Shown: positions 1 to 64,000 of the stretch, piece after piece
How the letters are laid out: every line of letters begins with the position of its first letter
How positions within the stretch are numbered: the first letter of the stretch is position 1
Source: an uncultured Flavobacteriales bacterium
GTDB taxonomy: Bacteria; Bacteroidota; Bacteroidia; Flavobacteriales_D; Sanyastnellaceae
NCBI GenBank assembly: GCA_905478325.1
Contig: CAJQIB010000009.1
Location: 1 to 64,000, forward strand
DNA: 64,000 nt
Direction of reading: 5' to 3'
Notes under the pieces: model-generated
Seen by the model: only the letters and a program-made list of their open reading frames with translations
What the model was told of the DNA's origin: nothing
Databases searched by the model: none
Made by a program: the position numbers and the translations under genes

Positions 1-2395
1 CCAAGTTGGTCTGGCCATTGCCCTTGCCTTCGTGGCGCGTTATCTCAACGCCTGAACCGTAAGCGGCAAGCTGGACCGTTCCGCCCGACTCGGGGTTGGG
101 ACTGTGAGGCACTCCTGAATACGATCGAATGGATCCGACGGCTGCTTTTCGTGAGGCCTTGAATTGGATATCTTGTCCCGTGCCAAGATTCGCGTCATAC
201 GGACGGTAATCGTTGTATCCATATGCCAAAACCATGAAGTAGTAGGTCTTGTGGTTGACCAGCCGATTGTCTCCTTGTGCAAATGCGTCTGTAGTGACGC
301 TCATGCTATGGAAAATTCCGTTGTCCGCGCCGTCCGCTTCTAACGTAGGAACAGGGGTTCCCATGACCGCGTCGAAGGTGTAATTGATTACTTGGCTCAC
401 TCCATTTTGCAAATCGCATTGCGCGATCAGGCGCGACTTGTTGATGTCGCCCAAATCGGAAGGGCTGACCGTCTTATCCGAAAGCTGATACACTTTATAG
501 CCTTCAAAAACATAACTGCGTTCCTCGTCAGTGAGCACCGACCCATCTTCCAACTCCGTTGGTATGGAAGGATCCATCGCAGTGTATTCTTCCTGATAAT
601 TGTTCGAGATGGGGTTGTCATTGGTCAAGTACAAAATGAGCTCATTCTCCAACTCTTGAATGGAAATGTCCGGCGCATCAGGTCCAGAGACAATCTCGAA
701 ACAGTTGTCGAACAACGCTTGTGCTTTGTCATCCGCCAATCTCAAAAGCTCTACACTCTCAAACGGCTCTCCTCCTGTTGCACGGGCCCAAACCATGCCC
801 ACCGTAATGTTATTGAAGTCACCCGGCTCCAATGTAAATGGCCCTGCTGACTGCAAAAACAAGCGGTCACCCGCCGGATTCCCAGCTCCCACCTCCGTCC
901 ATGGTTCCACTCCGACTCCTGCGGTGCCCCACTGGTATGGATCCGTGTCACCAGGAAACATATAATCCGCTTCAATTTCCAAATTGGCCCCTGTCGCTGG
1001 GGTCAACCCATCTCCTCCATACGCCATGCGTTGACCATTCTTCCAGTATCCGCGCATGTAGTTGTAGTACTGCGCAGCCAAAGTCGGCTGGCCGTTGATT
1101 CCAAAATTCCAATTGTAATAGATGAACTTCCGCATTCCATAGCGCTCGTTGTCTTTGATCCCATCGCCGTATCCAATGCCGATGCCACTGTAAGGGATTC
1201 CCAAGGAGTCAATGGCATCGGTAAAGACCGTTGTCAGCGGGTTATCAATAGAATCTGAATCTTGGTACGGTCCTTCAAAAAAGTCCACTCCCATCGCCGG
1301 TGGATTGCTCCCGTATCCAATGGAATAACTCGTTGCTTCATCGAAGGCATCGCCATTGTAAGCGTACCCCAATCCGCGGCGCACATCCACTCCTACATAG
1401 TCATCTACGTGGCCTCCCAAGTCGCAATCCACCCATTGCGCGAAATACGTTTCCGTCAATGTTTGTGTTCCTTGGTTGATCACCACATAGTTGTAAAACT
1501 GCATGTTATTGACCTCATCGTTGGTCGAGAACGCAAAAGCCTGAGCGCGGATTTCCATGCCAATCGGCTCGCCTTGTGACTCCGAATGGATGTTGCCCTT
1601 GTCATTGAAAATCCAGTAGTACGTCTGATCTCCGTACAACGGAACGGGATCTTCACGACGACGCTCTGCACAATCGATTTCTTGCAGAAAATCGTACCAC
1701 GGATAATCTCCCGCTGAAGGATCATAAAACCCATTCGCATCATAATCCATGAACGGCGACAAGTAGAAATCTTGATTCAAACTCACATTTCCATGTGCCG
1801 GATAATCAAAGAAATAAGCGGGAATGCTGTACCCGTTGGGGAATTGCTCTTCCATGTCACATTCCGGATCCGCCGTGCAATCGAAATACTGGCGATGGCG
1901 CATCGCATCCGCTCGTTGTGAGATGGCAAATTTATCGTACTGTTCGCATACGGCTGGACCAACCTCGGCAGCCCCTGTGTTGGTCAATGGACCGGGCCAA
2001 AAGTCATTGCCTGTATTGCGGTAACGAACTGCCGCCAATTTCAATTGCTGATCCGGACTGATGCCTCCCATCCACAAAGCTCCTCCGTACACAACGGACA
2101 CCCCTTCTTCCTTGGGAACCATGAATGCACCCTTATCAATGGCTCGGTTGTACCACAGCGCTCCCGCATTTTCAATCAAAGCCCGCACATTGTTCCATTC
2201 CAAATCCCGCAATGCCGTTGCTGGCGCGCAAGCATCGGCCCGCGATTCACCCAAAACAGACTCGTGCGTTTTGGGGATGATGTAGCCTTTTTGAATGACA
2301 ACTTCCCCGTTTTCAATGGATGAAGCGTCAGTCAATTGAGCGCATGCAAATGCATAGCAGCAGGTTGCAAAAAATGTCAGGAAGAATCGAACCAT
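1..2395 (-). CDS. Large secreted hypothetical protein (3' end beyond window)
   Basis: Reading the minus strand from the ATG at 2395 gives 798 codons with no stop before base 1, so the gene is cut by the window edge. The N-terminus is a signal peptide (MVRFFLTFFATCCYAFACAQ) with likely cleavage after the Ala-Cys-Ala segment, so the product is exported. The rest is rich in Tyr, Asp, Gly and Asn, with repeated short aromatic motifs (WMGGISPDQQLKLAAVRYRN; YYFMVLAYGYNDYRPYD), typical of long Bacteroidota surface proteins that usually end in a T9SS sorting domain. The last residues before the edge read YGSGVEITRHEGKGNGQTNL. No catalytic domain is recognised, and the C-terminal sorting domain is expected but not visible. 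A weak promoter-like TAACTTGC lies about 40 bp upstream. It runs in the same direction as the AddA-like gene 87 bp upstream. Confidence 0.8.
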   Translation of the reverse strand, partial: MVRFFLTFFATCCYAFACAQLTDASSIENGEVVIQKGYIIPKTHESVLGESRADACAPATALRDLEWNNVRALIENAGALWYNRAIDKGAFMVPKEEGVSVVYGGALWMGGISPDQQLKLAAVRYRNTGNDFWPGPLTNTGAAEVGPAVCEQYDKFAISQRADAMRHRQYFDCTADPECDMEEQFPNGYSIPAYFFDYPAHGNVSLNQDFYLSPFMDYDANGFYDPSAGDYPWYDFLQEIDCAERRREDPVPLYGDQTYYWIFNDKGNIHSESQGEPIGMEIRAQAFAFSTNDEVNNMQFYNYVVINQGTQTLTETYFAQWVDCDLGGHVDDYVGVDVRRGLGYAYNGDAFDEATSYSIGYGSNPPAMGVDFFEGPYQDSDSIDNPLTTVFTDAIDSLGIPYSGIGIGYGDGIKDNERYGMRKFIYYNWNFGINGQPTLAAQYYNYMRGYWKNGQRMAYGGDGLTPATGANLEIEADYMFPGDTDPYQWGTAGVGVEPWTEVGAGNPAGDRLFLQSAGPFTLEPGDFNNITVGMVWARATGGEPFESVELLRLADDKAQALFDNCFEIVSGPDAPDISIQELENELILYLTNDNPISNNYQEEYTAMDPSIPTELEDGSVLTDEERSYVFEGYKVYQLSDKTVSPSDLGDINKSRLIAQCDLQNGVSQVINYTFDAVMGTPVPTLEADGADNGIFHSMSVTTDAFAQGDNRLVNHKTYYFMVLAYGYNDYRPYDANLGTGQDIQFKASRKAAVGSIRSYSGVPHSPNPESGGTVQLAAYGSGVEITRHEGKGNGQTNL

Positions 2396-2481
2396 GGGAG
2401 GGTGACTACGGCAGTTGATATTCAGTCGAGGAGCAAGTTACACAGACCCGCTCAAAACACACACTTCGAACGAATTATGTG

Positions 2482-5400
2482 TCAATCTACTGGAACGAGT
2501 ACCAAGTCTCGGGTATACAGCAGCCAACCGAACACCTTCTTGCCAGGCTCCATTTCCGCGATGGCGTCCATGTAGCTCTTCACCTGAAGATGGTGCTTCT
2601 TGTCTGGTGTTCCTGTTTTGTAGTCCAACACGTGCCAACCATCCTCAAGTTTCACCACACGATCTGGACGTCCAACTTCACCCGATGACAACCGCAGCGG
2701 CCGTTCAGCAAAACGGTGATCTACAGGCGCCTCAAAGAAACGTTTCCATTCCGCATGGAACAGCACGTCTTCCACTGCTTTCACAACCTCATCACGCTGC
2801 CCCGGATCCATGCCGAAGGAAGAGCCCAGTCTCGGTTGAATGTGATCCCAATCGGAGCGTTGTCCAACCTGAGCCAAGAGGCCGTGCACGGCGTTTCCGT
2901 AAGTCCGCTGGCTGAGGGCACCTCCCGGCATGGCTTCAGACCAAGAACCTTTGGGCCGAGCGACGATGGCGCGAATGGCTCCTCCCGCCTTTAAAGCCGT
3001 TTCCCGAATGGTCACTTGAGATTCCGCATTCCCCCGCTCCATCGCCTTGCGGTCACCAGTCCCCAAGCCCCACGTCCCGTCTCCTGCTTGCTCCGACGCA
3101 AACTCCTGTTCCAAGCTTTGCAGAAGCAATTGAGGCAAACTCTTTGGCCCTTCAGCATGAACGCCTTCCACTTCGAATTCGAGCAACACATCGAGCCGTT
3201 CGATTGGACGCGTTGAGGTCACATACGCCACATTCAATCCGTCGAGTAACGTGCGATCAATCTCCCGCTGCCGTTCCGTCCCCAATTCTGTGTCTTTTAA
3301 ATCAGAATCGCGGAGCAATGCCGCAGGCAGTCCATACTTTTTCTGATCCAATACCACGGGAAGTTCGTCTTTAAACGCGGCTATTTTATCGTGAACCATA
3401 GGGGCAATCACAATCGGGAAAGCCAAGCCTTTCGCCTTATGCGGCGTCATGATTTGAACGGCACCCTGAGCTCCACTGACACGAATGCTCCGCTTGTGAC
3501 CTCTACGGTCCCACGATTCAAGGAATGCCGGCAATCCAGATCTCCGCTGACCGCTCACTTCGTGAGCCAATTCCAACAATCCCTCCGCATAGGCTGGATG
3601 ACTTTTGCTCCAACCCAGTGCTTCAAAACAATGGCCAATAAGAGCCACCAACGGCTCTGCACTTCGTTCCTCCAATTTCAATTCAGGGACCAATTTCTTG
3701 AGCAAAGCCTCCGAGTGAATCACGCCACGTTCACGTTCTTGACCATCCGCCGTGACAAAGCGTTCGATCTCATGGTATTCCCACAACCACTTGGCTTCAT
3801 CCGTCTCAGGATGCAGCGCGGTGAAACACTGAAGAAAGTCAATGACGTGCACCTGGTTTAGGGGCTCCAAAATGCTGCGAAGCAGTGCGATCACCCCACG
3901 CGGTGCCGGGTGTCTCCCCAAGTGCAAACTTTCTGAAGTAAACGGGGTGATCCCGTGATCCAACAAGAATTGCGCGAGCGCTGCACCATCTCTGTTTTTG
4001 CGCATCAATACTGCGATATCCGAAAGCTTGAAATGTCCTTCTGAATCCGTGGCTTGGAATCGCATTTGGCCTTCCGTTTTTATCAACTGTCCACCGGTAT
4101 GCTTCAGAATTCTCTGCAGAACCCACTCATGCCGTTTCCGCTCTCGATCTTCCACTTTTTTATCCACCAAACATGTGGCATGCACGGCCCCTTCAAATTC
4201 CTTCATCGCCACTTGATCCGGAGCATCGTAAACCGACTGCAAATCGCTTGGAAGCATGCTCTGAATTCGCCTAAAAAGTCGATTGTTCCATGCGACAATG
4301 GCTTTCCCTGAGCGAAAATTATTTTCCAAGTTCAATGGCTTGGCACTTCGCTTCAAGGATTCTGCGGCTTCTAACAGCACAGGTCCCGGATTGTCAATCA
4401 AATTCGGCAAAGCTTGCAACTGCTCATAATTGCCATTGCGCCATCGGTAAATCGCTTGTTTTCCATCACCCACAACCATCCCCATGTGACGCGTAGATAA
4501 AATGTGTTCAAACAACTGCACCAAATTGTGCCACTGGGTGATGGACGTATCCTGAAACTCGTCGATAAAAATGTGCTGATATCGGTTGCCTAACCGTTCA
4601 AAAATGTAGGGCGCTGGATTGTCTCGCACCAAATCAGCAATCTCTCGATTCAACGAGGAGAGCAATCGCACATTGGATTCCACTTGTACTTCCTCCAACG
4701 CATCTCGAATCAATGCCAACGTTCCAATGAGACTCGCCCGTTCTTGAAGGTGAGCCAACAGCTTGTGTTTTTGCCCGGCTTCCCCTGTGTGCACAGACTC
4801 CCACGCATCGCGAACCGCCTCGAACACAGCGCCGAGACTTTCCAATGTTTCCAAAGTAGCTAGGGCTGTTTTGGCCTTCCCAAATCCAGCAGATTCAAAT
4901 TGAGTCGTCAATCGCACTCCGAGTGCCGCATCTCTCCCCTGACCCTTCGCCACTTTGGCAAGCCAACTCGGTAACGCTCCATGTGCAAAATCCGAAGCGG
5001 TCAATCCCGCATCTCGAATGGCCTTCTGGGCGTTTTTGGCCTTTTCAATCGGAACAGAAAAGGTTTCATTTAAATACGACTTGATTTCCTTGCGATACTG
5101 ACCAAAACGTTCTGTGGGCCATTCATCTGGAGGCAGAGCTCTTAAAACGGGCTGCATGTGTTCACGTGTGACCTGTTTTCCAAACTTCACCAACTGCGAT
5201 CGAAGCATCGCATTGCGCTCTTCATCGACTTGTTGACGCACAAACCCTTCCAACATGGAGGTGAGCGCTTCTTCACCAGGAAGACCCACCCGACTCAAAA
5301 CACGGCCCACAGCCTGATCGATCAACTGGTCCTCATCCAACTCAATTTGAAACGCTTCATCCCATTCCAAATCCCGGGCAAAACTTCGAACCAAGCGATT

Positions 5401-5754
5401 GACAAAACTATCAATGGTCATAACACCAAAGTCCTCGTAGCGAAAAAGCATGCTTTGACCCAGTGCTTTCGCTCGCCTTTGCATCTCATCAGGCGCTACA
5501 TCTAAAACCTCTTGGAGCATGTCAAACATGATCCCTTCACCTTCAGCTACAGCTTGCACGTCTCGAAGGACGCGGTCTTTCATTTCTTGTGCTGCCTTAT
5601 TTGTAAAGGTGATGGCCAGAATTTTCCTGAAGTAGGTTGGATCATCTACTTGCAAGCAACAGCGGAGATACTCTTGCACCAACCGAAAGGTTTTTCCTGA
5701 ACCCGCTGAGGCTCGAACAATCAGAAATTCAGGCTTTTGCTCGCTTGTTCTCAC
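2482..5754 (-). CDS. AddA/RecB-like UvrD-family helicase-nuclease
   Basis: Predicted ATP-dependent DNA helicase with a C-terminal nuclease domain, the AddA-like half of a double-strand-break repair enzyme (cytoplasmic). With the chosen start the protein is 1090 residues. Walker A is ASAGSGKT at residues 15-22. The UvrD Walker B/motif II, IFIDEFQDTS, is near residue 395. A PD-(D/E)XK nuclease motif, GRPDRVV followed by VLDYKTG, is near residue 1035. The frame is open upstream to an ATG at 5952, but that start would overlap most of the 5' end of the divergent MbnP gene and adds a low-quality extension. The GTG at 5754 puts the Walker motif 14 residues from the N-terminus, as in related proteins, and leaves a 100-bp divergent intergenic region. 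The likely partner (AddB-like) is 12 kb away at 17450. Start choice is inferred. Confidence 0.9.
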   Translation of the reverse strand: MRTSEQKPEFLIVRASAGSGKTFRLVQEYLRCCLQVDDPTYFRKILAITFTNKAAQEMKDRVLRDVQAVAEGEGIMFDMLQEVLDVAPDEMQRRAKALGQSMLFRYEDFGVMTIDSFVNRLVRSFARDLEWDEAFQIELDEDQLIDQAVGRVLSRVGLPGEEALTSMLEGFVRQQVDEERNAMLRSQLVKFGKQVTREHMQPVLRALPPDEWPTERFGQYRKEIKSYLNETFSVPIEKAKNAQKAIRDAGLTASDFAHGALPSWLAKVAKGQGRDAALGVRLTTQFESAGFGKAKTALATLETLESLGAVFEAVRDAWESVHTGEAGQKHKLLAHLQERASLIGTLALIRDALEEVQVESNVRLLSSLNREIADLVRDNPAPYIFERLGNRYQHIFIDEFQDTSITQWHNLVQLFEHILSTRHMGMVVGDGKQAIYRWRNGNYEQLQALPNLIDNPGPVLLEAAESLKRSAKPLNLENNFRSGKAIVAWNNRLFRRIQSMLPSDLQSVYDAPDQVAMKEFEGAVHATCLVDKKVEDRERKRHEWVLQRILKHTGGQLIKTEGQMRFQATDSEGHFKLSDIAVLMRKNRDGAALAQFLLDHGITPFTSESLHLGRHPAPRGVIALLRSILEPLNQVHVIDFLQCFTALHPETDEAKWLWEYHEIERFVTADGQERERGVIHSEALLKKLVPELKLEERSAEPLVALIGHCFEALGWSKSHPAYAEGLLELAHEVSGQRRSGLPAFLESWDRRGHKRSIRVSGAQGAVQIMTPHKAKGLAFPIVIAPMVHDKIAAFKDELPVVLDQKKYGLPAALLRDSDLKDTELGTERQREIDRTLLDGLNVAYVTSTRPIERLDVLLEFEVEGVHAEGPKSLPQLLLQSLEQEFASEQAGDGTWGLGTGDRKAMERGNAESQVTIRETALKAGGAIRAIVARPKGSWSEAMPGGALSQRTYGNAVHGLLAQVGQRSDWDHIQPRLGSSFGMDPGQRDEVVKAVEDVLFHAEWKRFFEAPVDHRFAERPLRLSSGEVGRPDRVVKLEDGWHVLDYKTGTPDKKHHLQVKSYMDAIAEMEPGKKVFGWLLYTRDLVLVPVD

Positions 5755-5854
5755 TTTTTCTTCAGAAATTGAGGGGGTTGTGCAACATCTTGCCAAATTA
5801 GGTGTCTTAAACTTGGAAGCCAACTTCGAGGAAATGAATTGCAAGCGATTAACG

Positions 5855-6625
5855 ATGAGAAAAACCCAGCGCCATGTGTGTGCATGGATTGCCCTGTGTT
5901 TTCTTGTAGGCCAAGGATGTACACAGGTGTGGTGGTGGAACAACGAGCCCATCCCTGGGACGTTTCGATTGGACGCTCAACTCGAGTGGAACGCCATGGT
6001 GACAGAACTTGGAGATGTGAATGTGGATCATCTCGGTCACACGCTCCGTCTGGACAATCTGCAGATGTACATCTCCGAGATGGAGCTGCGCGCCGAAAAC
6101 GGTGAATGGGAACCGATCGGCGATGTCGCGTTGCTCGATTTTAGCGTGCTCAAACCGCACATTTTGGCGCCTGTCCCAGCAGGTGAGTACGACGCCATAC
6201 GATTTGGTGTTGGCCTCCCTTCAGAAATCAATACGGACATGGACCCTGCCTCCTATCCCAATGACCATCCCCTAAGCGTTCCTGGATCGGCCGGCATGTT
6301 TTGGACCTGGTCTTCAGGCTATGTTTTCGTCAAATATGAAGGGAAATTCGCCGCGGAACCCGGACAACCGCTCCTCGAGCCGCTGTCCTACCATTGCGGA
6401 ACGGACGGTAGTTTCCGCTCGGTCATGCTTGAATTTGAAGAGCCTCTCCTCATCCAATCCAGAGAACTCACGGTTCAAGAACTGGTGTTCGATGCGGCTT
6501 TGGCATTGGTTGGTGCAGCCGATAGCATTGACATTGTTGCAGATCCGATAACGCACAACGCATCCGGTACAACCTTAGGCGGCCGCATCATGGATCTCAT
6601 AGACGACGCGTGGTCCTTGCGATGA
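5855..6625 (+). CDS. MbnP-family copper-binding lipoprotein
   Basis: 256-residue predicted lipoprotein of the MbnP family, periplasmic copper-binding proteins paired with the di-haem enzyme MbnH. A lipoprotein signal ends in VGQGC, giving lipidated Cys22. The body carries family-like segments: LDNLQMYISEMEL, PAGEYDAIRFGVGLP and MFWTWSSGYVFVKYEG. In characterised MbnP a tryptophan is oxidised to kynurenine by MbnH and contributes to copper binding. The Trp residues in the last motif are the natural candidates here, but which one is inference. Start 5855 is chosen because it begins the signal peptide; the in-frame ATG at 5834 is possible. A near-match promoter box (TAAACTTG, 5808-5815) lies upstream. 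The stop overlaps the start of the MbnH gene (ATGA), so the two are translationally coupled. It is divergent from the AddA-like gene. Confidence 0.82.
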   Translation: MRKTQRHVCAWIALCFLVGQGCTQVWWWNNEPIPGTFRLDAQLEWNAMVTELGDVNVDHLGHTLRLDNLQMYISEMELRAENGEWEPIGDVALLDFSVLKPHILAPVPAGEYDAIRFGVGLPSEINTDMDPASYPNDHPLSVPGSAGMFWTWSSGYVFVKYEGKFAAEPGQPLLEPLSYHCGTDGSFRSVMLEFEEPLLIQSRELTVQELVFDAALALVGAADSIDIVADPITHNASGTTLGGRIMDLIDDAWSLR

Positions 6626-7752
6626 TGCGTTCTCGGCAACTACATCAACAAACGTGGATTCTCTGGATCCTTGTATTGGCCTGCTTGACAAGTTGTGAAC
6701 GCTGTCAAGAAGCCGAGTGCGAAGGGGCGGACTGCAACCCAGCGGCCACACCCTATGTGCTTGATATTCCTCCATTTTTTCCTCCGATGGACATTCCCGC
6801 GGACAATCCGTTGACCGTGGAAGGCGTGCATCTCGGGCGTATGCTTTTTTGGGAAAAGTCCCTTTCTCAGGACGGAAGCATGAGTTGCGGCAGCTGCCAT
6901 CTTCCTGAGCATGGGTTTTCCGACCCGAGCCCATACAGCACAGGCATAACAGGCGCTCAGGGACTTCGAAACGCCATGGCTTTGATCAACATCGGCTGGG
7001 CCTCCAACTATTTTTGGGACGGCCGGGGGGCTTCGCTGGAAGAGCAGATTCTCGAACCGGTTTCCCATCCCGATGAAATGGCGATGCCCTGGCCCGACGC
7101 CGTCGCGCAATTGCAAGCTTCCACTGAGCCTGTCGATTATCCAAACCTGTTCCTCAAAGCTTTTGGAACAGCTGAAATCAACTCCGAATTGACCACAAAG
7201 GCCATCGCTCAATTCTTGCGAACGATGATCTCAGCCGATTCCAAATTCGATCAGTGGAGGAGAGGCGAAACGTCGTTGAGTGATGAGGAGTTTGCAGGGT
7301 ATGAGATTTTCCTGCGTGAAGGCGGCGATCCAGAAACCACTCCCGGCGGTCAGTTTGGAGGGGACTGCTTCCATTGCCATGGTGAAGCCGGACTGCAGTT
7401 CAGTGATTATTTATTCCGAAACAATGGCCTGGACAGCACGTTTGTCAATGATGCTGGTCTTGCTGGTGTTACCGGAATGCCTTTGGATTCAGGTCGGTTC
7501 AAAACGCCAACCTTGCGAAACGTCTCACTGACAGCACCTTACATGCATGATGGCCGTTTCACCACACTGGAAGAAGTCTTGGACCACTACAATACAGGAG
7601 GCGTACCTTCGTCAACGATAGACCCCTTTATGAAATATACCACCGGGGGACTCGCTCTCAGTCCTGTTCAAAAAACTCACCTTCTGGCTTTTCTTGAAAC
7701 TCTGACGGATACGTCATTCATAGCGGCTAGTCAATTCCAAGATCCACATTGA
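6622..7752 (+). CDS. Di-haem cytochrome c peroxidase family protein (MbnH-like)
   Basis: 376-residue di-haem protein of the cytochrome c peroxidase/MauG/MbnH superfamily. It is exported as a lipoprotein: a hydrophobic signal ends in LTSC. Two CXXCH haem c sites are visible, CGSCH at residues 89-93 and CFHCH at 249-253. Family motifs LGRMLFWEKSLS, NYFWDGRGASLEEQ, RFKTPTLRNVSLTAPYMHDG and LEEVLDHYN are all present. Because the preceding gene encodes an MbnP-like protein and the two overlap by ATGA, this is most likely MbnH, which oxidises a Trp of MbnP using peroxide-level oxidants. A generic peroxidase role is the alternative. Starts at 6622 or 6625 are equally possible. The stop codon overlaps the TTG start of the downstream YkgJ gene. 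Confidence 0.88.
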   Translation: MMRSRQLHQQTWILWILVLACLTSCERCQEAECEGADCNPAATPYVLDIPPFFPPMDIPADNPLTVEGVHLGRMLFWEKSLSQDGSMSCGSCHLPEHGFSDPSPYSTGITGAQGLRNAMALINIGWASNYFWDGRGASLEEQILEPVSHPDEMAMPWPDAVAQLQASTEPVDYPNLFLKAFGTAEINSELTTKAIAQFLRTMISADSKFDQWRRGETSLSDEEFAGYEIFLREGGDPETTPGGQFGGDCFHCHGEAGLQFSDYLFRNNGLDSTFVNDAGLAGVTGMPLDSGRFKTPTLRNVSLTAPYMHDGRFTTLEEVLDHYNTGGVPSSTIDPFMKYTTGGLALSPVQKTHLLAFLETLTDTSFIAASQFQDPH

Positions 7753-8252
7753 AGTTAGAACTCGAGGAGCAGCTTGCTTGGTCCAAAAAATACCGCTGGA
7801 AGGTTCATGCGCTGTTCGCGCGATGGATGCGCAAACCCCCTCGTGACTTGGACGCCATCTTTCATGAGCGGCACGATGAAGTCTTTGAAGAAGTGGATTG
7901 TCTGGATTGCGCGCATTGCTGCAGAACAACGAGTCCTATATTCAAAGTGCGGGACATCGAACGGATTTCCAAGTCCCTTCGGATGAAAATCGGTGCATTC
8001 AGTCGTCAGTATTTGAAAATGGATGATGAAGGAGATTGGGTTTTGCAAAAGTCCCCCTGCTCTTTTTTGGATGAAGGGACCAACTCTTGCACCATTTATG
8101 ACGTGCGTCCACAGGCGTGTGTCGAATATCCACACACCGACCGAAAACAGATGTCTGGCATCTTGGCGATTACAGAAGAAAATGCGCACGTTTGCCCAGC
8201 GGTGTCAAGCATGGTTCAAAAAATTCTAGAGGCGGGAGGAGGCAAAAAATAA
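7749..8252 (+). CDS. YkgJ-family cysteine cluster protein
   Basis: 167-residue protein of the YkgJ/UPF0153 family, which holds a zinc or iron-sulfur centre through conserved cysteines. Visible motifs are DCLDCAHCCRTTSPIF, SPCSFLDEGTNSCTIYDVRP and ACVEYPHTDR, together giving the usual cysteine set. No export signal is seen, so it is cytoplasmic. The start is a TTG that overlaps the TGA of the MbnH gene. No in-frame ATG lies nearby that would keep the conserved N-terminal helix (EEQLAWSKKYRWKVHALF). Overlap with MbnH suggests co-transcription, but the family is widespread and its exact activity is unknown, so a role in MbnP/MbnH maturation is only a possibility. Confidence 0.85.
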   Translation: MKLELEEQLAWSKKYRWKVHALFARWMRKPPRDLDAIFHERHDEVFEEVDCLDCAHCCRTTSPIFKVRDIERISKSLRMKIGAFSRQYLKMDDEGDWVLQKSPCSFLDEGTNSCTIYDVRPQACVEYPHTDRKQMSGILAITEENAHVCPAVSSMVQKILEAGGGKK

Positions 8253-8298
8253 CCTCGTTTTTCTGTAACCCCACGGATTCTTATGCGTAAAAAGCGGT

Positions 8299-11200
8299 AT
8301 GATCCGCTCAATTTTCATCTCATTCATGCTCTTGATGTGCTTTACGGCACCTCAACTGTCATTGGCTCAATGCCCGCAGGTATTGGGTTCTGCTGGGGAA
8401 ATCACCAGCAATCCCGTTTGGTACAATTGCACAGATGGTTTAAACATCTTGGCCATTGAAACCGCTTCTTCGTGGAACAATTTGGTCGTCGACTGGGGAG
8501 ACGGCAGCCCAATACAGACCATTGGAGCCTTTGAATCGGGAGATTCTACACTTGCCCACCCCTATGTGGCGGGCAACCCTTATTATGAGGTTACGCTGTC
8601 CGAGGCAGACGGATCGTGTATTTTAGAGGGACTGTATTATGCGGGTGCCCCCGTAAGCGATTTCTGGAGCAGCTCAAACGTCATTTGTCAGGGAACGGCT
8701 GTTCAATTTCACCAAGAAACGAGCGGACCTGGTATTCAATACAAGTGGAATTTCGGTGTGAATCCTGTATTTCTGTCCACAGCGACAGGCAATGTGAGTT
8801 TTACATTCCAGAACCCTGGAGTGTATGAAGTTCAGAGCGTCGTTCTTTACGACAACACGGAAGCTGCGTGTTCCGATACGTCGAGCGTCACGGTATATGT
8901 CCTTGATCGTCCTGATGCGGAGATCGTTTTGTCAGAGATCGAAGCGTGCGGAGAAGCTCAAATTACCGCCGAAGCAATATCAGCAAATGCATTTCAATAC
9001 GTCTGGTCTTTTGGTGTGTCCCCTTATTTTCAAGCGGGAAGCACATTGGATGCCATCGATTTGAATGGTCCTGGAACTTACCCCATTTCATTGGAAGTCA
9101 CGGGCAACAACGGATGTCGTACATCCCTTCAAGAAACGGTAACCATTCACCCGGAGCCCGTTGCTGGGTTTGATGTTGAAGCTGTATGCATTGGAGAGCC
9201 TTCCAACTTTTTCGACACGTCTACCATTGAATGGGGAACGGATATCATTGGATGGTACTGGCAATTTGGTGATGGCCAAACGAGCTATGTCTCCAACCCG
9301 AGCATCGACTATGCTTTTGCAGGTGACTACCAGGTTTCATTGACCGTCAACACACCTGAATGCACTTCGACTTTCATCGACACCTTGTCTGCTCACGCCA
9401 TTCCAACAGTCGCGGCAACCGCTGACTTGATGGAGGGATGTTCGCCTTTATCGGTCAACCTAGAGGCCTCTGGAACATTGAACGCAACGTATTCATGGAA
9501 CTTTGGCAATGGCAACACGGCCACAGGCGAGCAAGTAACTCACGATTTCATCACAGCCATTGGAAACGACCCCGCGCATGCCCTTTCCGTAACAGCTACT
9601 TCTGAGCATGGATGCTCCGCTACCGAGAGCTTGAGCGTTATCGCCCACGCCCCAGCCGTTGCCGCATTCTCGATTAGTGATGAATCGGCTTGTGCACCCT
9701 TCATGCCTTTGATCAACAACCAATCTGCAGGGGCCTCCTCTTATGAGTGGTTCATTGATGGTGCGGCCGCAGGCAATGCAACCAATCTCAATCATACGTT
9801 TGAGAACACCTCTGCTTTTTTGCAATCCAGTGCTTTGGATTTGATTGCCAACGCAAGCAATGGGTGTCATGATACCACATCGGTTATAATGGAGATTTTT
9901 CCGGAAGCCGACTTTTCCTTTAGTCTATCAACGGACTCTGTGTGCAGCCCGCTCGAGCTGATCATGCCTGCGATCTTTAGTGCTTCTACATTCAACTGGG
10001 ACTTCGGAAACGGAGAAACATCGAATGAAGCACAACCTCACATGCTTATCGCGAATGAAACAGGCGAATTGCTTGCTTCTACGGTCGTGTTCTCTGGAAC
10101 TTCTGCTTTCGGTTGTAGCGATACACATGAACAAACCGTGCACGTGAAGCCGCAACCGGTTGCTGAAATCACATTGGCTTCTGCCAACGGTGGATGTGCT
10201 CCTTTTGATGCCCTATTCAACAACAACAGCACCAACGGGGATGTCTACACCTGGAACTTCGGTGATGGATCGGAAGAAGCGCAAGCCAACGGCGATGTGA
10301 ATCACGCATACCAAACTGGAAGCGAAACAGCCAACTACACCGTGACCTTGACTGCGACGGACGCATTGGGTTGTGCGGATACCACGACAGAAACGGTAAC
10401 CGTATTCCCTGCAGCTGACTTCAACTTGCAGCTCGCTGTGGATTCTGTGTGTTCACCACTCGTGATCACCATGCCAACCATTGAAGGCGCGCAAGACATC
10501 ACGTGGAACTTCGGGGACGGAACATCTTCTAACGAGATCAACCCAACCCACACCTGGGCCAACAACTCCGACGAATTGCTTTCTGCTTTGGTTTCTTTCG
10601 AGGGACAAACGGCAGATGGATGCTTCGGAACAGCTTCTGCTATGGTGCACGTGAAGCCACAACCGGTTGCTGAGATCACATTGGCTTCTGCCAACGGTGG
10701 ATGTGCTCCTTTTGATGCCCTATTCAACAACAACAGCACCAACGGGGATGTCTACACCTGGAACTTCGGTGATGGATCGGAAGAAGCGCAAGCCAACGGC
10801 GATGTGAATCACGCATACCAAACTGGAAGCGAAACAGCCAACTACACCGTGACCTTGACTGCGACGGACGCATTGGGTTGTGCGGATACCACGACAGAAA
10901 CGGTAACCGTATTCCCTGCAGCTGACTTCAACTTGCAGCTCGCTGTGGATTCTGTGTGTTCACCACTCGTGATCACCATGCCAACCATTGAAGGCGCGCA
11001 AGACATCACGTGGAACTTCGGGGACGGAACATCTTCTAACGAGATCAACCCAACCCACACCTGGGCCAACAACTCCGACGAATTGCTTTCTGCTTTGGTT
11101 TCTTTCGAGGGACAAACGGCAGATGGATGCTTCGGAACAGCTTCTGCTATGGTGCACGTGAAGCCACAACCGGTTGCTGCTTTTGACATGAATACCGACA

Positions 11201-14200
11201 GCGGATGTGAGCCTCTCAACACCATCTTCAGCAATGCCAGTGAAGGTGCCGATAGCTACGTTTGGAGCCTTGGAAACGGACAAGCTCCTGAGAGCATGGT
11301 CAGTGCTTCTGATGTTGAGTGGACCTACGAAACCAGCGGTGAACCGACCACATTCACGGTTACTTTGATCGCCATTGATGCGCTGGGTTGCACAGATGAG
11401 CGCACAGCGGAGATCACTGTTCTTCCAACACCAGTCTATGCTTTGGACTTGGAATTCGCTGAAGCCTGTTCGCCATTTGAAGCGACCATGCCAGCAATGG
11501 AAAATGCCGAGACGACTTTTTGGTCTTTCGGTGATGGCACCATGTCCAACGAAGCGACACCTTCGCACAGTTGGTTCAACAATTCTGATGTACTTGCAAA
11601 CCACACGATTCAATTTCAGGGAGCGAACGCATATGGATGTGTAAACCAAGCGAGCACGGCCATTGCGGTCAAGCCCCAGCCTATTGCTGCCTTTTCCAAG
11701 AATTTGGATGAAGGGTGTGCTCCTTTTGACGTCATCTTCTCGAATGAAAGTATTCGTGCCGACTTCTTTGGTTGGGACTACGGTGATGGCCACGAAAACT
11801 CCTTTGGCAATACATCAGATCACGATTACACGTACCTGACTGAAGCCACCCTAATGACCTACACCGTCGCATTGACAGCAACGCATGCGTTGGGTTGCAG
11901 CGATCTGAAACTCGACTCTGTGACCGTATTCCCTAGCGTTTTCGCAGCGTGGGTAGGATCCGTTGAAGGATGTGCTCCCTTTGAAACCAATCTCGAGTAC
12001 ATCGGGGGCGAACAGGAAACAATCCAGTGGGATTTGGGCAATGATACTCAAGCGACAGGAGCCTTGGCTGCTGCGACATATGAAGGTGAGATGGGAACCG
12101 ATGCCAATTACACGGTTTCACTGGCCATCATGAGTGAAAACGGTTGTTCTGATCAGTCAAGCTTTGACATCACTGTTCACCCGGCTCCGTTGACTGGCTT
12201 GTCCATTGATCTGGATGCCTCCTGTGCAGAAACGGAAGTTGTGGTGTCCAACACCTCTGCTTTCGCAGACAGCGTGGTACTGAACCTTGGCAATGGCACA
12301 ACATTGATCAATTCTGATTTGACGAGCGTACCCGTCGTGTATTCGAATGATAGCGATACCGATGTGACCGTTCTATTGACACAAGACATTTTCACTGATT
12401 TCGGTTGTTCTGCAATGGCAACACTGGCCCATACGGTTCACCCGAAGGTCACTGCTGCGATTGAAACGCCGGAAGCAGCGTGCACGCCAGCGCTTGTTCA
12501 ATTGGGCAACACCTCCATCAACGCCAACGGCAATCAGCTGTGGATGTTCGGAGATGGAAACACGTCCAACGCAAATGCTCCCGAGCACCTCTTCGATAGC
12601 CAAAGCAACACGGATTCGACGTACGTCGTCACCTTGGTTGCTCAAAGCGCAGCCGGATGTTCGGATACCGCTAGCGTTGATGTTGTTGTCTGGGGAACCC
12701 CAACAGCACAATTGACTTTGAACAATTTGGAGGGTTGCTACCCTGTAGAAGTCACGTTTGAAAACACCAGCGAAGGACAAACCATGAACACCTGGGCCTA
12801 TGGCAACGGAGAAACTTCCGCAACCAATGATAGCCTGCATAGCAAGGTGTTCTTCAATCCAACGCAGGAACTCATCGCATACGAAACCGTCCTGACGGCG
12901 ACCAATGCACATGGATGTGCAACGGACGCAATGGTTAGCTTTGATGTTGCACCGCATTTGAATGCCGCATTCGACGCTGTAAACGCGGGATGTTCTCCTG
13001 TAAACGCACAGTTGATCAATCAATCTGAAGGAGCCGCATCGTACAGCTGGAACTTCGATGATGGTTCCATGCCTTCGAACGAATTTCAGCCGAATCACTC
13101 CTTCGTGAACACCACGAATGCGGACATGACGTTCGAGGTTCAGTTGATTGCCCAGTCTGCATACGGTTGTATCGACACGGTTTCCGTCGGCGTGCATGTT
13201 TATCCCATGCCCCAAGCAGAATTTTCTGTGACACCGGTTACACAGACGTACCCGAATGCTACCGTTGGGATCAACAATATGAGCCTATCCTCTGATGCTG
13301 CTGTTCAATACTGGAGCTTCGGTGATGGTGCTGAATTAGCAGGAGAGCAACCGATTTTCCATACCTACAACACCTGGGGGACCTACAACATCACCTTGCT
13401 TGTTGACAACGGGTTTTGCGCAGATGCGCAAACAGAGCAGGTTCAAATCCTGTCTCCCAACCCAGTTGCTGACTTCACAGGAAGCGGTGCTGGATGCGCT
13501 CCTCTATTGGTCGCATTTGACAACCTTTCCAACCACGGAGCAGGGTATGTTTGGGACTTTGGTGATGACTACATGACCTCTGAAGAATCTCCTGTTCACG
13601 TGTACACACGTCCTGGAGTTTACAATGTTTCATTGACCGCTATCGGCTTTGAAGGACAGGAACATGAGGCCATTCATTATGCGACTGTCGAGGTTTTCCC
13701 AACGGCTACTGCAGCCTTTGTATTCAGTCCTTCTCAGGTGGTCGCTCCAGATCAGCCGGTTGAATTCATCAATCTCTCTGATGAGGATGCCACTGAGTTT
13801 CTGTGGACTTTCGGCGACGGAATGGTCAGTACGGAGGCGAATCCAATCTACACGTACACCGAACCTGGACAGTACGATGTTTCATTGACTGCAAACAATG
13901 TCTTCAATTGCCCTAGCACGTTCATTATGGAACAGGCCATTGAAGCGACAAGTGGCGGCTTTATGGAATTCCCTACTGGATTTACCCCGAACAACGGAGG
14001 ATCCAACGGTGGTGGATACGATCCAGCAAGTCTAGACAACGATGTTTTTCACCCTCATCACTTGGGAATCGTCCAATACGAAATGGTCGTATTCAACAAG
14101 TGGGGAGAGCTCATCTTCCGCTCAACCGATCCATACATCGGGTGGGATGGATATTTCCAAGGCCGCATCGCACGTCAAGACGTGTATGCATGGAGGGCAA

Positions 14201-14265
14201 CAGCCCAGTTTAGCAACGGTCACCGCGTTACAAAAGCCGGTGACGTGACACTCATCATCCAATGA
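8299..14265 (+). CDS. Giant PKD-repeat protein with type B T9SS sorting domain
   Basis: 1988-residue secreted protein. A signal peptide (MIRSIFISFMLLMCFTA, cleavage near SLAQ) is followed by roughly twenty PKD/Ig-like domains of about 85 residues. Most show W-x-FG-D/N-G and a C-terminal sorting region of the gliding-motility type (type B: FPTGFTPNNGG, then VVFNKWGELIF and WDGYFQG). Most repeats contain two cysteines, one in a GC-x-P context near the start and one in a GC-x-D context near the end, suggesting one disulfide per domain. Two adjacent 169-residue blocks are identical in protein sequence (see repeat entries). The last codons overlap an ATG that opens the downstream PorP/SprF frame. 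PorP/SprF proteins are commonly encoded beside large type B substrates and help anchor or export them. Likely a surface adhesin or matrix protein; the ligand is unknown. Confidence 0.9.
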   Translation: MIRSIFISFMLLMCFTAPQLSLAQCPQVLGSAGEITSNPVWYNCTDGLNILAIETASSWNNLVVDWGDGSPIQTIGAFESGDSTLAHPYVAGNPYYEVTLSEADGSCILEGLYYAGAPVSDFWSSSNVICQGTAVQFHQETSGPGIQYKWNFGVNPVFLSTATGNVSFTFQNPGVYEVQSVVLYDNTEAACSDTSSVTVYVLDRPDAEIVLSEIEACGEAQITAEAISANAFQYVWSFGVSPYFQAGSTLDAIDLNGPGTYPISLEVTGNNGCRTSLQETVTIHPEPVAGFDVEAVCIGEPSNFFDTSTIEWGTDIIGWYWQFGDGQTSYVSNPSIDYAFAGDYQVSLTVNTPECTSTFIDTLSAHAIPTVAATADLMEGCSPLSVNLEASGTLNATYSWNFGNGNTATGEQVTHDFITAIGNDPAHALSVTATSEHGCSATESLSVIAHAPAVAAFSISDESACAPFMPLINNQSAGASSYEWFIDGAAAGNATNLNHTFENTSAFLQSSALDLIANASNGCHDTTSVIMEIFPEADFSFSLSTDSVCSPLELIMPAIFSASTFNWDFGNGETSNEAQPHMLIANETGELLASTVVFSGTSAFGCSDTHEQTVHVKPQPVAEITLASANGGCAPFDALFNNNSTNGDVYTWNFGDGSEEAQANGDVNHAYQTGSETANYTVTLTATDALGCADTTTETVTVFPAADFNLQLAVDSVCSPLVITMPTIEGAQDITWNFGDGTSSNEINPTHTWANNSDELLSALVSFEGQTADGCFGTASAMVHVKPQPVAEITLASANGGCAPFDALFNNNSTNGDVYTWNFGDGSEEAQANGDVNHAYQTGSETANYTVTLTATDALGCADTTTETVTVFPAADFNLQLAVDSVCSPLVITMPTIEGAQDITWNFGDGTSSNEINPTHTWANNSDELLSALVSFEGQTADGCFGTASAMVHVKPQPVAAFDMNTDSGCEPLNTIFSNASEGADSYVWSLGNGQAPESMVSASDVEWTYETSGEPTTFTVTLIAIDALGCTDERTAEITVLPTPVYALDLEFAEACSPFEATMPAMENAETTFWSFGDGTMSNEATPSHSWFNNSDVLANHTIQFQGANAYGCVNQASTAIAVKPQPIAAFSKNLDEGCAPFDVIFSNESIRADFFGWDYGDGHENSFGNTSDHDYTYLTEATLMTYTVALTATHALGCSDLKLDSVTVFPSVFAAWVGSVEGCAPFETNLEYIGGEQETIQWDLGNDTQATGALAAATYEGEMGTDANYTVSLAIMSENGCSDQSSFDITVHPAPLTGLSIDLDASCAETEVVVSNTSAFADSVVLNLGNGTTLINSDLTSVPVVYSNDSDTDVTVLLTQDIFTDFGCSAMATLAHTVHPKVTAAIETPEAACTPALVQLGNTSINANGNQLWMFGDGNTSNANAPEHLFDSQSNTDSTYVVTLVAQSAAGCSDTASVDVVVWGTPTAQLTLNNLEGCYPVEVTFENTSEGQTMNTWAYGNGETSATNDSLHSKVFFNPTQELIAYETVLTATNAHGCATDAMVSFDVAPHLNAAFDAVNAGCSPVNAQLINQSEGAASYSWNFDDGSMPSNEFQPNHSFVNTTNADMTFEVQLIAQSAYGCIDTVSVGVHVYPMPQAEFSVTPVTQTYPNATVGINNMSLSSDAAVQYWSFGDGAELAGEQPIFHTYNTWGTYNITLLVDNGFCADAQTEQVQILSPNPVADFTGSGAGCAPLLVAFDNLSNHGAGYVWDFGDDYMTSEESPVHVYTRPGVYNVSLTAIGFEGQEHEAIHYATVEVFPTATAAFVFSPSQVVAPDQPVEFINLSDEDATEFLWTFGDGMVSTEANPIYTYTEPGQYDVSLTANNVFNCPSTFIMEQAIEATSGGFMEFPTGFTPNNGGSNGGGYDPASLDNDVFHPHHLGIVQYEMVVFNKWGELIFRSTDPYIGWDGYFQGRIARQDVYAWRATAQFSNGHRVTKAGDVTLIIQ
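10147..10653 (+). repeat. 507-bp tandem duplication, copy 1
   Basis: First copy of a 507-bp unit (169 codons, two PKD-like domains) inside the giant PKD gene. It differs from copy 2 at two synonymous sites seen near its start (CCG versus CCA and GAA versus GAG codons); the remainder read as identical when compared line by line. It begins at the KPQPVAEIT boundary. Confidence 0.95.
10654..11160 (+). repeat. 507-bp tandem duplication, copy 2
   Basis: Second copy of the 507-bp unit, directly adjoining copy 1 and in frame. A more diverged third unit with the same two-domain layout follows from 11161 (KPQPVAAFDMNTDSG). This indicates an older 169-residue super-repeat that was recently re-duplicated or homogenised. 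Confidence 0.95.
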
Positions 14266-14303
14266 ACCCATTTCCTATGACCTATACTTTGAAAACCATT
14301 GCT

Positions 14304-15308
14304 ATGAAACGCATTCTCATCATCGGGGCCCTTCTGGGCGGATTATTCGCAGTTGAAAGCCAAGCTCAAGACTTGCGCTTTACCCAATACAATGCGATTC
14401 CTACATCAGTCAATCCAGCCTTCGCGGGTTCATTGGACCGCGCTCGTTTGGTGAGCGTATACCGCAATCAATGGGCAAGCATGCCCGGCTCTTATGTGGG
14501 TTGGCATGTCGCTCACGATTGGTTCAATCGTGAGTTGAATAGCGGATTCGGCATCCTCTTCTCACAAGAGGAAGCTGGAGCTGGCGGGTTGAATACCACG
14601 CGTTTTGCCATGCAGTATGCCTACGAAGTTCCTCTTGGAAATGGATGGCGTTTGCGTCCTGCTTTGCAAGCAGGAATTGGTAACCGCTCCATCAATATGC
14701 ACCAATTGACTTTCGGTGATCAGCTGATTCGAGGCCCCCAGGTTTCTTCCATCGAAGACCGACCAAGCGTTGCTCAGAATTACTTTGATTTCGGCACTGG
14801 CGTGCTCCTTCTCGGAAAGAAGACGTGGTTGGGATGCTCGTTTGATCACTTGAACACACCCAATGAAAGTTTGAACCCCACCTATATCGACCCGATGGAT
14901 GTCCGTGTTTCTGTACACGGAGGGTTCCGCATGGCACTTGTTGACCCTGTTCACAATAAGAACTTTGGAGACATGGTCGTTGCATTCAACTACATGGCCC
15001 AAGATCAATTCAATCAAATGGATCTCGGAATCTACTATGACACTCAGCCATTGAGTATCGGACTTTGGTACCAAGGGCTTCCATTCGGACACACCATTGA
15101 AGGGGGTACGGATGTTGACGCTGTCAGCATCATCCTTGGGTATGGCACAGACAATTGGAAGATTGGTTACAGCTATGACATGACCCTCAGTAGCCTCGGA
15201 TTGGCAACAACAGGAGGAAGTCACGAAATCGTACTCAGTGCCACGTGGCAAACGATCCGGCGCAACAAGCCGCAATTGCCTCGTTACATGCCTTGCCCCA
15301 TTTTCTGA
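14304..15308 (+). CDS. PorP/SprF family type IX secretion membrane protein
   Basis: 334-residue outer-membrane beta-barrel protein of the PorP/SprF family. The N-terminal signal peptide MKRILIIGALLGGLFAVESQ is followed directly by the family hallmark FTQYNAIPTSVNPAFAG. Later segments (RLVSVYRNQWASMP, YVGWHVAHDWF, GLWYQGLPFG) also fit the family. ATG 14304 is chosen because it begins the signal peptide. The frame is also open from ATGs at 14262 (overlapping the stop of the PKD gene) and 14277, and translational coupling from there is possible. Known members pair with large type B T9SS substrates such as SprB and help deliver or anchor them. This one sits immediately after such a substrate, so it is probably dedicated to it. 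Confidence 0.9.
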   Translation: MKRILIIGALLGGLFAVESQAQDLRFTQYNAIPTSVNPAFAGSLDRARLVSVYRNQWASMPGSYVGWHVAHDWFNRELNSGFGILFSQEEAGAGGLNTTRFAMQYAYEVPLGNGWRLRPALQAGIGNRSINMHQLTFGDQLIRGPQVSSIEDRPSVAQNYFDFGTGVLLLGKKTWLGCSFDHLNTPNESLNPTYIDPMDVRVSVHGGFRMALVDPVHNKNFGDMVVAFNYMAQDQFNQMDLGIYYDTQPLSIGLWYQGLPFGHTIEGGTDVDAVSIILGYGTDNWKIGYSYDMTLSSLGLATTGGSHEIVLSATWQTIRRNKPQLPRYMPCPIF

Positions 15309-15336
15309 TAGTTCAGCGGATCAGGAAAATCAGTGT

Positions 15337-15391
15337 GGGCTCTGTTGCCTCCATTTCATTCCCCAGAATGGAAAGGTGGGTGGCAGGGCCC
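15337..15391. terminator. Imperfect inverted repeat between convergent genes
   Basis: A long imperfect hairpin can form between GGGCTCTG (from 15337) and CAGGGCCC (to 15391), with an inner stem ATTC/GAAT around a CCCA loop. It lies between the stops of the convergent PorP/SprF and MurB genes. No clear U-tract follows, so function as a bidirectional terminator is tentative. Confidence 0.4.
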
Positions 15392-15395
15392 GCAT

Positions 15396-16718
15396 TCATT
15401 TCGAAAGGTTTCGCCCGATCTGGTTGACCTCTGGCTCCAATTGAACGCCGTATTGGGAGCGCACATCGTTCATGATGTCCTGCGCAAGCTGCCAAATTTC
15501 GGCCCCCGTCGCCCCTCCATAATGCACCAATACCAGCGATTGATTGACGTGTACCCCGTGGGTTCCTCTGTGTTTTCCCTTCCAACCCGCTTGCTCAATG
15601 AGCCACCCGGCAGCGACTTTAATGGTTCCATCCGACTGCGGATAATGGGCCACTTCTGGATGGGCCGTTTGCAACCGCTTAAATTCATCCGGACCGAGCA
15701 CAGGGTTCTTGAAGAAACTTCCCGCATTGCCCAGTTTTTTGGGGTCAGGCAGCTTGGTTGAACGAATCTGCATCACGGCTTTCGCTACATCCGCGTGCGT
15801 CCATGATTCCTCAGGCAAGGCCTTGAGCTCCTGTTGAATGGCCCCATAGGCCGTTTGCAATGGAGCGTTTTCTTCCAAGATAAAGGCTACCCGAACAATG
15901 ATCCATTGTCCTTTTTCAGATGATTTGAAGATGCTCTCTCGGTAGCCAAATTCGCACGACGCTGCATCGAACCGTTTCAAGGATCCTGTTTGCACATGGA
16001 TGGCCTCCAACCAAAGAAAACGATCTTTCAATTCAACGCCATAAGCCCCTATGTTTTGCATCGGAGATGCCCCCACTTGTCCGGGAATGAGCGCCAGATT
16101 TTCCAACCCATGCCACCCGTTCTTGAGCGCTAGCATCACCCACTCATGCCAGTTTTCTCCGGCACCGACCACCACTTCAATGCGGCCATCTTCCTCCTTG
16201 AGAACACGCACTCCACGAATACCAATGTGCAATGCCAATCCTTCCCAGTCCGCGTGCATGAGCATATTGGAGCCTCCCCCCATAACGAGCAGGGCAGCAT
16301 CTCGCTCTTGTCTCCAGGACAACGCAAAGCGAACATCATCGTCTGAATGCGCTGTAATCCAATGAGCCGCATGTGCTGAAATGCCAAACGTCGTCCACGA
16401 TGCCAGGTCCATTCCTTCCAGGACTTCAGGGTCTTCAGTTGTCTTCGCAATCGTTCCAACAGCGTGTTCTTGCTCAGGTTCTTCCCGTTTCAATCGGCGA
16501 GCATTCCATTCTTCGCGAGATAGCTTCACTTGGGCATCATCAGCATGAATCAAAGACTGAATCAATACCTGAGAGGGATAAATCTCAGCTACGTGCTCAT
16601 GAACCAACCAACGGCTGCTACCTAAAGGCTGCCACTCGACAAAATGCCGTGGCCCATCGATTCGATACAAGGTATCCAATCCATTCAAAGCGCGGTAAAC
16701 GGGGAATTCTAGAAACAT
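15396..16718 (-). CDS. murB: UDP-N-acetylmuramate dehydrogenase with extra N-terminal domain
   Basis: Residues from about 103 onward are MurB, the FAD-dependent reductase that converts UDP-GlcNAc-enolpyruvate to UDP-MurNAc in the cytoplasm. Visible motifs are TFGISAHAAHW, VMGGGSNMLMHADWEG (FAD site), LIPGQVGASPMQNIGAYGVE, FGYRESIFK, NAGSFFKNPVL and GWLIEQAGWKG. The protein is 440 residues, about 100 longer than usual. The first 85 residues (MFLEFPVYRALNGLDTLYRI and on) resemble a small conserved Bacteroidota protein normally encoded alone, followed by a charged linker. The frame is continuous across the junction. The start at 16718 is chosen because the small domain begins there; an ATG at 16733 is also in frame. 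A MurB-only start would be the ATG at 16412. It is divergent from the TPR gene. Confidence 0.92.
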   Translation of the reverse strand: MFLEFPVYRALNGLDTLYRIDGPRHFVEWQPLGSSRWLVHEHVAEIYPSQVLIQSLIHADDAQVKLSREEWNARRLKREEPEQEHAVGTIAKTTEDPEVLEGMDLASWTTFGISAHAAHWITAHSDDDVRFALSWRQERDAALLVMGGGSNMLMHADWEGLALHIGIRGVRVLKEEDGRIEVVVGAGENWHEWVMLALKNGWHGLENLALIPGQVGASPMQNIGAYGVELKDRFLWLEAIHVQTGSLKRFDAASCEFGYRESIFKSSEKGQWIIVRVAFILEENAPLQTAYGAIQQELKALPEESWTHADVAKAVMQIRSTKLPDPKKLGNAGSFFKNPVLGPDEFKRLQTAHPEVAHYPQSDGTIKVAAGWLIEQAGWKGKHRGTHGVHVNQSLVLVHYGGATGAEIWQLAQDIMNDVRSQYGVQLEPEVNQIGRNLSK

Positions 16719-16775
16719 GCTTTCAGGGAGCAATTTCGGACGTACTGCAGAAACAAACGCTTACAAACGAGGTTG

Positions 16776-16783
16776 TATTTTTG
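16776..16783 (+). promoter_or_regulatory. Predicted -7 promoter element of TPR gene
   Basis: TATTTTTG matches the Bacteroidota TAnnTTTG -7 consensus and lies 20 nt upstream of the ATG of the TPR gene. No convincing -33 box is seen. Confidence 0.5.
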
Positions 16784-16803
16784 AACAACTGTTTTTCTAT
16801 CCC

Positions 16804-17433
16804 ATGCCCCATACAATCCAACCCGTTCCTGAAAAAGGACACCCCCTCGTTCTATCGGCCAGAGAAGCAGCCGCACAAGGGCAATGGGGTCGTGCCCTGT
16901 TGGATTTCAACAAGGCCCTCGAAGTGAACGTAGAATGGAATCGCAATCCCGACTTCAAACACGATCGCGCTATAGCCCTGTTCCACATGGGGCAAAAAGA
17001 TGAGGCGCTCCTCGAACTAAACGAAGCCGTCAACTTGCAACCGGATTACGGTTATAGGTTTGCCGCGAGAGGTTGGATGAGGCAAGCGTTAAAAGATGTC
17101 CCCGGAGCCATCGCCGATTACACCCAAGCGATTGCATTGGACCCCGAAGACGCGATCAGCCTCAACAACCTTGGCTTGCTCGAAGAACAACAGGGATACC
17201 ATCAAGAAGCAAAAGAGCGTTTTTCCGCTGCCGATGAACTCGCCGGCATCCTGAAAAACGAATCCATCTCCACGGCAGAATTGAAGCCACAAGACGATCT
17301 TCCGTTGCCCAAAGCAAAGCCCGAAGTAAAGTCCAGTGCTCCCAATCTCGTGTCTGAAATTAAACGTGCGTTGCGACACCCGGATGGACGCAAAGAATTT
17401 ATTGCTTTCCTCCGCAACGGATTTAAATTGTAG
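16804..17433 (+). CDS. Tetratricopeptide repeat protein
   Basis: 209-residue protein without an export signal. It has about three TPR units: REAAAQGQWGRALLDFNKAL, then HDRAIALFHMGQKDEALLEL, then ARGWMRQALKDVPGAIADY, ending near NNLGLLEEQQGYHQEA. The C-terminal 50 residues are Pro/Lys-rich and end in a short helical segment. TPRs mediate protein contacts, but nothing in the sequence names the partner. Start 16804 is the first ATG after a predicted promoter box; an upstream in-frame ATG at 16717 would overlap the divergent MurB start. Its end lies next to the AddB-like gene. Confidence 0.8.
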   Translation: MPHTIQPVPEKGHPLVLSAREAAAQGQWGRALLDFNKALEVNVEWNRNPDFKHDRAIALFHMGQKDEALLELNEAVNLQPDYGYRFAARGWMRQALKDVPGAIADYTQAIALDPEDAISLNNLGLLEEQQGYHQEAKERFSAADELAGILKNESISTAELKPQDDLPLPKAKPEVKSSAPNLVSEIKRALRHPDGRKEFIAFLRNGFKL

Positions 17434-17449
17434 CACGAACACCGCTCTA

Positions 17450-20305
17450 TTGGATTCCGAAAAAACGCATCTTTCTTTTTTAGACCAGGTGGTTGATTCT
17501 GTTATGAAACAACCCGACCCGGCATCGTGCTTGGTTATTTTACCCAGTCAAAGAGCTACGGGAAAATTTCATCGTCGCCTTGCCGCCAAAATGCCTAGTG
17601 CTGGGTGGTTGCCCAAAGCATGCACTTTGGGAACCGTTTTGCAAGAGCATGCAGGATTGACTCCAATGGACCCGTTGGAAGGATTGGCCGAGTTGTATCT
17701 CACGTGGACTGAGCTCAAAGCGCTCGATCAATCAAGCGATACAGAATCGATTGGATTCACGGCCTTCGGCCAATGGGGACGCATTGCGTTGCGTGATTTC
17801 AATGAAATTGATCAGTATTTACTCGATCCGAAAGCTGTGTTCAAGAACCTCTGTGACATCGAGGGCATCGAAGAATGGAGCTTTCAATCTGAGGCTGATT
17901 TAAAATCTGGACAACGCCAGTTTCTCCGGCGCTTCATGCAACTCGGACCGCTGTATGAGGCCTTTCAAATGAAGCTTGCTGATAAGCAATGGGGGTATGG
18001 TGGACGCATCGCTCGCGTTGCGTCGGAGTCCAAGAGTCTGGAGGCCTACAGCCATGTTTTCGTTGCAGGATTGAGTGTTCTCACGCCTGCCGAACGGGCT
18101 TTTCTTCATCGCTATGAACAAAAAAACAGCCTGACATGGCTTTGGGATGGTGACGCAAGCTATGTGACCCAGCCCATGATGGAAGCCGGTTTGTTTATCC
18201 GAAATCAGGCATTGCCCCAAGCCATTAACGCTTTGCCTCGGCGCCTAGAAACGAATCCTCCATCCATCCATATCATCGGTTGTAGCAGCTCTGTATATCA
18301 AGCTCAAGCCGTCCGAGAAATTGTTTCCAACATCCCGGTAGATCAACGGGATGGTCGCACCGCTGTTGTTCTTCCGGATGGTGCTTCACTCCCACTGGTG
18401 CTTCAGAGTCTTCCCGAATTGAACAACAAGGGATACAATGTCACCATGGGCTTGAGTTGGGGAGAAACCCCTGCAAGCGGGTTTTTAGAAGCTGTGAAAC
18501 CCCTGGTTTTGCGCAGTGGTCAGCAATTGAATCATGGGGATTTACGTTCAATCATCAGCGACCCGGTAGCGCTCGCAGCATGCGGCAGAACCAAGCTCAT
18601 CCAAGACGGTTCCCGGGTCATGAACCAGCTCGCCAAAAAACACTTGGCCTGGCTCAGTGCCAGTCAACTGGGAGAACATTCAAATGGGATTCTCGTTGAT
18701 TTTGTCAATGAGTTGCTCACCAACAAAGCTGCTGACCCCTTAGAAGCTTCCATTGGGTTGGAACGTTGGGCAGGGAGCATTGGAAACATGTTGACGCTCA
18801 ATGACGCCAAGTCCGAACTGGATCCATGGATCATGGCGAGTTGGGAACGGGTGATGCAAGCCTTTTCCGTTGTCAGGCGATTTCAAGAACAGCACGGTCT
18901 TCTTTCCACCTGTGAAGAAGTGTGGAGCATGGCCCTCCAAAGCTTGGCGGCTGAGCGCATTGACCTCCTTGGCGAACCTGAAGACGGATTGCAAATCATG
19001 GGGCTGATCGAAACCCGAGCGTTGGATTTTGATCGCGTCATTGTTCTTGATTGCAATGAAGGCGTATTGCCAAAATCAGCCATTTCAGATAGCTTTCTCC
19101 CATTTGACCTGCGGGGCATTTGGGGATTGCCCGGGCGGCACGAACGGGAAGCCATTTTCGCTTACTACACCTACCGCTTACTCAACCAAGCCCGTGAGGT
19201 GTTCTTCCTTTACCGGGCGCAAGATGAGGCCTCAGAAAAAAGCCGATATCTCTTGCAATTGGAGCAGGCTTTTCGTCCCAATGGAGAAGACCTTCTTCCC
19301 GTTGACGTCTCAACACTGCAAGCTCCATTGCCCGGTCCGCGGCCTGCCATTCCAGCGTTGCAATGGACCCCACAAGCAAGCACACGGCTGGCCGCATGGG
19401 CGCAAAAAGGAATCAGTCCATCTGCGTTGAACACCTTGATCAATTGCAAGCGCAATTTTTTCTACCAGTACCTCCTCCGCCTAAGCGAACCTTCAGAAGT
19501 TCAAGAGGAAATGGCATCGAGCACCTTCGGTTCTGTTGTGCACCAAGTCCTAGAAGATGGATTGAAATCATTCCTGGACAAGCCCCTTCAACAAGAACAC
19601 CTGAGCTCCTTGAAAAAGGATGTCCAACGCTTGCTCCCAATTGCAATCAAGAAACATTTCAATTCTGACATGGTGCGCCAAGGAGAAAATTATTTGCAGG
19701 TCACCATGGCGGAAGCAACGCTCAAAAAAATTCTGACTTCAGAAATGACAGAGCTGCATCCGGATAGCCAGCGGGTGATTCGTCATCTCGAACTGAATTT
19801 ATCTCACACCTTCACAACGGGAGGCCGCATCGACCCCATCCGATTGAACGGCATGGCGGACCGGATCGAACGCGATGGTGACGAGGTCATCATCACCGAT
19901 TACAAAACAGGGAATGTGACGTCCTCTGAATTGTCCTTGCCTGCCGATTGGGATGAGAAGGTCACATCTGGAAAAGCCTCTAAAGCATTGCAATTGTTGG
20001 TCTATGCCGCCATGGCTTTGGAGACCTTGGACGTGAATGGAAACAAAAAAGAACCCGACGGACAGCCTCTTTTGTACGTGCGGGCCGGTGTCCGATCTGG
20101 CAAAAATGCACGTGCCGGGTTGCTCGAATTGAAGATCGATAAGCAAAGCGGTGTGGACACGCGTCAGGCAAAAGAATTGCTCCGCTGGATCAGCCAATCC
20201 TTGGATACCCTGCATGACGACACGCCAAGCGTAGAACACAAGGCCGAAGCCGCTTATTGCTCTTACTGCACGGTACTCGACCCATTGCCACAATTCAGCT
20301 TCTGA
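17450..20305 (+). CDS. AddB-like PD-(D/E)XK nuclease protein
   Basis: About 951 residues. Predicted AddB-like subunit of the AddAB-type recombination helicase-nuclease. The N-terminal segment LVILPSQRATGKFHRRL sits where a Walker A is expected but lacks a canonical GKT/GKS, so it is probably not an active ATPase. The central part contains GLIETRALDFDRVIVLDCNE and HEREAIFAYYTYRLL, typical of the family. The C-terminal nuclease domain starts at ISPSALNTLINCKRNFFYQYL and has the active-site pair GMADRIE and VIITDYKTG near residue 815. Cysteines near the end (YCSYC) and in LINCKR could bind a cluster as in AddB, but this is not certain. The start is uncertain: TTG 17450 avoids overlap with the TPR gene, while an in-frame ATG at 17384 is an alternative. 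Confidence 0.87.
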   Translation: MDSEKTHLSFLDQVVDSVMKQPDPASCLVILPSQRATGKFHRRLAAKMPSAGWLPKACTLGTVLQEHAGLTPMDPLEGLAELYLTWTELKALDQSSDTESIGFTAFGQWGRIALRDFNEIDQYLLDPKAVFKNLCDIEGIEEWSFQSEADLKSGQRQFLRRFMQLGPLYEAFQMKLADKQWGYGGRIARVASESKSLEAYSHVFVAGLSVLTPAERAFLHRYEQKNSLTWLWDGDASYVTQPMMEAGLFIRNQALPQAINALPRRLETNPPSIHIIGCSSSVYQAQAVREIVSNIPVDQRDGRTAVVLPDGASLPLVLQSLPELNNKGYNVTMGLSWGETPASGFLEAVKPLVLRSGQQLNHGDLRSIISDPVALAACGRTKLIQDGSRVMNQLAKKHLAWLSASQLGEHSNGILVDFVNELLTNKAADPLEASIGLERWAGSIGNMLTLNDAKSELDPWIMASWERVMQAFSVVRRFQEQHGLLSTCEEVWSMALQSLAAERIDLLGEPEDGLQIMGLIETRALDFDRVIVLDCNEGVLPKSAISDSFLPFDLRGIWGLPGRHEREAIFAYYTYRLLNQAREVFFLYRAQDEASEKSRYLLQLEQAFRPNGEDLLPVDVSTLQAPLPGPRPAIPALQWTPQASTRLAAWAQKGISPSALNTLINCKRNFFYQYLLRLSEPSEVQEEMASSTFGSVVHQVLEDGLKSFLDKPLQQEHLSSLKKDVQRLLPIAIKKHFNSDMVRQGENYLQVTMAEATLKKILTSEMTELHPDSQRVIRHLELNLSHTFTTGGRIDPIRLNGMADRIERDGDEVIITDYKTGNVTSSELSLPADWDEKVTSGKASKALQLLVYAAMALETLDVNGNKKEPDGQPLLYVRAGVRSGKNARAGLLELKIDKQSGVDTRQAKELLRWISQSLDTLHDDTPSVEHKAEAAYCSYCTVLDPLPQFSF

Positions 20306-20339
20306 TGCGTCAAGTAGACATCAAAACGCAATCCAAGCT

Positions 20340-21815
20340 ATGGGAATAGTCGCTAAACAGTCAGGTTGGGCCTCCCTTGCCATTGGCACAGGGCTTGTTC
20401 TTGGCGCGGTGAATACCATGATCGTCTTGCCAAGGGCTTTTGAAGGAGCCGAGGCCGAATGGGGATTGGTCCGCATTATTACATCGTGGGGAATCATCTT
20501 GAGTTCACTTGCTGTCGTTGGTGCACCGGGAGGCATTATGCGGTTTTTGGCCCGATACGATGAAAAAGAGCGGCCCGACATCCTCCGTACGTTATTGATT
20601 CTGCCCGCAGCAGGACTTCTTTTGGTCCTCCTGCTGTTCGCATTCAATGGACGCGACATCCTGCCTTTATTCGATGCCGAAAAGGGCTCCGCGCTCACCG
20701 ATCACATCGCCGGGTTCCTTTTGATTACGAGCTTCATGGTGCTGCTCCATTTGGTTCGAGCATTGGTCAATCAACAACTCAAAACAGCGATCATTTCTTG
20801 GGTTGACGAGGTGTGGCAAAAAGGGAGCTACCTGGTTCTAGGGCTCCTCTTGTACTTCGAACAAATCGAATTTGACGCGTTCCTGCGTTGCTATGTCGGA
20901 TCATGGGCTGTGAGTGTTATTCTGCTTACCATCCAGGCATTCCAACTCCCTCAACGCATCGGAAATAAGTGGAGATGGGATGAATTTAAAAATATCTTCG
21001 ATTTCAGCCTGTTCAGTTTGTTCGCTGGTGGAGCGGCCATCATTGCGACCCACCTAGACTATGTAATGATTGGCATGTACATCGGACTGGCTCAAGTGCC
21101 GATTTACACCATCGGATTCTTTCTTGGAAGCGTCGTGGGAATGCCAGCGCGGGCTACGCAGGGAATCTTAGGAGGACTCTCCGCCACACTCGTCGCTCAA
21201 CGAAAAACGGCCGAAATCAATGAAATGAATCGACGCAGTGCACGGGTCAATTTTCTTTTGGCCGCCGTGATCATGTCCGGAATCTGGGCGGGCATCGCAC
21301 CGTTCCAACTCCTTCTCCCACCAGGCTATCGGGGTCTGGAGTTTGTCTTTCTCTGTATCGGACTTCAGCGTTTAATTGTCAGCTTCAATATCGTCAACAA
21401 TAAGGTTTTAGCGTTTAGCCAGTGGTACCGGATCGTCTTGCCCTTGAATCTCGGGCTCGTCGTCGTGACTGTTGCCACAAACTACGTGTTCATTGTCACC
21501 TTGGGCTGGGGCTTACAAGGGGCCGCAGTAGCCACTCTTGGTACAGCGTTGTGGAACAACGTGTGGAGGCTGCTCATCGTCTGGAGGAAATATAAAATCC
21601 ATCCTTTCTCCTGGAAATTGTTGGTCATTTCCATCATCGCCATCGCCAGTGCATGGAGCTTCCATTGGCAGGCAGACGCCTTCACGTATCCGATCGTTGG
21701 CGCGATCATCCAAGGGGCTTTGGCCTCAGGCACGACGTTTTCGGTCTGCTATGCATTGGGTTGCTTCCCCGAATTACGCGACGGAATCAAAGCGCGCATC
21801 TCCTGGTGGCCTTGA
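20340..21815 (+). CDS. Polysaccharide/lipid flippase (MOP superfamily)
   Basis: 491-residue integral membrane protein with around a dozen or more hydrophobic segments, fitting the polysaccharide-biosynthesis (Wzx/MurJ-like) branch of the MOP superfamily. The N-terminal part ASLAIGTGLVLGAVNTMIVL, the loop GAPGGIMRFLARYDEKER and the central FDFSLFSLFAGGAAIIATHL match this family. It presumably flips an undecaprenyl-linked glycan across the inner membrane. No glycosyltransferases lie nearby, so the substrate is unknown. It follows the AddB-like gene by 34 bp on the same strand and may be co-transcribed. ATG 20340 directly begins the first conserved hydrophobic region. Confidence 0.85.
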   Translation: MGIVAKQSGWASLAIGTGLVLGAVNTMIVLPRAFEGAEAEWGLVRIITSWGIILSSLAVVGAPGGIMRFLARYDEKERPDILRTLLILPAAGLLLVLLLFAFNGRDILPLFDAEKGSALTDHIAGFLLITSFMVLLHLVRALVNQQLKTAIISWVDEVWQKGSYLVLGLLLYFEQIEFDAFLRCYVGSWAVSVILLTIQAFQLPQRIGNKWRWDEFKNIFDFSLFSLFAGGAAIIATHLDYVMIGMYIGLAQVPIYTIGFFLGSVVGMPARATQGILGGLSATLVAQRKTAEINEMNRRSARVNFLLAAVIMSGIWAGIAPFQLLLPPGYRGLEFVFLCIGLQRLIVSFNIVNNKVLAFSQWYRIVLPLNLGLVVVTVATNYVFIVTLGWGLQGAAVATLGTALWNNVWRLLIVWRKYKIHPFSWKLLVISIIAIASAWSFHWQADAFTYPIVGAIIQGALASGTTFSVCYALGCFPELRDGIKARISWWP

Positions 21816-21854
21816 ACCTTTGAACGCTCGATTTCCGCGTCTCAAACAGCGCCT

Positions 21855-22304
21855 TTACTCGCCCTTCACGCGCAACCACGTTTGCGTGCGGTACAAGAAG
21901 TAGATGTATCCTCGAACCTTGAGCTCATCGAGATTATCTGATTCTAAAAACATCTCACATTCATAAATTTTACCTGTCTTCGGATCGCAAATCGTCCCCT
22001 CTTCCCATTCCATCTTGTCCGCTACCTTCATGTCTCGAACGATCTCCATTCCCAAAGAGGGCTTATCCTTCCGGTCATCCTCGCACCCCGTGCACATCGG
22101 GTTTTGATCTTCTTCAGGCAATCGAAACAGCTCGATCACTTGTCCGTAAAAACTGCCGTCACGCTCCGTGATTTCGACAACGCTTTTAATGCGTCCCGTC
22201 TCATCATCAATGGTCTTCCATTGACCCAACAAAGGGCTTGATGATTGGCTATACGCTGATCCAACAAACAACAAGAGGGCGAAAAGGAGGGTGAAATTTT
22301 TCAT
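21855..22304 (-). CDS. DUF2147 domain secreted protein
   Basis: 149-residue protein with a clear signal peptide (MKNFTLLFALLLFVGSAYSQ) and a single DUF2147 domain. The domain starts at LLGQWKTIDDETGRIKSVVE and ends with LKVRGYIYFLYRTQTWLR. The family is a lipocalin-like beta-barrel in the periplasm or envelope; its ligand is unknown. A CTGCEDD motif with two cysteines is present. It lies 51 bp downstream of the yihY gene on the same strand and is probably the last gene of the nadC-yihY-DUF2147 unit. Confidence 0.9.
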   Translation of the reverse strand: MKNFTLLFALLLFVGSAYSQSSSPLLGQWKTIDDETGRIKSVVEITERDGSFYGQVIELFRLPEEDQNPMCTGCEDDRKDKPSLGMEIVRDMKVADKMEWEEGTICDPKTGKIYECEMFLESDNLDELKVRGYIYFLYRTQTWLRVKGE

Positions 22305-22355
22305 GAGATTTCGTTATTGAATGAGTGGTTTTCGGGTGCGATTGCACGCGTCTAT

Positions 22356-23327
22356 TTATTGTTTTGTATTCAGATTTTGGCCTTTCGTTGCATCCAGTTG
22401 GGCGCGACTCACGGCTGCGTTCAATTCAAAGCCCAATAATAAAATGGAACTGCTAGAATTCAACCAAACCAATGTCAACATCAAGGTACCCAATGAACCA
22501 TACAAGGAATTGTACGAAGAAAATTGACCGATGATCCACGAAAAGGTCCAGGTCGTGAGCACAAGCAACAGTGTTGCAACGGTGGCCCCAACATTGACAA
22601 CACCCCATCGCTTCATGGCTCCTGAACCTGCATGAAACAGGATGTTCACGGTTGCATAAACCAAGCCAAATGAAAGCGTCCATCTCGCCAAGGTTAACCA
22701 TGGAATCGCTTCTGCATTGATCCATTCGTGTGCATCCATCCAATTGATTACATCACCTGAAAAACCAATGAGAAAGACAGCCAAGCCTAGTAGAATCGAT
22801 AAGACAAACAGGAGTAGCACCGACAACAAACGGTACAACAACCAATGTGGTCGGCCCGGCACATGCGGGCTTTCCCCAAAACTCAGTAGGATGCTATTGA
22901 CAGAACTCGATGCGTAGAACAGGAGCAAGATGACACCCACTGAAATCAACGTGCCTTGCCGTTGGTTGATCAAATCCGCAACCGTTTGTTCGAATAACTC
23001 GACGGCCTGCACAGGAAAGAGCATTTCCAAACTCTTCAGGACTTCTCCCGTCTCCAATGGCGTAAATGGAATGATGCTCAGAAGCAAAATCATCGCCGGG
23101 AAGAACGCAAGGAACAGCCGGAAGCTAATCGCTGCAGAACGCATCGCCACTGACCCATTGATTAAACCTAGAACAAAAAATCGAAGTACATCGTACACAT
23201 TGACTTCCTGTTTCTTCCAAGGATGGAAGCGACGCAACGCGGCGCGGGTCCGATCAAATGTCCGGTTCTTTTGAATCCACTTGAATAGGGGTCCATCGGG
23301 CACTGGAGGTGGCTGCAACTCACCCAT
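22356..23327 (-). CDS. YihY/BrkB-family inner membrane protein
   Basis: 323-residue protein with six or so transmembrane helices and the family motif AISFRLFLAFFPAMILLLSI, followed by the RQGTLISVGVILLLFYASSS and NILFHAGSGAMKRW segments. This is the YihY (formerly RNase BN/BrkB) family, a conserved inner-membrane family of unsettled function, not a ribonuclease. The 5' end overlaps the 3' end of nadC by 8 nt, which implies co-transcription and translational coupling. Confidence 0.9.
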   Translation of the reverse strand: MGELQPPPVPDGPLFKWIQKNRTFDRTRAALRRFHPWKKQEVNVYDVLRFFVLGLINGSVAMRSAAISFRLFLAFFPAMILLLSIIPFTPLETGEVLKSLEMLFPVQAVELFEQTVADLINQRQGTLISVGVILLLFYASSSVNSILLSFGESPHVPGRPHWLLYRLLSVLLLFVLSILLGLAVFLIGFSGDVINWMDAHEWINAEAIPWLTLARWTLSFGLVYATVNILFHAGSGAMKRWGVVNVGATVATLLLVLTTWTFSWIIGQFSSYNSLYGSLGTLMLTLVWLNSSSSILLLGFELNAAVSRAQLDATKGQNLNTKQ

Positions 23328-24216
23328 GCGCCACGTGAATTCGATCCGTGCTCTTCAGACTAAAATCCAACACTGAAACACTGTGTGTTAACCAGCCCAT
23401 GGAAATGAAATTCACTCCGGCATCTCCATAGGCACGAGCATTCGAAGGAGTGATTCCTCCCGACGCTTCCAATGGAATGTCAGCCCCCCATTCAGTGACG
23501 GCCTCTGCCGCTTGGTCCGGGGTGTGGTTGTCCAATAACAACCGATCAATTAAAGGCAAGCCCGATGGTTTTGTCCAACGCGAACGTGCTTCCATAGCTT
23601 CAGCAGCCTCTTTGGCATTGCGTACCTCGACTACAACGGGCAATTCCAATTGGCGTTCGTTTAAATACAGCGCCACTCCTTCCATAGCCTTCATCATAGA
23701 ACCGGCATAATCCACATGGTTGTCTTTGATCAAGATCATGTCATGCAGTCCCATGCGGTGGTTTACCCCTCCGCCAATGCGCACGGCCCATTTTTCAAAA
23801 GCGCGAATTCCTGGGGTCGTTTTTCGGGTGTCTAAAACACGGCAAACGGTCCCTTCTAACGAGGTCACAACAGCAGCAGTTCGCGTGGCTATGCCACTCA
23901 TGCGTTGGATGAAGTTCAATGCCAATCGTTCAGCTTCAAGGATGGATCTTGCAGAGCCCGATATGCGCATCACCTGCGTTCCAAAATCAACAGCATCACC
24001 GTCCTGTGCAAGCAACACGCATTGCAACGTGGCATCTACCCTTCGAAAGACTTCCAGCGCCACCTCCAATCCAGCAACAACTCCTGATTCTTTCGCCAGG
24101 ATAAAGCCCTCTCGTTGCAATTCCACTGGAATGGAGGACGCCGAAGTATGATCACCTCCGCCCAAATCTTCTTCCAAAGCAAAAACGATGAGCCGTTCCA
24201 TTTCCGTCGTCAACAT
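23320..24216 (-). CDS. nadC: Nicotinate-nucleotide pyrophosphorylase (carboxylating)
   Basis: 298-residue quinolinate phosphoribosyltransferase, which makes nicotinate mononucleotide from quinolinate and PRPP in de novo NAD synthesis. Motifs: LEEDLGGGDHTSASSIP, ERLALNFIQRMSGIATRTA, VLDTRKTTPGIRAFEKWAVR, GGVNHRMGLHDMILIKDNH and LEASGGITPSNARAYGDAGV. ATG 24216 is chosen because a TATCTTCG promoter box ends 4 nt before it. The upstream ATG at 24249 would precede transcription, and the ATG at 24201 is a possible alternative. It starts a three-gene unit with yihY and DUF2147, and is divergent from rlmH with facing promoters. Confidence 0.95.
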   Translation of the reverse strand: MLTTEMERLIVFALEEDLGGGDHTSASSIPVELQREGFILAKESGVVAGLEVALEVFRRVDATLQCVLLAQDGDAVDFGTQVMRISGSARSILEAERLALNFIQRMSGIATRTAAVVTSLEGTVCRVLDTRKTTPGIRAFEKWAVRIGGGVNHRMGLHDMILIKDNHVDYAGSMMKAMEGVALYLNERQLELPVVVEVRNAKEAAEAMEARSRWTKPSGLPLIDRLLLDNHTPDQAAEAVTEWGADIPLEASGGITPSNARAYGDAGVNFISMGWLTHSVSVLDFSLKSTDRIHVAHG

Positions 24217-24220
24217 GCCA

Positions 24221-24228
24221 CGAAGATA
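24221..24228 (-). promoter_or_regulatory. Predicted -7 element of nadC
   Basis: TATCTTCG on the minus strand, a TAnnTTTG variant, ends exactly 4 nt before the ATG at 24216. Transcription would then begin at or next to the start codon (leaderless). Confidence 0.6.
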
Positions 24229-24254
24229 GTTCGGCCAAAGAAGATTCATGCCCC

Positions 24255-24262
24255 TAACTTTG
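24255..24262 (+). promoter_or_regulatory. Predicted -7 element of rlmH
   Basis: TAACTTTG is an exact TAnnTTTG match and ends 4 nt before the ATG at 24267. The same spacing is seen at nadC on the opposite strand, so the divergent pair has back-to-back promoters within about 50 bp. Confidence 0.65.
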
Positions 24263-24266
24263 TCGC

Positions 24267-24743
24267 ATGCAGATGACGCTCATCGCCATTGGAAAAACGC
24301 AATCGTCCTGGATACAAGCCGGAAATGTCGAATATGCAAAACGACTCAATCATTACGGGCGTTTTCAATTCATCGAAACGGTCGATATCAAGCCCCGCTC
24401 TGGGAAGCCGGACCCGCAGTGGGTTATGCAGCAAGAGGCCAAAATTTTGGACAAGCACCTCAAGGGTGTTGATCACCTTGTGCTTTTGGACGAAAACGGA
24501 AAGTCTTACAGCTCCATCGCTTTTTCTAAGCACATTGAAAAGCTTCAAGTTCGCGGCTTGAAACACATCGCTTGGGTCATCGGGGGACCATATGGATTTG
24601 ACCCCCGCATTCGCAACCTCGCCAACGAACAATGGAGCTTGGGACCTATGACATTTTCTCACCAGATGATCCGGCCTTTTGCCTTGGAACAACTGTATCG
24701 AGCACACACCATCCTCAAAGGGGAGCCATACCACCACCAATAA
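24267..24743 (+). CDS. rlmH: 23S rRNA pseudouridine-1915 N3-methyltransferase
   Basis: 158-residue SPOUT methyltransferase that methylates pseudouridine 1915 in helix 69 of 23S rRNA in the assembled ribosome, using SAM. Family motifs: LIAIGKTQSSWI at the N-terminus, LLDENGKSYSSIAFSKHIEK, WVIGGPYGFDP (SAM-binding knot) and SLGPMTFSHQMIRPFALEQL, ending YRAHTILKGEPYHH. Full length for the family. ATG 24267 follows a promoter box by 4 nt; a second in-frame ATG at 24273 is also possible. Monocistronic, with a predicted terminator downstream. Confidence 0.96.
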   Translation: MQMTLIAIGKTQSSWIQAGNVEYAKRLNHYGRFQFIETVDIKPRSGKPDPQWVMQQEAKILDKHLKGVDHLVLLDENGKSYSSIAFSKHIEKLQVRGLKHIAWVIGGPYGFDPRIRNLANEQWSLGPMTFSHQMIRPFALEQLYRAHTILKGEPYHHQ

Positions 24744-24759
24744 GCACAAAGTCAGACAT

Positions 24760-24792
24760 AAAAAAAGCCTGACCGAAGCCACGCTTTTTTTA
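24760..24792. terminator. Probable bidirectional terminator between rlmH and atpC
   Basis: An A-tract and GC at 24760-24768 (AAAAAAAGC) pairs with GCTTTTTTT at 24783-24792. Either strand therefore has a hairpin ending in a U-tract. It lies between the convergent rlmH and atpC genes. Nearby GTCAG (24751) and CTGAC (24769) give an alternative stem. Confidence 0.6.
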
Positions 24793-24809
24793 AGACTCTA
24801 AACAGGACG

Positions 24810-25043
24810 TTAGGCAGCTAAAATCGTCACAACGTTATTGAGCACCTCAACCGTTCCTCCTTTCACAGCAAACGTTTCTTCGCCTTGTGCTCCGCGCACC
24901 AAAACTTCGCCCGCTTTAAGCGTTGTAATCAATGCCGCGTGACGATCCATAATGCCCATGCTCCCATCCGATCCAGGTAAACCGACATAGGTCGCTTCGC
25001 CTGAAAACAAGGTCGCGTCTGGTGTAAGGATGTAAACCGTCAT
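24810..25043 (-). CDS. atpC: F1-ATPase epsilon subunit, short form
   Basis: 77-residue epsilon subunit of ATP synthase, containing only the N-terminal beta-sandwich: MTVYILTPDATLFSGEA, VGLPGSDGSMGIMDRHAAL, then FAVKGGTVEVLNNVVTIL. The C-terminal helical hairpin that inhibits ATP hydrolysis in longer (about 135-residue) homologues is absent, as is usual in Bacteroidota. It lies 10 bp downstream of atpD in the same orientation. Confidence 0.93.
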   Translation of the reverse strand: MTVYILTPDATLFSGEATYVGLPGSDGSMGIMDRHAALITTLKAGEVLVRGAQGEETFAVKGGTVEVLNNVVTILAA

Positions 25044-25053
25044 GATACTAAAA

Positions 25054-26619
<1,566 letters not shown>

Positions 26620-26620
26620 C

Positions 26621-26628
26621 TATCTTTG
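26621..26628 (+). promoter_or_regulatory. Predicted -7 element of ribF
   Basis: TATCTTTG, an exact TAnnTTTG match, ends 5 nt before the GTG at 26634. This decides the start: the in-frame ATG at 26559 lies upstream of the promoter. Confidence 0.65.
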
Positions 26629-26633
26629 CAAAA

Positions 26634-27596
26634 GTGATTGTGCACTACAATGCCCTCGAATTCTCAGCGGATGTTCCAGTCGTTTTGACCATCGGAACAT
26701 TCGACGGTGTGCACCATGGTCACCGGGCTGTGATTGCCCTTTTGAAGCAGCGTGCAGCCGAATTAAACGGCACCTCTGTCCTGCTCACATTCGACCCACA
26801 CCCGCGTCTGGTGCTGCATCCAGAGCACCATCGATTGCGTTTACTGAATTCTTTGGAAGAGCGAAAACAGTTGCTCGCGAGTACGGGATTGGATCATCTT
26901 GTGATCCATCCATTTACCGAAGACCTCTCTCGGATGACGCCCATTGAGTATGTCCGTGAACTCTTTGGAAAGGGAATTCGTCCGAAAGCGGTCATCATCG
27001 GTTACGATCATCGCTTCGGAAGAAATCGTGAAGGGACCTTTGACAGCTTAAAAAACTTGGGTGATGTGTTTGGATTCAGTGTAGAGTCCCTGCCTGCTCA
27101 AACGGTGGAAAACACACGAGTCAGCTCAACGAAAGTCCGCGAGGCCATTGAATCTGGCAAAGTCCAACAAGCCCGGCAGTGGCTCTTAGAGCCCTACCCT
27201 TTGTCTGGAATTGTCGTCAAAGGACGTCAGGTGGGGCGCACCATCGGGTTTCCAACCGCGAACTTAAAGATTGCTGATCCGCTCAAGTTAATCCCTGGTA
27301 AAGGCGTGTATGCAGCGTTCGCTCAGTACCACGGAGGACACGAATGGCAACCCGCAATGGTCAATGTAGGAACCCGACCGACTGTTGACCCGCCCACTAC
27401 AGAAAATCTAGTGGAAGTGCACCTTCTGGAGGGAGGACGAAGTTGTTATGACGAAACCCTTCACGTGCGCTTCATCAAACGATTGCGCAATGAACAGGTG
27501 TTCGACAACCTCGATGGGTTGAAATCCCAACTGCAAATCGATTCTGACGCCGCCATACGTTGCTTAAACGAAGCCACCCACCTCGTTGCTCGATGA
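26634..27596 (+). CDS. ribF: Bifunctional riboflavin kinase/FAD synthetase
   Basis: 320-residue cytoplasmic enzyme that converts riboflavin to FMN and FMN to FAD. The N-terminal FAD synthetase (nucleotidyltransferase) motif is VLTIGTFDGVHHGHRAV; GYDHRFGRNREG and STKVREAIESGKV follow. The C-terminal riboflavin kinase domain has GRTIGFPTANLKI and AMVNVGTRPT. Start is GTG 26634, placed by the promoter box and by alignment to the usual N-terminus; GTG 26640 is an alternative. Its stop overlaps the ATG of the LRR gene, and it heads a four-gene unit that also holds pnuC and a NadR-type kinase, so cofactor supply is the shared theme. Confidence 0.94.
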   Translation: MIVHYNALEFSADVPVVLTIGTFDGVHHGHRAVIALLKQRAAELNGTSVLLTFDPHPRLVLHPEHHRLRLLNSLEERKQLLASTGLDHLVIHPFTEDLSRMTPIEYVRELFGKGIRPKAVIIGYDHRFGRNREGTFDSLKNLGDVFGFSVESLPAQTVENTRVSSTKVREAIESGKVQQARQWLLEPYPLSGIVVKGRQVGRTIGFPTANLKIADPLKLIPGKGVYAAFAQYHGGHEWQPAMVNVGTRPTVDPPTTENLVEVHLLEGGRSCYDETLHVRFIKRLRNEQVFDNLDGLKSQLQIDSDAAIRCLNEATHLVAR

Positions 27597-28270
27597 AGCA
27601 TTTAAACGCATACAACCGCCTCCTATGGTGTCGATGGTTTGTTCCTTGCCTGTTCGTGCTTTCGGCTGTGCAGATGAGCACAATGCAGGCATTCCATGCT
27701 CCGACCTCATCCGCTTGTATCGCAGACTCCCTTTGGGAAAACGCCCCTGTATTTTCCAGCTTGGATGAAGCCTTGACAGCAAATTCTGCTGGAGTTCCTG
27801 TTTTACGTCTCGACCTCAGTCGGCAGAAAATTCGAGTGGTTCCATCGGAATTGGCACAGCTATCAGAATTGAAACAATTGATCTTAGACCGAACGAAAAT
27901 TGACGCTTTGCCTTCTGCTTTGTCCGCTCTCAAAGACTTGGAGTATTTCTCAGCCGACAGGAATCAGATGACCGCCTTTCCCGAAGTCATCTTGGAATGG
28001 AAACAGTTGCGTTATCTCAGCCTAGGAGACAATCTCATCGATTCCATCCCCTTGAATATCGACGTCCTGGATCGGATGCAAACATTGAATTTATGGTCCA
28101 ATTTGATTGCATTCTTTCCGGCATCATTAGGTGATTTACGGGCCCTCTCCTCTATTGACTTGACCAACAACGACATGACTGCAGAAGAGCAATACCAGCT
28201 CAAGACCTGGATGAAATCATCCATTGACTTGCTACTATCGGCACCTTGTCGCTGTGAATTCGACGATTGA
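27593..28270 (+). CDS. Leucine-rich repeat protein
   Basis: 225-residue protein with an N-terminal hydrophobic stretch (LLWCRWFVPCLFVLSAVQM) that is a signal peptide or anchor, then about six LRR units. Examples are LKQLILDRTKIDALPSALSA, LRYLSLGDNLIDSIPLNI and LNLWSNLIAFFPASLGDL. A C-terminal CRCEFDD follows. It is probably exported and protein-binding; the partner is unknown. It overlaps ribF upstream (ATGA) and pnuC downstream, so it is embedded in a cofactor operon where its role is not obvious. Confidence 0.82.
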   Translation: MKHLNAYNRLLWCRWFVPCLFVLSAVQMSTMQAFHAPTSSACIADSLWENAPVFSSLDEALTANSAGVPVLRLDLSRQKIRVVPSELAQLSELKQLILDRTKIDALPSALSALKDLEYFSADRNQMTAFPEVILEWKQLRYLSLGDNLIDSIPLNIDVLDRMQTLNLWSNLIAFFPASLGDLRALSSIDLTNNDMTAEEQYQLKTWMKSSIDLLLSAPCRCEFDD

Positions 28271-28851
28271 TGAACTCCGCTCATGGCGCATCCAAATCAT
28301 GGCATCGATGGGGTGAACCCATCGCTGCAGGCCTCAATTTGTTGTACACCATTGGCTATTTACAAGGCCATGCAACTTCCTTCCTATGCGCAGGCATCGG
28401 GTCCATCCTGTTCGCTCGGATTTGTTGGCAACGCCATTTGAGAGCTGAATCAGCCTTGTGGCTGTTTTACATTGGTCTCGCGGTCTATGGCTACTGGAGT
28501 GTGCAAGAAACCTGGCCCGATCCGCTTCCTGTCGCCAGTCTGAAAGCGCACGCCATCTCCATCGCGTTCGGGCTGGCCATCTGGATTGTTGTCGCTCATC
28601 TGCTCAAAAAGACAGACAGATCAGCGCTCCCAGGACTCGACGCCTTCACCACGGTTGGAAGCCTCATTGCAAGTTATTGGATGCTTCAATTCGTGCAGGC
28701 AAACTGGCTGTATTGGATCGTTATCGACATCGTAGCCATTGCCTTGTATTGGAAACGAGGGCTCTATTGGGGTGCTGCACTCTTTTGCTTGTATACGTTG
28801 CTTGCGATAGAAGGCTGGTTTGACCTGATCCCACCTGGACCATGGCGCTAA
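28270..28851 (+). CDS. pnuC: Nicotinamide riboside transporter PnuC
   Basis: 193-residue inner-membrane protein with about seven transmembrane helices, matching the PnuC family, which imports nicotinamide riboside by facilitated diffusion trapped by phosphorylation. Segments seen: LNLLYTIGYLQGH, LWLFYIGLAVYGYWSVQETW and YWIVIDIVAIALYWKRGLYW, the last being a typical PnuC signature. It lies directly upstream of, and overlaps, a NadR-type kinase gene that would supply the trapping step. ATG 28270 overlaps the stop of the LRR gene. Confidence 0.88.
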   Translation: MNSAHGASKSWHRWGEPIAAGLNLLYTIGYLQGHATSFLCAGIGSILFARICWQRHLRAESALWLFYIGLAVYGYWSVQETWPDPLPVASLKAHAISIAFGLAIWIVVAHLLKKTDRSALPGLDAFTTVGSLIASYWMLQFVQANWLYWIVIDIVAIALYWKRGLYWGAALFCLYTLLAIEGWFDLIPPGPWR

Positions 28852-29402
28852 AAGCACGGCCTCTTCGATTGGTGGTGACCGGTGTGGAATCCACGGGGAA
28901 GACGACACTCGCGAGAGCAATCGCTCAGTATTTTGGGTTTCCTCTGGCGCTTGAAGTCGCACGGTTTGACCAGGCCGTTCACCATGGCAACCTCGAGGCC
29001 CATGATCTCGACCGGTTGGCAGAATTGCAGTTTAATGCTGCTCTCGAAGCTGAACAACGCGCTTTGAAAAGCCGTGCAGGAGGATTGATTTCGGATACCG
29101 GTGGGCTTGTCCTGGAGATTTGGGGAACCACTGCTTTTTCGACTGTTCCGAAAGGATCACGAAACTTGCAACGTTGGTTTGACTTCTACATCCTCTGCAC
29201 GCCAGACATCCCCTGGGAACCCGATCCGCTTCGATCTCTGCCACATCTTGAGGATCGGATGGCCTTGCACCAAGCATATATACAACGACTTGACGCAGGG
29301 GCTTACCATTATGTTGAAACGCAAGGAAGCGCCCCTAAAGAGCGCTTCCTTTCCATTGTTCAAGCCATCGAAATGGCCATGAAACGTCACATCAACGAAT
29401 GA
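28842..29402 (+). CDS. NadR-type nicotinamide riboside kinase (AAA ATPase)
   Basis: 186-residue P-loop kinase similar to the ribosylnicotinamide kinase half of NadR, without the nucleotidyltransferase or DNA-binding domains. Walker A is TGVESTGKTTLARAI near the N-terminus. SDTGGLVLEIWG is the likely Walker B/lid region, followed by FYILCTPDIPWEPDPLR. It would phosphorylate nicotinamide riboside entering through PnuC to NMN, and the 10-bp overlap with pnuC supports this. Its 3' end overlaps that of the convergent tonB gene by 11 nt. Confidence 0.8.
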   Translation: MALKARPLRLVVTGVESTGKTTLARAIAQYFGFPLALEVARFDQAVHHGNLEAHDLDRLAELQFNAALEAEQRALKSRAGGLISDTGGLVLEIWGTTAFSTVPKGSRNLQRWFDFYILCTPDIPWEPDPLRSLPHLEDRMALHQAYIQRLDAGAYHYVETQGSAPKERFLSIVQAIEMAMKRHINE

Positions 29403-30093
29403 TGAACTTCACCGGTATAGTGTACTGAACACTCACGGATTTGCCACGTTGTTCCCCTGGCTCAAAGTCAGGCAAGCTCTCCACGACACGAGTCGCTTCT
29501 TTATCCAGTCGCGTGTCTACATCCCGCAGCACCCGTACATCTCGCACTTTTCCGTCCTTTCCAACGACGAAATAAACAAACACGGTCCCTTGAATCCCCG
29601 CATCCTTGGCGATCGGTGGATATTTCGTGTTTTTCGACACATACCGAATGATTTCCATCTGAGTGCACTGGTGACGTTCGTCTCCCCGCATTTTCTTGCA
29701 ATCCCCCATCGCAGGCATGTTCTCAACAATCATAAAAGGAACATCCTCTTCCTCTTCCTCGTAATCATCGATGATTTCGATTTCCGTGTCCTCGTCCAAC
29801 TCGATGTCCTCAATCTCAAGCTCCTCTTCAATCTCTTCTTCGTCGTCGACAATTTCGATTACCGTCGTCTGCTGAGGGGGCGGGGGAGGGGGAGGCGGCT
29901 GCACAATGTTGACAGGAATCTCCTCGTCTTCCAATAAATCGGCTTCAAAATCCAAGGACCTTGAAATGGCAACATCGTAAGATGTCCAAGCCAAGGCACT
30001 CAACAACAAGGATAAGGACGCCACAAATCCAAGCGCCCGCCACGCGGTACGCTTATTTTCAAGGTTGGCTTCTGGTGTTTTCCGACTGAGCAT
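29392..30093 (-). CDS. TonB-family energy transducer
   Basis: 233-residue TonB-like protein: a cytoplasmic stub, one transmembrane anchor (FVASLSLLLSALAWTSYDVA), a periplasmic linker and a C-terminal TonB domain (YPPIAKDAGIQGTVFVYFVV, then VRDVRVLRDVDTRLDKEA and FEPGEQRGKSVSVQYTIPV). It transmits proton-motive force to outer-membrane receptors or T9SS-related proteins. The linker is unusual: eight consecutive prolines are followed by about 45 strongly acidic residues rather than the common Pro/Lys pattern. ATG 30093 is chosen because a promoter box at 30113-30120 lies just upstream; the ATG at 30126 would be upstream of it. It is last in the maeB-ruvA-sprA-gcvH-vanZ run, probably with its own promoter. 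Confidence 0.9.
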   Translation of the reverse strand: MLSRKTPEANLENKRTAWRALGFVASLSLLLSALAWTSYDVAISRSLDFEADLLEDEEIPVNIVQPPPPPPPPQQTTVIEIVDDEEEIEEELEIEDIELDEDTEIEIIDDYEEEEEDVPFMIVENMPAMGDCKKMRGDERHQCTQMEIIRYVSKNTKYPPIAKDAGIQGTVFVYFVVGKDGKVRDVRVLRDVDTRLDKEATRVVESLPDFEPGEQRGKSVSVQYTIPVKFIIR

Positions 30094-30112
30094 ATGGTTC
30101 ACAATTGGAGTT

Positions 30113-30120
30113 CGAAAATA
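30113..30120 (-). promoter_or_regulatory. Predicted -7 element of tonB-like gene
   Basis: TATTTTCG on the minus strand, a TAnnTTTG variant, lies 19 nt upstream of the ATG at 30093. Confidence 0.5.
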
Positions 30121-30174
30121 CGCCAAGATCCTTTATTGATGATAGCCATTCTCAAACTTAACGATTTCAAGTTT

Positions 30175-30582
30175 TTAATTCCAGCAGCGATAGACAAGTC
30201 GAAAAGCAACTCGACCCAATAAAACACCTGCAAAATCCGCTACCATATCCAAGACACTGGCATCACGTTGAATGAACCAGAGCCCCTGAGCCAACTCCAA
30301 CAAAACACCGTAGAGGGCCAACCCCAGAATCGCGAATGCCTTGTATTTCCGAATGCTCCCCGCCTTGCCAAGAGCAACAAACACAGAGAGCGACAGAACA
30401 CCAAACATACAGGCATGAATGAGCTTGTCAACATGAAAAACGACCGTCCAATCGCGCAGGTGAAGGTCCGATCCCGGAATGGCGTGCAATCCCAAAATGA
30501 GAAGCGCCCAAATCAATGGAATCAACGCATGCCTCCAAGGAAAGGCGCGTTCAAGACCCGAAGCGTTAAGATCTCTCGGCAT
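30175..30582 (-). CDS. VanZ-like membrane protein
   Basis: 135-residue protein with four predicted transmembrane segments (LIPLIWALLILGLHAIPGSD; HVDKLIHACMFGVLSLSVF; YKAFAILGLALYGVLLEL; MVADFAGVLLGRVAF). The HxxDKxxHxxxF pattern and the ending DMVADFAGVLLG are typical of VanZ-like proteins. Function in this setting is unknown. Start 30582 is the first ATG; a TTG at 30597 would overlap the gcvH stop. Conserved position after gcvH and sprA is common in Bacteroidota. Confidence 0.85.
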   Translation of the reverse strand: MPRDLNASGLERAFPWRHALIPLIWALLILGLHAIPGSDLHLRDWTVVFHVDKLIHACMFGVLSLSVFVALGKAGSIRKYKAFAILGLALYGVLLELAQGLWFIQRDASVLDMVADFAGVLLGRVAFRLVYRCWN

Positions 30583-30597
30583 GCCTTCGGCGTTCAA

Positions 30598-30975
30598 TCA
30601 GCCAATCAAAGCAGCATATTCAGCAGCCGAGAGAAGACCTTCAACTTCTGACGCGTCCGAAACTTTAAATTTCACAATCCAGCCTTCATTGTACGGGTCG
30701 GTGTTGACCAGTTCGGGGTCATCCTCCAATCGCTCATTGAATTCAAGGACCTCTCCCGCCAAAGGAGAGAACATATCGCTCACCGTTTTGACCGCTTCAA
30801 TGGTTCCAAACACCTCTTCCGTAGCGACGGTATCACCAATCGTATCAACTTCTACAAACACAATATCTCCCAACTCCCCTTGAGCGTAATCCGTGATACC
30901 TACGGTAGCCACATCGCCTTCTAGGCTCACCCACTCATGTTCTTTGCTGTAGCGCAAGTCTTCAGGAATCTTCAT
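30598..30975 (-). CDS. gcvH: Glycine cleavage system H protein
   Basis: 125-residue lipoyl carrier protein of the glycine cleavage system, shuttling the aminomethyl group between the P, T and L proteins. The lipoylation site is the Lys in [16 protein letters not shown]. Flanking motifs [34 protein letters not shown] and [11 protein letters not shown] are all typical. Full length. It is located 12 bp after sprA on the same strand. Confidence 0.96.
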
Positions 30976-30987
30976 TTCAAAACCGAA

Positions 30988-33900
30988 TTATTGATTCAAA
31001 TTGAAACGCAAAGCTACACCTGAACGGATGTTCGATGTAGCAAATGAGGTAGATATATATGGATCTGTTATCTGATGATCGTAAAATGCACGCATTGTGA
31101 TTTTATCCGACACCTCCAAATCTGCTGACACTTTGATTGAAATCAAGTTCTGTCCCGCCGTTACCTGGTTTTGGAGCTCTTCCATCTTACGGATAATCGT
31201 TCGATTGTCCCGAATATTCAAATCGGCACGTAAAACCAAATCGGTCTCTTTCAACATTTTTACAGGGAGCTTCCCATAGGTCTTCATAAATGGATTGGGA
31301 ATGTCCTTGAATTTATAACCAACTCCAACCACCAGAGCGTTGCTCTTCGTTTCGGTGATTTGATAGTTGGTCAAGCCGAAAGCGATGTTGCGATCCCGTT
31401 TCATTTCAACTTTCAATTGAGGCTCATTTTCAGAAGCCGTATTGAACGTCATGTCCACTCCAAGAAGTGGAGAAAGCTGCTCGCTCATGCTCACCACGTT
31501 GAATTGGCGACCGGACACATAATTCCCAAATTCACTCTGGTCAATGGCCGTTGGGTTTCCTAAACCATCTTCTTCGTAGTTCAAATTCGACACGTAATTG
31601 GTCGTCAAGGTCGATCGGTAGCTGTGACTCAAACTGAATCGCTTGAAATACTGTTTGAAGAAATCGGACTTCGTCAAACCGTCGTAGGTCACACGCCAAT
31701 TGGGAGCGACCGGCGTGTCAAACACATCCAATGGAACGTCTTTGGTGTCAACCCCCAAATAAGCCGCGATGAATGCCGGTATGGTCACATCCTGACTCGT
31801 TGCACCCCAACCGTTATAATACCCCGTCTCCGCAGGCGTCTCGTCATTGTGACTTTCCGCATTGAGTCGTTGCGAAATCTCCAATCGTCCCAAAAGGAAA
31901 TTATCCCAAAGATCAGAATTGAATTGGTCCTCAAGATCATCTTCTACAAATGCTGTTCTCCAACTCAATACCGTCGCTGAGAACTGGCCCGTCTCATTGG
32001 GCGATTCGTAGACAAACCTATTGATGTTTTCATCAATATCGATGTCTTCATCAAATCGGAAGAAACTGGTGTGGTTTCTCGTCTCGCTTCGGTTGGCTGT
32101 CAATTCTATTTTAAAGTACTTAATCGGTTCCAAGTTGGCCCGCACATTGAACGTTTCTTGGAATGTTTCTGTGTACTGCTGGTTCTGATACGGCTGTGGC
32201 ACTAACCATCCATTGGACGCCGCAGTTTCAGCAAAGTCAACACCAGGGACTTGGTCCCCCACGAGGTTGGTGTTTTGATGCCCCAAAAGGAACAAGCCCA
32301 AATCTGTAGAGAATTCATCTTCAAAACCGGCATAACGTGCCTTTTTTGCATACCCCGGTAGCAACATCCCTTCGTTGCGAGAGAAGGTTCCTGATACATT
32401 TTGGATACTCGCCAAAAGCCGGACAATCGCCGCCAATGGATTCAGTTCCAGCTTTTCCTTCTCCTCCTCTTCTGCATTTCCAAAGCCATCTCGGTTTTCA
32501 TTGTTCGTCTGACGACGAGGCGCTTTCCTAGGCGGACTCAACAGGTCCTTTACACCCGGTATTTTGTTGTAAAGCGTTGTGAAGTTGGCCTGTGCATTCA
32601 AACTGAGGTTTCTCGAATTCTGAATGGTGTTGCCAATGGAATCTTGTGAGAAAGGTGAGCGGTCCCAGCGGAATGTCCCTTGGTACCGGACATCACTCGT
32701 AATGAAATTAACCAACGGCAACTTATCAAATGGCAATTTGTACGTCCCGGTAATGTTGTGATTGTAATTGGTGATCTCACCCGCATTGAGCAGGTTGGAA
32801 ATGACCGAGTCACGATACACCTGGTACTGGTCCGCTTCGCTGCGATCAATGACACCAGCCGGCTCACCAACAAGCGCTTGAGCGGTTCCATTGTAATCAA
32901 ACTTCAGCGCCTTCGTCAAGTCATATTTCAGCGCATAGTTCCGATTCCACTGCCACGTTTTCATCACTTGCGTATTGATCAGCAAGTTCGTTTCGACGCC
33001 AAGAAGTGCGGCGGTATTGTTCCGCACACGACTTGTTTCATAGATCCTGTTCATTTGTGAGCCCACCGTGAGCTGTTTGATCCCTAGATAAAAGTTGAAT
33101 TCAGTCAACCATTTCATGAAATCGTGTTTCCTCAAAAACCCAACCTTACTGAACGGTTTGAATTGCTTTGGAGCGTGCGAGAAATTATAAGTCAGGCCCC
33201 CACGATATTCTCTATTGAGTTGGAACTCCGTGTTGACATCCCGCTCAAACGCTTCATTGTAGCTAAAGTTTCCTGTGAAATTTCCAGGCCGGAGCATCTT
33301 AATCAATCCGAGATTGGAGCCACCTCCACCTTTCGCAGAGCCACCACCACGAGCTGATCCACCTCCTGCACCGGGACCTTCTTTCCCCCCTGACTTGCCT
33401 CCCTTCGCGTCATCTCCTGGTTTTCCAATGCCGCCTGCTGCTGCATCCCCTCCTCCGCGATTGCGATCACGACTCGTCCCTTCACCAAATTTTGGATCAA
33501 TCTTGATGTTGGAAAAGTTAATGGAACGCAATCGACTAACGCTCTTCGCGTTGTTTTGCCTTTCGGTTGACAAACCTTCTTGTGACGCCAATTCAATGTC
33601 TGGCGAAAGCGGGTCGTATTGCGGGGTGCTCACTTGCTCACTCCAACCCAAGTACATCGGCAATGTGATCCCCAGTGCCTTCGGCATCAGTTTTCCGAGT
33701 TGAATTGTTCCCGAGGCATCGATTCCTTGAATGGTTTCACGCTGGCGGTCTTGAAGTCGCTGCTCCAATCCTCCAAAACCAGGAACAGACATGTTCGCAG
33801 CAACGGAAATGTTGCCCAAGTCAGCCAACTTTGCATTCATCTGAGCAATAGCAGCCCATCCACCTCGCTCATTGAAATCAGCCAAACGCATTTCATTGAC

Positions 33901-36900
33901 CCACACCACGCCACATTTGTCCAAACCATCGTCTTCTGGATCGAAGACATTGTCATCCTTATCAGGATTTCGAACACCTACCATCACCATCACCACATTG
34001 GCCAAATTGGGATTGCCTTTGACTGCGATTCGCGCATTGAAATCAGGATCAATCGTCTCAAACTCTTCGAACAGCGGATATCCAGCGGGTCGCTCCACCT
34101 TGAGGTTCTGCAACTTTCGGAATTCGATGTCAATGTTGTTCTCAAGAGGCCAAATCAAATCCTCGTCACCTGTATTCCACGGCGTCACCGTCATGGGGAT
34201 TTCGTACTCGTAGTAATTTGACTCGAAATCATTTCCTAAGCGCACAAAACACGTCATTTCGTTGTCTTCCAATGAGGTGCCGTCTGGACCCGCTTCGGCG
34301 TGTACGTACATCCGCAGTCGCTTGTACATCCGCATGTCGTAGTTGATGTTCCGGTATGCGCCGCGCGCGTCCCCATCTCTCAACCCACAGATTGCCAATT
34401 CGAGCGACTGCTCATTGAGTCGTCGCTGGTTTGCCGTACCCACGTCAATTTCTCGGATGATCCCTGGTGGGGTAACGTAAGGCACTGGCTCCCGGTTGCC
34501 GTTTTCTTCGATGTTGACCGCGCTGATGTTGAATGACGTCGAAGAGGGATCGTCTGGTTCCACTTCCTGCGGACCCGCCAAGGTATTGAGATACCGACGC
34601 CACTCTCCGCGAATAAGCTCCAATCGAGCAAACCGGAGGGTTACGGGCTCGGACCACCCTTTCATGAACATCCGAATAAACCGAATGGATCGGAAATCCG
34701 TGATGCCTCCTACACGCGACTCAAATTCCCTCACAGGAATTTTGAATTGGTACCAACGAATTGTGCGCTCGCGTCCATCCGCAGTCTCTTTGACCTCTTC
34801 AAAGGTGTCCGTGATGTAGTTGTTCCCAATATTCACTTCGCCCAAGTCTTGAGGCCGCATGGACACACGGTATTGGAAATAGCTTTCAATCGTTGACAGC
34901 GTAATGTCCTGGTTGATGTCCTCCGTATTCGGAATGGTCGTCGAGGTCACAGGGTAGCCATCGGGAGAGTCCGTGTTGCTGTTGCCTTCGTATCCATTGA
35001 ATCGAGCATACCGTTCCAGAATGGTCTCGTCTGCCGATTGTGCTTGAGGGGTTCGGAAATAGCGAAAGTTGTCTGCTGAAGGGTCCGCTAAATACGTTTG
35101 GTACGCATCCGGATTCAACCAACTCGACACCTCATTCAACCATTCACCGAAAAAACTCTGTTCCTCACTATCCGGCAATCCATCCAAACCAACGTCTTGA
35201 AGAAGATAATCACCTGAGGTATTATCGAACGCATTGACCACATTGAACGTGGCCGGATCTGGGTAGGTACCCCACACGCCATCCAACGTGGGTAAATCCG
35301 GATTGTTTGCAGATGGCAAACCATTCTCATATCCGAGTTGGCTGTCATTCAGCACGTCCTCAGACACGTTGCCTAAATTGAAATACAGCTCGCCACCCGT
35401 GAGGTTTTCAGAATCCTCGTTGAATGGATCCATCAACCAGAACTGGAGGTATTCAATGTTGGCGGCTTCGAAGTCCGTTGTTGTCAGTGCACGTTGAATG
35501 CCACCCCATCTCGACGCAGGATCAGCCAAACTTCCCTCTGGGGTCAAACCGGCCGAAATTCCACCCGCTCCATCGGGCAAATCATAATTGTACTGTCCCC
35601 GTTGCTCAGGTCGAAAGGTCAAGTCCAACGTGGGGATGTTCGGAGGCGTTCCCGTCGGCAATTCTCGGTTTGGAAACACCTCACCTTCCAAGACCTCACG
35701 TGTCCTGTGATCGCTTTTAATCTCTGCGGTTACCTGGCCATCTTCAAGACCCGATCCACGGAAGAATTGAGGATCTACGGTATACCAGCTGAGTGCAGCA
35801 CGGTTGTAATTGTACACCAAGCTATCCTCAATGTTTCCTTCAGGAAAAAGCGTGGGTTGAAGCTTCGGAGTCGATGCGAGGAACCAACGATTCACCGAGC
35901 GAATGTCAATCGCAGATTGGCTGCCTTCAAAATCGTCGACGTAAGCGTTGCCATCGGAACCAATGGCTCGACTGTGACCAGGAATCATATACGCAGCCTC
36001 TGCACTGATGTCAATGCTCGACTTTGCCGATGTCTCATAAAAGGGAAGCTTGTCGACAATATCCGTTAGCAGCTGACTTTCTGTTCGCCAAGCAAAATCC
36101 GCTCCCACCATCGAGTTATTGACCGGCTCATTGCCGATGTTCACCTTTTGGGTGAGTGGCCGCTCCCGGAGATTCAAAAACGTCGCTCCGATGTTGAATT
36201 TGTCGCTCGCGACATAGTCAAATCGCGTTCCCATCATCGTCTTCGTCTGTATGCTAAAGAGTGAGTTACTCTCCAACGAAACTTTGATGTTTCGTCCAGA
36301 CTCGAGGAGTCCATCGTTGATGATTCGGACCCTTCCTAGATTGTAATCAACGGTATAGTCTTGGTTCTCGATCAAACGAACACCGCCTGCTGTGACCGTT
36401 ACAGATCCTTCAGGAACATTCATCGAGTTCAAGCTGATTTCACTGCTTGTTTGACTTTGAAATTCGCCTTTAATCCGGAATCGGTTGAGCGCTGGGATTT
36501 GCTGCGCTGCGGTTTTTGTCGAGTCATACAGCGGTTGAAATACGATGGTCGAAATCAGGTTCTGTGCCAAAGCCGGGTCGTCGACACGTGCTTCAATTTC
36601 CTTCTTCAAATTGGAACCAAACGGCTCCACTGAAGGGAAGAAAATCCGGCCATTCTGACTGTGAATGGTTCCTCCTGAAGTCGCTGCGTTGTCCACAAAA
36701 TCAAATACCCCATCAGGCTGGCTCATTCCGTTGATATCCAATCGGTCCATTCCCAATAACTGGAGAAGCAAGGTCCCGTCCAACGGATTTCTTGGAATGT
36801 AATTCAAGTCAACTCCGGTGGCAGGGTCGTTGTACCAGATGTTGAGTCTAAAATTCTCCTGACTCAGGCCGAACGCTTGCATCGAGTAAACGTTCTTCAT

Positions 36901-38469
36901 CATGATCTTCCAAAGCGGGGCGGGTGCTCCGTCGCTCAGACGCAATTGGGTGATGCTTGATTTCAGCATTTTCAGCATGAGGGCATCAGGAGCGCTAAAG
37001 CCATCTTGAGACAACGTACCTACCTGATACGTCTCTCCGTTCAACGTATACTCGTACGAAACCCCAAGAACTTCAGCATTGTTGAGGGCCTGACGCAATG
37101 AAATGAAACCCAAACGCGAGTTGAAAGAATATTCCGTTGGAGCCAGTTTTCGCGCATTCCCAACGCGCTCGTAGTGCACGCCTTGGGTCATCCTAACATT
37201 CAACGCTGAAATCGCTGCATTCGCTCCTGTAAACCCCAGAACATTCGGGTTGTTCACCATGAGCTCGAACAGCTCATTGTTTTGATTGCTCGGGTTCAAA
37301 TTGTCGGTGATGACAAGATCGGGATCGTCAGTCAGTTCAGCCACGGGCAAGTTGGACGAGACATAATTGGGGTGTTCGCCCAAATCTGTGAATCCAATCA
37401 CATTCCGCACATCCTGTGTGTTGGCCTGTGTATTGACGACCCAAACCTCAATCCGTGTGATATTCACTCCAGAATTTGGAACCGGAAGGCTCCGCATGGC
37501 CTCATCGTATTGATTCAAGAAAAACTGAGACAGGAAGTAGTGCCGATTGGCCTCGTAATCATCTGCACGGATATCAAACTCCTGTGTTTGCGCTCCCCCC
37601 TCTACTTCAATTTCCTTGCGTTCCCCTTTTTGCTGGGAGAGCACAGTGGTGTTGTACAGCCTTCCCCATTGCGTTTCTAGTTTGACACCAAACAAACTTT
37701 GGCTCCCGGTAATCAAAGTCCCCGGCAATGGCATGGAAATGTGACCCGCTTCAAAGTTCTTGAGGATGTCGTCTTCATCCCCTTGAAAACCAATGTTCAT
37801 TTGATTCTCGAAATCAAACAGCGCCTCTGTATTGTAATTCGTTCCCAGTTCTATTTTATCTCCAATCTTTCCTCCAATATTCAATTGGATCCGTTGGTCG
37901 AAATCGAAGGTGGTGATACTCCGCTGACCTTCAGGGATTCTCGGGTTTTCGGTACTGGATCTATTCAGACCAAAAGTCAACTCCGCTGACCCTTGAGGTT
38001 TTATTTCAATCTCATTGCTTCCAAAAATGGATTCAAAAAGTTTACTGTCAATCGTCAGTTTCGGCGCAAAAGCCCGATCTGCCTCATCATCCTCTGCTTG
38101 CAGATCCGTCCAATATTCTGTGAGGTTTCCCTCCATATCGTATTCTAGAAATTCATCCAACGTAAGGAAGGTCGTCGGTCGAAACTCCAAGGTGTCTCCA
38201 ATCAACTGCCGGATACTATACAGACCCGTTTCCTCATCGTACACCATTTCATATTGAACGTTGCTCGGCCACGCAAAATCGAATCCAGAAGGATTCTCTG
38301 TTGGGTTAAAGGGGTCCTCGCCTCCAAATGGGAAAGGCAGGTCAATCACGATGGAGTCTCCTCCTGACGCATCCTCTTGGGACCACACGAGCGAATTGCC
38401 CACCAAAAGAACAGCCCACACCATTGTGAACTCTAAACACCTTCTTCTTATGGTCAGCATCTTCCGCAT
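30988..38469 (-). CDS. sprA: SprA, type IX secretion outer-membrane translocon
   Basis: 2493-residue giant outer-membrane beta-barrel protein that forms the protein-conducting channel of the T9SS and is required for gliding motility in Flavobacteria. Signal peptide: RCLEFTMVWAVLLVGNSLVW. SprA hallmarks seen: PFGGEDPFNPTENPSGFDF near the N-terminus, the SQSLFGVKLETQWGRL segment, the AYVDDFEGSQS motif, MRPQDLGEVNIGNN, and a strongly amphipathic C-terminus ending in FNLNQ. Around residues 1665-1720 there is a glycine-rich low-complexity stretch (GGGDAAAGGIGKPGDD, then GAGGGSARGGGSAKGGGG) that looks inserted relative to typical SprA. The start ATG lies 1 nt after the ruvA stop, so ruvA and sprA are probably coupled. 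Confidence 0.96.
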   Translation of the reverse strand: MRKMLTIRRRCLEFTMVWAVLLVGNSLVWSQEDASGGDSIVIDLPFPFGGEDPFNPTENPSGFDFAWPSNVQYEMVYDEETGLYSIRQLIGDTLEFRPTTFLTLDEFLEYDMEGNLTEYWTDLQAEDDEADRAFAPKLTIDSKLFESIFGSNEIEIKPQGSAELTFGLNRSSTENPRIPEGQRSITTFDFDQRIQLNIGGKIGDKIELGTNYNTEALFDFENQMNIGFQGDEDDILKNFEAGHISMPLPGTLITGSQSLFGVKLETQWGRLYNTTVLSQQKGERKEIEVEGGAQTQEFDIRADDYEANRHYFLSQFFLNQYDEAMRSLPVPNSGVNITRIEVWVVNTQANTQDVRNVIGFTDLGEHPNYVSSNLPVAELTDDPDLVITDNLNPSNQNNELFELMVNNPNVLGFTGANAAISALNVRMTQGVHYERVGNARKLAPTEYSFNSRLGFISLRQALNNAEVLGVSYEYTLNGETYQVGTLSQDGFSAPDALMLKMLKSSITQLRLSDGAPAPLWKIMMKNVYSMQAFGLSQENFRLNIWYNDPATGVDLNYIPRNPLDGTLLLQLLGMDRLDINGMSQPDGVFDFVDNAATSGGTIHSQNGRIFFPSVEPFGSNLKKEIEARVDDPALAQNLISTIVFQPLYDSTKTAAQQIPALNRFRIKGEFQSQTSSEISLNSMNVPEGSVTVTAGGVRLIENQDYTVDYNLGRVRIINDGLLESGRNIKVSLESNSLFSIQTKTMMGTRFDYVASDKFNIGATFLNLRERPLTQKVNIGNEPVNNSMVGADFAWRTESQLLTDIVDKLPFYETSAKSSIDISAEAAYMIPGHSRAIGSDGNAYVDDFEGSQSAIDIRSVNRWFLASTPKLQPTLFPEGNIEDSLVYNYNRAALSWYTVDPQFFRGSGLEDGQVTAEIKSDHRTREVLEGEVFPNRELPTGTPPNIPTLDLTFRPEQRGQYNYDLPDGAGGISAGLTPEGSLADPASRWGGIQRALTTTDFEAANIEYLQFWLMDPFNEDSENLTGGELYFNLGNVSEDVLNDSQLGYENGLPSANNPDLPTLDGVWGTYPDPATFNVVNAFDNTSGDYLLQDVGLDGLPDSEEQSFFGEWLNEVSSWLNPDAYQTYLADPSADNFRYFRTPQAQSADETILERYARFNGYEGNSNTDSPDGYPVTSTTIPNTEDINQDITLSTIESYFQYRVSMRPQDLGEVNIGNNYITDTFEEVKETADGRERTIRWYQFKIPVREFESRVGGITDFRSIRFIRMFMKGWSEPVTLRFARLELIRGEWRRYLNTLAGPQEVEPDDPSSTSFNISAVNIEENGNREPVPYVTPPGIIREIDVGTANQRRLNEQSLELAICGLRDGDARGAYRNINYDMRMYKRLRMYVHAEAGPDGTSLEDNEMTCFVRLGNDFESNYYEYEIPMTVTPWNTGDEDLIWPLENNIDIEFRKLQNLKVERPAGYPLFEEFETIDPDFNARIAVKGNPNLANVVMVMVGVRNPDKDDNVFDPEDDGLDKCGVVWVNEMRLADFNERGGWAAIAQMNAKLADLGNISVAANMSVPGFGGLEQRLQDRQRETIQGIDASGTIQLGKLMPKALGITLPMYLGWSEQVSTPQYDPLSPDIELASQEGLSTERQNNAKSVSRLRSINFSNIKIDPKFGEGTSRDRNRGGGDAAAGGIGKPGDDAKGGKSGGKEGPGAGGGSARGGGSAKGGGGSNLGLIKMLRPGNFTGNFSYNEAFERDVNTEFQLNREYRGGLTYNFSHAPKQFKPFSKVGFLRKHDFMKWLTEFNFYLGIKQLTVGSQMNRIYETSRVRNNTAALLGVETNLLINTQVMKTWQWNRNYALKYDLTKALKFDYNGTAQALVGEPAGVIDRSEADQYQVYRDSVISNLLNAGEITNYNHNITGTYKLPFDKLPLVNFITSDVRYQGTFRWDRSPFSQDSIGNTIQNSRNLSLNAQANFTTLYNKIPGVKDLLSPPRKAPRRQTNNENRDGFGNAEEEEKEKLELNPLAAIVRLLASIQNVSGTFSRNEGMLLPGYAKKARYAGFEDEFSTDLGLFLLGHQNTNLVGDQVPGVDFAETAASNGWLVPQPYQNQQYTETFQETFNVRANLEPIKYFKIELTANRSETRNHTSFFRFDEDIDIDENINRFVYESPNETGQFSATVLSWRTAFVEDDLEDQFNSDLWDNFLLGRLEISQRLNAESHNDETPAETGYYNGWGATSQDVTIPAFIAAYLGVDTKDVPLDVFDTPVAPNWRVTYDGLTKSDFFKQYFKRFSLSHSYRSTLTTNYVSNLNYEEDGLGNPTAIDQSEFGNYVSGRQFNVVSMSEQLSPLLGVDMTFNTASENEPQLKVEMKRDRNIAFGLTNYQITETKSNALVVGVGYKFKDIPNPFMKTYGKLPVKMLKETDLVLRADLNIRDNRTIIRKMEELQNQVTAGQNLISIKVSADLEVSDKITMRAFYDHQITDPYISTSFATSNIRSGVALRFNLNQ

Positions 38470-38470
38470 A

Positions 38471-39067
38471 TCACAACCGCTTCAAGGCATGTTTAATTAA
38501 TGCCTCCACGGCCATAGGCTCAGTGGAGTCTCCTATAATTTGGTCCATCGCTTTATCACATCGTGCCCGATCGAAGCCCAATGTGGTGAGCGCAATTAAC
38601 GCATCCTGCCGGACATTATTGTGGACCTTTTTTGAAGACGACATCGCTGCACCATCCGAGGCAGACACTGCACCGACTTTATCCTGTAAATCAATGATGA
38701 TTCGTTGTGCTGTTTTCGCCCCGATGCCTTTGACACTTTTCATGGCATCCACATCTCCCATTTGAATCGATTGCCTCGCAGTTTCTGGGTCCATCGCGCT
38801 CAGAACCATTCGTGCTGTATTGGCTCCTACACCGCTAACTCCGATTAGCAATAAGAACAATTCACGCTCTTCCGGATGCGAAAATCCATAGAGAAGTTGC
38901 GCATCTTCTCGAACCACCATGTGCGTGTGCAACACGATGTTTTCATTCGATCCTATGCGCTCAAACGTGGTCAAACTGATGTGAACCTGATAGCCTACAC
39001 CACCACATTCAATGACAGCATATGTTGGCGTTTTTTCGACCAGACGCCCATTCAAGTGGTGAATCAT
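38471..39067 (-). CDS. ruvA: Holliday junction DNA helicase subunit RuvA
   Basis: 198-residue DNA-binding subunit of the RuvAB branch-migration complex. Motifs: [36 protein letters not shown], and the two helix-hairpin-helix motifs around LLIGVSGVGANTARMVLSAM and DAMKSVKGIGAKTAQRIIID. The C-terminal domain III, which contacts RuvB, is present (ALTTLGFDRARCDKAM). The ATG overlaps the stop of the malic enzyme gene (ATGA), and sprA follows immediately. Confidence 0.96.
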   Translation of the reverse strand: MIHHLNGRLVEKTPTYAVIECGGVGYQVHISLTTFERIGSNENIVLHTHMVVREDAQLLYGFSHPEERELFLLLIGVSGVGANTARMVLSAMDPETARQSIQMGDVDAMKSVKGIGAKTAQRIIIDLQDKVGAVSASDGAAMSSSKKVHNNVRQDALIALTTLGFDRARCDKAMDQIIGDSTEPMAVEALIKHALKRL

Positions 39068-41337
39068 GCTGGGTTTTTAATTTGAGCATCAACAACGGCA
39101 AGGCGCACCATGTCGTGAATTTCACGAACTGAAGAGCCCATTTGCAGAACATGAAACGATTTCCGCATGCCCAAAAGTACGGGACCCTGGACTTCAATCC
39201 CTGCCATTTCTTGCAAGAGCTTGTAGGCAATGTTTCCTGCAGACAAATTCGGAAATATCAAGGTATTGACACGCTTGTTGTGCAAGGTTGAGAAGGGAAA
39301 GGATTCCGAAAGCAACTCATCATTCAAAGCAAAGTTGGCTTGAATCTCACCGTCAACAATCAAGTCAGGGTGTCTTTCCTTCAGCAATACTGTAGCTTTT
39401 GCCATCTTTTCCGCATCGGCTCCTCCTGCTGAACCAAAGTTGGAGTAGCTCAACAATGCAATGCGCGGAACAATTCTCAGTTTACGAACGGCATCTGCAG
39501 TCAAGGCTGCGATCGACGCGATTTCCTCTGCTGTAGGATTCACATTGACCGTGGTATCCGCAAAAAACATAGGGCCCCGCTTGGTTTCCAAAATGTACAT
39601 GCCCGCCACCTTGTCCACGCCGTCGGCTTTACCAATGACTTGTAAGGCCGGTCGAATTACACTGGGATAGGTCCGTGTCAATCCTGAAATAAGGGCATCA
39701 GCATATCCCGTTTGAACCAACATGGCTCCAAAATAATTGCGCTGACGCATCAAGCGTTCCCCTTCTCGCGATGTCAATCCATGCCGCATTCTTCGTTGGA
39801 AGAACGCTGCCCCAAATTCCTCCCGCCGCTCGAGTTCATCGTCCGATCGGGGATTGATAATTTCAACGTTGGGCAATTCGAGTGAATGCTCTTCAATCAA
39901 GCGTTCGATGACAGACCGTCGTCCCAACAAAATAGGTTGAGCAATTCCTTCTTCAGCCGTTTGTTCCGCTGCTTTGAGGACACGATAGTGGTCCGCTTCC
40001 GCAAAAACCACACGTTTTGGAGACTTCTTGGCCCTTTCGGAAAGGGTCCGTGAGAAGCCGTTATCGTGACCCAAACGGTCAAGAAGTTCAACTTTGTATG
40101 CTTCCCAATCGTGTATAGGGGCCTTCGCAATGCCCGATTCCATGGCGGCCTTGGCGACAGCAGGTGCAATGTGAGAGATCAAGCGAGGGTCCAGCGGTTT
40201 GGGAATGATCAGGTCACGGCCAAACACAAACGATTGGTGACCATATGCTTCCGCTACCTCGTCCGGCACGTTTTCTTTGGCCAATTCAGCGATGGCATGC
40301 ACAGCCGCTAATTTCATGGCATCATTGATTCCCGTCGCACGCACATCCAAGGCGCCTCGAAAAATGAACGGGAATCCCAAAACATTGTTGACCTGGTTGG
40401 GATGATCCGACCGACCGGTTGCCATGATGATGTCACTGCGAACAGCCAACGCCTCATCGTACGGGATTTCTGGGTCGGGATTGGCCAACGCAAAAACGAT
40501 GGGGTTTGCTGCCATGCCCTGGATCATCGACCCCTGCACAACACCCCCCTTACTCAACCCCAAAAACACATCGGCTCCTTTCATCGCAGCCTCGAGACTT
40601 TCAAAATGTCGTTTACCCGCAAACCGCTGCTTCGATGGGTCCAACCCTTCTCTTCCCGCGTGGATGTGGCCTTTGCTATCAAAGACATCAACTTGATTGA
40701 GCGTCAATCCCAATTGCTCATACAGATCAATACAGCTCATCGCTGCAGCTCCAGCACCACTGACAACCAACCGAATATCGTGTATTGATTTATCCGCTAA
40801 TTCCAATGCATTCAACAATGCCGCGGCAGAAATAATCGCTGTTCCATGCTGGTCATCATGCATGATTGGAATGTCCAATTCAGCCTTCAGGCGACGTTCA
40901 ATTTCAAAAGCCTCTGGGGCTTTAATGTCTTCAAGATTGATTCCTCCAAACGTCGGAGCAATGGCCTTAACGGTCGCTACAAACTGATCCACATCGGATG
41001 CGTCTACCTCAATGTCAAACACATCGATGTCTGCGAAAATCTTGAAAAGAACGGCTTTACCCTCCATGACCGGCTTGCTTGCTTCCGGGCCAATGTTGCC
41101 CAAACCAAGCACCGCAGTTCCATTGGAAATGACCGCAACAAGATTGCCCTTGGCTGTGTACTTGTATACATCTTCGGGATTCGCCGCAATCTCCATGCAC
41201 GGCTCTGCTACTCCAGGGCTGTAGGCCAGCGACAGATCCTTTTGCGAACTATGCGGCTTTGTAGGAATGACCTCTATTTTCCCTTTCCTCGCCCGACTAT
41301 GGTAATCCAACGCCTCTTGCTTCGTAGATGAACTCAT
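39064..41337 (-). CDS. maeB: NADP-dependent malic enzyme with C-terminal phosphotransacetylase domain
   Basis: 757-residue two-domain protein. Residues 1 to about 430 are malic enzyme ([48 protein letters not shown] for NADP binding; [16 protein letters not shown]). It decarboxylates malate to pyruvate with NADP. The C-terminal part ([63 protein letters not shown]) is a phosphotransacetylase-like domain that regulates the enzyme in known MaeB proteins. First gene of the long run to tonB; overlaps ruvA by ATGA. The gene order maeB-ruvA-sprA-gcvH is frequent in Bacteroidota. Confidence 0.96.
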
Positions 41338-41402
41338 GGTTCGTATCCTAAGTATTCGTGTCTCGAGTCAACTCTAATTCCAATTCCCTGATCACTTTTG
41401 AC

Positions 41403-42197
41403 TCAATGTTGAACAACGAATCGCTGGGTCTGAGGACGAGCGCCATTGATTTCCAATGAGAGGAAATAGAGTCCTTCAGCCATGTCATTCCCATCGATGT
41501 AGATCAAGCCTTGGGATTGGTTAACGGTACGCGACCAGACCGCCTGTCCGGCAGCGTTATAAATATGAACCTGACCGCTTTGTCCGGCTTTCAATTGATA
41601 CGACAACGTTGACAATCCACGAACGGGCATGGGCTGAATCAAACCCCATTCGAGTGCAACTTCGTCGTCCGCTGTTCCAAGCGCGCAATTTTCAGCATCG
41701 AGGCAAAACAACACGGTATGGCAAACACCTCCATTGATATCTGTGATCGGAGCGAAGCAGTATTCCAAAGCGGTAACTCCGGCGATTCCTGCTGGATAAT
41801 AATCAGCGAAAAACGAAGAGTCCGTTTCACCAGGAAGAATGGTCACTACAAGGTTGGGCGACGTATTGGACATCGCTGTGCCATAGGGGTAACATAACGG
41901 CCCCCAGCAGAAGCGCTCGTAAGCGCCGGGAGCTGGATTGCCATCTTCGTCCTCCACGTAGGGCAGGTTAAAGGGTTCTACTCCTTGCACAACCTGTCTC
42001 GACACAATCAACTTCAACGTGTCCGTCGTCAAATTAGCGACATCCCAGTGCACGGCAATTTCATCGTTTTCAGGATCTGATAAGGAACCTTCAAAAACTT
42101 CAACTGCATCAATCAAAGTGACTTGACACCATGCTGTTTGATTGACCATAAAAGCCCCTACAACACAGAAAATCGATAGAATATTAAAGCATTTCAT
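41403..42197 (-). CDS. Secreted protein with type A T9SS sorting domain
   Basis: 264-residue secreted protein. Signal peptide MKCFNILSIFCVVGAFMVNQ, then an immunoglobulin-like region of about 160 residues with several cysteines (RFCWGPLCYPYGT; ALEYCFAPITDINGG; FCLDAENCALG) and a C-terminal type A T9SS domain (QVHIYNAAGQAVW, then DMAEGLYFLSLEINGARPQT). Function beyond export to the surface is unknown. The ATG at 42197 is the only start that keeps the signal peptide, and a TATCTTCG promoter box ends 4 nt before it, so the mRNA should be leaderless. Divergent from tlpA. Confidence 0.85.
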   Translation of the reverse strand: MKCFNILSIFCVVGAFMVNQTAWCQVTLIDAVEVFEGSLSDPENDEIAVHWDVANLTTDTLKLIVSRQVVQGVEPFNLPYVEDEDGNPAPGAYERFCWGPLCYPYGTAMSNTSPNLVVTILPGETDSSFFADYYPAGIAGVTALEYCFAPITDINGGVCHTVLFCLDAENCALGTADDEVALEWGLIQPMPVRGLSTLSYQLKAGQSGQVHIYNAAGQAVWSRTVNQSQGLIYIDGNDMAEGLYFLSLEINGARPQTQRFVVQH

Positions 42198-42201
42198 TGG
42201 G

Positions 42202-42209
42202 CGAAGATA
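42202..42209 (-). promoter_or_regulatory. Predicted -7 element of T9SS-tailed protein gene
   Basis: TATCTTCG on the minus strand ends 4 nt before the ATG at 42197, the same geometry as at nadC. Confidence 0.6.
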
Positions 42210-42305
42210 CCTATCATGGCGCGGATTTTGCATACCGTTGAAGTCAGGTTTGAAATTGAATCCCTTACCTTGCCGAACCCTGATTGGCATCAAAGACTTT
42301 ACAGA

Positions 42306-42833
42306 ATGAACAAAATCACAAAGCTGGCAAGATGGATCGCGTTAACAGCACTCTGGTGCGTTGCTTCGAACTTTGCTTTTGCGCAGACGGCGTCACAATC
42401 TGCAAATCGTTTGCCCGAGATGGAATTGAAAGACATGGAAGGCCAAATGGTTGCCATCTCCAGCCTCTATGCCGAAGGAACTCCTACATTGATTTGTTTT
42501 TGGGCCACCTGGTGCAGCCCTTGCAAGCGGGAACTCAATAACTACGCCGAACTTTATGAAGATTGGCAAGACGAGACTGGCGTTCAAATTGTAGCCGTCA
42601 GCATCGATGACTCTCGAAGTGTTCGCCGTGTAGCACCTTATGTCAATAGCGTTATGTGGGATTATACCGTTCTCCTCGATCCCAACAAAGATTTTGCTCG
42701 AGCCATGCAGGTGGTCAATGTTCCGCACACGTTTCTTGTGAACGGAGAAGGTCAAATTGTGTGGCAGCACAATAATTATTCCGATGGTGACGAGGAAGAA
42801 GTGTACGAACAACTCATGAATCTGGTCGAATGA
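42306..42833 (+). CDS. TlpA-family thiol-disulfide oxidoreductase
   Basis: 175-residue exported thioredoxin-fold protein. Signal peptide LARWIALTALWCVASNFAFA, then LPEMELKDMEGQMVAISSLY and the active site ICFWATWCSPCKREL (CSPC), ending with VVNVPHTFLVNGEGQIVW (cis-Pro loop). It acts as a periplasmic thiol-disulfide reductase. ATG 42306 is the start of the signal peptide; the upstream in-frame ATG at 42216 would extend into the divergent promoter region. Its stop overlaps the ATG of the DUF6029 gene. Confidence 0.9.
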   Translation: MNKITKLARWIALTALWCVASNFAFAQTASQSANRLPEMELKDMEGQMVAISSLYAEGTPTLICFWATWCSPCKRELNNYAELYEDWQDETGVQIVAVSIDDSRSVRRVAPYVNSVMWDYTVLLDPNKDFARAMQVVNVPHTFLVNGEGQIVWQHNNYSDGDEEEVYEQLMNLVE

Positions 42834-44530
42834 GAACCCCTCTTTTTCTGCTCTTATTATTTGGCCTTGGCCTGAACAAACTGATCGCGCAAGGCGATGG
42901 CCCCGAGAACACCACGCAAGGCACCGGACCTGTTTCAGGGAATTTTCAAGTGCTGTGGCAATCCTACAGCGAAGACGAACGCATCGGCGCCATTGTTCCC
43001 CCTGAAAAAACGGGATACAATGCCTATGGAAACTTGCGCTACAATCAAGGAGGGTTCAGTGCTGGCTTTCGGTATGAATCGTATCTCAATGCCGTCTTGG
43101 GTTTTCCCGGACGATTCAAAGGAAGTGGAATTGGATATCGTTTTGCTCGGTATGCCTCGCCTTCCCAAAATGTTGACGTGACCATCGGTAATTTTTACGA
43201 GCAATTCGGAAGTGGCATCGTGTTGCGGTCATATGAAGAAAGAGCCCTTGGAATTGACAATGCCATGGACGGCGTTCGCATCATCTTGAGGCCCATCGAA
43301 GGAATCCAAATCAAAACCATTTATGGTAAACAGCGTTTTGACTTTGACGATGGCTTGATCAATGGAGACGGCATTGTACGTGGCATTGATGGCGACTTGG
43401 ATCTCAATGCGCTTTTCTCGAAAAAGGGCGGGCAAGACTGGAAGACCAAGGTGAATCTCGGGGCCAACTTCGTTAGCAAATTCCAAGCGGGAGGAACCAT
43501 TGCAAGCGACACACTCATCTTGACGCTTCCTGAAAATGTGGGGGCATGGTCTTACAGGTTGGACCTCATGCGCAACGGTTGGTCTGCGGGTGCCGAATAC
43601 GCCGCCAAAATCAACGACCCGAGTGCAGACAATGGATACACGTATCGAAGAGGCGAAGCGCTCATGGCGCATCTCGGCTACACCAAACGTGGCTTGGGGA
43701 TCAGTGTCCACGCGAAAACGGTTGATAACATGAGCTTTCGGTCGGACCGGGATTTGCTCCTTTTTGATTCCCCGATCAATTACATCCCCGCCATCACACA
43801 GCAACACACCTACAATTTGGCTGCGACGCTCTATCCTTACGCGACCGTCATTTCCGGTGAGTCTAGCCTGAGTGCCGAAGTCTTTTACAACATCAAGAAA
43901 GGCACCCTTTTGGGTGGTAAATACGGCACGAATGTCAGTGTCAATTTTGCTGCAGCCAATGGTTTAGACACCACCAACTTAAGTGGGGTACAGGGGGTGA
44001 TAGATGGATACGAAAGGCAATCTTGGGGCTTTGGCCCTGAGAAGTTTGTTCGGGATTTCAACGTGCAGATTAGCCGCAAAGTTTCCAAAACGTTCAAGTG
44101 GAAATACACTTTCTACAATCTGGAATTTAACACGCTGACTACGCCGGTTACGACCACTTTCAAGGGCATGGTTTATGCCGATATCCACGTCTTGGAAACA
44201 CAATGGAAAACAGCCAAACGCGAAAGCCTCCGGACGGAATTTCAATTGTTACTGACGGATCAAGACAAAAGGGATTGGGGCACCATCCTAGCAGAATACA
44301 CGTGGAGTCCCCATTGGTTTGCCAGCGTTCTCGACCAATACAACTTTAGCAACCCGAATGAAGCGGATCGCGTGCATTATATCTACGCTGCCGTGGGACG
44401 CATCGAGGGGCCTCATCGCTTGTCCATTGGCTACGGAAAGCGAAGAGAGGGAATCTTCTGCATCGGTGGAGTCTGCCGAGCAGTCCCCGCTTCCAATGGT
44501 TTTGAAGTGAATTTTTCATCGAGTTTTTAA
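42830..44530 (+). CDS. DUF6029-family outer-membrane protein
   Basis: 566-residue protein with a signal peptide (MRTPLFLLLLFGLGLNKLIA) followed by a beta-strand-rich sequence with alternating aromatic and polar residues ending in FEVNFSSSF, i.e. an outer-membrane barrel with a C-terminal aromatic residue. The segments IGNFYEQFGSGIVLRSYEER, GIDNAMDGVRIILRP and IKTIYGKQRFDF are characteristic of DUF6029 proteins, whose function is unknown. It overlaps the TlpA gene by 4 nt (ATGA), so the two are co-expressed; a TlpA-assisted barrel is an inference. A 180-bp gap with a promoter and hairpin follows. Confidence 0.78.
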   Translation: MRTPLFLLLLFGLGLNKLIAQGDGPENTTQGTGPVSGNFQVLWQSYSEDERIGAIVPPEKTGYNAYGNLRYNQGGFSAGFRYESYLNAVLGFPGRFKGSGIGYRFARYASPSQNVDVTIGNFYEQFGSGIVLRSYEERALGIDNAMDGVRIILRPIEGIQIKTIYGKQRFDFDDGLINGDGIVRGIDGDLDLNALFSKKGGQDWKTKVNLGANFVSKFQAGGTIASDTLILTLPENVGAWSYRLDLMRNGWSAGAEYAAKINDPSADNGYTYRRGEALMAHLGYTKRGLGISVHAKTVDNMSFRSDRDLLLFDSPINYIPAITQQHTYNLAATLYPYATVISGESSLSAEVFYNIKKGTLLGGKYGTNVSVNFAAANGLDTTNLSGVQGVIDGYERQSWGFGPEKFVRDFNVQISRKVSKTFKWKYTFYNLEFNTLTTPVTTTFKGMVYADIHVLETQWKTAKRESLRTEFQLLLTDQDKRDWGTILAEYTWSPHWFASVLDQYNFSNPNEADRVHYIYAAVGRIEGPHRLSIGYGKRREGIFCIGGVCRAVPASNGFEVNFSSSF

Positions 44531-44628
44531 AATACTCGGATTCATTTTTATTGTCCTGACCTTGTTAAAAATCCGTTCTAAACGTTTTTTTTATGTACCA
44601 AATGTTACAATGAGTAGGTGACAATCAT

Positions 44629-44636
44629 TACATTTG
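44629..44636 (+). promoter_or_regulatory. Predicted -7 element of thioredoxin/T9SS gene 1
   Basis: TACATTTG matches TAnnTTTG, 75 nt upstream of the ATG at 44712. This is the longest predicted 5' leader in the window. Confidence 0.5.
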
Positions 44637-44650
44637 AGACTCTTGCATTA

Positions 44651-44676
44651 GCACACAGCAAAAAGTTGTTGTGTGC
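44651..44676 (+). promoter_or_regulatory. Hairpin in 5' leader of thioredoxin/T9SS gene 1
   Basis: GCACACA (44651-44657) and TGTGTGC (44670-44676) form a 7-bp stem around a 12-nt loop, followed by TTTT. It would lie within the 5' leader after the predicted promoter at 44629. It could be an attenuator or an mRNA-stabilising hairpin. Confidence 0.5.
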
Positions 44677-44711
44677 TTTTGAGAAATTGAAACCTAATTA
44701 AACTGTTTTAG

Positions 44712-46187
44712 ATGAAGCACATTTACTCTCTGATTGCAGCACTCCTTTTAGGCGTTGCTTCTTTCGCTCAGTTGCCAGACGGCAGCATTGCACCTGATTT
44801 TACTGCGACCGACATTGACGGTGTAGAACACAACTTGTATGAACTCCTCGATGAGGGCAAGAAGGTCATCGTAGACTTTTCTGCGACGTGGTGTGGCCCT
44901 TGCTGGAGCTACGCGGTCGGAGGCGCCTTAGAAGAAGTGTATGAAATGTATGGTCCTGACGGAACCGATGAGGTTCGCGTTTTTCACATTGAGTCTGACG
45001 ATTCCACAACAATGGATGATCTGCTCGGAACAGGTACAGCGACACAGGGAGACTGGACTTCAGTCATCAACTTCCCAATTATTGACGATGCCGCTAGCAT
45101 TTTCGATGCGTATGGTTGCACGTACTACCCTACAATCTACACCATTTGCCCGAACCGTATTTTAACGGAATCAGGTCAGGGTTCAGCTGATGCTCACGCA
45201 CAAATCTTCCAAGCGAACGATTGCGCTGCTGCATCTTTAATCAACGATCCGGCTTTGTTGGGATACACTGGAGGAACGACTGCTTGCCCAGGTGAGCCCG
45301 TGAACATGAGCGTGGATATGATGAACTTGGGAGTCACGAACTTGCAATACTGCACCATCGCCGTTATGGATGGCGCTACAGAGTTGTTGAGCTACGACTG
45401 GTCCGGTGATTTGGACACGTATGGTGTTGCCAACGTTGATTTGGGTACCGCAACATTCGACAGCGACACCAACTTCACCATCGAAATCACTTCAGGGGAC
45501 GACAACACAGCCAACAACAACTCTTCGGGATCTGTAGCGCTTGCTACTTCAGGAACGTCCTTGATTCACATTGAAATCATGATCGATTCATGGCCACAAG
45601 AAATTGGCTGGTCGATTACCGATGCGTCAGGTGCGGTTGTTCAACAAGTTAACATCGGCGAAATCGCTGGAGAAGCTGAGGATGTTATTGAATGGTGGGT
45701 GAATGCACCTTCTGAAGGATGTTACACCTTTATGATCGAAGATTCATATGGTGACGGTATCAATGGCTCGGCTTGGGGAGTGAACGATGGCTACTGCACG
45801 GTAAAGTCGTATGACGACAACTTGACCTTCGTATCGAGCATTTACGACTATGACGGATCGTACCAGTTTGAATCTGAAGCAGCCGGTATGGCCGTCACTT
45901 CAGTCAACACCGGAATACAAGAATTGTCTTTGAATGAGGTGACCAAGGTGTTCCCTAACCCATTCTCTGACCAGACTACTTTGCAGTTCTCTTTGAACCA
46001 AGCATCGAATTCCAGCATGACTGTTCGCAACCTCATTGGTCAGCAGATCATGAACCTCGACTTCGGTACATTGCAGGCTGGTGAGCACAATCGCGTATTG
46101 GACTTCTCTGGCATCACGGCTGGTGTTTACTTGATCTCCCTCAATGCAGGTGAAGAAACAACAACAATGCGAGTAACGTTGAAGTAA
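44712..46187 (+). CDS. Thioredoxin-domain protein with T9SS sorting domain (paralogue 1)
   Basis: 491-residue protein. A signal peptide (MKHIYSLIAALLLGVASFAQ) is followed by a thioredoxin fold with active site FSATWCGPCWSYAVGG (CGPC) and the cis-Pro segment YPTIYTICPN at residues 20-170. A middle region of about 230 residues contains Ig-like strands and the likely calcium-binding DSYGDGINGSAWG. A C-terminal type A T9SS domain follows (TKVFPNPFSDQTTLQFSL; MTVRNLIGQQIM; FSGITAGVYLISLNAGEETT). It would be exported to or through the outer membrane. It is closely related to the next gene over its thioredoxin half. The redox partner is unknown. A strong terminator follows. Confidence 0.9.
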   Translation: MKHIYSLIAALLLGVASFAQLPDGSIAPDFTATDIDGVEHNLYELLDEGKKVIVDFSATWCGPCWSYAVGGALEEVYEMYGPDGTDEVRVFHIESDDSTTMDDLLGTGTATQGDWTSVINFPIIDDAASIFDAYGCTYYPTIYTICPNRILTESGQGSADAHAQIFQANDCAAASLINDPALLGYTGGTTACPGEPVNMSVDMMNLGVTNLQYCTIAVMDGATELLSYDWSGDLDTYGVANVDLGTATFDSDTNFTIEITSGDDNTANNNSSGSVALATSGTSLIHIEIMIDSWPQEIGWSITDASGAVVQQVNIGEIAGEAEDVIEWWVNAPSEGCYTFMIEDSYGDGINGSAWGVNDGYCTVKSYDDNLTFVSSIYDYDGSYQFESEAAGMAVTSVNTGIQELSLNEVTKVFPNPFSDQTTLQFSLNQASNSSMTVRNLIGQQIMNLDFGTLQAGEHNRVLDFSGITAGVYLISLNAGEETTTMRVTLK

Positions 46188-46212
46188 TTCCAAACAGCCC
46201 CGACTTTTTGTT

Positions 46213-46252
46213 AAAGTCCGCATCATCACTCACGATGGTGCGGACTTTTTCA
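46213..46252 (+). terminator. Rho-independent terminator
   Basis: AAGTCCGCA pairs with TGCGGACTT, extended by a G-U pair and CATC/GATG, giving a stem of about 14 bp with loop ACTCAC, followed by TTTTTC. It ends the transcript of the first thioredoxin/T9SS gene and separates it from its paralogue. Confidence 0.85.
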
Positions 46253-46305
46253 TTGTTATGTATCTCATATAGCATAAATTAGGGTGCCACCAATAAACAT
46301 CTTCA

Positions 46306-47763
46306 ATGAATCGTCTCAAATTCATCCTTCCCATTGTCTTTGCTTTCATGCTATCAACCGAATCGCAAGCACAACTGCCTGATGGTGCAGTGGCTCCAGA
46401 TTGGACAGCAACTGATATTGATGGAATCGAACACAATCTTTACAGTTACCTCGACTCGGGCTATGCTGTCATTTTAGATTTTTCAGCGACTTGGTGCGGC
46501 CCGTGTTGGACATACCACACCAGTGGCGTTTTGGAAGAGCTTTATGAAAGTCATGGTCCCAACGGAACCAATGAAGTCCGTGTTTTCTTCATTGAGTCTG
46601 ATGACAGCACCACTGACGAGGACTTGCATGGCACGGGACAAAACACGTGGGGTGACTGGACGGAAGGGGTTAACTATCCGATCATCGACAATGGAGGCAA
46701 CATTTTTAGTAGTTATCAAAACACCTACTATCCCACTTTGTATACCGTATGTCCCAATGGATTGCTGAATCAAATCGGTCAGGCGAGTTACAACATTCAT
46801 GTAAACTACATAGAATCCACAGATTGTGCCGCTGCTAGTTTTCCATCGGACGCCCGTATTCTCAGTTATACCGGTGCCATTCGCAGTTGTCCTGGAGAGC
46901 CTGCTCCTTTGAGCGTTCGCCTTATGAACAATGGAACGGAACCGATGACATCGTGCACCTTCGAAGCGACCACACTTTTCGGCACCGAATTGTTGTCATA
47001 CGAATGGTCGGGCAACTTGGATACGTATGAAATCGAGGACGTTCAACTTGGTGACGCCATTTTTCCAACGACTTCCATTTTCTTCGTTGACATCGTTTCT
47101 GAAGACGACAATGATTCAAATAACAGCATCTCTTCGACGATGAACCTCAGCTCACAGACGAGTACCAGTTTGGTTCGTGTGCGCTTGACGACAGATGACA
47201 CTCCAGGAGACAATAGCTGGTCTATCTCCGACGCTGCAGGAGCGGAAGTAGAAGGCGCTCCCTTTGGATCGATGACAGAACCGAATACAGAATACACGTG
47301 GTGGGTGTCTTTGCCTTCCACTGGCTGCCATGCATTCGACCTGTACGACCTCACCGGAAATGGTGGAGACATCGCATGTGACCTCAGTACATTCAATGAT
47401 GATTTACAAAACATCAACACGATCTTCACCGCATCCAACAGCGGTGCATGGTCCAACTTGAACAAGGGGTTTTTAGTGAATGCAATCAACACCGACGTCG
47501 CCGAGTTCAATGGTTCATCAGAACCGATGTTGCTCCATCCCAATCCAGCAAACAACAGCATTGTGCTCAATGCTGTGGACGCTTCTTGCCACATGATTCA
47601 AATTCACCATGTGAGTGGAGCATTGGCAAAAGAATGGAATGGTCTCTCGGTTCCTACTTCTGGTAGCGTAAACCTCGATATCAGCGATTTGGCTTCTGGC
47701 ATTTACATCGTGTCAGGACATTCAGCGGCAAACAAGCAAAGCGCTCGATTAATCGTCCGCTAA
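46306..47763 (+). CDS. Thioredoxin-domain protein with T9SS sorting domain (paralogue 2)
   Basis: 485-residue tandem paralogue of the preceding gene. Signal peptide LKFILPIVFAFMLSTESQA; thioredoxin active site FSATWCGPCWTYHTSG (CGPC); NTYYPTLYTVCPNGL; Ig-like middle region; T9SS type A tail (LLHPNPANNSIVLN; ISDLASGIYIVSGHSA). The thioredoxin halves of the two proteins are very similar, while the middle regions differ: the DSYGDGINGS loop of paralogue 1 is replaced by YDLTGNGGDIACDL. It begins 53 bp after the terminator of paralogue 1, so it has its own promoter, which I could not identify. The Omp28-like gene follows 16 bp downstream. Confidence 0.9.
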   Translation: MNRLKFILPIVFAFMLSTESQAQLPDGAVAPDWTATDIDGIEHNLYSYLDSGYAVILDFSATWCGPCWTYHTSGVLEELYESHGPNGTNEVRVFFIESDDSTTDEDLHGTGQNTWGDWTEGVNYPIIDNGGNIFSSYQNTYYPTLYTVCPNGLLNQIGQASYNIHVNYIESTDCAAASFPSDARILSYTGAIRSCPGEPAPLSVRLMNNGTEPMTSCTFEATTLFGTELLSYEWSGNLDTYEIEDVQLGDAIFPTTSIFFVDIVSEDDNDSNNSISSTMNLSSQTSTSLVRVRLTTDDTPGDNSWSISDAAGAEVEGAPFGSMTEPNTEYTWWVSLPSTGCHAFDLYDLTGNGGDIACDLSTFNDDLQNINTIFTASNSGAWSNLNKGFLVNAINTDVAEFNGSSEPMLLHPNPANNSIVLNAVDASCHMIQIHHVSGALAKEWNGLSVPTSGSVNLDISDLASGIYIVSGHSAANKQSARLIVR

Positions 47764-47779
47764 ATTTCTTTTTGAACTC

Positions 47780-48658
47780 ATGCGACATCACGCAGCATTG
47801 TCCATCTTTCCGATGGTCTTCGTTCTGGTTTTACTAGGATGCGATGAACTCGAAAATCCGGTCGTCGAAATCACGACATCGTACCAAGAGAGTGCCTATG
47901 GTCCTGTGCCCGTTTTTGCGGCGCTACCTGTTGGAGAGGCTGCGCAGCATGTGCTGATTGAAGACTTTACAGCGCATCAATGCGGCAACTGTCCCGACGC
48001 CGCCATCATTGCGTCGCAAATTGCTGAAAATCAAGGTGACGCTGTCTCGGTCATGGCCATTCATGCCGGGGCCTTAGCGAACACAGATGATGATCACTTC
48101 GATACAGATTGGACGACAGTAGAAGGCGATTTGTTTTGGGACCAACTGGATTTTCAAGCGAATCCCTTAGGACGGATCAACCGAATTGGAGGTGCTGGTA
48201 ATTTCTGGGCGCCTGCGCAATGGTCTGACGAAACCTCAGAACAACTTGCAAATACGCCGCAGGTGGGGCTTCAAGTTGTTCATGATTGGGTTCCCGAGAG
48301 CAACCACCTCAATGTGCATGTGCACGGGACATTTTACGAAGAAACCTCCGGCCCCATCCAAGTAGCACTGCTCATTTTAGAATCGAATATCTACGATTAC
48401 CAATTGGATTTCGCCAGTGACCCTGAGCTGGTACCTGACTATGCGTTCAATCACGTTCTTCGAGGCTCGGTGCATGGCGCATTTGGCCTAGGCTTTGGCG
48501 ATGCTGCCATGGGGGCTTCAGAAGGTGATGTCGCGACTCATTCTGTGACATATACGTGGGATGACTCATGGGTTGTAGAGAATGCTACGGTCCTCGTTGT
48601 GGTTTCAGATGCCGGTGGCATCGTATTGAATTCGTTCGAATTCCACCCTACCGAATAA
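47780..48658 (+). CDS. Omp28-related thioredoxin-fold lipoprotein
   Basis: 292-residue lipoprotein (signal ending VLLGC near residue 21) similar to Omp28-related outer-membrane proteins. The N-terminal part has a thioredoxin-like site, VLIEDFTAHQCGNCPDA (CGNC), followed by VSVMAIHAGAL and NPLGRINRIGG. The C-terminal half is Ig-like with the pattern FNHVLRGSVHGAFGLG common to this family. Location is probably the outer membrane. No T9SS tail is seen. It is 16 bp after paralogue 2 and 5 bp before the beta-barrel gene, so these genes form one unit. Confidence 0.82.
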   Translation: MRHHAALSIFPMVFVLVLLGCDELENPVVEITTSYQESAYGPVPVFAALPVGEAAQHVLIEDFTAHQCGNCPDAAIIASQIAENQGDAVSVMAIHAGALANTDDDHFDTDWTTVEGDLFWDQLDFQANPLGRINRIGGAGNFWAPAQWSDETSEQLANTPQVGLQVVHDWVPESNHLNVHVHGTFYEETSGPIQVALLILESNIYDYQLDFASDPELVPDYAFNHVLRGSVHGAFGLGFGDAAMGASEGDVATHSVTYTWDDSWVVENATVLVVVSDAGGIVLNSFEFHPTE

Positions 48659-48663
48659 GGACC

Positions 48664-49299
48664 ATGATACGTGCTTTTGGTCTTGTCATTCTAGGGCTGT
48701 TTACTTTGCATTCGACTGTAACAGGTCAATCCGAAAAGCAGCTTGTGGATTTCAGTGCGAAGGTCGCCATTGGCTTTTCAACCACTCAAGTCCATGGAGA
48801 TCAAGTTTCCGGATTCAATCAGTTTGGTGCCACATGTGGAGCGACGTTGGCAATGCAACGAACGTCCTCACGTAGCACTGAATTGGGAATTCTCTGGACT
48901 CAGAAAGGTAGCCGTCGGCCGCCAGACCCTAAAAATGACGACTACACAACATGGCAATATCGCTTTACATACATCGATGTCCCTCTCGTTCGTCTGTGGC
49001 AACCCGACAGTGATGCATGGTGGTTCGGATTGGGCATTCAACCCAGTATTTTATTGGGGAAAGGCCAGGATGATTTTTTCGGCAACGGACTCAGTGACAT
49101 TACCTCGTTTGAATTGAATCCAATCGACCTCGGGGCCATAGGGGTCGTTGGGTTTCATGCCTCCGAACATTGGGATGTTGAAGTGCGATTGACACAGAGT
49201 ATTTTGCCGATCAGCCCTCGTCCAGAACAGCCTGTTTCAGGTTGGAATAACTACATGATGAACATGGCCATCCAGTGGATGGTCGCGTGGAGGATCTAA
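48664..49299 (+). CDS. Small outer-membrane beta-barrel protein (PorT-like)
   Basis: 211-residue protein with a signal peptide (MIRAFGLVILGLFTLHSTVT) and about eight predicted beta strands, resembling the porin/PorT family: QLVDFSAKVAIGFSTTQV, RSTELGILWTQKGSR, YRFTYIDVPLVRLW and WWFGLGIQPSILLGK. Barrels with this pattern are widespread in Bacteroidota and include the T9SS protein PorT, but similarity is too general to call it PorT. It immediately follows the Omp28-like gene. ATG 48664 begins the signal peptide. Confidence 0.72.
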   Translation: MIRAFGLVILGLFTLHSTVTGQSEKQLVDFSAKVAIGFSTTQVHGDQVSGFNQFGATCGATLAMQRTSSRSTELGILWTQKGSRRPPDPKNDDYTTWQYRFTYIDVPLVRLWQPDSDAWWFGLGIQPSILLGKGQDDFFGNGLSDITSFELNPIDLGAIGVVGFHASEHWDVEVRLTQSILPISPRPEQPVSGWNNYMMNMAIQWMVAWRI

Positions 49300-49327
49300 A
49301 AAGCGCGTATTCAACGTGATCGACTCG

Positions 49328-52300
49328 CTATTGATCTGTGGCGTCGAAAATGCGCCGAGGCGATCGGTCCACAGCATCCACGGCGTCCAACCAACTCATC
49401 CAAAGGCCGTCCATGATTTCTTGAACCGCAACTGCAAATTCAGTTCCTTCCTCACGCAAACGCTCCAATGCACGTTGGGCATTCCCAGCCGGAGCGGTGT
49501 CACCTCCGTTGATCGAAAAGGCATTCCACATCACAGAACTCAACCGCTCCGTTACACTTTCAATTCCTTCGAAGTCTTCAGGTTCCGTATACAAGGCTTC
49601 AGCATCCAAAAAGGCCGTTTTGAGTGAATCCGACAACTGTGTTAGATCCTCCGTCAACGAGTCCGGAAGATGTTGCAACTCCTTTTCGACCACTTTCATC
49701 GTGGCCAATCCCCGCTGAATGGAAGCCATGGCGACAGCAATTTGATCCACCTCTGACATCACCACCCGCTGGAATGCAATGCGCGCTTCTTGTGCTTCTC
49801 GGTCGTAAGGAACGCGGGGGTCTGCATGCACTTCAATCGAAGCAGAATCGCGTTGGTCACCAAACGAGACCACGACCTGATACGTTCCGGGTAAAACACG
49901 AGGACCGCCACCTGAAGTCACCTCAGACGCTTCAGGCAATCCGCGTCGTGGCCAATCCACACCATGTGTATCTAGCCGCCACGTGAATGAATGAAGTCCT
50001 GCTTCAGCATCCCGCTCGCCTTCGCGCAACGTATCGCCTTGTGCATTTACAATGGCCCATTTCACCGCGTCTTCATCAGCTACTTCCGCCGAATCCGGTT
50101 GGATGTACAATTGAATCAACGCGCCGCTCTCATGGTTCTCTCCGACCCATTGGTGATCGGCTCCAAAGCGCGCTCCTAACGGACGGCGGTAATTCACCAA
50201 GTGCGCATCCGCTACTGGGAATACCCGAAGTAGATCTTCCATCACTCCGTTTCCTTCAGCGGCGAGTGCCCTCAAGGGAGCGATATCGTCCATGACATAG
50301 GCTGCACGACCAAAAGTGCCCAAGATTAAATCTCCATCACGTGGATGAATGACCATGTCCCTGACTGGAACCGATGGTACATCGTGCGTCCAACGCTTCC
50401 AATTCGCTCCTCGATCGAAACTAACAAAGAGCCCCTCTTCTGTTCCTAAAAACAACAAGGACGCCTCCTCAGGATCTTGCACAACAGAAAGAGCATGGCC
50501 TGTGACCTCACCTCTCATCACCAATCGGACCCACGTTTTACCTGAATCCGTGGTGCGGTAGAGGTATGGATTCCAATTGTTCCGCCGGTAGTCGTTCACC
50601 ACCACATACACCTCATCGGCATCATGCGAACTCACATGGATTTGAGGAATCCAAGCCCCCACAGGAAATCGCCTGATATCGGGCGCATGATCGACCCATG
50701 TTGCCCCTCCATCTCGAGAATGCTGAATCCGTCCATCATCGGTTCCCACCCACAACTCCTCTGGGCGCAATGGGTTCGGTGCAATGCATAAAATGGTACA
50801 ATGGTTCTCAGCCTGGGTGGCATCGATGGTCAAGCCCCCCGATTCCGCCTGCTTCAATTTTTCAGGGTCGTTGGTCGTCAGGTCTCCGCTCAAAGTCGTC
50901 CACGTCCCGCCTCGATTTGCGCTGTGATGCACCATTTGAGAACCGAAGTACACACCATTCGGATCTTTTGGGTCGGCCGCAATCGCCGCATTCCAAGCAA
51001 ATCGCAAAGGCACCGTATCCGGCTGTACCGGTTGGATCGAACTTTGATTGCCGTTGCGCAAATCAATGCGCGCCAATGAGCCGCCCTGGTACATGGCGTA
51101 AGCTGTGTTCAAATCCCCGGGAGCAGGCAATACATCGAAGCCATCTCCGAACATCACTTCCTGCCAATCTTCATTGCGAATCCCTCCTGAGTGCCACACT
51201 TCGCTGGGTCCGACCCAAGACCCATTGTCCTGCATTCCCCCATAAATTCTGTACGGAACCGCCATGTCCACGGCGATGTGATAAAACTGGCCTAGGGGTA
51301 AATTGTTGACGAACGTCCACGACTTGCCGCCATCCCGGCTAATATTCAAACCTCCATCATTGCCGTCAATGAGGAAATTTGGATTGTCTGGATGGATGTA
51401 AAAGGCATGATGGTCCGGGTGCACTCCACTGTATGGCAGGATGGTGCGAAAGGTCCGTCCTCCATCCTCACTCAAGTCGACCATGCTGTACAAATTGAAC
51501 AACCGACGCTCGTCCGACGGATCTGCATAGATGTCCGCATAATAAAACGGCCGATTTCCAATGTTGTCCCTTTGGATCAAGCTCCATGAAACACCCCCGT
51601 CTTTGGAATGATACAACCCTGTATTCGTGGATTCTACCAAGGCATAGATCACATCCGGATTGGCCGCACTCACAGCCAAGCCGATCCGACCAAGTTCACC
51701 TCCTGGCAATCCCGCTTCGTCCGTCAATTTTTTCCAAGTCGAACCGCCGTCATGCGTGATGTGCAATGCACTGCCTTCGCCTCCGCTGGTAAAGAACCAC
51801 GGTTGACGCCTGTGAGACCACATGGCCACCAGCAACTTATCCGGATTGGAAGGGTCGATGATCATGTCCGCCACACCGGTACTTTCATCCGTATACAACA
51901 CGTGCTCCCAGCTCTTGCCTCCGTCTGTTGTTTTGTACACTCCACGATTCGGACTGTCCCCCCAAGCCGTTCCTGTGACTCCGACCCAAACGGTATGATG
52001 GTCTGTCGGATGGATGATGATCCGGTGAATATTGTGGGTGTTTTCAAGGCCCATCATTTCCCATGAATAGCCTCCGTCTATGCTTCGGAATACACCGCGC
52101 CCGCTCGAATGCGAGTTGCGCGGATTGCCTTCTCCCGTTCCCACCCAAATGACATCGGGATTGGAGGGTGCCAAAGCGACCGCTCCTATGCTCTGAGTTG
52201 GCTGGTCATCGAACAACGGCTCCCATTCTACACCTGCTGTCTCGCTGCGCCACAAGCCTCCACTAGCCGTTCCCACATACATCACTTCTGGACGGTTGCG

Positions 52301-52465
52301 CTCAACATCAATGGTCGTAACCCGACCACTCATGGCACCTGGACCGATGTGCCGAATGTTCATTCCTTCGATAAAAGCATCCACATCTTGGGCCTGTACT
52401 GCGCCCCATTGGCCCGAAAGCAGGAGCAATGAACAGAGAAAGGAAAGGCGTTTAATATAATGCAT
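49328..52465 (-). CDS. Secreted Asp-box beta-propeller protein (VPS10/BNR-repeat type)
   Basis: 1045-residue exported protein. A signal peptide (LSFLCSLLLLSGQWGAVQAQ) precedes about ten Asp-box repeats, for example SIDGGYSWEMM, TTDGGKSWEHV, THDGGSTWKKL, SKDGGVSWSLI and TTDSGKTWVRL. These form one or two beta-propellers, as in sortilin/VPS10 and the glycosyl hydrolase-like family common in Bacteroidota. The C-terminal 250 residues hold an Ig-like region and a helical segment (VVMSEVDQIAVAMASIQRGL). No clear active-site residues identify a substrate. It may be a peptidase-associated or glycan-binding protein. It lies 12 bp downstream of the LEA-like gene in the same orientation. Confidence 0.88.
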   Translation of the reverse strand: MHYIKRLSFLCSLLLLSGQWGAVQAQDVDAFIEGMNIRHIGPGAMSGRVTTIDVERNRPEVMYVGTASGGLWRSETAGVEWEPLFDDQPTQSIGAVALAPSNPDVIWVGTGEGNPRNSHSSGRGVFRSIDGGYSWEMMGLENTHNIHRIIIHPTDHHTVWVGVTGTAWGDSPNRGVYKTTDGGKSWEHVLYTDESTGVADMIIDPSNPDKLLVAMWSHRRQPWFFTSGGEGSALHITHDGGSTWKKLTDEAGLPGGELGRIGLAVSAANPDVIYALVESTNTGLYHSKDGGVSWSLIQRDNIGNRPFYYADIYADPSDERRLFNLYSMVDLSEDGGRTFRTILPYSGVHPDHHAFYIHPDNPNFLIDGNDGGLNISRDGGKSWTFVNNLPLGQFYHIAVDMAVPYRIYGGMQDNGSWVGPSEVWHSGGIRNEDWQEVMFGDGFDVLPAPGDLNTAYAMYQGGSLARIDLRNGNQSSIQPVQPDTVPLRFAWNAAIAADPKDPNGVYFGSQMVHHSANRGGTWTTLSGDLTTNDPEKLKQAESGGLTIDATQAENHCTILCIAPNPLRPEELWVGTDDGRIQHSRDGGATWVDHAPDIRRFPVGAWIPQIHVSSHDADEVYVVVNDYRRNNWNPYLYRTTDSGKTWVRLVMRGEVTGHALSVVQDPEEASLLFLGTEEGLFVSFDRGANWKRWTHDVPSVPVRDMVIHPRDGDLILGTFGRAAYVMDDIAPLRALAAEGNGVMEDLLRVFPVADAHLVNYRRPLGARFGADHQWVGENHESGALIQLYIQPDSAEVADEDAVKWAIVNAQGDTLREGERDAEAGLHSFTWRLDTHGVDWPRRGLPEASEVTSGGGPRVLPGTYQVVVSFGDQRDSASIEVHADPRVPYDREAQEARIAFQRVVMSEVDQIAVAMASIQRGLATMKVVEKELQHLPDSLTEDLTQLSDSLKTAFLDAEALYTEPEDFEGIESVTERLSSVMWNAFSINGGDTAPAGNAQRALERLREEGTEFAVAVQEIMDGLWMSWLDAVDAVDRSPRRIFDATDQ

Positions 52466-52477
52466 CAGTGTTACGCG

Positions 52478-52924
52478 TTACAGGTTGATTTCTTCAATTG
52501 ATTCAATGGGAATGGCGATGTTCAAGCCAAAGGCCTTTCCGCGCACAGTACCAACAGTTCGGAATTCGACAGCATTTCCTCCAATCAGCTGGAGCAGCTG
52601 GTTTTGGAGTAGTTTTTTCAATGCTCCTGGATCCGATTGGACATTCATGACCAGTATGGATTCAGAGCGCGCCTCAAGCACTTGGACCCCCGGTAAGGTG
52701 ACCGTGGCGATTCGGTCTTCACCGACATACATATTGACATCCACCTCTTGTGCTCTGATGTCAAATCCATTGGGGTTCTTGACCAATACCTGCACTTCCC
52801 CTTGCATGCCATTCAACGACATGGCGATATCAGAGAGTCCCTCGATCCGCACCACTTCAACGTCCTGCCACCACTGGCATCCACTAAGCAAGACAAGGAG
52901 GGATATCGTCAATAAGCGGCTCAC
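52478..52924 (-). CDS. LEA type 2-like lipoprotein
   Basis: 148-residue lipoprotein with signal MSRLLTISLLVLLSGC (lipidated Cys16). The body resembles LEA type 2/WHy domain proteins: VKNPNGFDIRAQEVDVNMY, then IATVTLPGVQVLEARSESI and GALKKLLQNQLLQLIGG. Such proteins are small beta-sandwiches of unclear function. The start overlaps the stop of the M20 peptidase gene (ATGA), so it is co-translated with it. Confidence 0.7.
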   Translation of the reverse strand: MSRLLTISLLVLLSGCQWWQDVEVVRIEGLSDIAMSLNGMQGEVQVLVKNPNGFDIRAQEVDVNMYVGEDRIATVTLPGVQVLEARSESILVMNVQSDPGALKKLLQNQLLQLIGGNAVEFRTVGTVRGKAFGLNIAIPIESIEEINL

Positions 52925-54312
52925 GAGCGGCTCAAATTAGCGTAATGCTTGTAAAAAAGCGGAATGGTCTCGATGCCTTTAAAGTAATTGAAGACGCCGT
53001 AATGCTCATTCGGTGAGTGGATGGCATCGCTGTCTAAGCCGAAGCCCATCAAAACAGTTTTCAATCCCAGAATATTTTCAAAACTGGCTACAATTGGAAT
53101 GGATCCCCCTCCGCGAAAGGGAACCGGTGTCCGACCAAATGATGCTTCCATTGCCATGGAGGCGGCCTTGTAGGCGATTGAGTCAGTTGGTGTAACGGCG
53201 GGTTGTCCACCGTGATGCGGTGTCACCTTTACTTTGACAGATGGAGGCGCGATGGCTTCAAAGTGTCGGGTAAACAATTCCGTGATCTGGTCTGGGTCTT
53301 GATTGGGTACAAGGCGCATCGAGATTTTGGCCATTGCCTTGCTCGCAATCACCGTTTTGGCTCCATCACCCGTATACCCTCCCCACATTCCGTTCACATC
53401 CAACGTGGGTCGAATGCTCATGCGCTCAGGGGCCGAATAGCCCGCTTCCCCTTCGATGGCACCGATGTCAATGCTCTTCTTATACTCCTCCTCACTGAAT
53501 GGGGCCTTCGCCATCGCAGCACGCTCGGCATCCGATAACTCAACGACATCATTGTAAAAACCATCCACTGTAATGCGCTGGTCTTCGTCCTTGAGTGAGG
53601 CAATCATTTCACACAAGATATTGATGGGGTTGGGTGCCGCACCTCCATACAAACCACTGTGCAAGTCGCGATTGGGGCCGGTGATTTCGACTTCAACATA
53701 ACTCAATCCACGCAACCCTACGGTGATGGATGGAATGTCCTTGGCGATGATCCCCGTATCGCTCACCAACACGATGTCAGCGGCTAGTTTTTCTTTGTGT
53801 TTCTCCAAAAATGGTTCGAGGTGAGCAGACCCTACTTCCTCTTCGCCCTCGATCATGAACTTGATGTTGCACGCTAGGGCGTCCGATTGCACCATCGCTT
53901 CAAAGGCCTTGACATGCATGAAGAACTGTCCCTTGTCGTCGCATGCTCCTCTTGCGAAAATAGCGCCTTCAGGGTGCAGCTCTGTTTTCTTGATGATCGG
54001 TTCGAATGCGGGACTGTCCCATAATTCCAATGGATCGGCCGGCTGAACATCATAGTGACCGTAAACCAAAACGGTTGGCAAATCAGCAGACACATGTCGA
54101 TCCCCATAAACGACCGGGTACCCTTCCGTTTCAATAATCTCTACATTTTCCGCCCCTGCCGCTTTCAAATTTGCGGCTACATTCTCAGCACAACGCAAAA
54201 CATCCGGAGCAAATGCCGGATCCGCGGACACCGATGGGATTCGAAGTAAGGCCAATAGTTCTTCAAGGAATCGATCTCGGTTGGCGTCGATATAGGCGTT
54301 GCAGTCACTCAT
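52921..54312 (-). CDS. M20-family dipeptidase
   Basis: 463-residue metallopeptidase of the M20 family, cytoplasmic. Metal-binding and catalytic motifs are present in order: VLVYGHYDVQPADPLELW (His and catalytic Asp), FARGACDDKGQFFMHV (bridging Asp), FMIEGEEEVGSAHLEP (catalytic Glu-Glu), VLVSDTGI and, at the C-terminus, GLDSDAIHSPNEHYGV (second His). The dimerisation domain lies between them. It hydrolyses dipeptides or acyl-amino acids; substrate not determinable. The promoter box at 54332-54339 gives a 19-nt leader. Followed by the LEA-like and Asp-box genes. Confidence 0.94.
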   Translation of the reverse strand: MSDCNAYIDANRDRFLEELLALLRIPSVSADPAFAPDVLRCAENVAANLKAAGAENVEIIETEGYPVVYGDRHVSADLPTVLVYGHYDVQPADPLELWDSPAFEPIIKKTELHPEGAIFARGACDDKGQFFMHVKAFEAMVQSDALACNIKFMIEGEEEVGSAHLEPFLEKHKEKLAADIVLVSDTGIIAKDIPSITVGLRGLSYVEVEITGPNRDLHSGLYGGAAPNPINILCEMIASLKDEDQRITVDGFYNDVVELSDAERAAMAKAPFSEEEYKKSIDIGAIEGEAGYSAPERMSIRPTLDVNGMWGGYTGDGAKTVIASKAMAKISMRLVPNQDPDQITELFTRHFEAIAPPSVKVKVTPHHGGQPAVTPTDSIAYKAASMAMEASFGRTPVPFRGGGSIPIVASFENILGLKTVLMGFGLDSDAIHSPNEHYGVFNYFKGIETIPLFYKHYANLSRS

Positions 54313-54331
54313 TTTTCTCTAGATTGAAGCA

Positions 54332-54339
54332 CGAATATA
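54332..54339 (-). promoter_or_regulatory. Predicted -7 element of M20 dipeptidase operon
   Basis: TATATTCG on the minus strand, a TAnnTTTG variant, lies 19 nt upstream of the dipeptidase ATG at 54312. Confidence 0.5.
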
Positions 54340-54400
54340 CACCCTCCGTGACCGCTCCGAAACTGAATTGAAACAGTTCGCACGAAGCGGTCCACCGCCG

Positions 54401-54408
54401 TATCTTTG
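54401..54408 (+). promoter_or_regulatory. Predicted -7 element of proline dehydrogenase gene
   Basis: TATCTTTG exactly matches TAnnTTTG, 29 nt upstream of the ATG at 54438. A TTCG at 54377-54380, 20 nt further up, may be the -33 element. Confidence 0.6.
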
Positions 54409-54437
54409 CAATCCACGAAATGATCTGGAACTGAGCC

Positions 54438-55652
54438 ATGCCAGCGACATACTCAAAAGACAACCCCTCTGGGTTACCCGACTTCAACAACACGGAGACA
54501 GCATACGCTCACCTCAGTTCTGGGGAATTGCGCCGTGCACTCGTTTTGTTTCAAACGGTCGGAAACGCCAAGCTAGTCGGTGTCGGAAAAATCCTTATTC
54601 AGTGGGCTTTGGCACTTCGAATCCCCATCGGTTGGGCCATTCGACCCACCATATACAGTCATTTCTGCGGCGGGGAAACGATTGAAGGGTGCGAAACACA
54701 AGTCAATAAATTGTACGCATCAGGCGTTCGGACCATTTTGGATTATAGCGCAGAAGGCAAAGAAACCGAAGATGAACTGGAATCCACATTTGACTCCATT
54801 CTCGAAGCCATCAAAGCCACTGACCAAGACCCTCATCACGCTTTCGGCGTTTTTAAAGTGAGCGGCATCGCACCCACCCTGATTTTAGAGTTGGTGTCTG
54901 AAGGAAAGACGTTGACGAGCGCTCAACGTGAGGCTTGGCAGCGTGTACGAACCCGTGTGGCTGCTTTGTGTACTGAAGCTGCGCGCATCAAAACTCCCGT
55001 ATTCATCGACGCGGAAGAAAGCTGGCTTCAACCAGCGATTGATCTCTTGGCAGAAGAACAGATGCTGTTGCACAATCGCATCCAGGCAGTGATCTTCACG
55101 ACTGTTCAATTGTACCGTCACGATCGGCTGGCCTATTTGAAAGCGTTGACCGATAAGGCACAATCCTCCGGTTTCCGTTTAGGGGTGAAACTCGTGCGCG
55201 GTGCCTACATGGAAAAAGAGCGTTTCCGTGCCACCAAAATCGGAGCCCCATCGCCGATTCAGCCCGACAAACAAGCTACCGATCGGGATTACGACGCTGC
55301 GCTTGATTGGTGCGTTGAGCATACAGATACCGTCTCCCTGTGCGCCGGAAGTCACAACGAGGCGAGCAGTTTGCTCTTGTGTTCCAAAATGAAAGAAGCG
55401 GGATTGGCCGTTGGAGATGACCGCATTTGGTTCGCTCAATTGCTCGGAATGAGTGACCCCATTAGTTTCAATCTCGCCGCTGCAGGATATAACGTTGCGA
55501 AATACGTTCCATACGGCCCGATTCGAGAAACGATCCCGTACCTCATCCGCCGCGCGGAAGAGAACACCTCCGTTGCCGGTCAATCCTCAAGAGAATTGGA
55601 GTTGATCCGCAGTGAATTTAAGCGGCGTTCCCAAGTCAATCGCGCGCGCTGA
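54438..55652 (+). CDS. Proline dehydrogenase
   Basis: 404-residue monofunctional proline dehydrogenase (FAD-linked TIM barrel), which oxidises proline to pyrroline-5-carboxylate and passes electrons to the quinone pool. Motifs: GVRTILDYSAEGKETEDELE, FGVFKVSGIAPTLILELVSE, VFIDAEESWLQPAIDLLAEE, TTVQLYRHDRLAYLK and FRLGVKLVRGAYMEKER, then VSLCAGSHNEAS and the C-terminal VPYGPIRETIPYLIRRAEEN. No aldehyde dehydrogenase domain is fused, so P5C dehydrogenase must be encoded elsewhere. Its stop lies 1 nt from the stop of the convergent TonB receptor gene. Confidence 0.94.
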   Translation: MPATYSKDNPSGLPDFNNTETAYAHLSSGELRRALVLFQTVGNAKLVGVGKILIQWALALRIPIGWAIRPTIYSHFCGGETIEGCETQVNKLYASGVRTILDYSAEGKETEDELESTFDSILEAIKATDQDPHHAFGVFKVSGIAPTLILELVSEGKTLTSAQREAWQRVRTRVAALCTEAARIKTPVFIDAEESWLQPAIDLLAEEQMLLHNRIQAVIFTTVQLYRHDRLAYLKALTDKAQSSGFRLGVKLVRGAYMEKERFRATKIGAPSPIQPDKQATDRDYDAALDWCVEHTDTVSLCAGSHNEASSLLLCSKMKEAGLAVGDDRIWFAQLLGMSDPISFNLAAAGYNVAKYVPYGPIRETIPYLIRRAEENTSVAGQSSRELELIRSEFKRRSQVNRAR

Positions 55653-55653
55653 C

Positions 55654-57948
55654 TTAGAACATCAGACGCAATCCCGTCCTCATGAATCGGGGCATGCCCG
55701 GTCGAATTCCAGCGGGACGACGTGCTACAATGTAGGTGGCATCCAGCACGTTATTCATTCCGAGATCGAATTGAATGCCCGGCTTAACCGACCAACTAAA
55801 CGCAACGTCCAAGACCTTCGCGATGTCAGTGCTTTGCGATGAAATAAGATCTCCTTGTCCCGCAATCGTCCGCATAGCGCCTACGTAACGAAAGGACGTA
55901 TTCAGTGCGATTTTAGGACCGACCAAGGAGGCAATGATGCTTCCTTGATGTGGCGCTAGATAGGGCAACGCATCACCCCGAACAACAGACCCCCACGCAT
56001 CAAAATCACTTTCAAAACCAGCAGAAAAACGGGCATCCGTCCACGTGTACGACGCTTGAATTGGCAAGGACCACTTCTCCCACCGGTAGTGCATGGCGTT
56101 GAAAGCCGCTTCCACTTCCAGTCCTTTGGTCAAGGCACTTCCACCATTGAACAAATCGCCTGATCCCGTTCCACCACTGGCCGCCAAATCTGCTCCCAGT
56201 AGATCCTCATACGCATTTCTGAATGCCACAAGTTGGCCGCTGAATCCATTGCTATTCCAACGCAATCCCAATTCCCAATTGGCGCTTGTTTCCTCTTTTG
56301 TTTCGGGGGAAGACCCGGGAGGAATAAATCCTCTGTGAAGTCCCGTGAATGCTGTCCATACGGGCGAAAGATTGGCATGCAGCCCCAGTCCTGGCAACCA
56401 CACTGACAATTTATTGCGCCGATAATCCGACTCCCCAATCCGGTCTGGATCAGAGCCGCTGTAATCCCAGCGTTCAAACTCCATGCGTTCCATTCGCACA
56501 CCTGGCGTCCATGTGAAAATCCCCGTGCGAATCGTACCTCGCACAAACGATGCCCAAGCCGTAGCCATTTCTTCCCGGTTGCCAGCAGAACCCAGCGAGC
56601 CTGGGTTTGTCATGGTCATCGTTCCCGATTGAAGGATGTAGCGATCCCGCCATTGCAAACGTTCCACACCATCCCGGTGCCATCGCGTTCCATACACCAC
56701 CTGGTGTGAAGCCCCGCTTTTACTTCCAAACTTGAATACCCCACGATGTTGAATCCCTTCGGAATAATACGCGCGGTTATTGGCTTTCAAATCCAAGCCT
56801 GCTCCATTCGGAGTATCTGGATTCTTCAACAAATTAAAAGCATCCAAATCTGCTCCATGTTCGAACAAACCGGCCAAACCATGGGTCACACCCGTGGAAT
56901 CAATCACCCGATCCAGCTTGTACCAATTGCGTTGAAACTGTGTAGCGTAAACGTCGGTTTCTACAGACCAATTTACTCCCAGTTGCACCCGGTGTTTCAG
57001 TACATTTTGTTGTTGCGTTGCAAGCATTTGATCTTGAGCACTTGCTGCATACCGTTGCAAGGGGCTCATGGCGTAATCTGCATCGCTAAGACCCACATAG
57101 GTTTCAAATGAATTCTCAGTCACCTGACCTCCCTTCCATTCTATGGATTGCTGAATTTTCGCCTCAAGAGGAGCTTTCCAACTCAACTTCATCAGGCGAT
57201 CTGATTTGGAAAAACCGGTTGGGTTACCCGACGGGAGTGTTTTAAACCCGTCGCTGCCCAATGCCAAGTATTCAACCATAACACCAAAGGTTCCCAGACG
57301 GTGCTTCCAAGAAGTGCCCACGCGACCATGGTCCACCCGTCCCCCAAAAGAACTCATCTCCGTTCGAAAAAATCCGGCTAAACTTGAATCTGGAATGCTC
57401 GGCGTTACCAAGTTGATGGCTCCTCCTGAAGTTTGAGGACCAAAGGCAATTTGACTGCTCCCTTTCAATATTTCAATCGATTCCATACGCGCTATCGAAG
57501 GAAAATAGTACGCCGCAGGAGCGGTGTAGGGAGCAGGCGCAATCAACACCCCGTCTTCCATCAATGTGATTCGAGCAGAGCGTTCAGAACCTGATCCACG
57601 GAGCCCAATGTTTGGGCGCAAGCCGTATCCATCTTCCTCTTGGATATTCACTCCACTGACGGATTGTAAAGCCCGCAAAGGATCGCTGTACGAGAAGCGC
57701 TGAAGGGCTTCTGGCCGAATGATGTGCAAGGCTCCTGGAACCTCATCCACCCCTTCGGCTCCGGCTGCCAATCCGACTGCTGAAATCGTCGCTTCAGGCA
57801 GATGATGCCAATCTTGGATGATGCTGCGCAAGCTATCAGGCAACAATTCCTCTTCCTGCATCATCTGACTCAGGACATGTTGATTTTGTCCAAAAACTGC
57901 AACAAACAAAAAAACAGTAGAGACCAGAATAGAAGAAAAACGTAGCAT
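55654..57948 (-). CDS. TonB-dependent outer-membrane receptor
   Basis: 764-residue outer-membrane barrel with a signal peptide (SSILVSTVFLFVAVFGQNQH) and an N-terminal plug domain: VDEVPGALHIIRPEALQRFS, VSGVNIQEEDGYGLRPNIGL, then RGSGSERSARITLMEDGVLI and ARMESIEILKGSSQIAFGPQ. The NIGLRGSGSERSARI style resembles FecA-like siderophore or metal-chelate receptors. The barrel ends in a Phe-terminated strand. No carboxypeptidase-like N-terminal domain is present, so it is not a SusC-type glycan receptor. The substrate is likely a ferric chelate or other metal complex. A 17-bp palindrome lies about 95 bp upstream, suggesting metal-dependent repression. Confidence 0.93.
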   Translation of the reverse strand: MLRFSSILVSTVFLFVAVFGQNQHVLSQMMQEEELLPDSLRSIIQDWHHLPEATISAVGLAAGAEGVDEVPGALHIIRPEALQRFSYSDPLRALQSVSGVNIQEEDGYGLRPNIGLRGSGSERSARITLMEDGVLIAPAPYTAPAAYYFPSIARMESIEILKGSSQIAFGPQTSGGAINLVTPSIPDSSLAGFFRTEMSSFGGRVDHGRVGTSWKHRLGTFGVMVEYLALGSDGFKTLPSGNPTGFSKSDRLMKLSWKAPLEAKIQQSIEWKGGQVTENSFETYVGLSDADYAMSPLQRYAASAQDQMLATQQQNVLKHRVQLGVNWSVETDVYATQFQRNWYKLDRVIDSTGVTHGLAGLFEHGADLDAFNLLKNPDTPNGAGLDLKANNRAYYSEGIQHRGVFKFGSKSGASHQVVYGTRWHRDGVERLQWRDRYILQSGTMTMTNPGSLGSAGNREEMATAWASFVRGTIRTGIFTWTPGVRMERMEFERWDYSGSDPDRIGESDYRRNKLSVWLPGLGLHANLSPVWTAFTGLHRGFIPPGSSPETKEETSANWELGLRWNSNGFSGQLVAFRNAYEDLLGADLAASGGTGSGDLFNGGSALTKGLEVEAAFNAMHYRWEKWSLPIQASYTWTDARFSAGFESDFDAWGSVVRGDALPYLAPHQGSIIASLVGPKIALNTSFRYVGAMRTIAGQGDLISSQSTDIAKVLDVAFSWSVKPGIQFDLGMNNVLDATYIVARRPAGIRPGMPRFMRTGLRLMF

Positions 57949-58043
57949 GCGAATGAATCAAAAAACAGCAGGAGTATAGCTTCGAAAGACAGGGCAAATT
58001 TGACGCAAAGACATGCCCCTATCCAATCCCTTAAATAGGGTAA

Positions 58044-58060
58044 TTTAGAATCATTCTAAA
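58044..58060. promoter_or_regulatory. Palindromic operator candidate upstream of TonB receptor
   Basis: TTTAGAATCATTCTAAA is a perfect inverted repeat (8-bp arms, 1-nt centre) about 95 bp upstream of the receptor start. It resembles binding sites of Fur/DtxR-type metal repressors in size and AT content, but it is not an exact match to a known consensus. Confidence 0.55.
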
Positions 58061-58086
58061 AAAGAAATTCGTGCTTCGAACGCATT

Positions 58087-58197
58087 TTACTGGCTGTTCA
58101 ACTTCATCCCTTTCAACACCCTCCAACCGCTTTCTGTGCGCACCCGAACAAAGAAGGCGCCGCTTGCCACGTCGGACACGTCAAACGCCTGAAGCGC
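58087..58197 (-). pseudogene. Orphan T9SS sorting-domain fragment
   Basis: The minus strand from 58197 down to a TAA at 58087-58089 encodes a 36-residue segment that reads as the end of a type A T9SS domain (FDVSDVASGAFFVRV, then ESGWRVLKGMKLNSQ). An in-frame TAA sits immediately upstream (58198-58200), and neither the frame above it nor other frames contain matching coding sequence or a start codon. It is best explained as the remnant of a lost or truncated T9SS substrate gene. The rest of 57949-58362 holds the palindrome and the receptor promoter region. Confidence 0.6.
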
Positions 58198-58362
58198 TTA
58201 TCTGGCGCGACAGGGCGGACGATTCGTGCATGATGCCACGCTTCGTTTCGGCTCAATACCCTATTCGTGGTTTACGACTGGCATGAATCAGGGCAAATAC
58301 ATTCTCGACGCTTGGACGGTCGGAGCATCCACTCCCTTGCGCGGTCGATTGGCCATCATGCA

Positions 58363-58797
58363 TCAATCGCTTTGCTGCTCTCCCGCGACCACTTTACTAG
58401 CGCACTGACACCGATCAGAATTACTCCGGAAAACAGCAGTCGTAATCATGCCAAATGTCTCTGAAAATTGGCATTCAACTGATTGCAATGGTGCTTCATT
58501 CGGCAGGTTGAACACATACCGTTGAGGCGTCTCCCTCGGTCCACTCATCGACCAGTCGATCTCGGCATCCATCAGCCATGCTTCCAATGGAGAGGGCTTG
58601 CCCTGTTGAGTTTTCCAACACTCGATTGCACAGGAAACAACAGCATCCAATTCGATACTGTTCAGTTGAATGCGGGATTTTATCCGTTTTTCAGGCATCC
58701 ATTCGCTGCATCCTCTGCCACTAAAAATGGCTAAACTTAAAAGCACCCCGATGATGACTCCTGAGCCGTATCGAAGCAAACGTTGTTTAAAATTCAC
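58363..58797 (-). CDS. DUF4258-family membrane-anchored protein
   Basis: 144-residue protein. It has an N-terminal anchor (LLRYGSGVIIGVLLSLAIFS) and a short body with the pattern GRGCSEWMPEKRIKSRI, which matches the DUF4258 domain found in many Bacteroidota next to essential genes. A second part, YVFNLPNEAPLQSVECQFSE, follows. Function unknown. The start codon is GTG 58797, which keeps the anchor, and TAACTTTG ends 4 nt before it, so the mRNA is predicted to be leaderless. Divergent from the ABC transporter gene. Confidence 0.72.
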   Translation of the reverse strand: MNFKQRLLRYGSGVIIGVLLSLAIFSGRGCSEWMPEKRIKSRIQLNSIELDAVVSCAIECWKTQQGKPSPLEAWLMDAEIDWSMSGPRETPQRYVFNLPNEAPLQSVECQFSETFGMITTAVFRSNSDRCQCASKVVAGEQQSD

Positions 58798-58801
58798 GCT
58801 T

Positions 58802-58809
58802 CAAAGTTA
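58802..58809 (-). promoter_or_regulatory. Predicted -7 element of DUF4258 gene
   Basis: TAACTTTG on the minus strand exactly matches TAnnTTTG and ends 4 nt before the GTG start at 58797. Confidence 0.65.
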
Positions 58810-58840
58810 ATCGGGTATGCCATCGTCCCGTCCGACGTTG

Positions 58841-58848
58841 TAAATTCG
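58841..58848 (+). promoter_or_regulatory. Predicted -7 element of ABC-DUF3299 operon
   Basis: TAAATTCG, a TAnnTTTG variant, ends 6 nt before the ATG at 58855. Confidence 0.5.
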
Positions 58849-58854
58849 GGTTTC

Positions 58855-59508
58855 ATGATTGAGACTTCCCACTTGTCCTTTCGCTACAGTGCTGATTCGC
58901 CGGAATTGACATTCCCGGATTTGTCCTGTCCCAATGGCGAGCAAATGCTTTTACTGGGTGATTCTGGCTGCGGCAAGACAACCCTTCTGCATCTTTTGTG
59001 TGGCATTTTGCGGCCAAATCAAGGAAAGGTGCTCATCAATGGCCAAGACTTGGGATTGCTGACAGGAAAAAGCTTGGATCGGTTTCGAGGAAACCACATA
59101 GGCCTCGTCTTTCAGCGTTCGCATTTCGTTCAAAGCCTTTCCGTTTTGGAAAACGTGACGCTACCGTATTTCCTGACCGGCCAAACGGCTGATCTCGATC
59201 ACGCGAAATCACTGCTCGACACCCTCGGTGTCGGACACAAAGCCAAAAGCCGACCTCAAGATTTGAGCGTAGGTGAGCAACAACGAGCCAGTATCGCGCG
59301 GGCATTGGTGCATCGCCCCGCAGTGCTCTTGGCGGATGAACCCACGAGCGCGCTGGACGATCGGTCTACGCAAGCCGTGTTGAATTTATTGGAAGAACAA
59401 GCTGCTCAAGCGGGAGCGACCCTGATCATCGTCACCCACGACCAGCGGCTCAAAGACCGCTATGACCGCAAGGTTGAGTTGAAATCTTTAGCCATTCTTG
59501 CATCATGA
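58855..59508 (+). CDS. ABC transporter ATP-binding protein (LolD/MacB type)
   Basis: 217-residue ATPase. Walker A LLGDSGCGKTTLLHLL, Q-loop region GLVFQRSHFVQSLSVLEN, ABC signature LSVGEQQRASIARALVHRP, Walker B AVLLADEPTSALD and H-loop IIVTHDQR are all present. It belongs to the type VII (MacB/LolD/FtsE) group, which powers envelope processes rather than simple import. ATG 58855 follows a promoter box by 6 nt. The stop overlaps the start of the permease gene (ATGA), so ATPase and permease are coupled. Confidence 0.92.
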   Translation: MIETSHLSFRYSADSPELTFPDLSCPNGEQMLLLGDSGCGKTTLLHLLCGILRPNQGKVLINGQDLGLLTGKSLDRFRGNHIGLVFQRSHFVQSLSVLENVTLPYFLTGQTADLDHAKSLLDTLGVGHKAKSRPQDLSVGEQQRASIARALVHRPAVLLADEPTSALDDRSTQAVLNLLEEQAAQAGATLIIVTHDQRLKDRYDRKVELKSLAILAS

Positions 59509-60686
59509 ATTGGCTCTACATCGCCTGGAAGAATTTGGGAGCGAAGAAGCTCCAAACCGCTTTGAGTTTGATTCTTCTGGCTTTCGGAGTGGGCATGGTG
59601 AGCCTTTTGATGCTGTCCGAAAAGCAATTGCGTGACACGTTCGAGCGCAACATTCAAGACATTGACCTGGTGCTTGGTGCCAAAGGCAGTCCGCTGCAAT
59701 TGATCTTGGCCAACGTCTACCACGTCGATGCCCCCACCGGTAATATCCGTCTAGCGGACGCGGAAAAAGTGATCCGCCATCCTTACATCGCTGAGGGCAT
59801 TCCGCTCGCATACGGTGACAATTACCGCGGATTCCGAATTGTTGGAAGTACCCTGGCCTACCCCCAGCATTATGACGCCACATTGCAATCCGGCGAGTGG
59901 TGGAAAAACCCCTTTGAGGTCGTTGTGGGATCCAAGGTCGCTGCCACGGACGGTCTCCAAGTCGGAGACACCTTCTTCAGCGCGCACGGATTGCAAGACG
60001 AAACAGACGTGCACATGGACAAAACGTTTGTGGTGGTCGGAATCATGGAGGAAAGTCGTTCCGTCATGGACCAGTTGATTTTGTGCAACATTGAAACCAT
60101 CTGGCAGGTCCATGGTGACGACGGTGATGTCCTCGATGCCGACCGTGAAATCACCGCTGTATTGCTCAAAAAGCGCAATCCTTTGGCCGTGCTGACCATC
60201 CCCAATGTCATCCGAGAAACGAACATGCAAGTGGCCTTGCCCTCCATCGAAATCAATCGCCTCACCCAAAATTTCGGCATCGGCATGAACACTTTGCGCA
60301 TGATTGCTGGGCTGATCATGCTCTTGAGTTTTGCCAGTATTTTCATTTCAGTTTACGACAGCTTACTGGCGCGTCGTTACGAATTGGCACTGATGCGCAC
60401 CATGGGCGCTTCGCCACGTGGATTGTACGTTTCCTTGCTTTTGGAAGGCGGGCTACTCAGTTTGGGAGGCGCCATCTTGGGCCTATTATTGAGTCGTGGA
60501 GGCATGGTGCTCTTGGCCCAATTGGTGGCCGATAAGTTCCGGTACGACTGGGAGTCGCTGGGCTTGCTCACCGCTGAAGGTGCTCTCGTCGGCTTGGCTA
60601 TCTTTGTCGGGCTGGTTGCTGCCGCAATTCCGGGTATTTCGGCCCTCAGGATGGACATCTCCCGCACTCTTTCTGATTCTCCATGA
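59505..60686 (+). CDS. ABC transporter permease (MacB/LolE-like)
   Basis: 393-residue permease of the type VII (FtsX-like) group: one N-terminal transmembrane helix (LSLILLAFGVGMVSLLML), a large periplasmic domain of about 220 residues, then three C-terminal helices. The conserved motif LARRYELALMRTMGASPRGL marks the FtsX fold. It would couple ATP hydrolysis to movements of the periplasmic domain. Partners: the ATPase before it and the DUF3299 lipid- or metal-binding candidate after it, all overlapping by a few bases. Confidence 0.9.
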   Translation: MNWLYIAWKNLGAKKLQTALSLILLAFGVGMVSLLMLSEKQLRDTFERNIQDIDLVLGAKGSPLQLILANVYHVDAPTGNIRLADAEKVIRHPYIAEGIPLAYGDNYRGFRIVGSTLAYPQHYDATLQSGEWWKNPFEVVVGSKVAATDGLQVGDTFFSAHGLQDETDVHMDKTFVVVGIMEESRSVMDQLILCNIETIWQVHGDDGDVLDADREITAVLLKKRNPLAVLTIPNVIRETNMQVALPSIEINRLTQNFGIGMNTLRMIAGLIMLLSFASIFISVYDSLLARRYELALMRTMGASPRGLYVSLLLEGGLLSLGGAILGLLLSRGGMVLLAQLVADKFRYDWESLGLLTAEGALVGLAIFVGLVAAAIPGISALRMDISRTLSDSP

Positions 60687-61264
60687 TGCACTCTAAACCG
60701 AATTCTATACTCCGCTCGTCTTGGATGGCGGGACTCATCGCCTTATCCGCCTTGTGTGTTGTCGATTTCAGTTCCTTCTGTCATCCGAGCGATGAAACTG
60801 TGCAGCTGACCACCACCCTGCGCAACGCCAGTCAGGATCGTGAAGCTGTCCCCATGGCTGCAACAGTCCCTGCGACGGGCTGGGAAGAATTGACGTGGCG
60901 CAGTTTGGAGGATGTTGAATTCAAAGACGTTTATGTCGAAGAACTCGATGCCTATTACTGGAAACCCACCTTTGGCCAGAGCATCGAAGACCTCGAAGGT
61001 CAAGACGTGTATATCACGGGCTACATGATTCCGGTTGACCTCGATGAAGACTTTTATGTGTTGAGTCGCTATCCGTTTGCGAATTGCTTTTTCTGCGGTG
61101 GCGCGGGGCCGGAATCCGTTGTGGATTTGCGCTTCACGGGCAAATCTCCCCGGGTGTACCAAACGGATGAACGCCTCACGTTTGCTGGCAAATTCCGACT
61201 CAACTCAGATGACGTCTATCAGATGAATTACATTCTGGACGGCGCCGTTGAGTACACGCCTTAA
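60683..61264 (+). CDS. DUF3299-family secreted protein
   Basis: 193-residue protein with an N-terminal signal or anchor (SSWMAGLIALSALCVVDFSS) and a C-terminal DUF3299 domain: LEGQDVYITGYMIPVDLDED, then YVLSRYPFANCFFCGGAGPE. The CFFCGG pair of cysteines in a PFANCFFCGGAGPE motif is characteristic of the family and looks like a metal or redox site. DUF3299 genes commonly accompany MacB/Lol-type ABC genes; I recall such an arrangement in zinc-related loci but could not verify it. The start overlaps the permease stop. Confidence 0.8.
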   Translation: MMHSKPNSILRSSWMAGLIALSALCVVDFSSFCHPSDETVQLTTTLRNASQDREAVPMAATVPATGWEELTWRSLEDVEFKDVYVEELDAYYWKPTFGQSIEDLEGQDVYITGYMIPVDLDEDFYVLSRYPFANCFFCGGAGPESVVDLRFTGKSPRVYQTDERLTFAGKFRLNSDDVYQMNYILDGAVEYTP

Positions 61265-61278
61265 GGCGTGAATCATCC

Positions 61279-61303
61279 TATCAAAGTGCAATGCACTTTG
61301 ATA
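61279..61303. promoter_or_regulatory. 25-bp perfect palindrome before hydrolase gene
   Basis: TATCAAAGTGCA (61279-61290) and its exact reverse complement (61292-61303) flank one base. It starts 15 bp after the DUF3299 stop and ends 5 bp before the hydrolase promoter box. It could be an operator, or in RNA a 10-bp hairpin with loop CAATG acting as terminator, although only a mixed pyrimidine tract follows. Confidence 0.6.
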
Positions 61304-61308
61304 CTTCT

Positions 61309-61316
61309 TATCTTTT
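61309..61316 (+). promoter_or_regulatory. Predicted -7 element of hydrolase gene
   Basis: TATCTTTT, one mismatch to TAnnTTTG, ends 4 nt before the ATG at 61321, the same spacing as at nadC and rlmH. Confidence 0.45.
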
Positions 61317-61320
61317 CGCC

Positions 61321-62460
61321 ATGAAAAGAAGCCACGTATTTTTCGGTCTGATCGCGATGTGTTGTTGGACTGTTCTGCAGGCGCAACAACCGGTTGGCAC
61401 GACCAATTGGTTGCTCATTGATGACACACGAGGAGGACGAGAAATCGCGTGCGACGTGAGGTATCCTGGGGTTTCTGCCACTTCTGAAGCCACTCCCGAT
61501 AACGGGCCCTTTCCCTTGGTTGTTTTTGGTCATGGGTTTTTGATGGGACCTCAAGATTATGATGATCTAGCGGCGGGACTGGTCCATGCGGGGTATGTCG
61601 TCGCTTTGGTGGCCACAGAACAAACCTTTGCGCCATCTCATCAAAATTTCGGATTGGACCTGGCTTTTGTGGCCAATGAAATGGTGCAAAATGGTGCTTC
61701 CGGAATTCTTGAAGGATGGCTGCAACCGCATGCAGCCATTGCAGGCCACAGCATGGGCGGTGGAGCCACCTGGTTGGCCGCCGCAACCAACCCCATGATC
61801 GATGCGGTTGTTGTCTTTGCGCCCGCTGAAACCAATCCATCCGCAGTCGCCGTGGGCGAGAACATCCAAGTTCCCGTGTTGGTCGTGTCGGGATCAGCCG
61901 ATGGCGTTACACCTCCGGACACCCAGCACTTCCCGCTCTACAATTCCACAACCGGAGCTCCTTGCCGGGCTTTCGCTTCCCTTCTCGATGGCGGTCATTG
62001 CGGTTTCGCAGACCAAGGCACCATCTGCGATATCGGTGAACTTGGATTTTCGGGACTCACGCACGCGGAACAATTGCAACTCAGCTTGGGATTGATGGTG
62101 CCCTGGCTGGATGCGTTCTTACGGGATGACCCACTGGCTTGGGGAGAATTCGAAGCCTATGCCGCAGCTTCAGACGACGTGATTTTGGAATTGGATTGCG
62201 CACTGAGCATCCGTCCGCAAACACCCTTGAACCTTCAGGTCTATCCCAACCCCACCTCCAACTCCATGACCTTGCGCTGGGTGGGATCTGGCCAAAAAGC
62301 GGAGGCACAGGTCGTTGATTTGTTGGGGCGGGTTCACCAAACGTGGGCTCTTGATGGAGCGAGCGATTCACATGCGTTGAAATTGAAACCCGGGCTTTAT
62401 GTACTGAACATATCGCAACAAGGAAAACCCATCGAATCCGTCCAATTGATTTTCCATTGA
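61321..62460 (+). CDS. Cutinase-like alpha/beta hydrolase with T9SS sorting domain
   Basis: 379-residue secreted hydrolase. Signal peptide VFFGLIAMCCWTVLQAQ, an alpha/beta hydrolase of about 285 residues, then a type A T9SS tail (LNLQVYPNPTSNSMTLRW; LKPGLYVLNISQQG). The predicted triad is Ser144 (GHSMGGG), Asp194 (GSADGVTPP) and His226 (DGGHCGF). The Ser-Asp and Asp-His spacings (50 and 32) are near those of cutinases and PET hydrolases (about 46 and 31-32). The oxyanion loop HGFLMG is typical. At the position of the PET-hydrolase tryptophan (Ser+25) there is Ala169 in FAPAE. Likely ester or lipid substrate; polyester activity is unproven. Confidence 0.87.
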   Translation: MKRSHVFFGLIAMCCWTVLQAQQPVGTTNWLLIDDTRGGREIACDVRYPGVSATSEATPDNGPFPLVVFGHGFLMGPQDYDDLAAGLVHAGYVVALVATEQTFAPSHQNFGLDLAFVANEMVQNGASGILEGWLQPHAAIAGHSMGGGATWLAAATNPMIDAVVVFAPAETNPSAVAVGENIQVPVLVVSGSADGVTPPDTQHFPLYNSTTGAPCRAFASLLDGGHCGFADQGTICDIGELGFSGLTHAEQLQLSLGLMVPWLDAFLRDDPLAWGEFEAYAAASDDVILELDCALSIRPQTPLNLQVYPNPTSNSMTLRWVGSGQKAEAQVVDLLGRVHQTWALDGASDSHALKLKPGLYVLNISQQGKPIESVQLIFH

Positions 62461-62469
62461 TTCATCACC

Positions 62470-63024
62470 TCACACCTCATTCCACTTCGGACATGCTTTG
62501 AGCACTTTCGGATAGATTGAACACGTGGCCATGTGCGCGCCAGGCAGGTAGCCGGTGCTCATCAAAAACTCGTTGGTGATTTCTCCTCCTGTAAACTTGA
62601 AGGTCTTCTTGAACAGCTTCACCCAGTCCTGCAATGGCAAGGGATGGTGGTGTGCCAACCAGTGCTGAAACGATCCAAACGATTCCTGCAGCGCGCAAAT
62701 TTGATTGGCATTGTATATGGCGGCGTGGACCTTGAGCTTGTTGCGAATGATGCCCGCGTCTTGCAATAGACGTTCCACATCCGCGTCGCCGTATTGGGCA
62801 ACTTCTTGAATACTAAAATTGGAATAGGCCATTCGGAAGTTGTCTTGCTTGTTCAAAATGGTTGTCCAAGACAAGCCCGCTTGGTTGATCTCCAAAACCA
62901 AGCGGCAGAACAGCTCATCATCCGAGTCAATCGGAAAACCATAGTGCTGATCATGGTAAATGCGGTGCGCATTGTCCTCCTCCAAGGAATCAACAAACTG
63001 GCAATATGAGGTTGGTTTTTCCAT
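62470..63024 (-). CDS. tag: DNA-3-methyladenine glycosylase I
   Basis: 184-residue base-excision enzyme that removes 3-methyladenine from DNA. Motifs: YHDQHYGFPIDSDDELFCRL, EINQAGLSWTTILNKQDNFR, AGIIRNKLKVHAAIYNANQI and the C-terminal zinc motif GAHMATCSIYP. With Cys and His at the N-terminus (SYCQF and RIYHDQ), the usual Cys-His-His-Cys zinc set is present. ATG 63024 is chosen because a promoter box at 63061-63068 rules out the upstream TTG at 63063; GTG 63045 is possible. Convergent with the hydrolase gene, 9 bp apart, with no terminator seen. Confidence 0.92.
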   Translation of the reverse strand: MEKPTSYCQFVDSLEEDNAHRIYHDQHYGFPIDSDDELFCRLVLEINQAGLSWTTILNKQDNFRMAYSNFSIQEVAQYGDADVERLLQDAGIIRNKLKVHAAIYNANQICALQESFGSFQHWLAHHHPLPLQDWVKLFKKTFKFTGGEITNEFLMSTGYLPGAHMATCSIYPKVLKACPKWNEV

Positions 63025-63060
63025 CAAGCAGTCATCGCTATTCACGCGACATTCAATGAA

Positions 63061-63068
63061 CAAACATA
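63061..63068 (-). promoter_or_regulatory. Predicted -7 element of tag
   Basis: TATGTTTG on the minus strand exactly matches TAnnTTTG, 36 nt upstream of the ATG at 63024. Confidence 0.5.
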
Positions 63069-63233
63069 CTTGAAGTACAAGTTCATCTTTATGTTCAACT
63101 TGGAATCCCTCTTGAACGAAAGAGTAAAAAGTAAATGAAGTTTATCCCGCGGTGAATCGTAGCTTCGTCCTCACCACGGTCAATCGGCCTTGTTTAATTG
63201 CTTGGCATCAACAATCCTGAAATTCAAATCACA

Positions 63234-63578
63234 ATGGAAAACATATCCATCTTAGCACAGCTCATCATTGCAGCATCCATCATTATTGTCTGGGTATTTC
63301 GATACGACAACATTGTTTTGGAGTTTAAGCAATATGGCATTTCGGATCTCGTCAGAAATGGTGTCGGCGCTTCCAAAATAGCCCTCGCAACCACTTTGGC
63401 TCTTGGCGTTGCTTACGACGTACCTGTAGTAGCTGCTTCTTTATGCATGGCCTTTTTGATGATCTGCGCTCAAGCATGTCACGTCAAAGTGAAAAATCCT
63501 TTGAAGAAATACGTGCCGTCCGCTTTGCTTTTGTTGTTGTGCTTGTTTGTGGCAGCCTTCAACTACGGCTTGATCTAA
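63234..63578 (+). CDS. DoxX-like small membrane protein 1
   Basis: 114-residue protein with about four transmembrane segments (LAQLIIAASIIIVWVF; ALATTLALGVAYDVPVVAAS; CMAFLMICAQACHV; SALLLLLCLFVAAFNYGL). The pattern FRYDNIVLEFKQYGISDLVR between the first two helices is typical of DoxX-like proteins, whose exact role is unclear. It lies 3 bp before a second, related gene. The region 63069-63233 upstream shows no recognisable element. Confidence 0.7.
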   Translation: MENISILAQLIIAASIIIVWVFRYDNIVLEFKQYGISDLVRNGVGASKIALATTLALGVAYDVPVVAASLCMAFLMICAQACHVKVKNPLKKYVPSALLLLLCLFVAAFNYGLI

Positions 63579-63581
63579 GCA

Positions 63582-63920
63582 ATGGATATTCACCTGATTA
63601 CGCTTCTTTTTTCGGCAGTTTCTTTTATTGTTTATGGAGTCAACTCCTTCTTTTCTAAGCGAATGATTTCGGAATACGAGAAGTGGGGTTTTAAAAACCA
63701 ACGCATTCTACTCGCCTGTTGTCAATTGTTAGGTGGTCTCGGCTTACTTGTTGGACTGGTTGTTCCCTTGATGCTTTCAGTCGCCTCTTTTTTGCTGATG
63801 TGCATGATGCTGACAGCCGTTTTTGTCAGAATTAAACTCAAGGAGAACGTCATCAAAATGCTGCCAGCAATGCTTTACGTGGTGGTCAACCTCTTCATTT
63901 TCTACCATTCCGTCGTTTAG
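63582..63920 (+). CDS. DoxX-like small membrane protein 2
   Basis: 112-residue protein with four transmembrane segments (HLITLLFSAVSFIVYGVNSF; LLGGLGLLVGLVVPLMLSV; LLMCMMLTAVFVRIKL; YVVVNLFIFYHSV). MISEYEKWGFKNQRILLACC matches the DoxX-like family loop between helices 1 and 2. It is the tandem partner of the preceding gene. Its stop overlaps, on the opposite strand, a probable gene end by 3 nt or so. Confidence 0.7.
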   Translation: MDIHLITLLFSAVSFIVYGVNSFFSKRMISEYEKWGFKNQRILLACCQLLGGLGLLVGLVVPLMLSVASFLLMCMMLTAVFVRIKLKENVIKMLPAMLYVVVNLFIFYHSVV

Positions 63921-64000
63921 GTCAACGTCAGGGTGTAGAGCAAGCTACGCTTTCGGCACAGTCCGTCCCTGAACACCGATGACCCGCGCGCGGCCTGACT
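63917..64000 (-). CDS. Probable 3' end of a gene, cut by window edge
   Basis: The minus strand is open from the window edge to a TAA at 63917-63919, encoding 27 residues (SQAARGSSVFRDGLCRKRSL, then LYTLTLT). The stop overlaps that of the convergent DoxX-like gene, an arrangement seen elsewhere in this window. The sequence reads like a genuine C-terminus, but the family cannot be named from so short a piece. Confidence 0.4.
   Translation of the reverse strand, partial: SQAARGSSVFRDGLCRKRSLLYTLTLT

Follow-up and report, generated by a model that had tools for sequence, protein, structure and literature searches.

We report that an uncultured Flavobacteriales bacterium carries a gene cluster with a TlpA-DUF6029-Omp28 core, to which a pair of T9SS-tailed thioredoxins is a variable add-on, and we suggest, with about even confidence, that it represents a conserved trans-envelope thiol-redox module reaching from the periplasm to the surface. 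Its gene content, its linkage across the phylum, its conserved cysteines, the thioredoxin fold of Omp28, a replaceable partner and an association with T9SS were computed; from these we infer a surface location, exchange between the layers and a reductive direction, and cells may in this way extend thiol chemistry to the outside of the outer membrane. The first-pass annotation of the window (the whole stretch of 64,000 nucleotides that was analysed) had proposed an under-described envelope thiol-redox system here, which conserved CxxC motifs and linked genes support, while its overall interpretation was borne out in part. No published description of a TlpA-DUF6029-Omp28 module was found in the literature searched, which covered titles and abstract openings.

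Gene content and linkage of the module

The four CxxC proteins and two barrels that had been noticed within 42306-49299 are all encoded there, all on the plus strand. The first gene (42306..42833, with the CSPC codons at 42513-42524) encodes a periplasmic protein of thioredoxin fold that is TlpA/ResA-like, which matches Pfam AhpC-TSA with 81.4 bits (cut-off 26; E 6.8e-23) and carries WCSPC, an instance of the WCxxC of TlpA/ResA-like proteins. The DUF6029 gene (42830..44530), which encodes a predicted outer-membrane barrel, begins within the end of the TlpA gene, with 4 bases shared. Then come the genes for T9SS-tailed thioredoxin 1 (44712..46187; CGPC 44892-44903, tail 45948-46172) and thioredoxin 2 (46306..47763; CGPC 46495-46506, tail 47536-47757), the Omp28 lipoprotein gene (47780..48658; lipobox Cys 47840-47842, CGNC 47981-47992) and a gene for a small outer-membrane beta-barrel, OMP_b-brl_2 (48664..49299; Pfam 31.3 bits vs cut-off 27), a variable member present at some loci and absent at others. 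The intergenic distances are, in order, -4, 181, 118, 16 and 5 bases. Since the 118-base gap between the two T9SS-tailed genes holds a terminator-like hairpin of 15 pairs (46213..46248, plus strand), the six genes possibly form more than one transcript; the hairpin comes from a consensus scan only, which gave 11 matches in the region against 7.3 expected, and a promoter scan, with 8 matches against 8.9 expected from shuffles, showed no excess. On the minus strand, sprA, the gene of the T9SS outer-membrane translocon pore (30988..38469; TIGR04189, 2323 bits), lies 3.8 kb from the module, and a gene for a small T9SS-tailed protein (41403..42293; Por_Secre_tail 27.1 bits vs cut-off 27) is divergent to it.

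DUF6029 was matched in 68 other genomes, and the phylum sample takes one locus each from 60 of them; L121 had no DUF6029 ORF and was left out, leaving 59 loci. A second DUF6029 locus of G180 lies outside these counts, and eight genomes of family f23 (G026, G054, G065, G077, G139, G163, G175 and G187) are outside the locus counts. The named set was found with two search patterns, one of them the DUF6029 cysteine motif; it is limited to the 80 best among at least 589 relatives and is biased towards the window's type; a further set of 20 stretches included 4 without a DUF6029 ORF, so 16 were counted. Named and other sets overlap (L142/G258, L143/G257 and L148/G269 are apparently the same) and include same-genus copies. 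Linkage was counted from all ORFs, as greedy gene calling masked some genes behind longer opposite ORFs.

Within 4 kb of DUF6029, a TlpA-like CxxC gene is present at 52/59 phylum-sample loci, a second CxxC partner at 53/59 and both at 48/59, with 113 of the 124 near genes on the same strand; among the 80 loci kept in the named set the TlpA-like gene is found at 74, the second partner at 79 and both at 74. A chance cluster was rejected because both partners lie this close in both sets and because the CxxC motifs are conserved in relatives. The nearby TlpA is missing at 7/59 loci and the second partner at 6/59; L066, L093 and L213 have neither, the L093 stretch stopping at the contig end beside DUF6029.

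Conserved cysteines, folds and partner replacement

The DUF6029 protein belongs to PF19494 (544.8 bits vs a curated cut-off of 27; E 3e-163), and its predicted model is a barrel (pLDDT 89.5, pTM 0.85) with about 24 counted strands. Its C544-I-G-G-V-C549 hairpin (codons 44459..44476, plus strand) is predicted, by strand parity only, to lie in the last outward loop. The C-x4-C motif is kept at 57/59 phylum-sample loci, and both remaining loci have a broken frame, with the motif on a different ORF; 39 of the 59 proteins have exactly two cysteines beyond residue 35, and residues 541-557 hold five of the nine invariant columns among 63 aligned proteins. The count of 80/80 in the named set is not independent, the motif itself having been one of the two search patterns. 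A sequence-based search for solved relatives gave one weak RecA match only, and the nearest solved folds are FimD/PapC ushers, AlgE and Occ porins (Z 16 to 18). An assignment of function from the fold was rejected, as Foldseek and VIA-align give porin-, receptor- and usher-like barrels.

Omp28 of the window scores 74.3 bits against PF11551 (curated cut-off 34.9) and 108.7 against the lipoprotein subfamily NF033782 (cut-off 150), and on these profile scores it appears as a broader relative outside that subfamily, the lipobox cysteine of which it nevertheless has (Cys21). That its N-terminus has a thioredoxin fold, as first read from the letters, is unclear from Pfam (Thioredoxin, E 0.23) and is supported by the predicted model (pLDDT 95.1), which shows beta-alpha-beta, a helix that starts at the CxxC and a proline ahead of the following strand (E58-64, CGNC 68-71, H71-88, E89-95, H114-121, P129, E130-133); Pro129, at the cis-Pro place of the fold, is kept in 89/89. 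All 114 short forms of Omp28 (70 named, 30 phylum, 13 own-order and 1 from the window) have the aligned lipobox cysteine and the two cysteines of the CxxC; a simple lipobox pattern matches only 73 of them. Two or more D/E follow the lipobox within the next five residues in 87/114; with a stricter lipobox pattern, acidic residues are found in 43/53 Omp28 vs 12/70 other lipobox ORFs, a loose control set. These residues give a hint of a surface signal, and they differ from the published Flavobacterium signal SDDFE in that D/E stand mostly directly after the Cys (PMC5080379, in the part available). An in-frame TGA in Omp28 of G031 was considered as selenocysteine and rejected, as no stop interrupts the CxxC in the gene at L096.

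Both tailed thioredoxins score above the Por_Secre_tail cut-off of 27 (43.7 and 30.5 bits) and the TIGR04183 value of 23 (44.4 and 24.6), so by their tails they are putative T9SS cargo of type A, predicted to be exported to the surface. They are 43% identical, and the CGPC of each lies in a redoxin-like N-terminus; thioredoxin 1 exceeds the AhpC-TSA cut-off (35.4 vs 26) and thioredoxin 2 is just below it (24.6). The CxxC is kept in all 59 long tailed proteins (from 38 loci; 32 of the proteins own-order, 24 named, 2 window, 1 phylum sample), and both cysteines of the TlpA-like CxxC in 146 of 147 aligned proteins from the fetched loci. The first-pass annotation had staked its proposal on such conservation and on gene linkage elsewhere, and both hold. 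It had also drawn attention to the tailed pair. We rejected the pair as core, since tailed TlpA-like partners occur at only 10/59 phylum-sample loci and 22 of the 80 loci kept in the named set; tailed Omp28-like partners occur at 18 and 17 loci of the same sets, never together with the former. Nor is a T9SS-exported thioredoxin without precedent, as HBP35 is one (PMC2907840, PMC3120885, both in the parts available). In all 16 genomes of family f23 with DUF6029 an Omp28 match is absent, and the eight that were fetched have DUF6029 followed by a lipoprotein-like and a T9SS-tailed thioredoxin; in a tree, these are separate from the tailed thioredoxins of the window's lineage. The surface partner is thus swapped between lineages.

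The module is associated with T9SS. PorU matches at E 1e-90 or better are found in 66 of 67 genomes with DUF6029 over the cut-off, and in family f23 DUF6029 is present in 16/20 PorU-strong vs 0/9 PorU-weak genomes. T9SS does not entail the module, because only 2/21 PorU-strong genomes of family f6 have DUF6029. A strict dependence of the module on T9SS was also rejected, since G230, in which neither PorU nor SprA is matched, retains DUF6029 and an Omp28 lipoprotein with CxxC. SprA and RuvA homologues lie upstream of the module at 24 of the 80 loci kept in the named set and at 0/60 phylum-sample loci.

Redox direction and alternative explanations

DsbD was found in the window's genome, and DsbA, DsbB and VKOR gave no match in that genome (98.9% complete); in 14 control genomes VKOR was matched in 3, DsbA in 8 and DsbB in 6. 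Because DsbD is present and DsbA, DsbB and VKOR were not found, the module is probably reductive, a direction read from gene absence in this one genome. In the proposed mechanism TlpA would work in the periplasm, presumably held reduced by a DsbD-type transporter; the DUF6029 barrel would bear its cross-strand C-x4-C pair close to the outer mouth; and the outside layer would consist of the Omp28 lipoprotein, joined in the window's lineage by the two thioredoxins exported through T9SS. Thiols would be exchanged among these three layers, most likely for the reduction or repair of surface and secreted proteins, T9SS cargo included, beyond the outer membrane. More specifically, and tentatively, they may form a protein-thiol electron conduit in which TlpA stands inside, the DUF6029 C-x4-C makes the step through the membrane, and the thioredoxins outside are lipoproteins or T9SS exports; this would give powered surface reduction without cytochromes. 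To our knowledge, no reductant is supplied outside the outer membrane; the first-pass remark that none is obvious there was fair, and it overlooked the DUF6029 cysteine pair, a possible connection, and the nearby sprA.

The same pair is possibly a structural disulfide, as its conservation in a tight hairpin would lead one to expect, and it is conceivable, if somewhat doubtful, that TlpA and its partners are folding helpers which make or repair barrel and lipoprotein, with no electrons crossing the outer membrane. LptD is a known barrel dependent on disulfide helpers. However, this leaves unexplained why the conserved partner is a thioredoxin fold with a conserved CxxC, why another thioredoxin replaces Omp28 where it is missing and why the partner has a lipobox or a T9SS tail.

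The CGPC motifs with T9SS tails, the 71 T9SS tail matches in the genome and the 43 cysteines of a PKD protein (8299-14265; 14 PKD_4 stretches) fit the earlier suggestion that secreted cargo, this protein for example, has its disulfides formed or isomerised by the tailed thioredoxins. We consider it unlikely, given the missing DsbA, DsbB and VKOR beside a DsbD, the restriction of tailed TlpA-like partners to 10/59 and 22/80 loci when most loci have the core, and a distance of 28 kb between the PKD gene and the module; no link between the tailed pair and the PKD protein was seen.

A porin for polysaccharides or solutes, paired with a surface lipoprotein in the manner of other barrel-lipoprotein pairs of Bacteroidota and with thioredoxin folds that serve as binding scaffolds, appears an improbable reading of DUF6029. 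AlgE and Occ porins stand beside the ushers among its nearest folds, a polysaccharide-synthesis-like gene lies about 20 kb off (20340-21815), and the available part of PMC9603273 has Wzi-barrel hits similar to DUF6029 by HHpred and suggests polysaccharide secretion. Yet the module genes scanned include no polysaccharide family, the conserved CxxC is unlike scaffold use, and TonB plug or receptor-barrel domains match 0/63 DUF6029 proteins at E 0.01, which sets them apart from Sus-like TonB-dependent receptors. Heme or metal acquisition as proposed for the hemin binder HBP35, to which Omp28 is related, with the redox pair serving ligand release, is highly unlikely, since hemin binding by HBP35 survives replacement of the active-site cysteines and N-terminal truncation (PMC2907840, in the part available) and no heme family is among the module genes scanned.

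If the trans-envelope thiol-redox reading is true, Bacteroidota would have thiol chemistry under cellular control beyond the outer membrane, and roles would be assigned to DUF6029, a name scarce in the literature searched, to Omp28 and to the HBP35 thioredoxin domain. T9SS cargo with cysteines includes thiol proteases, and the reading would bear on how such cargo stays active outside.

Comparison with known systems

FimD/PapC usher pores are, like DUF6029, large barrels (Z up to 17.9, with an rmsd of 4.5 across 379 residues), but with 9% identity and a Foldseek TM of 0.42 by query length the likeness is confined to size and fold. The beta-sandwich domain is shared with Omp28 of P. gingivalis (PDB 2R2C; profile E 1.3e-33), whereas the match of the solved chain begins at profile position 108, and the CxxC segment is therefore missing from that chain. 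The closest solved fold to Omp28 is HBP35 of Porphyromonas gingivalis (PDB 5Y1A; Z 23.4, rmsd 2.6 over 220 residues; Omp28 profile E 5.4e-11, CxxC aligned), which has in-vitro thioredoxin activity dependent on its active-site cysteines and the thioredoxin domain of which is called unknown in role (PMC2907840, in the part available). Both have the Omp28 type of fold, but HBP35 combines it with a T9SS tail in one chain and is transcribed as its own 1.1-kb mRNA (same source and extent), whereas the window, where Omp28 gives no Pfam match to a T9SS tail, divides these features between Omp28 and the TlpA-like tailed pair; fusions of an Omp28 fold and a T9SS tail occur in other genomes.

Finally, the module resembles the TlpA/ResA and DsbD reductive relay in its TlpA-type CxxC thioredoxin and in the DsbD of the genome. 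The known relays serve the periplasm, whereas TlpA is linked here to a barrel of the outer membrane and to proteins that are probably at the surface.

Gene organisation within and around the module

The module at 42306-49299 (plus strand) consists of six genes, encoding TlpA, DUF6029, two T9SS-tailed thioredoxin-like proteins (thioredoxin 1, 44712-46187; thioredoxin 2, 46306-47763), Omp28 and a small barrel. The start of DUF6029 overlaps the end of TlpA by four bases and the intergenic gaps 3' of DUF6029 are, in order, 181, 118, 16 and 5 bases. Since a terminator-like hairpin of 15 pairs (46213-46248) separates the two T9SS-tailed genes, the set may be expressed as two transcripts. The gene for the T9SS outer-membrane translocon, sprA (TIGR04189, 2323 bits), is located on the opposite strand 3.8 kb from the module, in a row with ruvA and a malic enzyme gene (30988-41337, minus strand); the latter two and a small T9SS-tailed gene fill the interval. 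The own genome has a single match each for DUF6029 and Omp28, and 71 matches to the T9SS tail.

Elsewhere in the window, the protein encoded at 61291-62460 (plus strand) bears a T9SS tail (28.0 bits vs 27) and is a PET-hydrolase-like alpha/beta hydrolase (PF12740, E = 6.1e-14), making it a candidate secreted polyester-hydrolase-like protein. A PKD protein of 1988 residues (8299-14265, plus strand) has 14 PKD_4 stretches and 43 cysteines. A UvrD helicase with a PD-(D/E)XK nuclease domain (2482-5952, minus strand) and a second PD-(D/E)XK protein (17336-20305, plus strand) are putatively AddAB-like.

Linkage of the module and its association with T9SS

In a phylum sample of 247 genomes we recovered the loci of 60 out of 68 further DUF6029 carriers, which were chosen by Pfam profile; 59 of the loci yielded a DUF6029 ORF. 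To these we added 80 named loci, found by a pattern that possibly includes the DUF6029 cysteine motif itself, and 20 stretches taken from the window's genus, family and order. DUF6029 was matched in 69 of the 247 genomes (67 over the cut-off) and Omp28 in 53 (47 over the cut-off), and the 67 and the 53 coincide in 49 genomes (Fisher p = 1e-31, without correction for relatedness among the genomes). Within 4 kb of DUF6029 in the phylum sample we found a TlpA-like CxxC gene at 52/59 loci, a second CxxC partner (counted as thioredoxin-fold or Omp28) at 53/59 and both at 48/59; the corresponding numbers are 74/80, 79/80 and 74/80 in the named set, and 15/16, 16/16 and 15/16 in the own-order set. 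Three loci (L066, L093 and L213) have no partner near DUF6029, and the contig of L093 ends beside it. In the phylum sample 113 of 124 such genes near DUF6029 share its strand, and seven genes of the module kinds are positioned more than 4 kb away within the fetched flanks. A working link between the layers of the module is likely.

PorU (NF033707) is present with an E-value of 1e-90 or better in 66 of the 67 genomes having DUF6029 over the cut-off, the baseline in the phylum sample being 164/247 over the curated cut-off and 184/247 with any match. In one family (f23) DUF6029 is found in 16/20 PorU-strong versus 0/9 weak-PorU-only genomes (p = 7e-5; the comparison covers genomes with a PorU match), and in another (f6) in 2/21 PorU-strong genomes. 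The exception, genome G230 (locus L080), lacks any match to PorU (NF033707) or SprA, yet carries DUF6029 followed by a 689-residue CxxC Omp28 lipoprotein. Thus, the module accompanies T9SS without requiring it. Homologues of SprA and RuvA, sought by phmmer with the window proteins such that distant ones may be missed, are located upstream of the module in 24/80 named loci, 14/20 own-order stretches and 0/60 phylum-sample loci; the proximity to sprA is therefore a trait of the window's lineage and its nearer relatives.

Conserved cysteines and predicted structures

The motif C-x-x-[GA]-[VI]-C is present in the last 45 residues of 57/59 phylum-sample DUF6029 ORFs, and in the two exceptions (L082 and L083) the DUF6029 frame is broken and a different ORF carries the motif. 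At L083 (genome G226; 5354-7119) this is the overlapping next ORF, which by eye has a T9SS-tail-like end. Across all sets the motif occurs in 151 of 152 distinct ORFs of more than 400 residues, including the named loci with their possibly motif-bearing pattern, and 39/59 phylum-sample proteins have exactly two cysteines past residue 35 of the stop-to-stop ORF. In sets that include closely similar copies from a single genus and count certain genomes twice, the CxxC is kept in 146/147 TlpA-like proteins and 59/59 long T9SS-tailed proteins, and 114/114 Omp28 short forms have an aligned lipobox cysteine plus CxxC (73/114 fit a simple lipobox pattern). Beside the CGPC, 59/59 long tailed relatives share four cysteines with thioredoxin 1 (residues 146, 171, 192 and 337 in its numbering); these four are likely structural.

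Nine columns are invariant in an alignment of 63 DUF6029 proteins whose identity to the one in the window goes as low as 15%, and five of the nine fall in residues 541-557 (p = 1.5e-6, a value that holds for a stretch named beforehand, which 541-557 was not). In the DUF6029 model (pLDDT 89.5, pTM 0.85; 24 long strands by our count) strands 23 and 24 are joined by a small hairpin, made up of residues 541-545 and 548-552, in which C544 is opposite C549. Judging from strand parity, and taking both barrel ends as periplasmic, this loop would face outward. Thiol exchange via DUF6029 is possible. The closest solved folds belong to usher pores and porins (Z at most 17.9), with Foldseek TM by query length ≤0.44 among the 50 matches listed.

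A replaceable tailed partner, redox direction and known systems

The T9SS-tailed tandem pair between DUF6029 and Omp28 occurs throughout neither a wider set nor at random sites but in the window's own genus and also at L137, from another genus of the same family. At L074 (same family as the window) and in other named loci, the site upstream of TlpA instead has one tailed gene, and in further named loci it is occupied by a T9SS-tailed Omp28. Tailed TlpA-like versus tailed Omp28-like proteins are present at 10/59 vs 18/59 and 22/80 vs 17/80 loci, and together at none. In f23, Omp28 was matched in 0/16 genomes with DUF6029 over the cut-off; in the eight of these that were fetched, an untailed thioredoxin (mostly of CPHC type; lipobox-like start in 8/8 by eye, 4/8 by pattern) and a T9SS-tailed one come after DUF6029. 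In a tree of 87 thioredoxin domains the tailed proteins of the window's lineage form one separate group (support 100/99), and the f23 tailed proteins group with the f23 untailed ones (16-row fork 93/92, unstarred; 17-row fork with L112 99/94). Given this separation, the tailed partner most simply arose more than once.

The own genome (98.9% complete) encodes one DsbD-type protein, with no match to VKOR, DsbA or DsbB, which favours a reductive use of the module, unrecognised oxidases being possible. We consider it less likely that the tailed thioredoxins oxidise secreted cargo, as the first-pass annotation had proposed.

Our literature searches did not find a description of a fixed set in which a periplasmic thioredoxin and a barrel with a cysteine pair are combined with a surface thioredoxin that can be replaced; every protein family of the module is known already, as is an HBP35-like exported thioredoxin. 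Among the papers searched, one names DUF6029, raising the possibility that it is a polysaccharide porin (PMC9603273). In the Omp28 model (pLDDT 95.1) the N-terminus is thioredoxin-like, with CGNC at a helix start and an invariant Pro129, and a beta-sandwich follows it. Among solved structures the model is closest to that of P. gingivalis HBP35 (Z 23.4, rmsd 2.6 over 220 residues), a protein that a profile search also retrieves (E = 5.4e-11, CxxC aligned). HBP35 is described as a T9SS-dependent surface protein, whose thioredoxin activity in vitro requires the active-site cysteines (PMC2907840; PMC3120885). The authors of PMC2907840 did not find protection against oxidative stress and regard the role of the thioredoxin domain as unknown, suggesting that it may contribute to redox maintenance at the cell surface.
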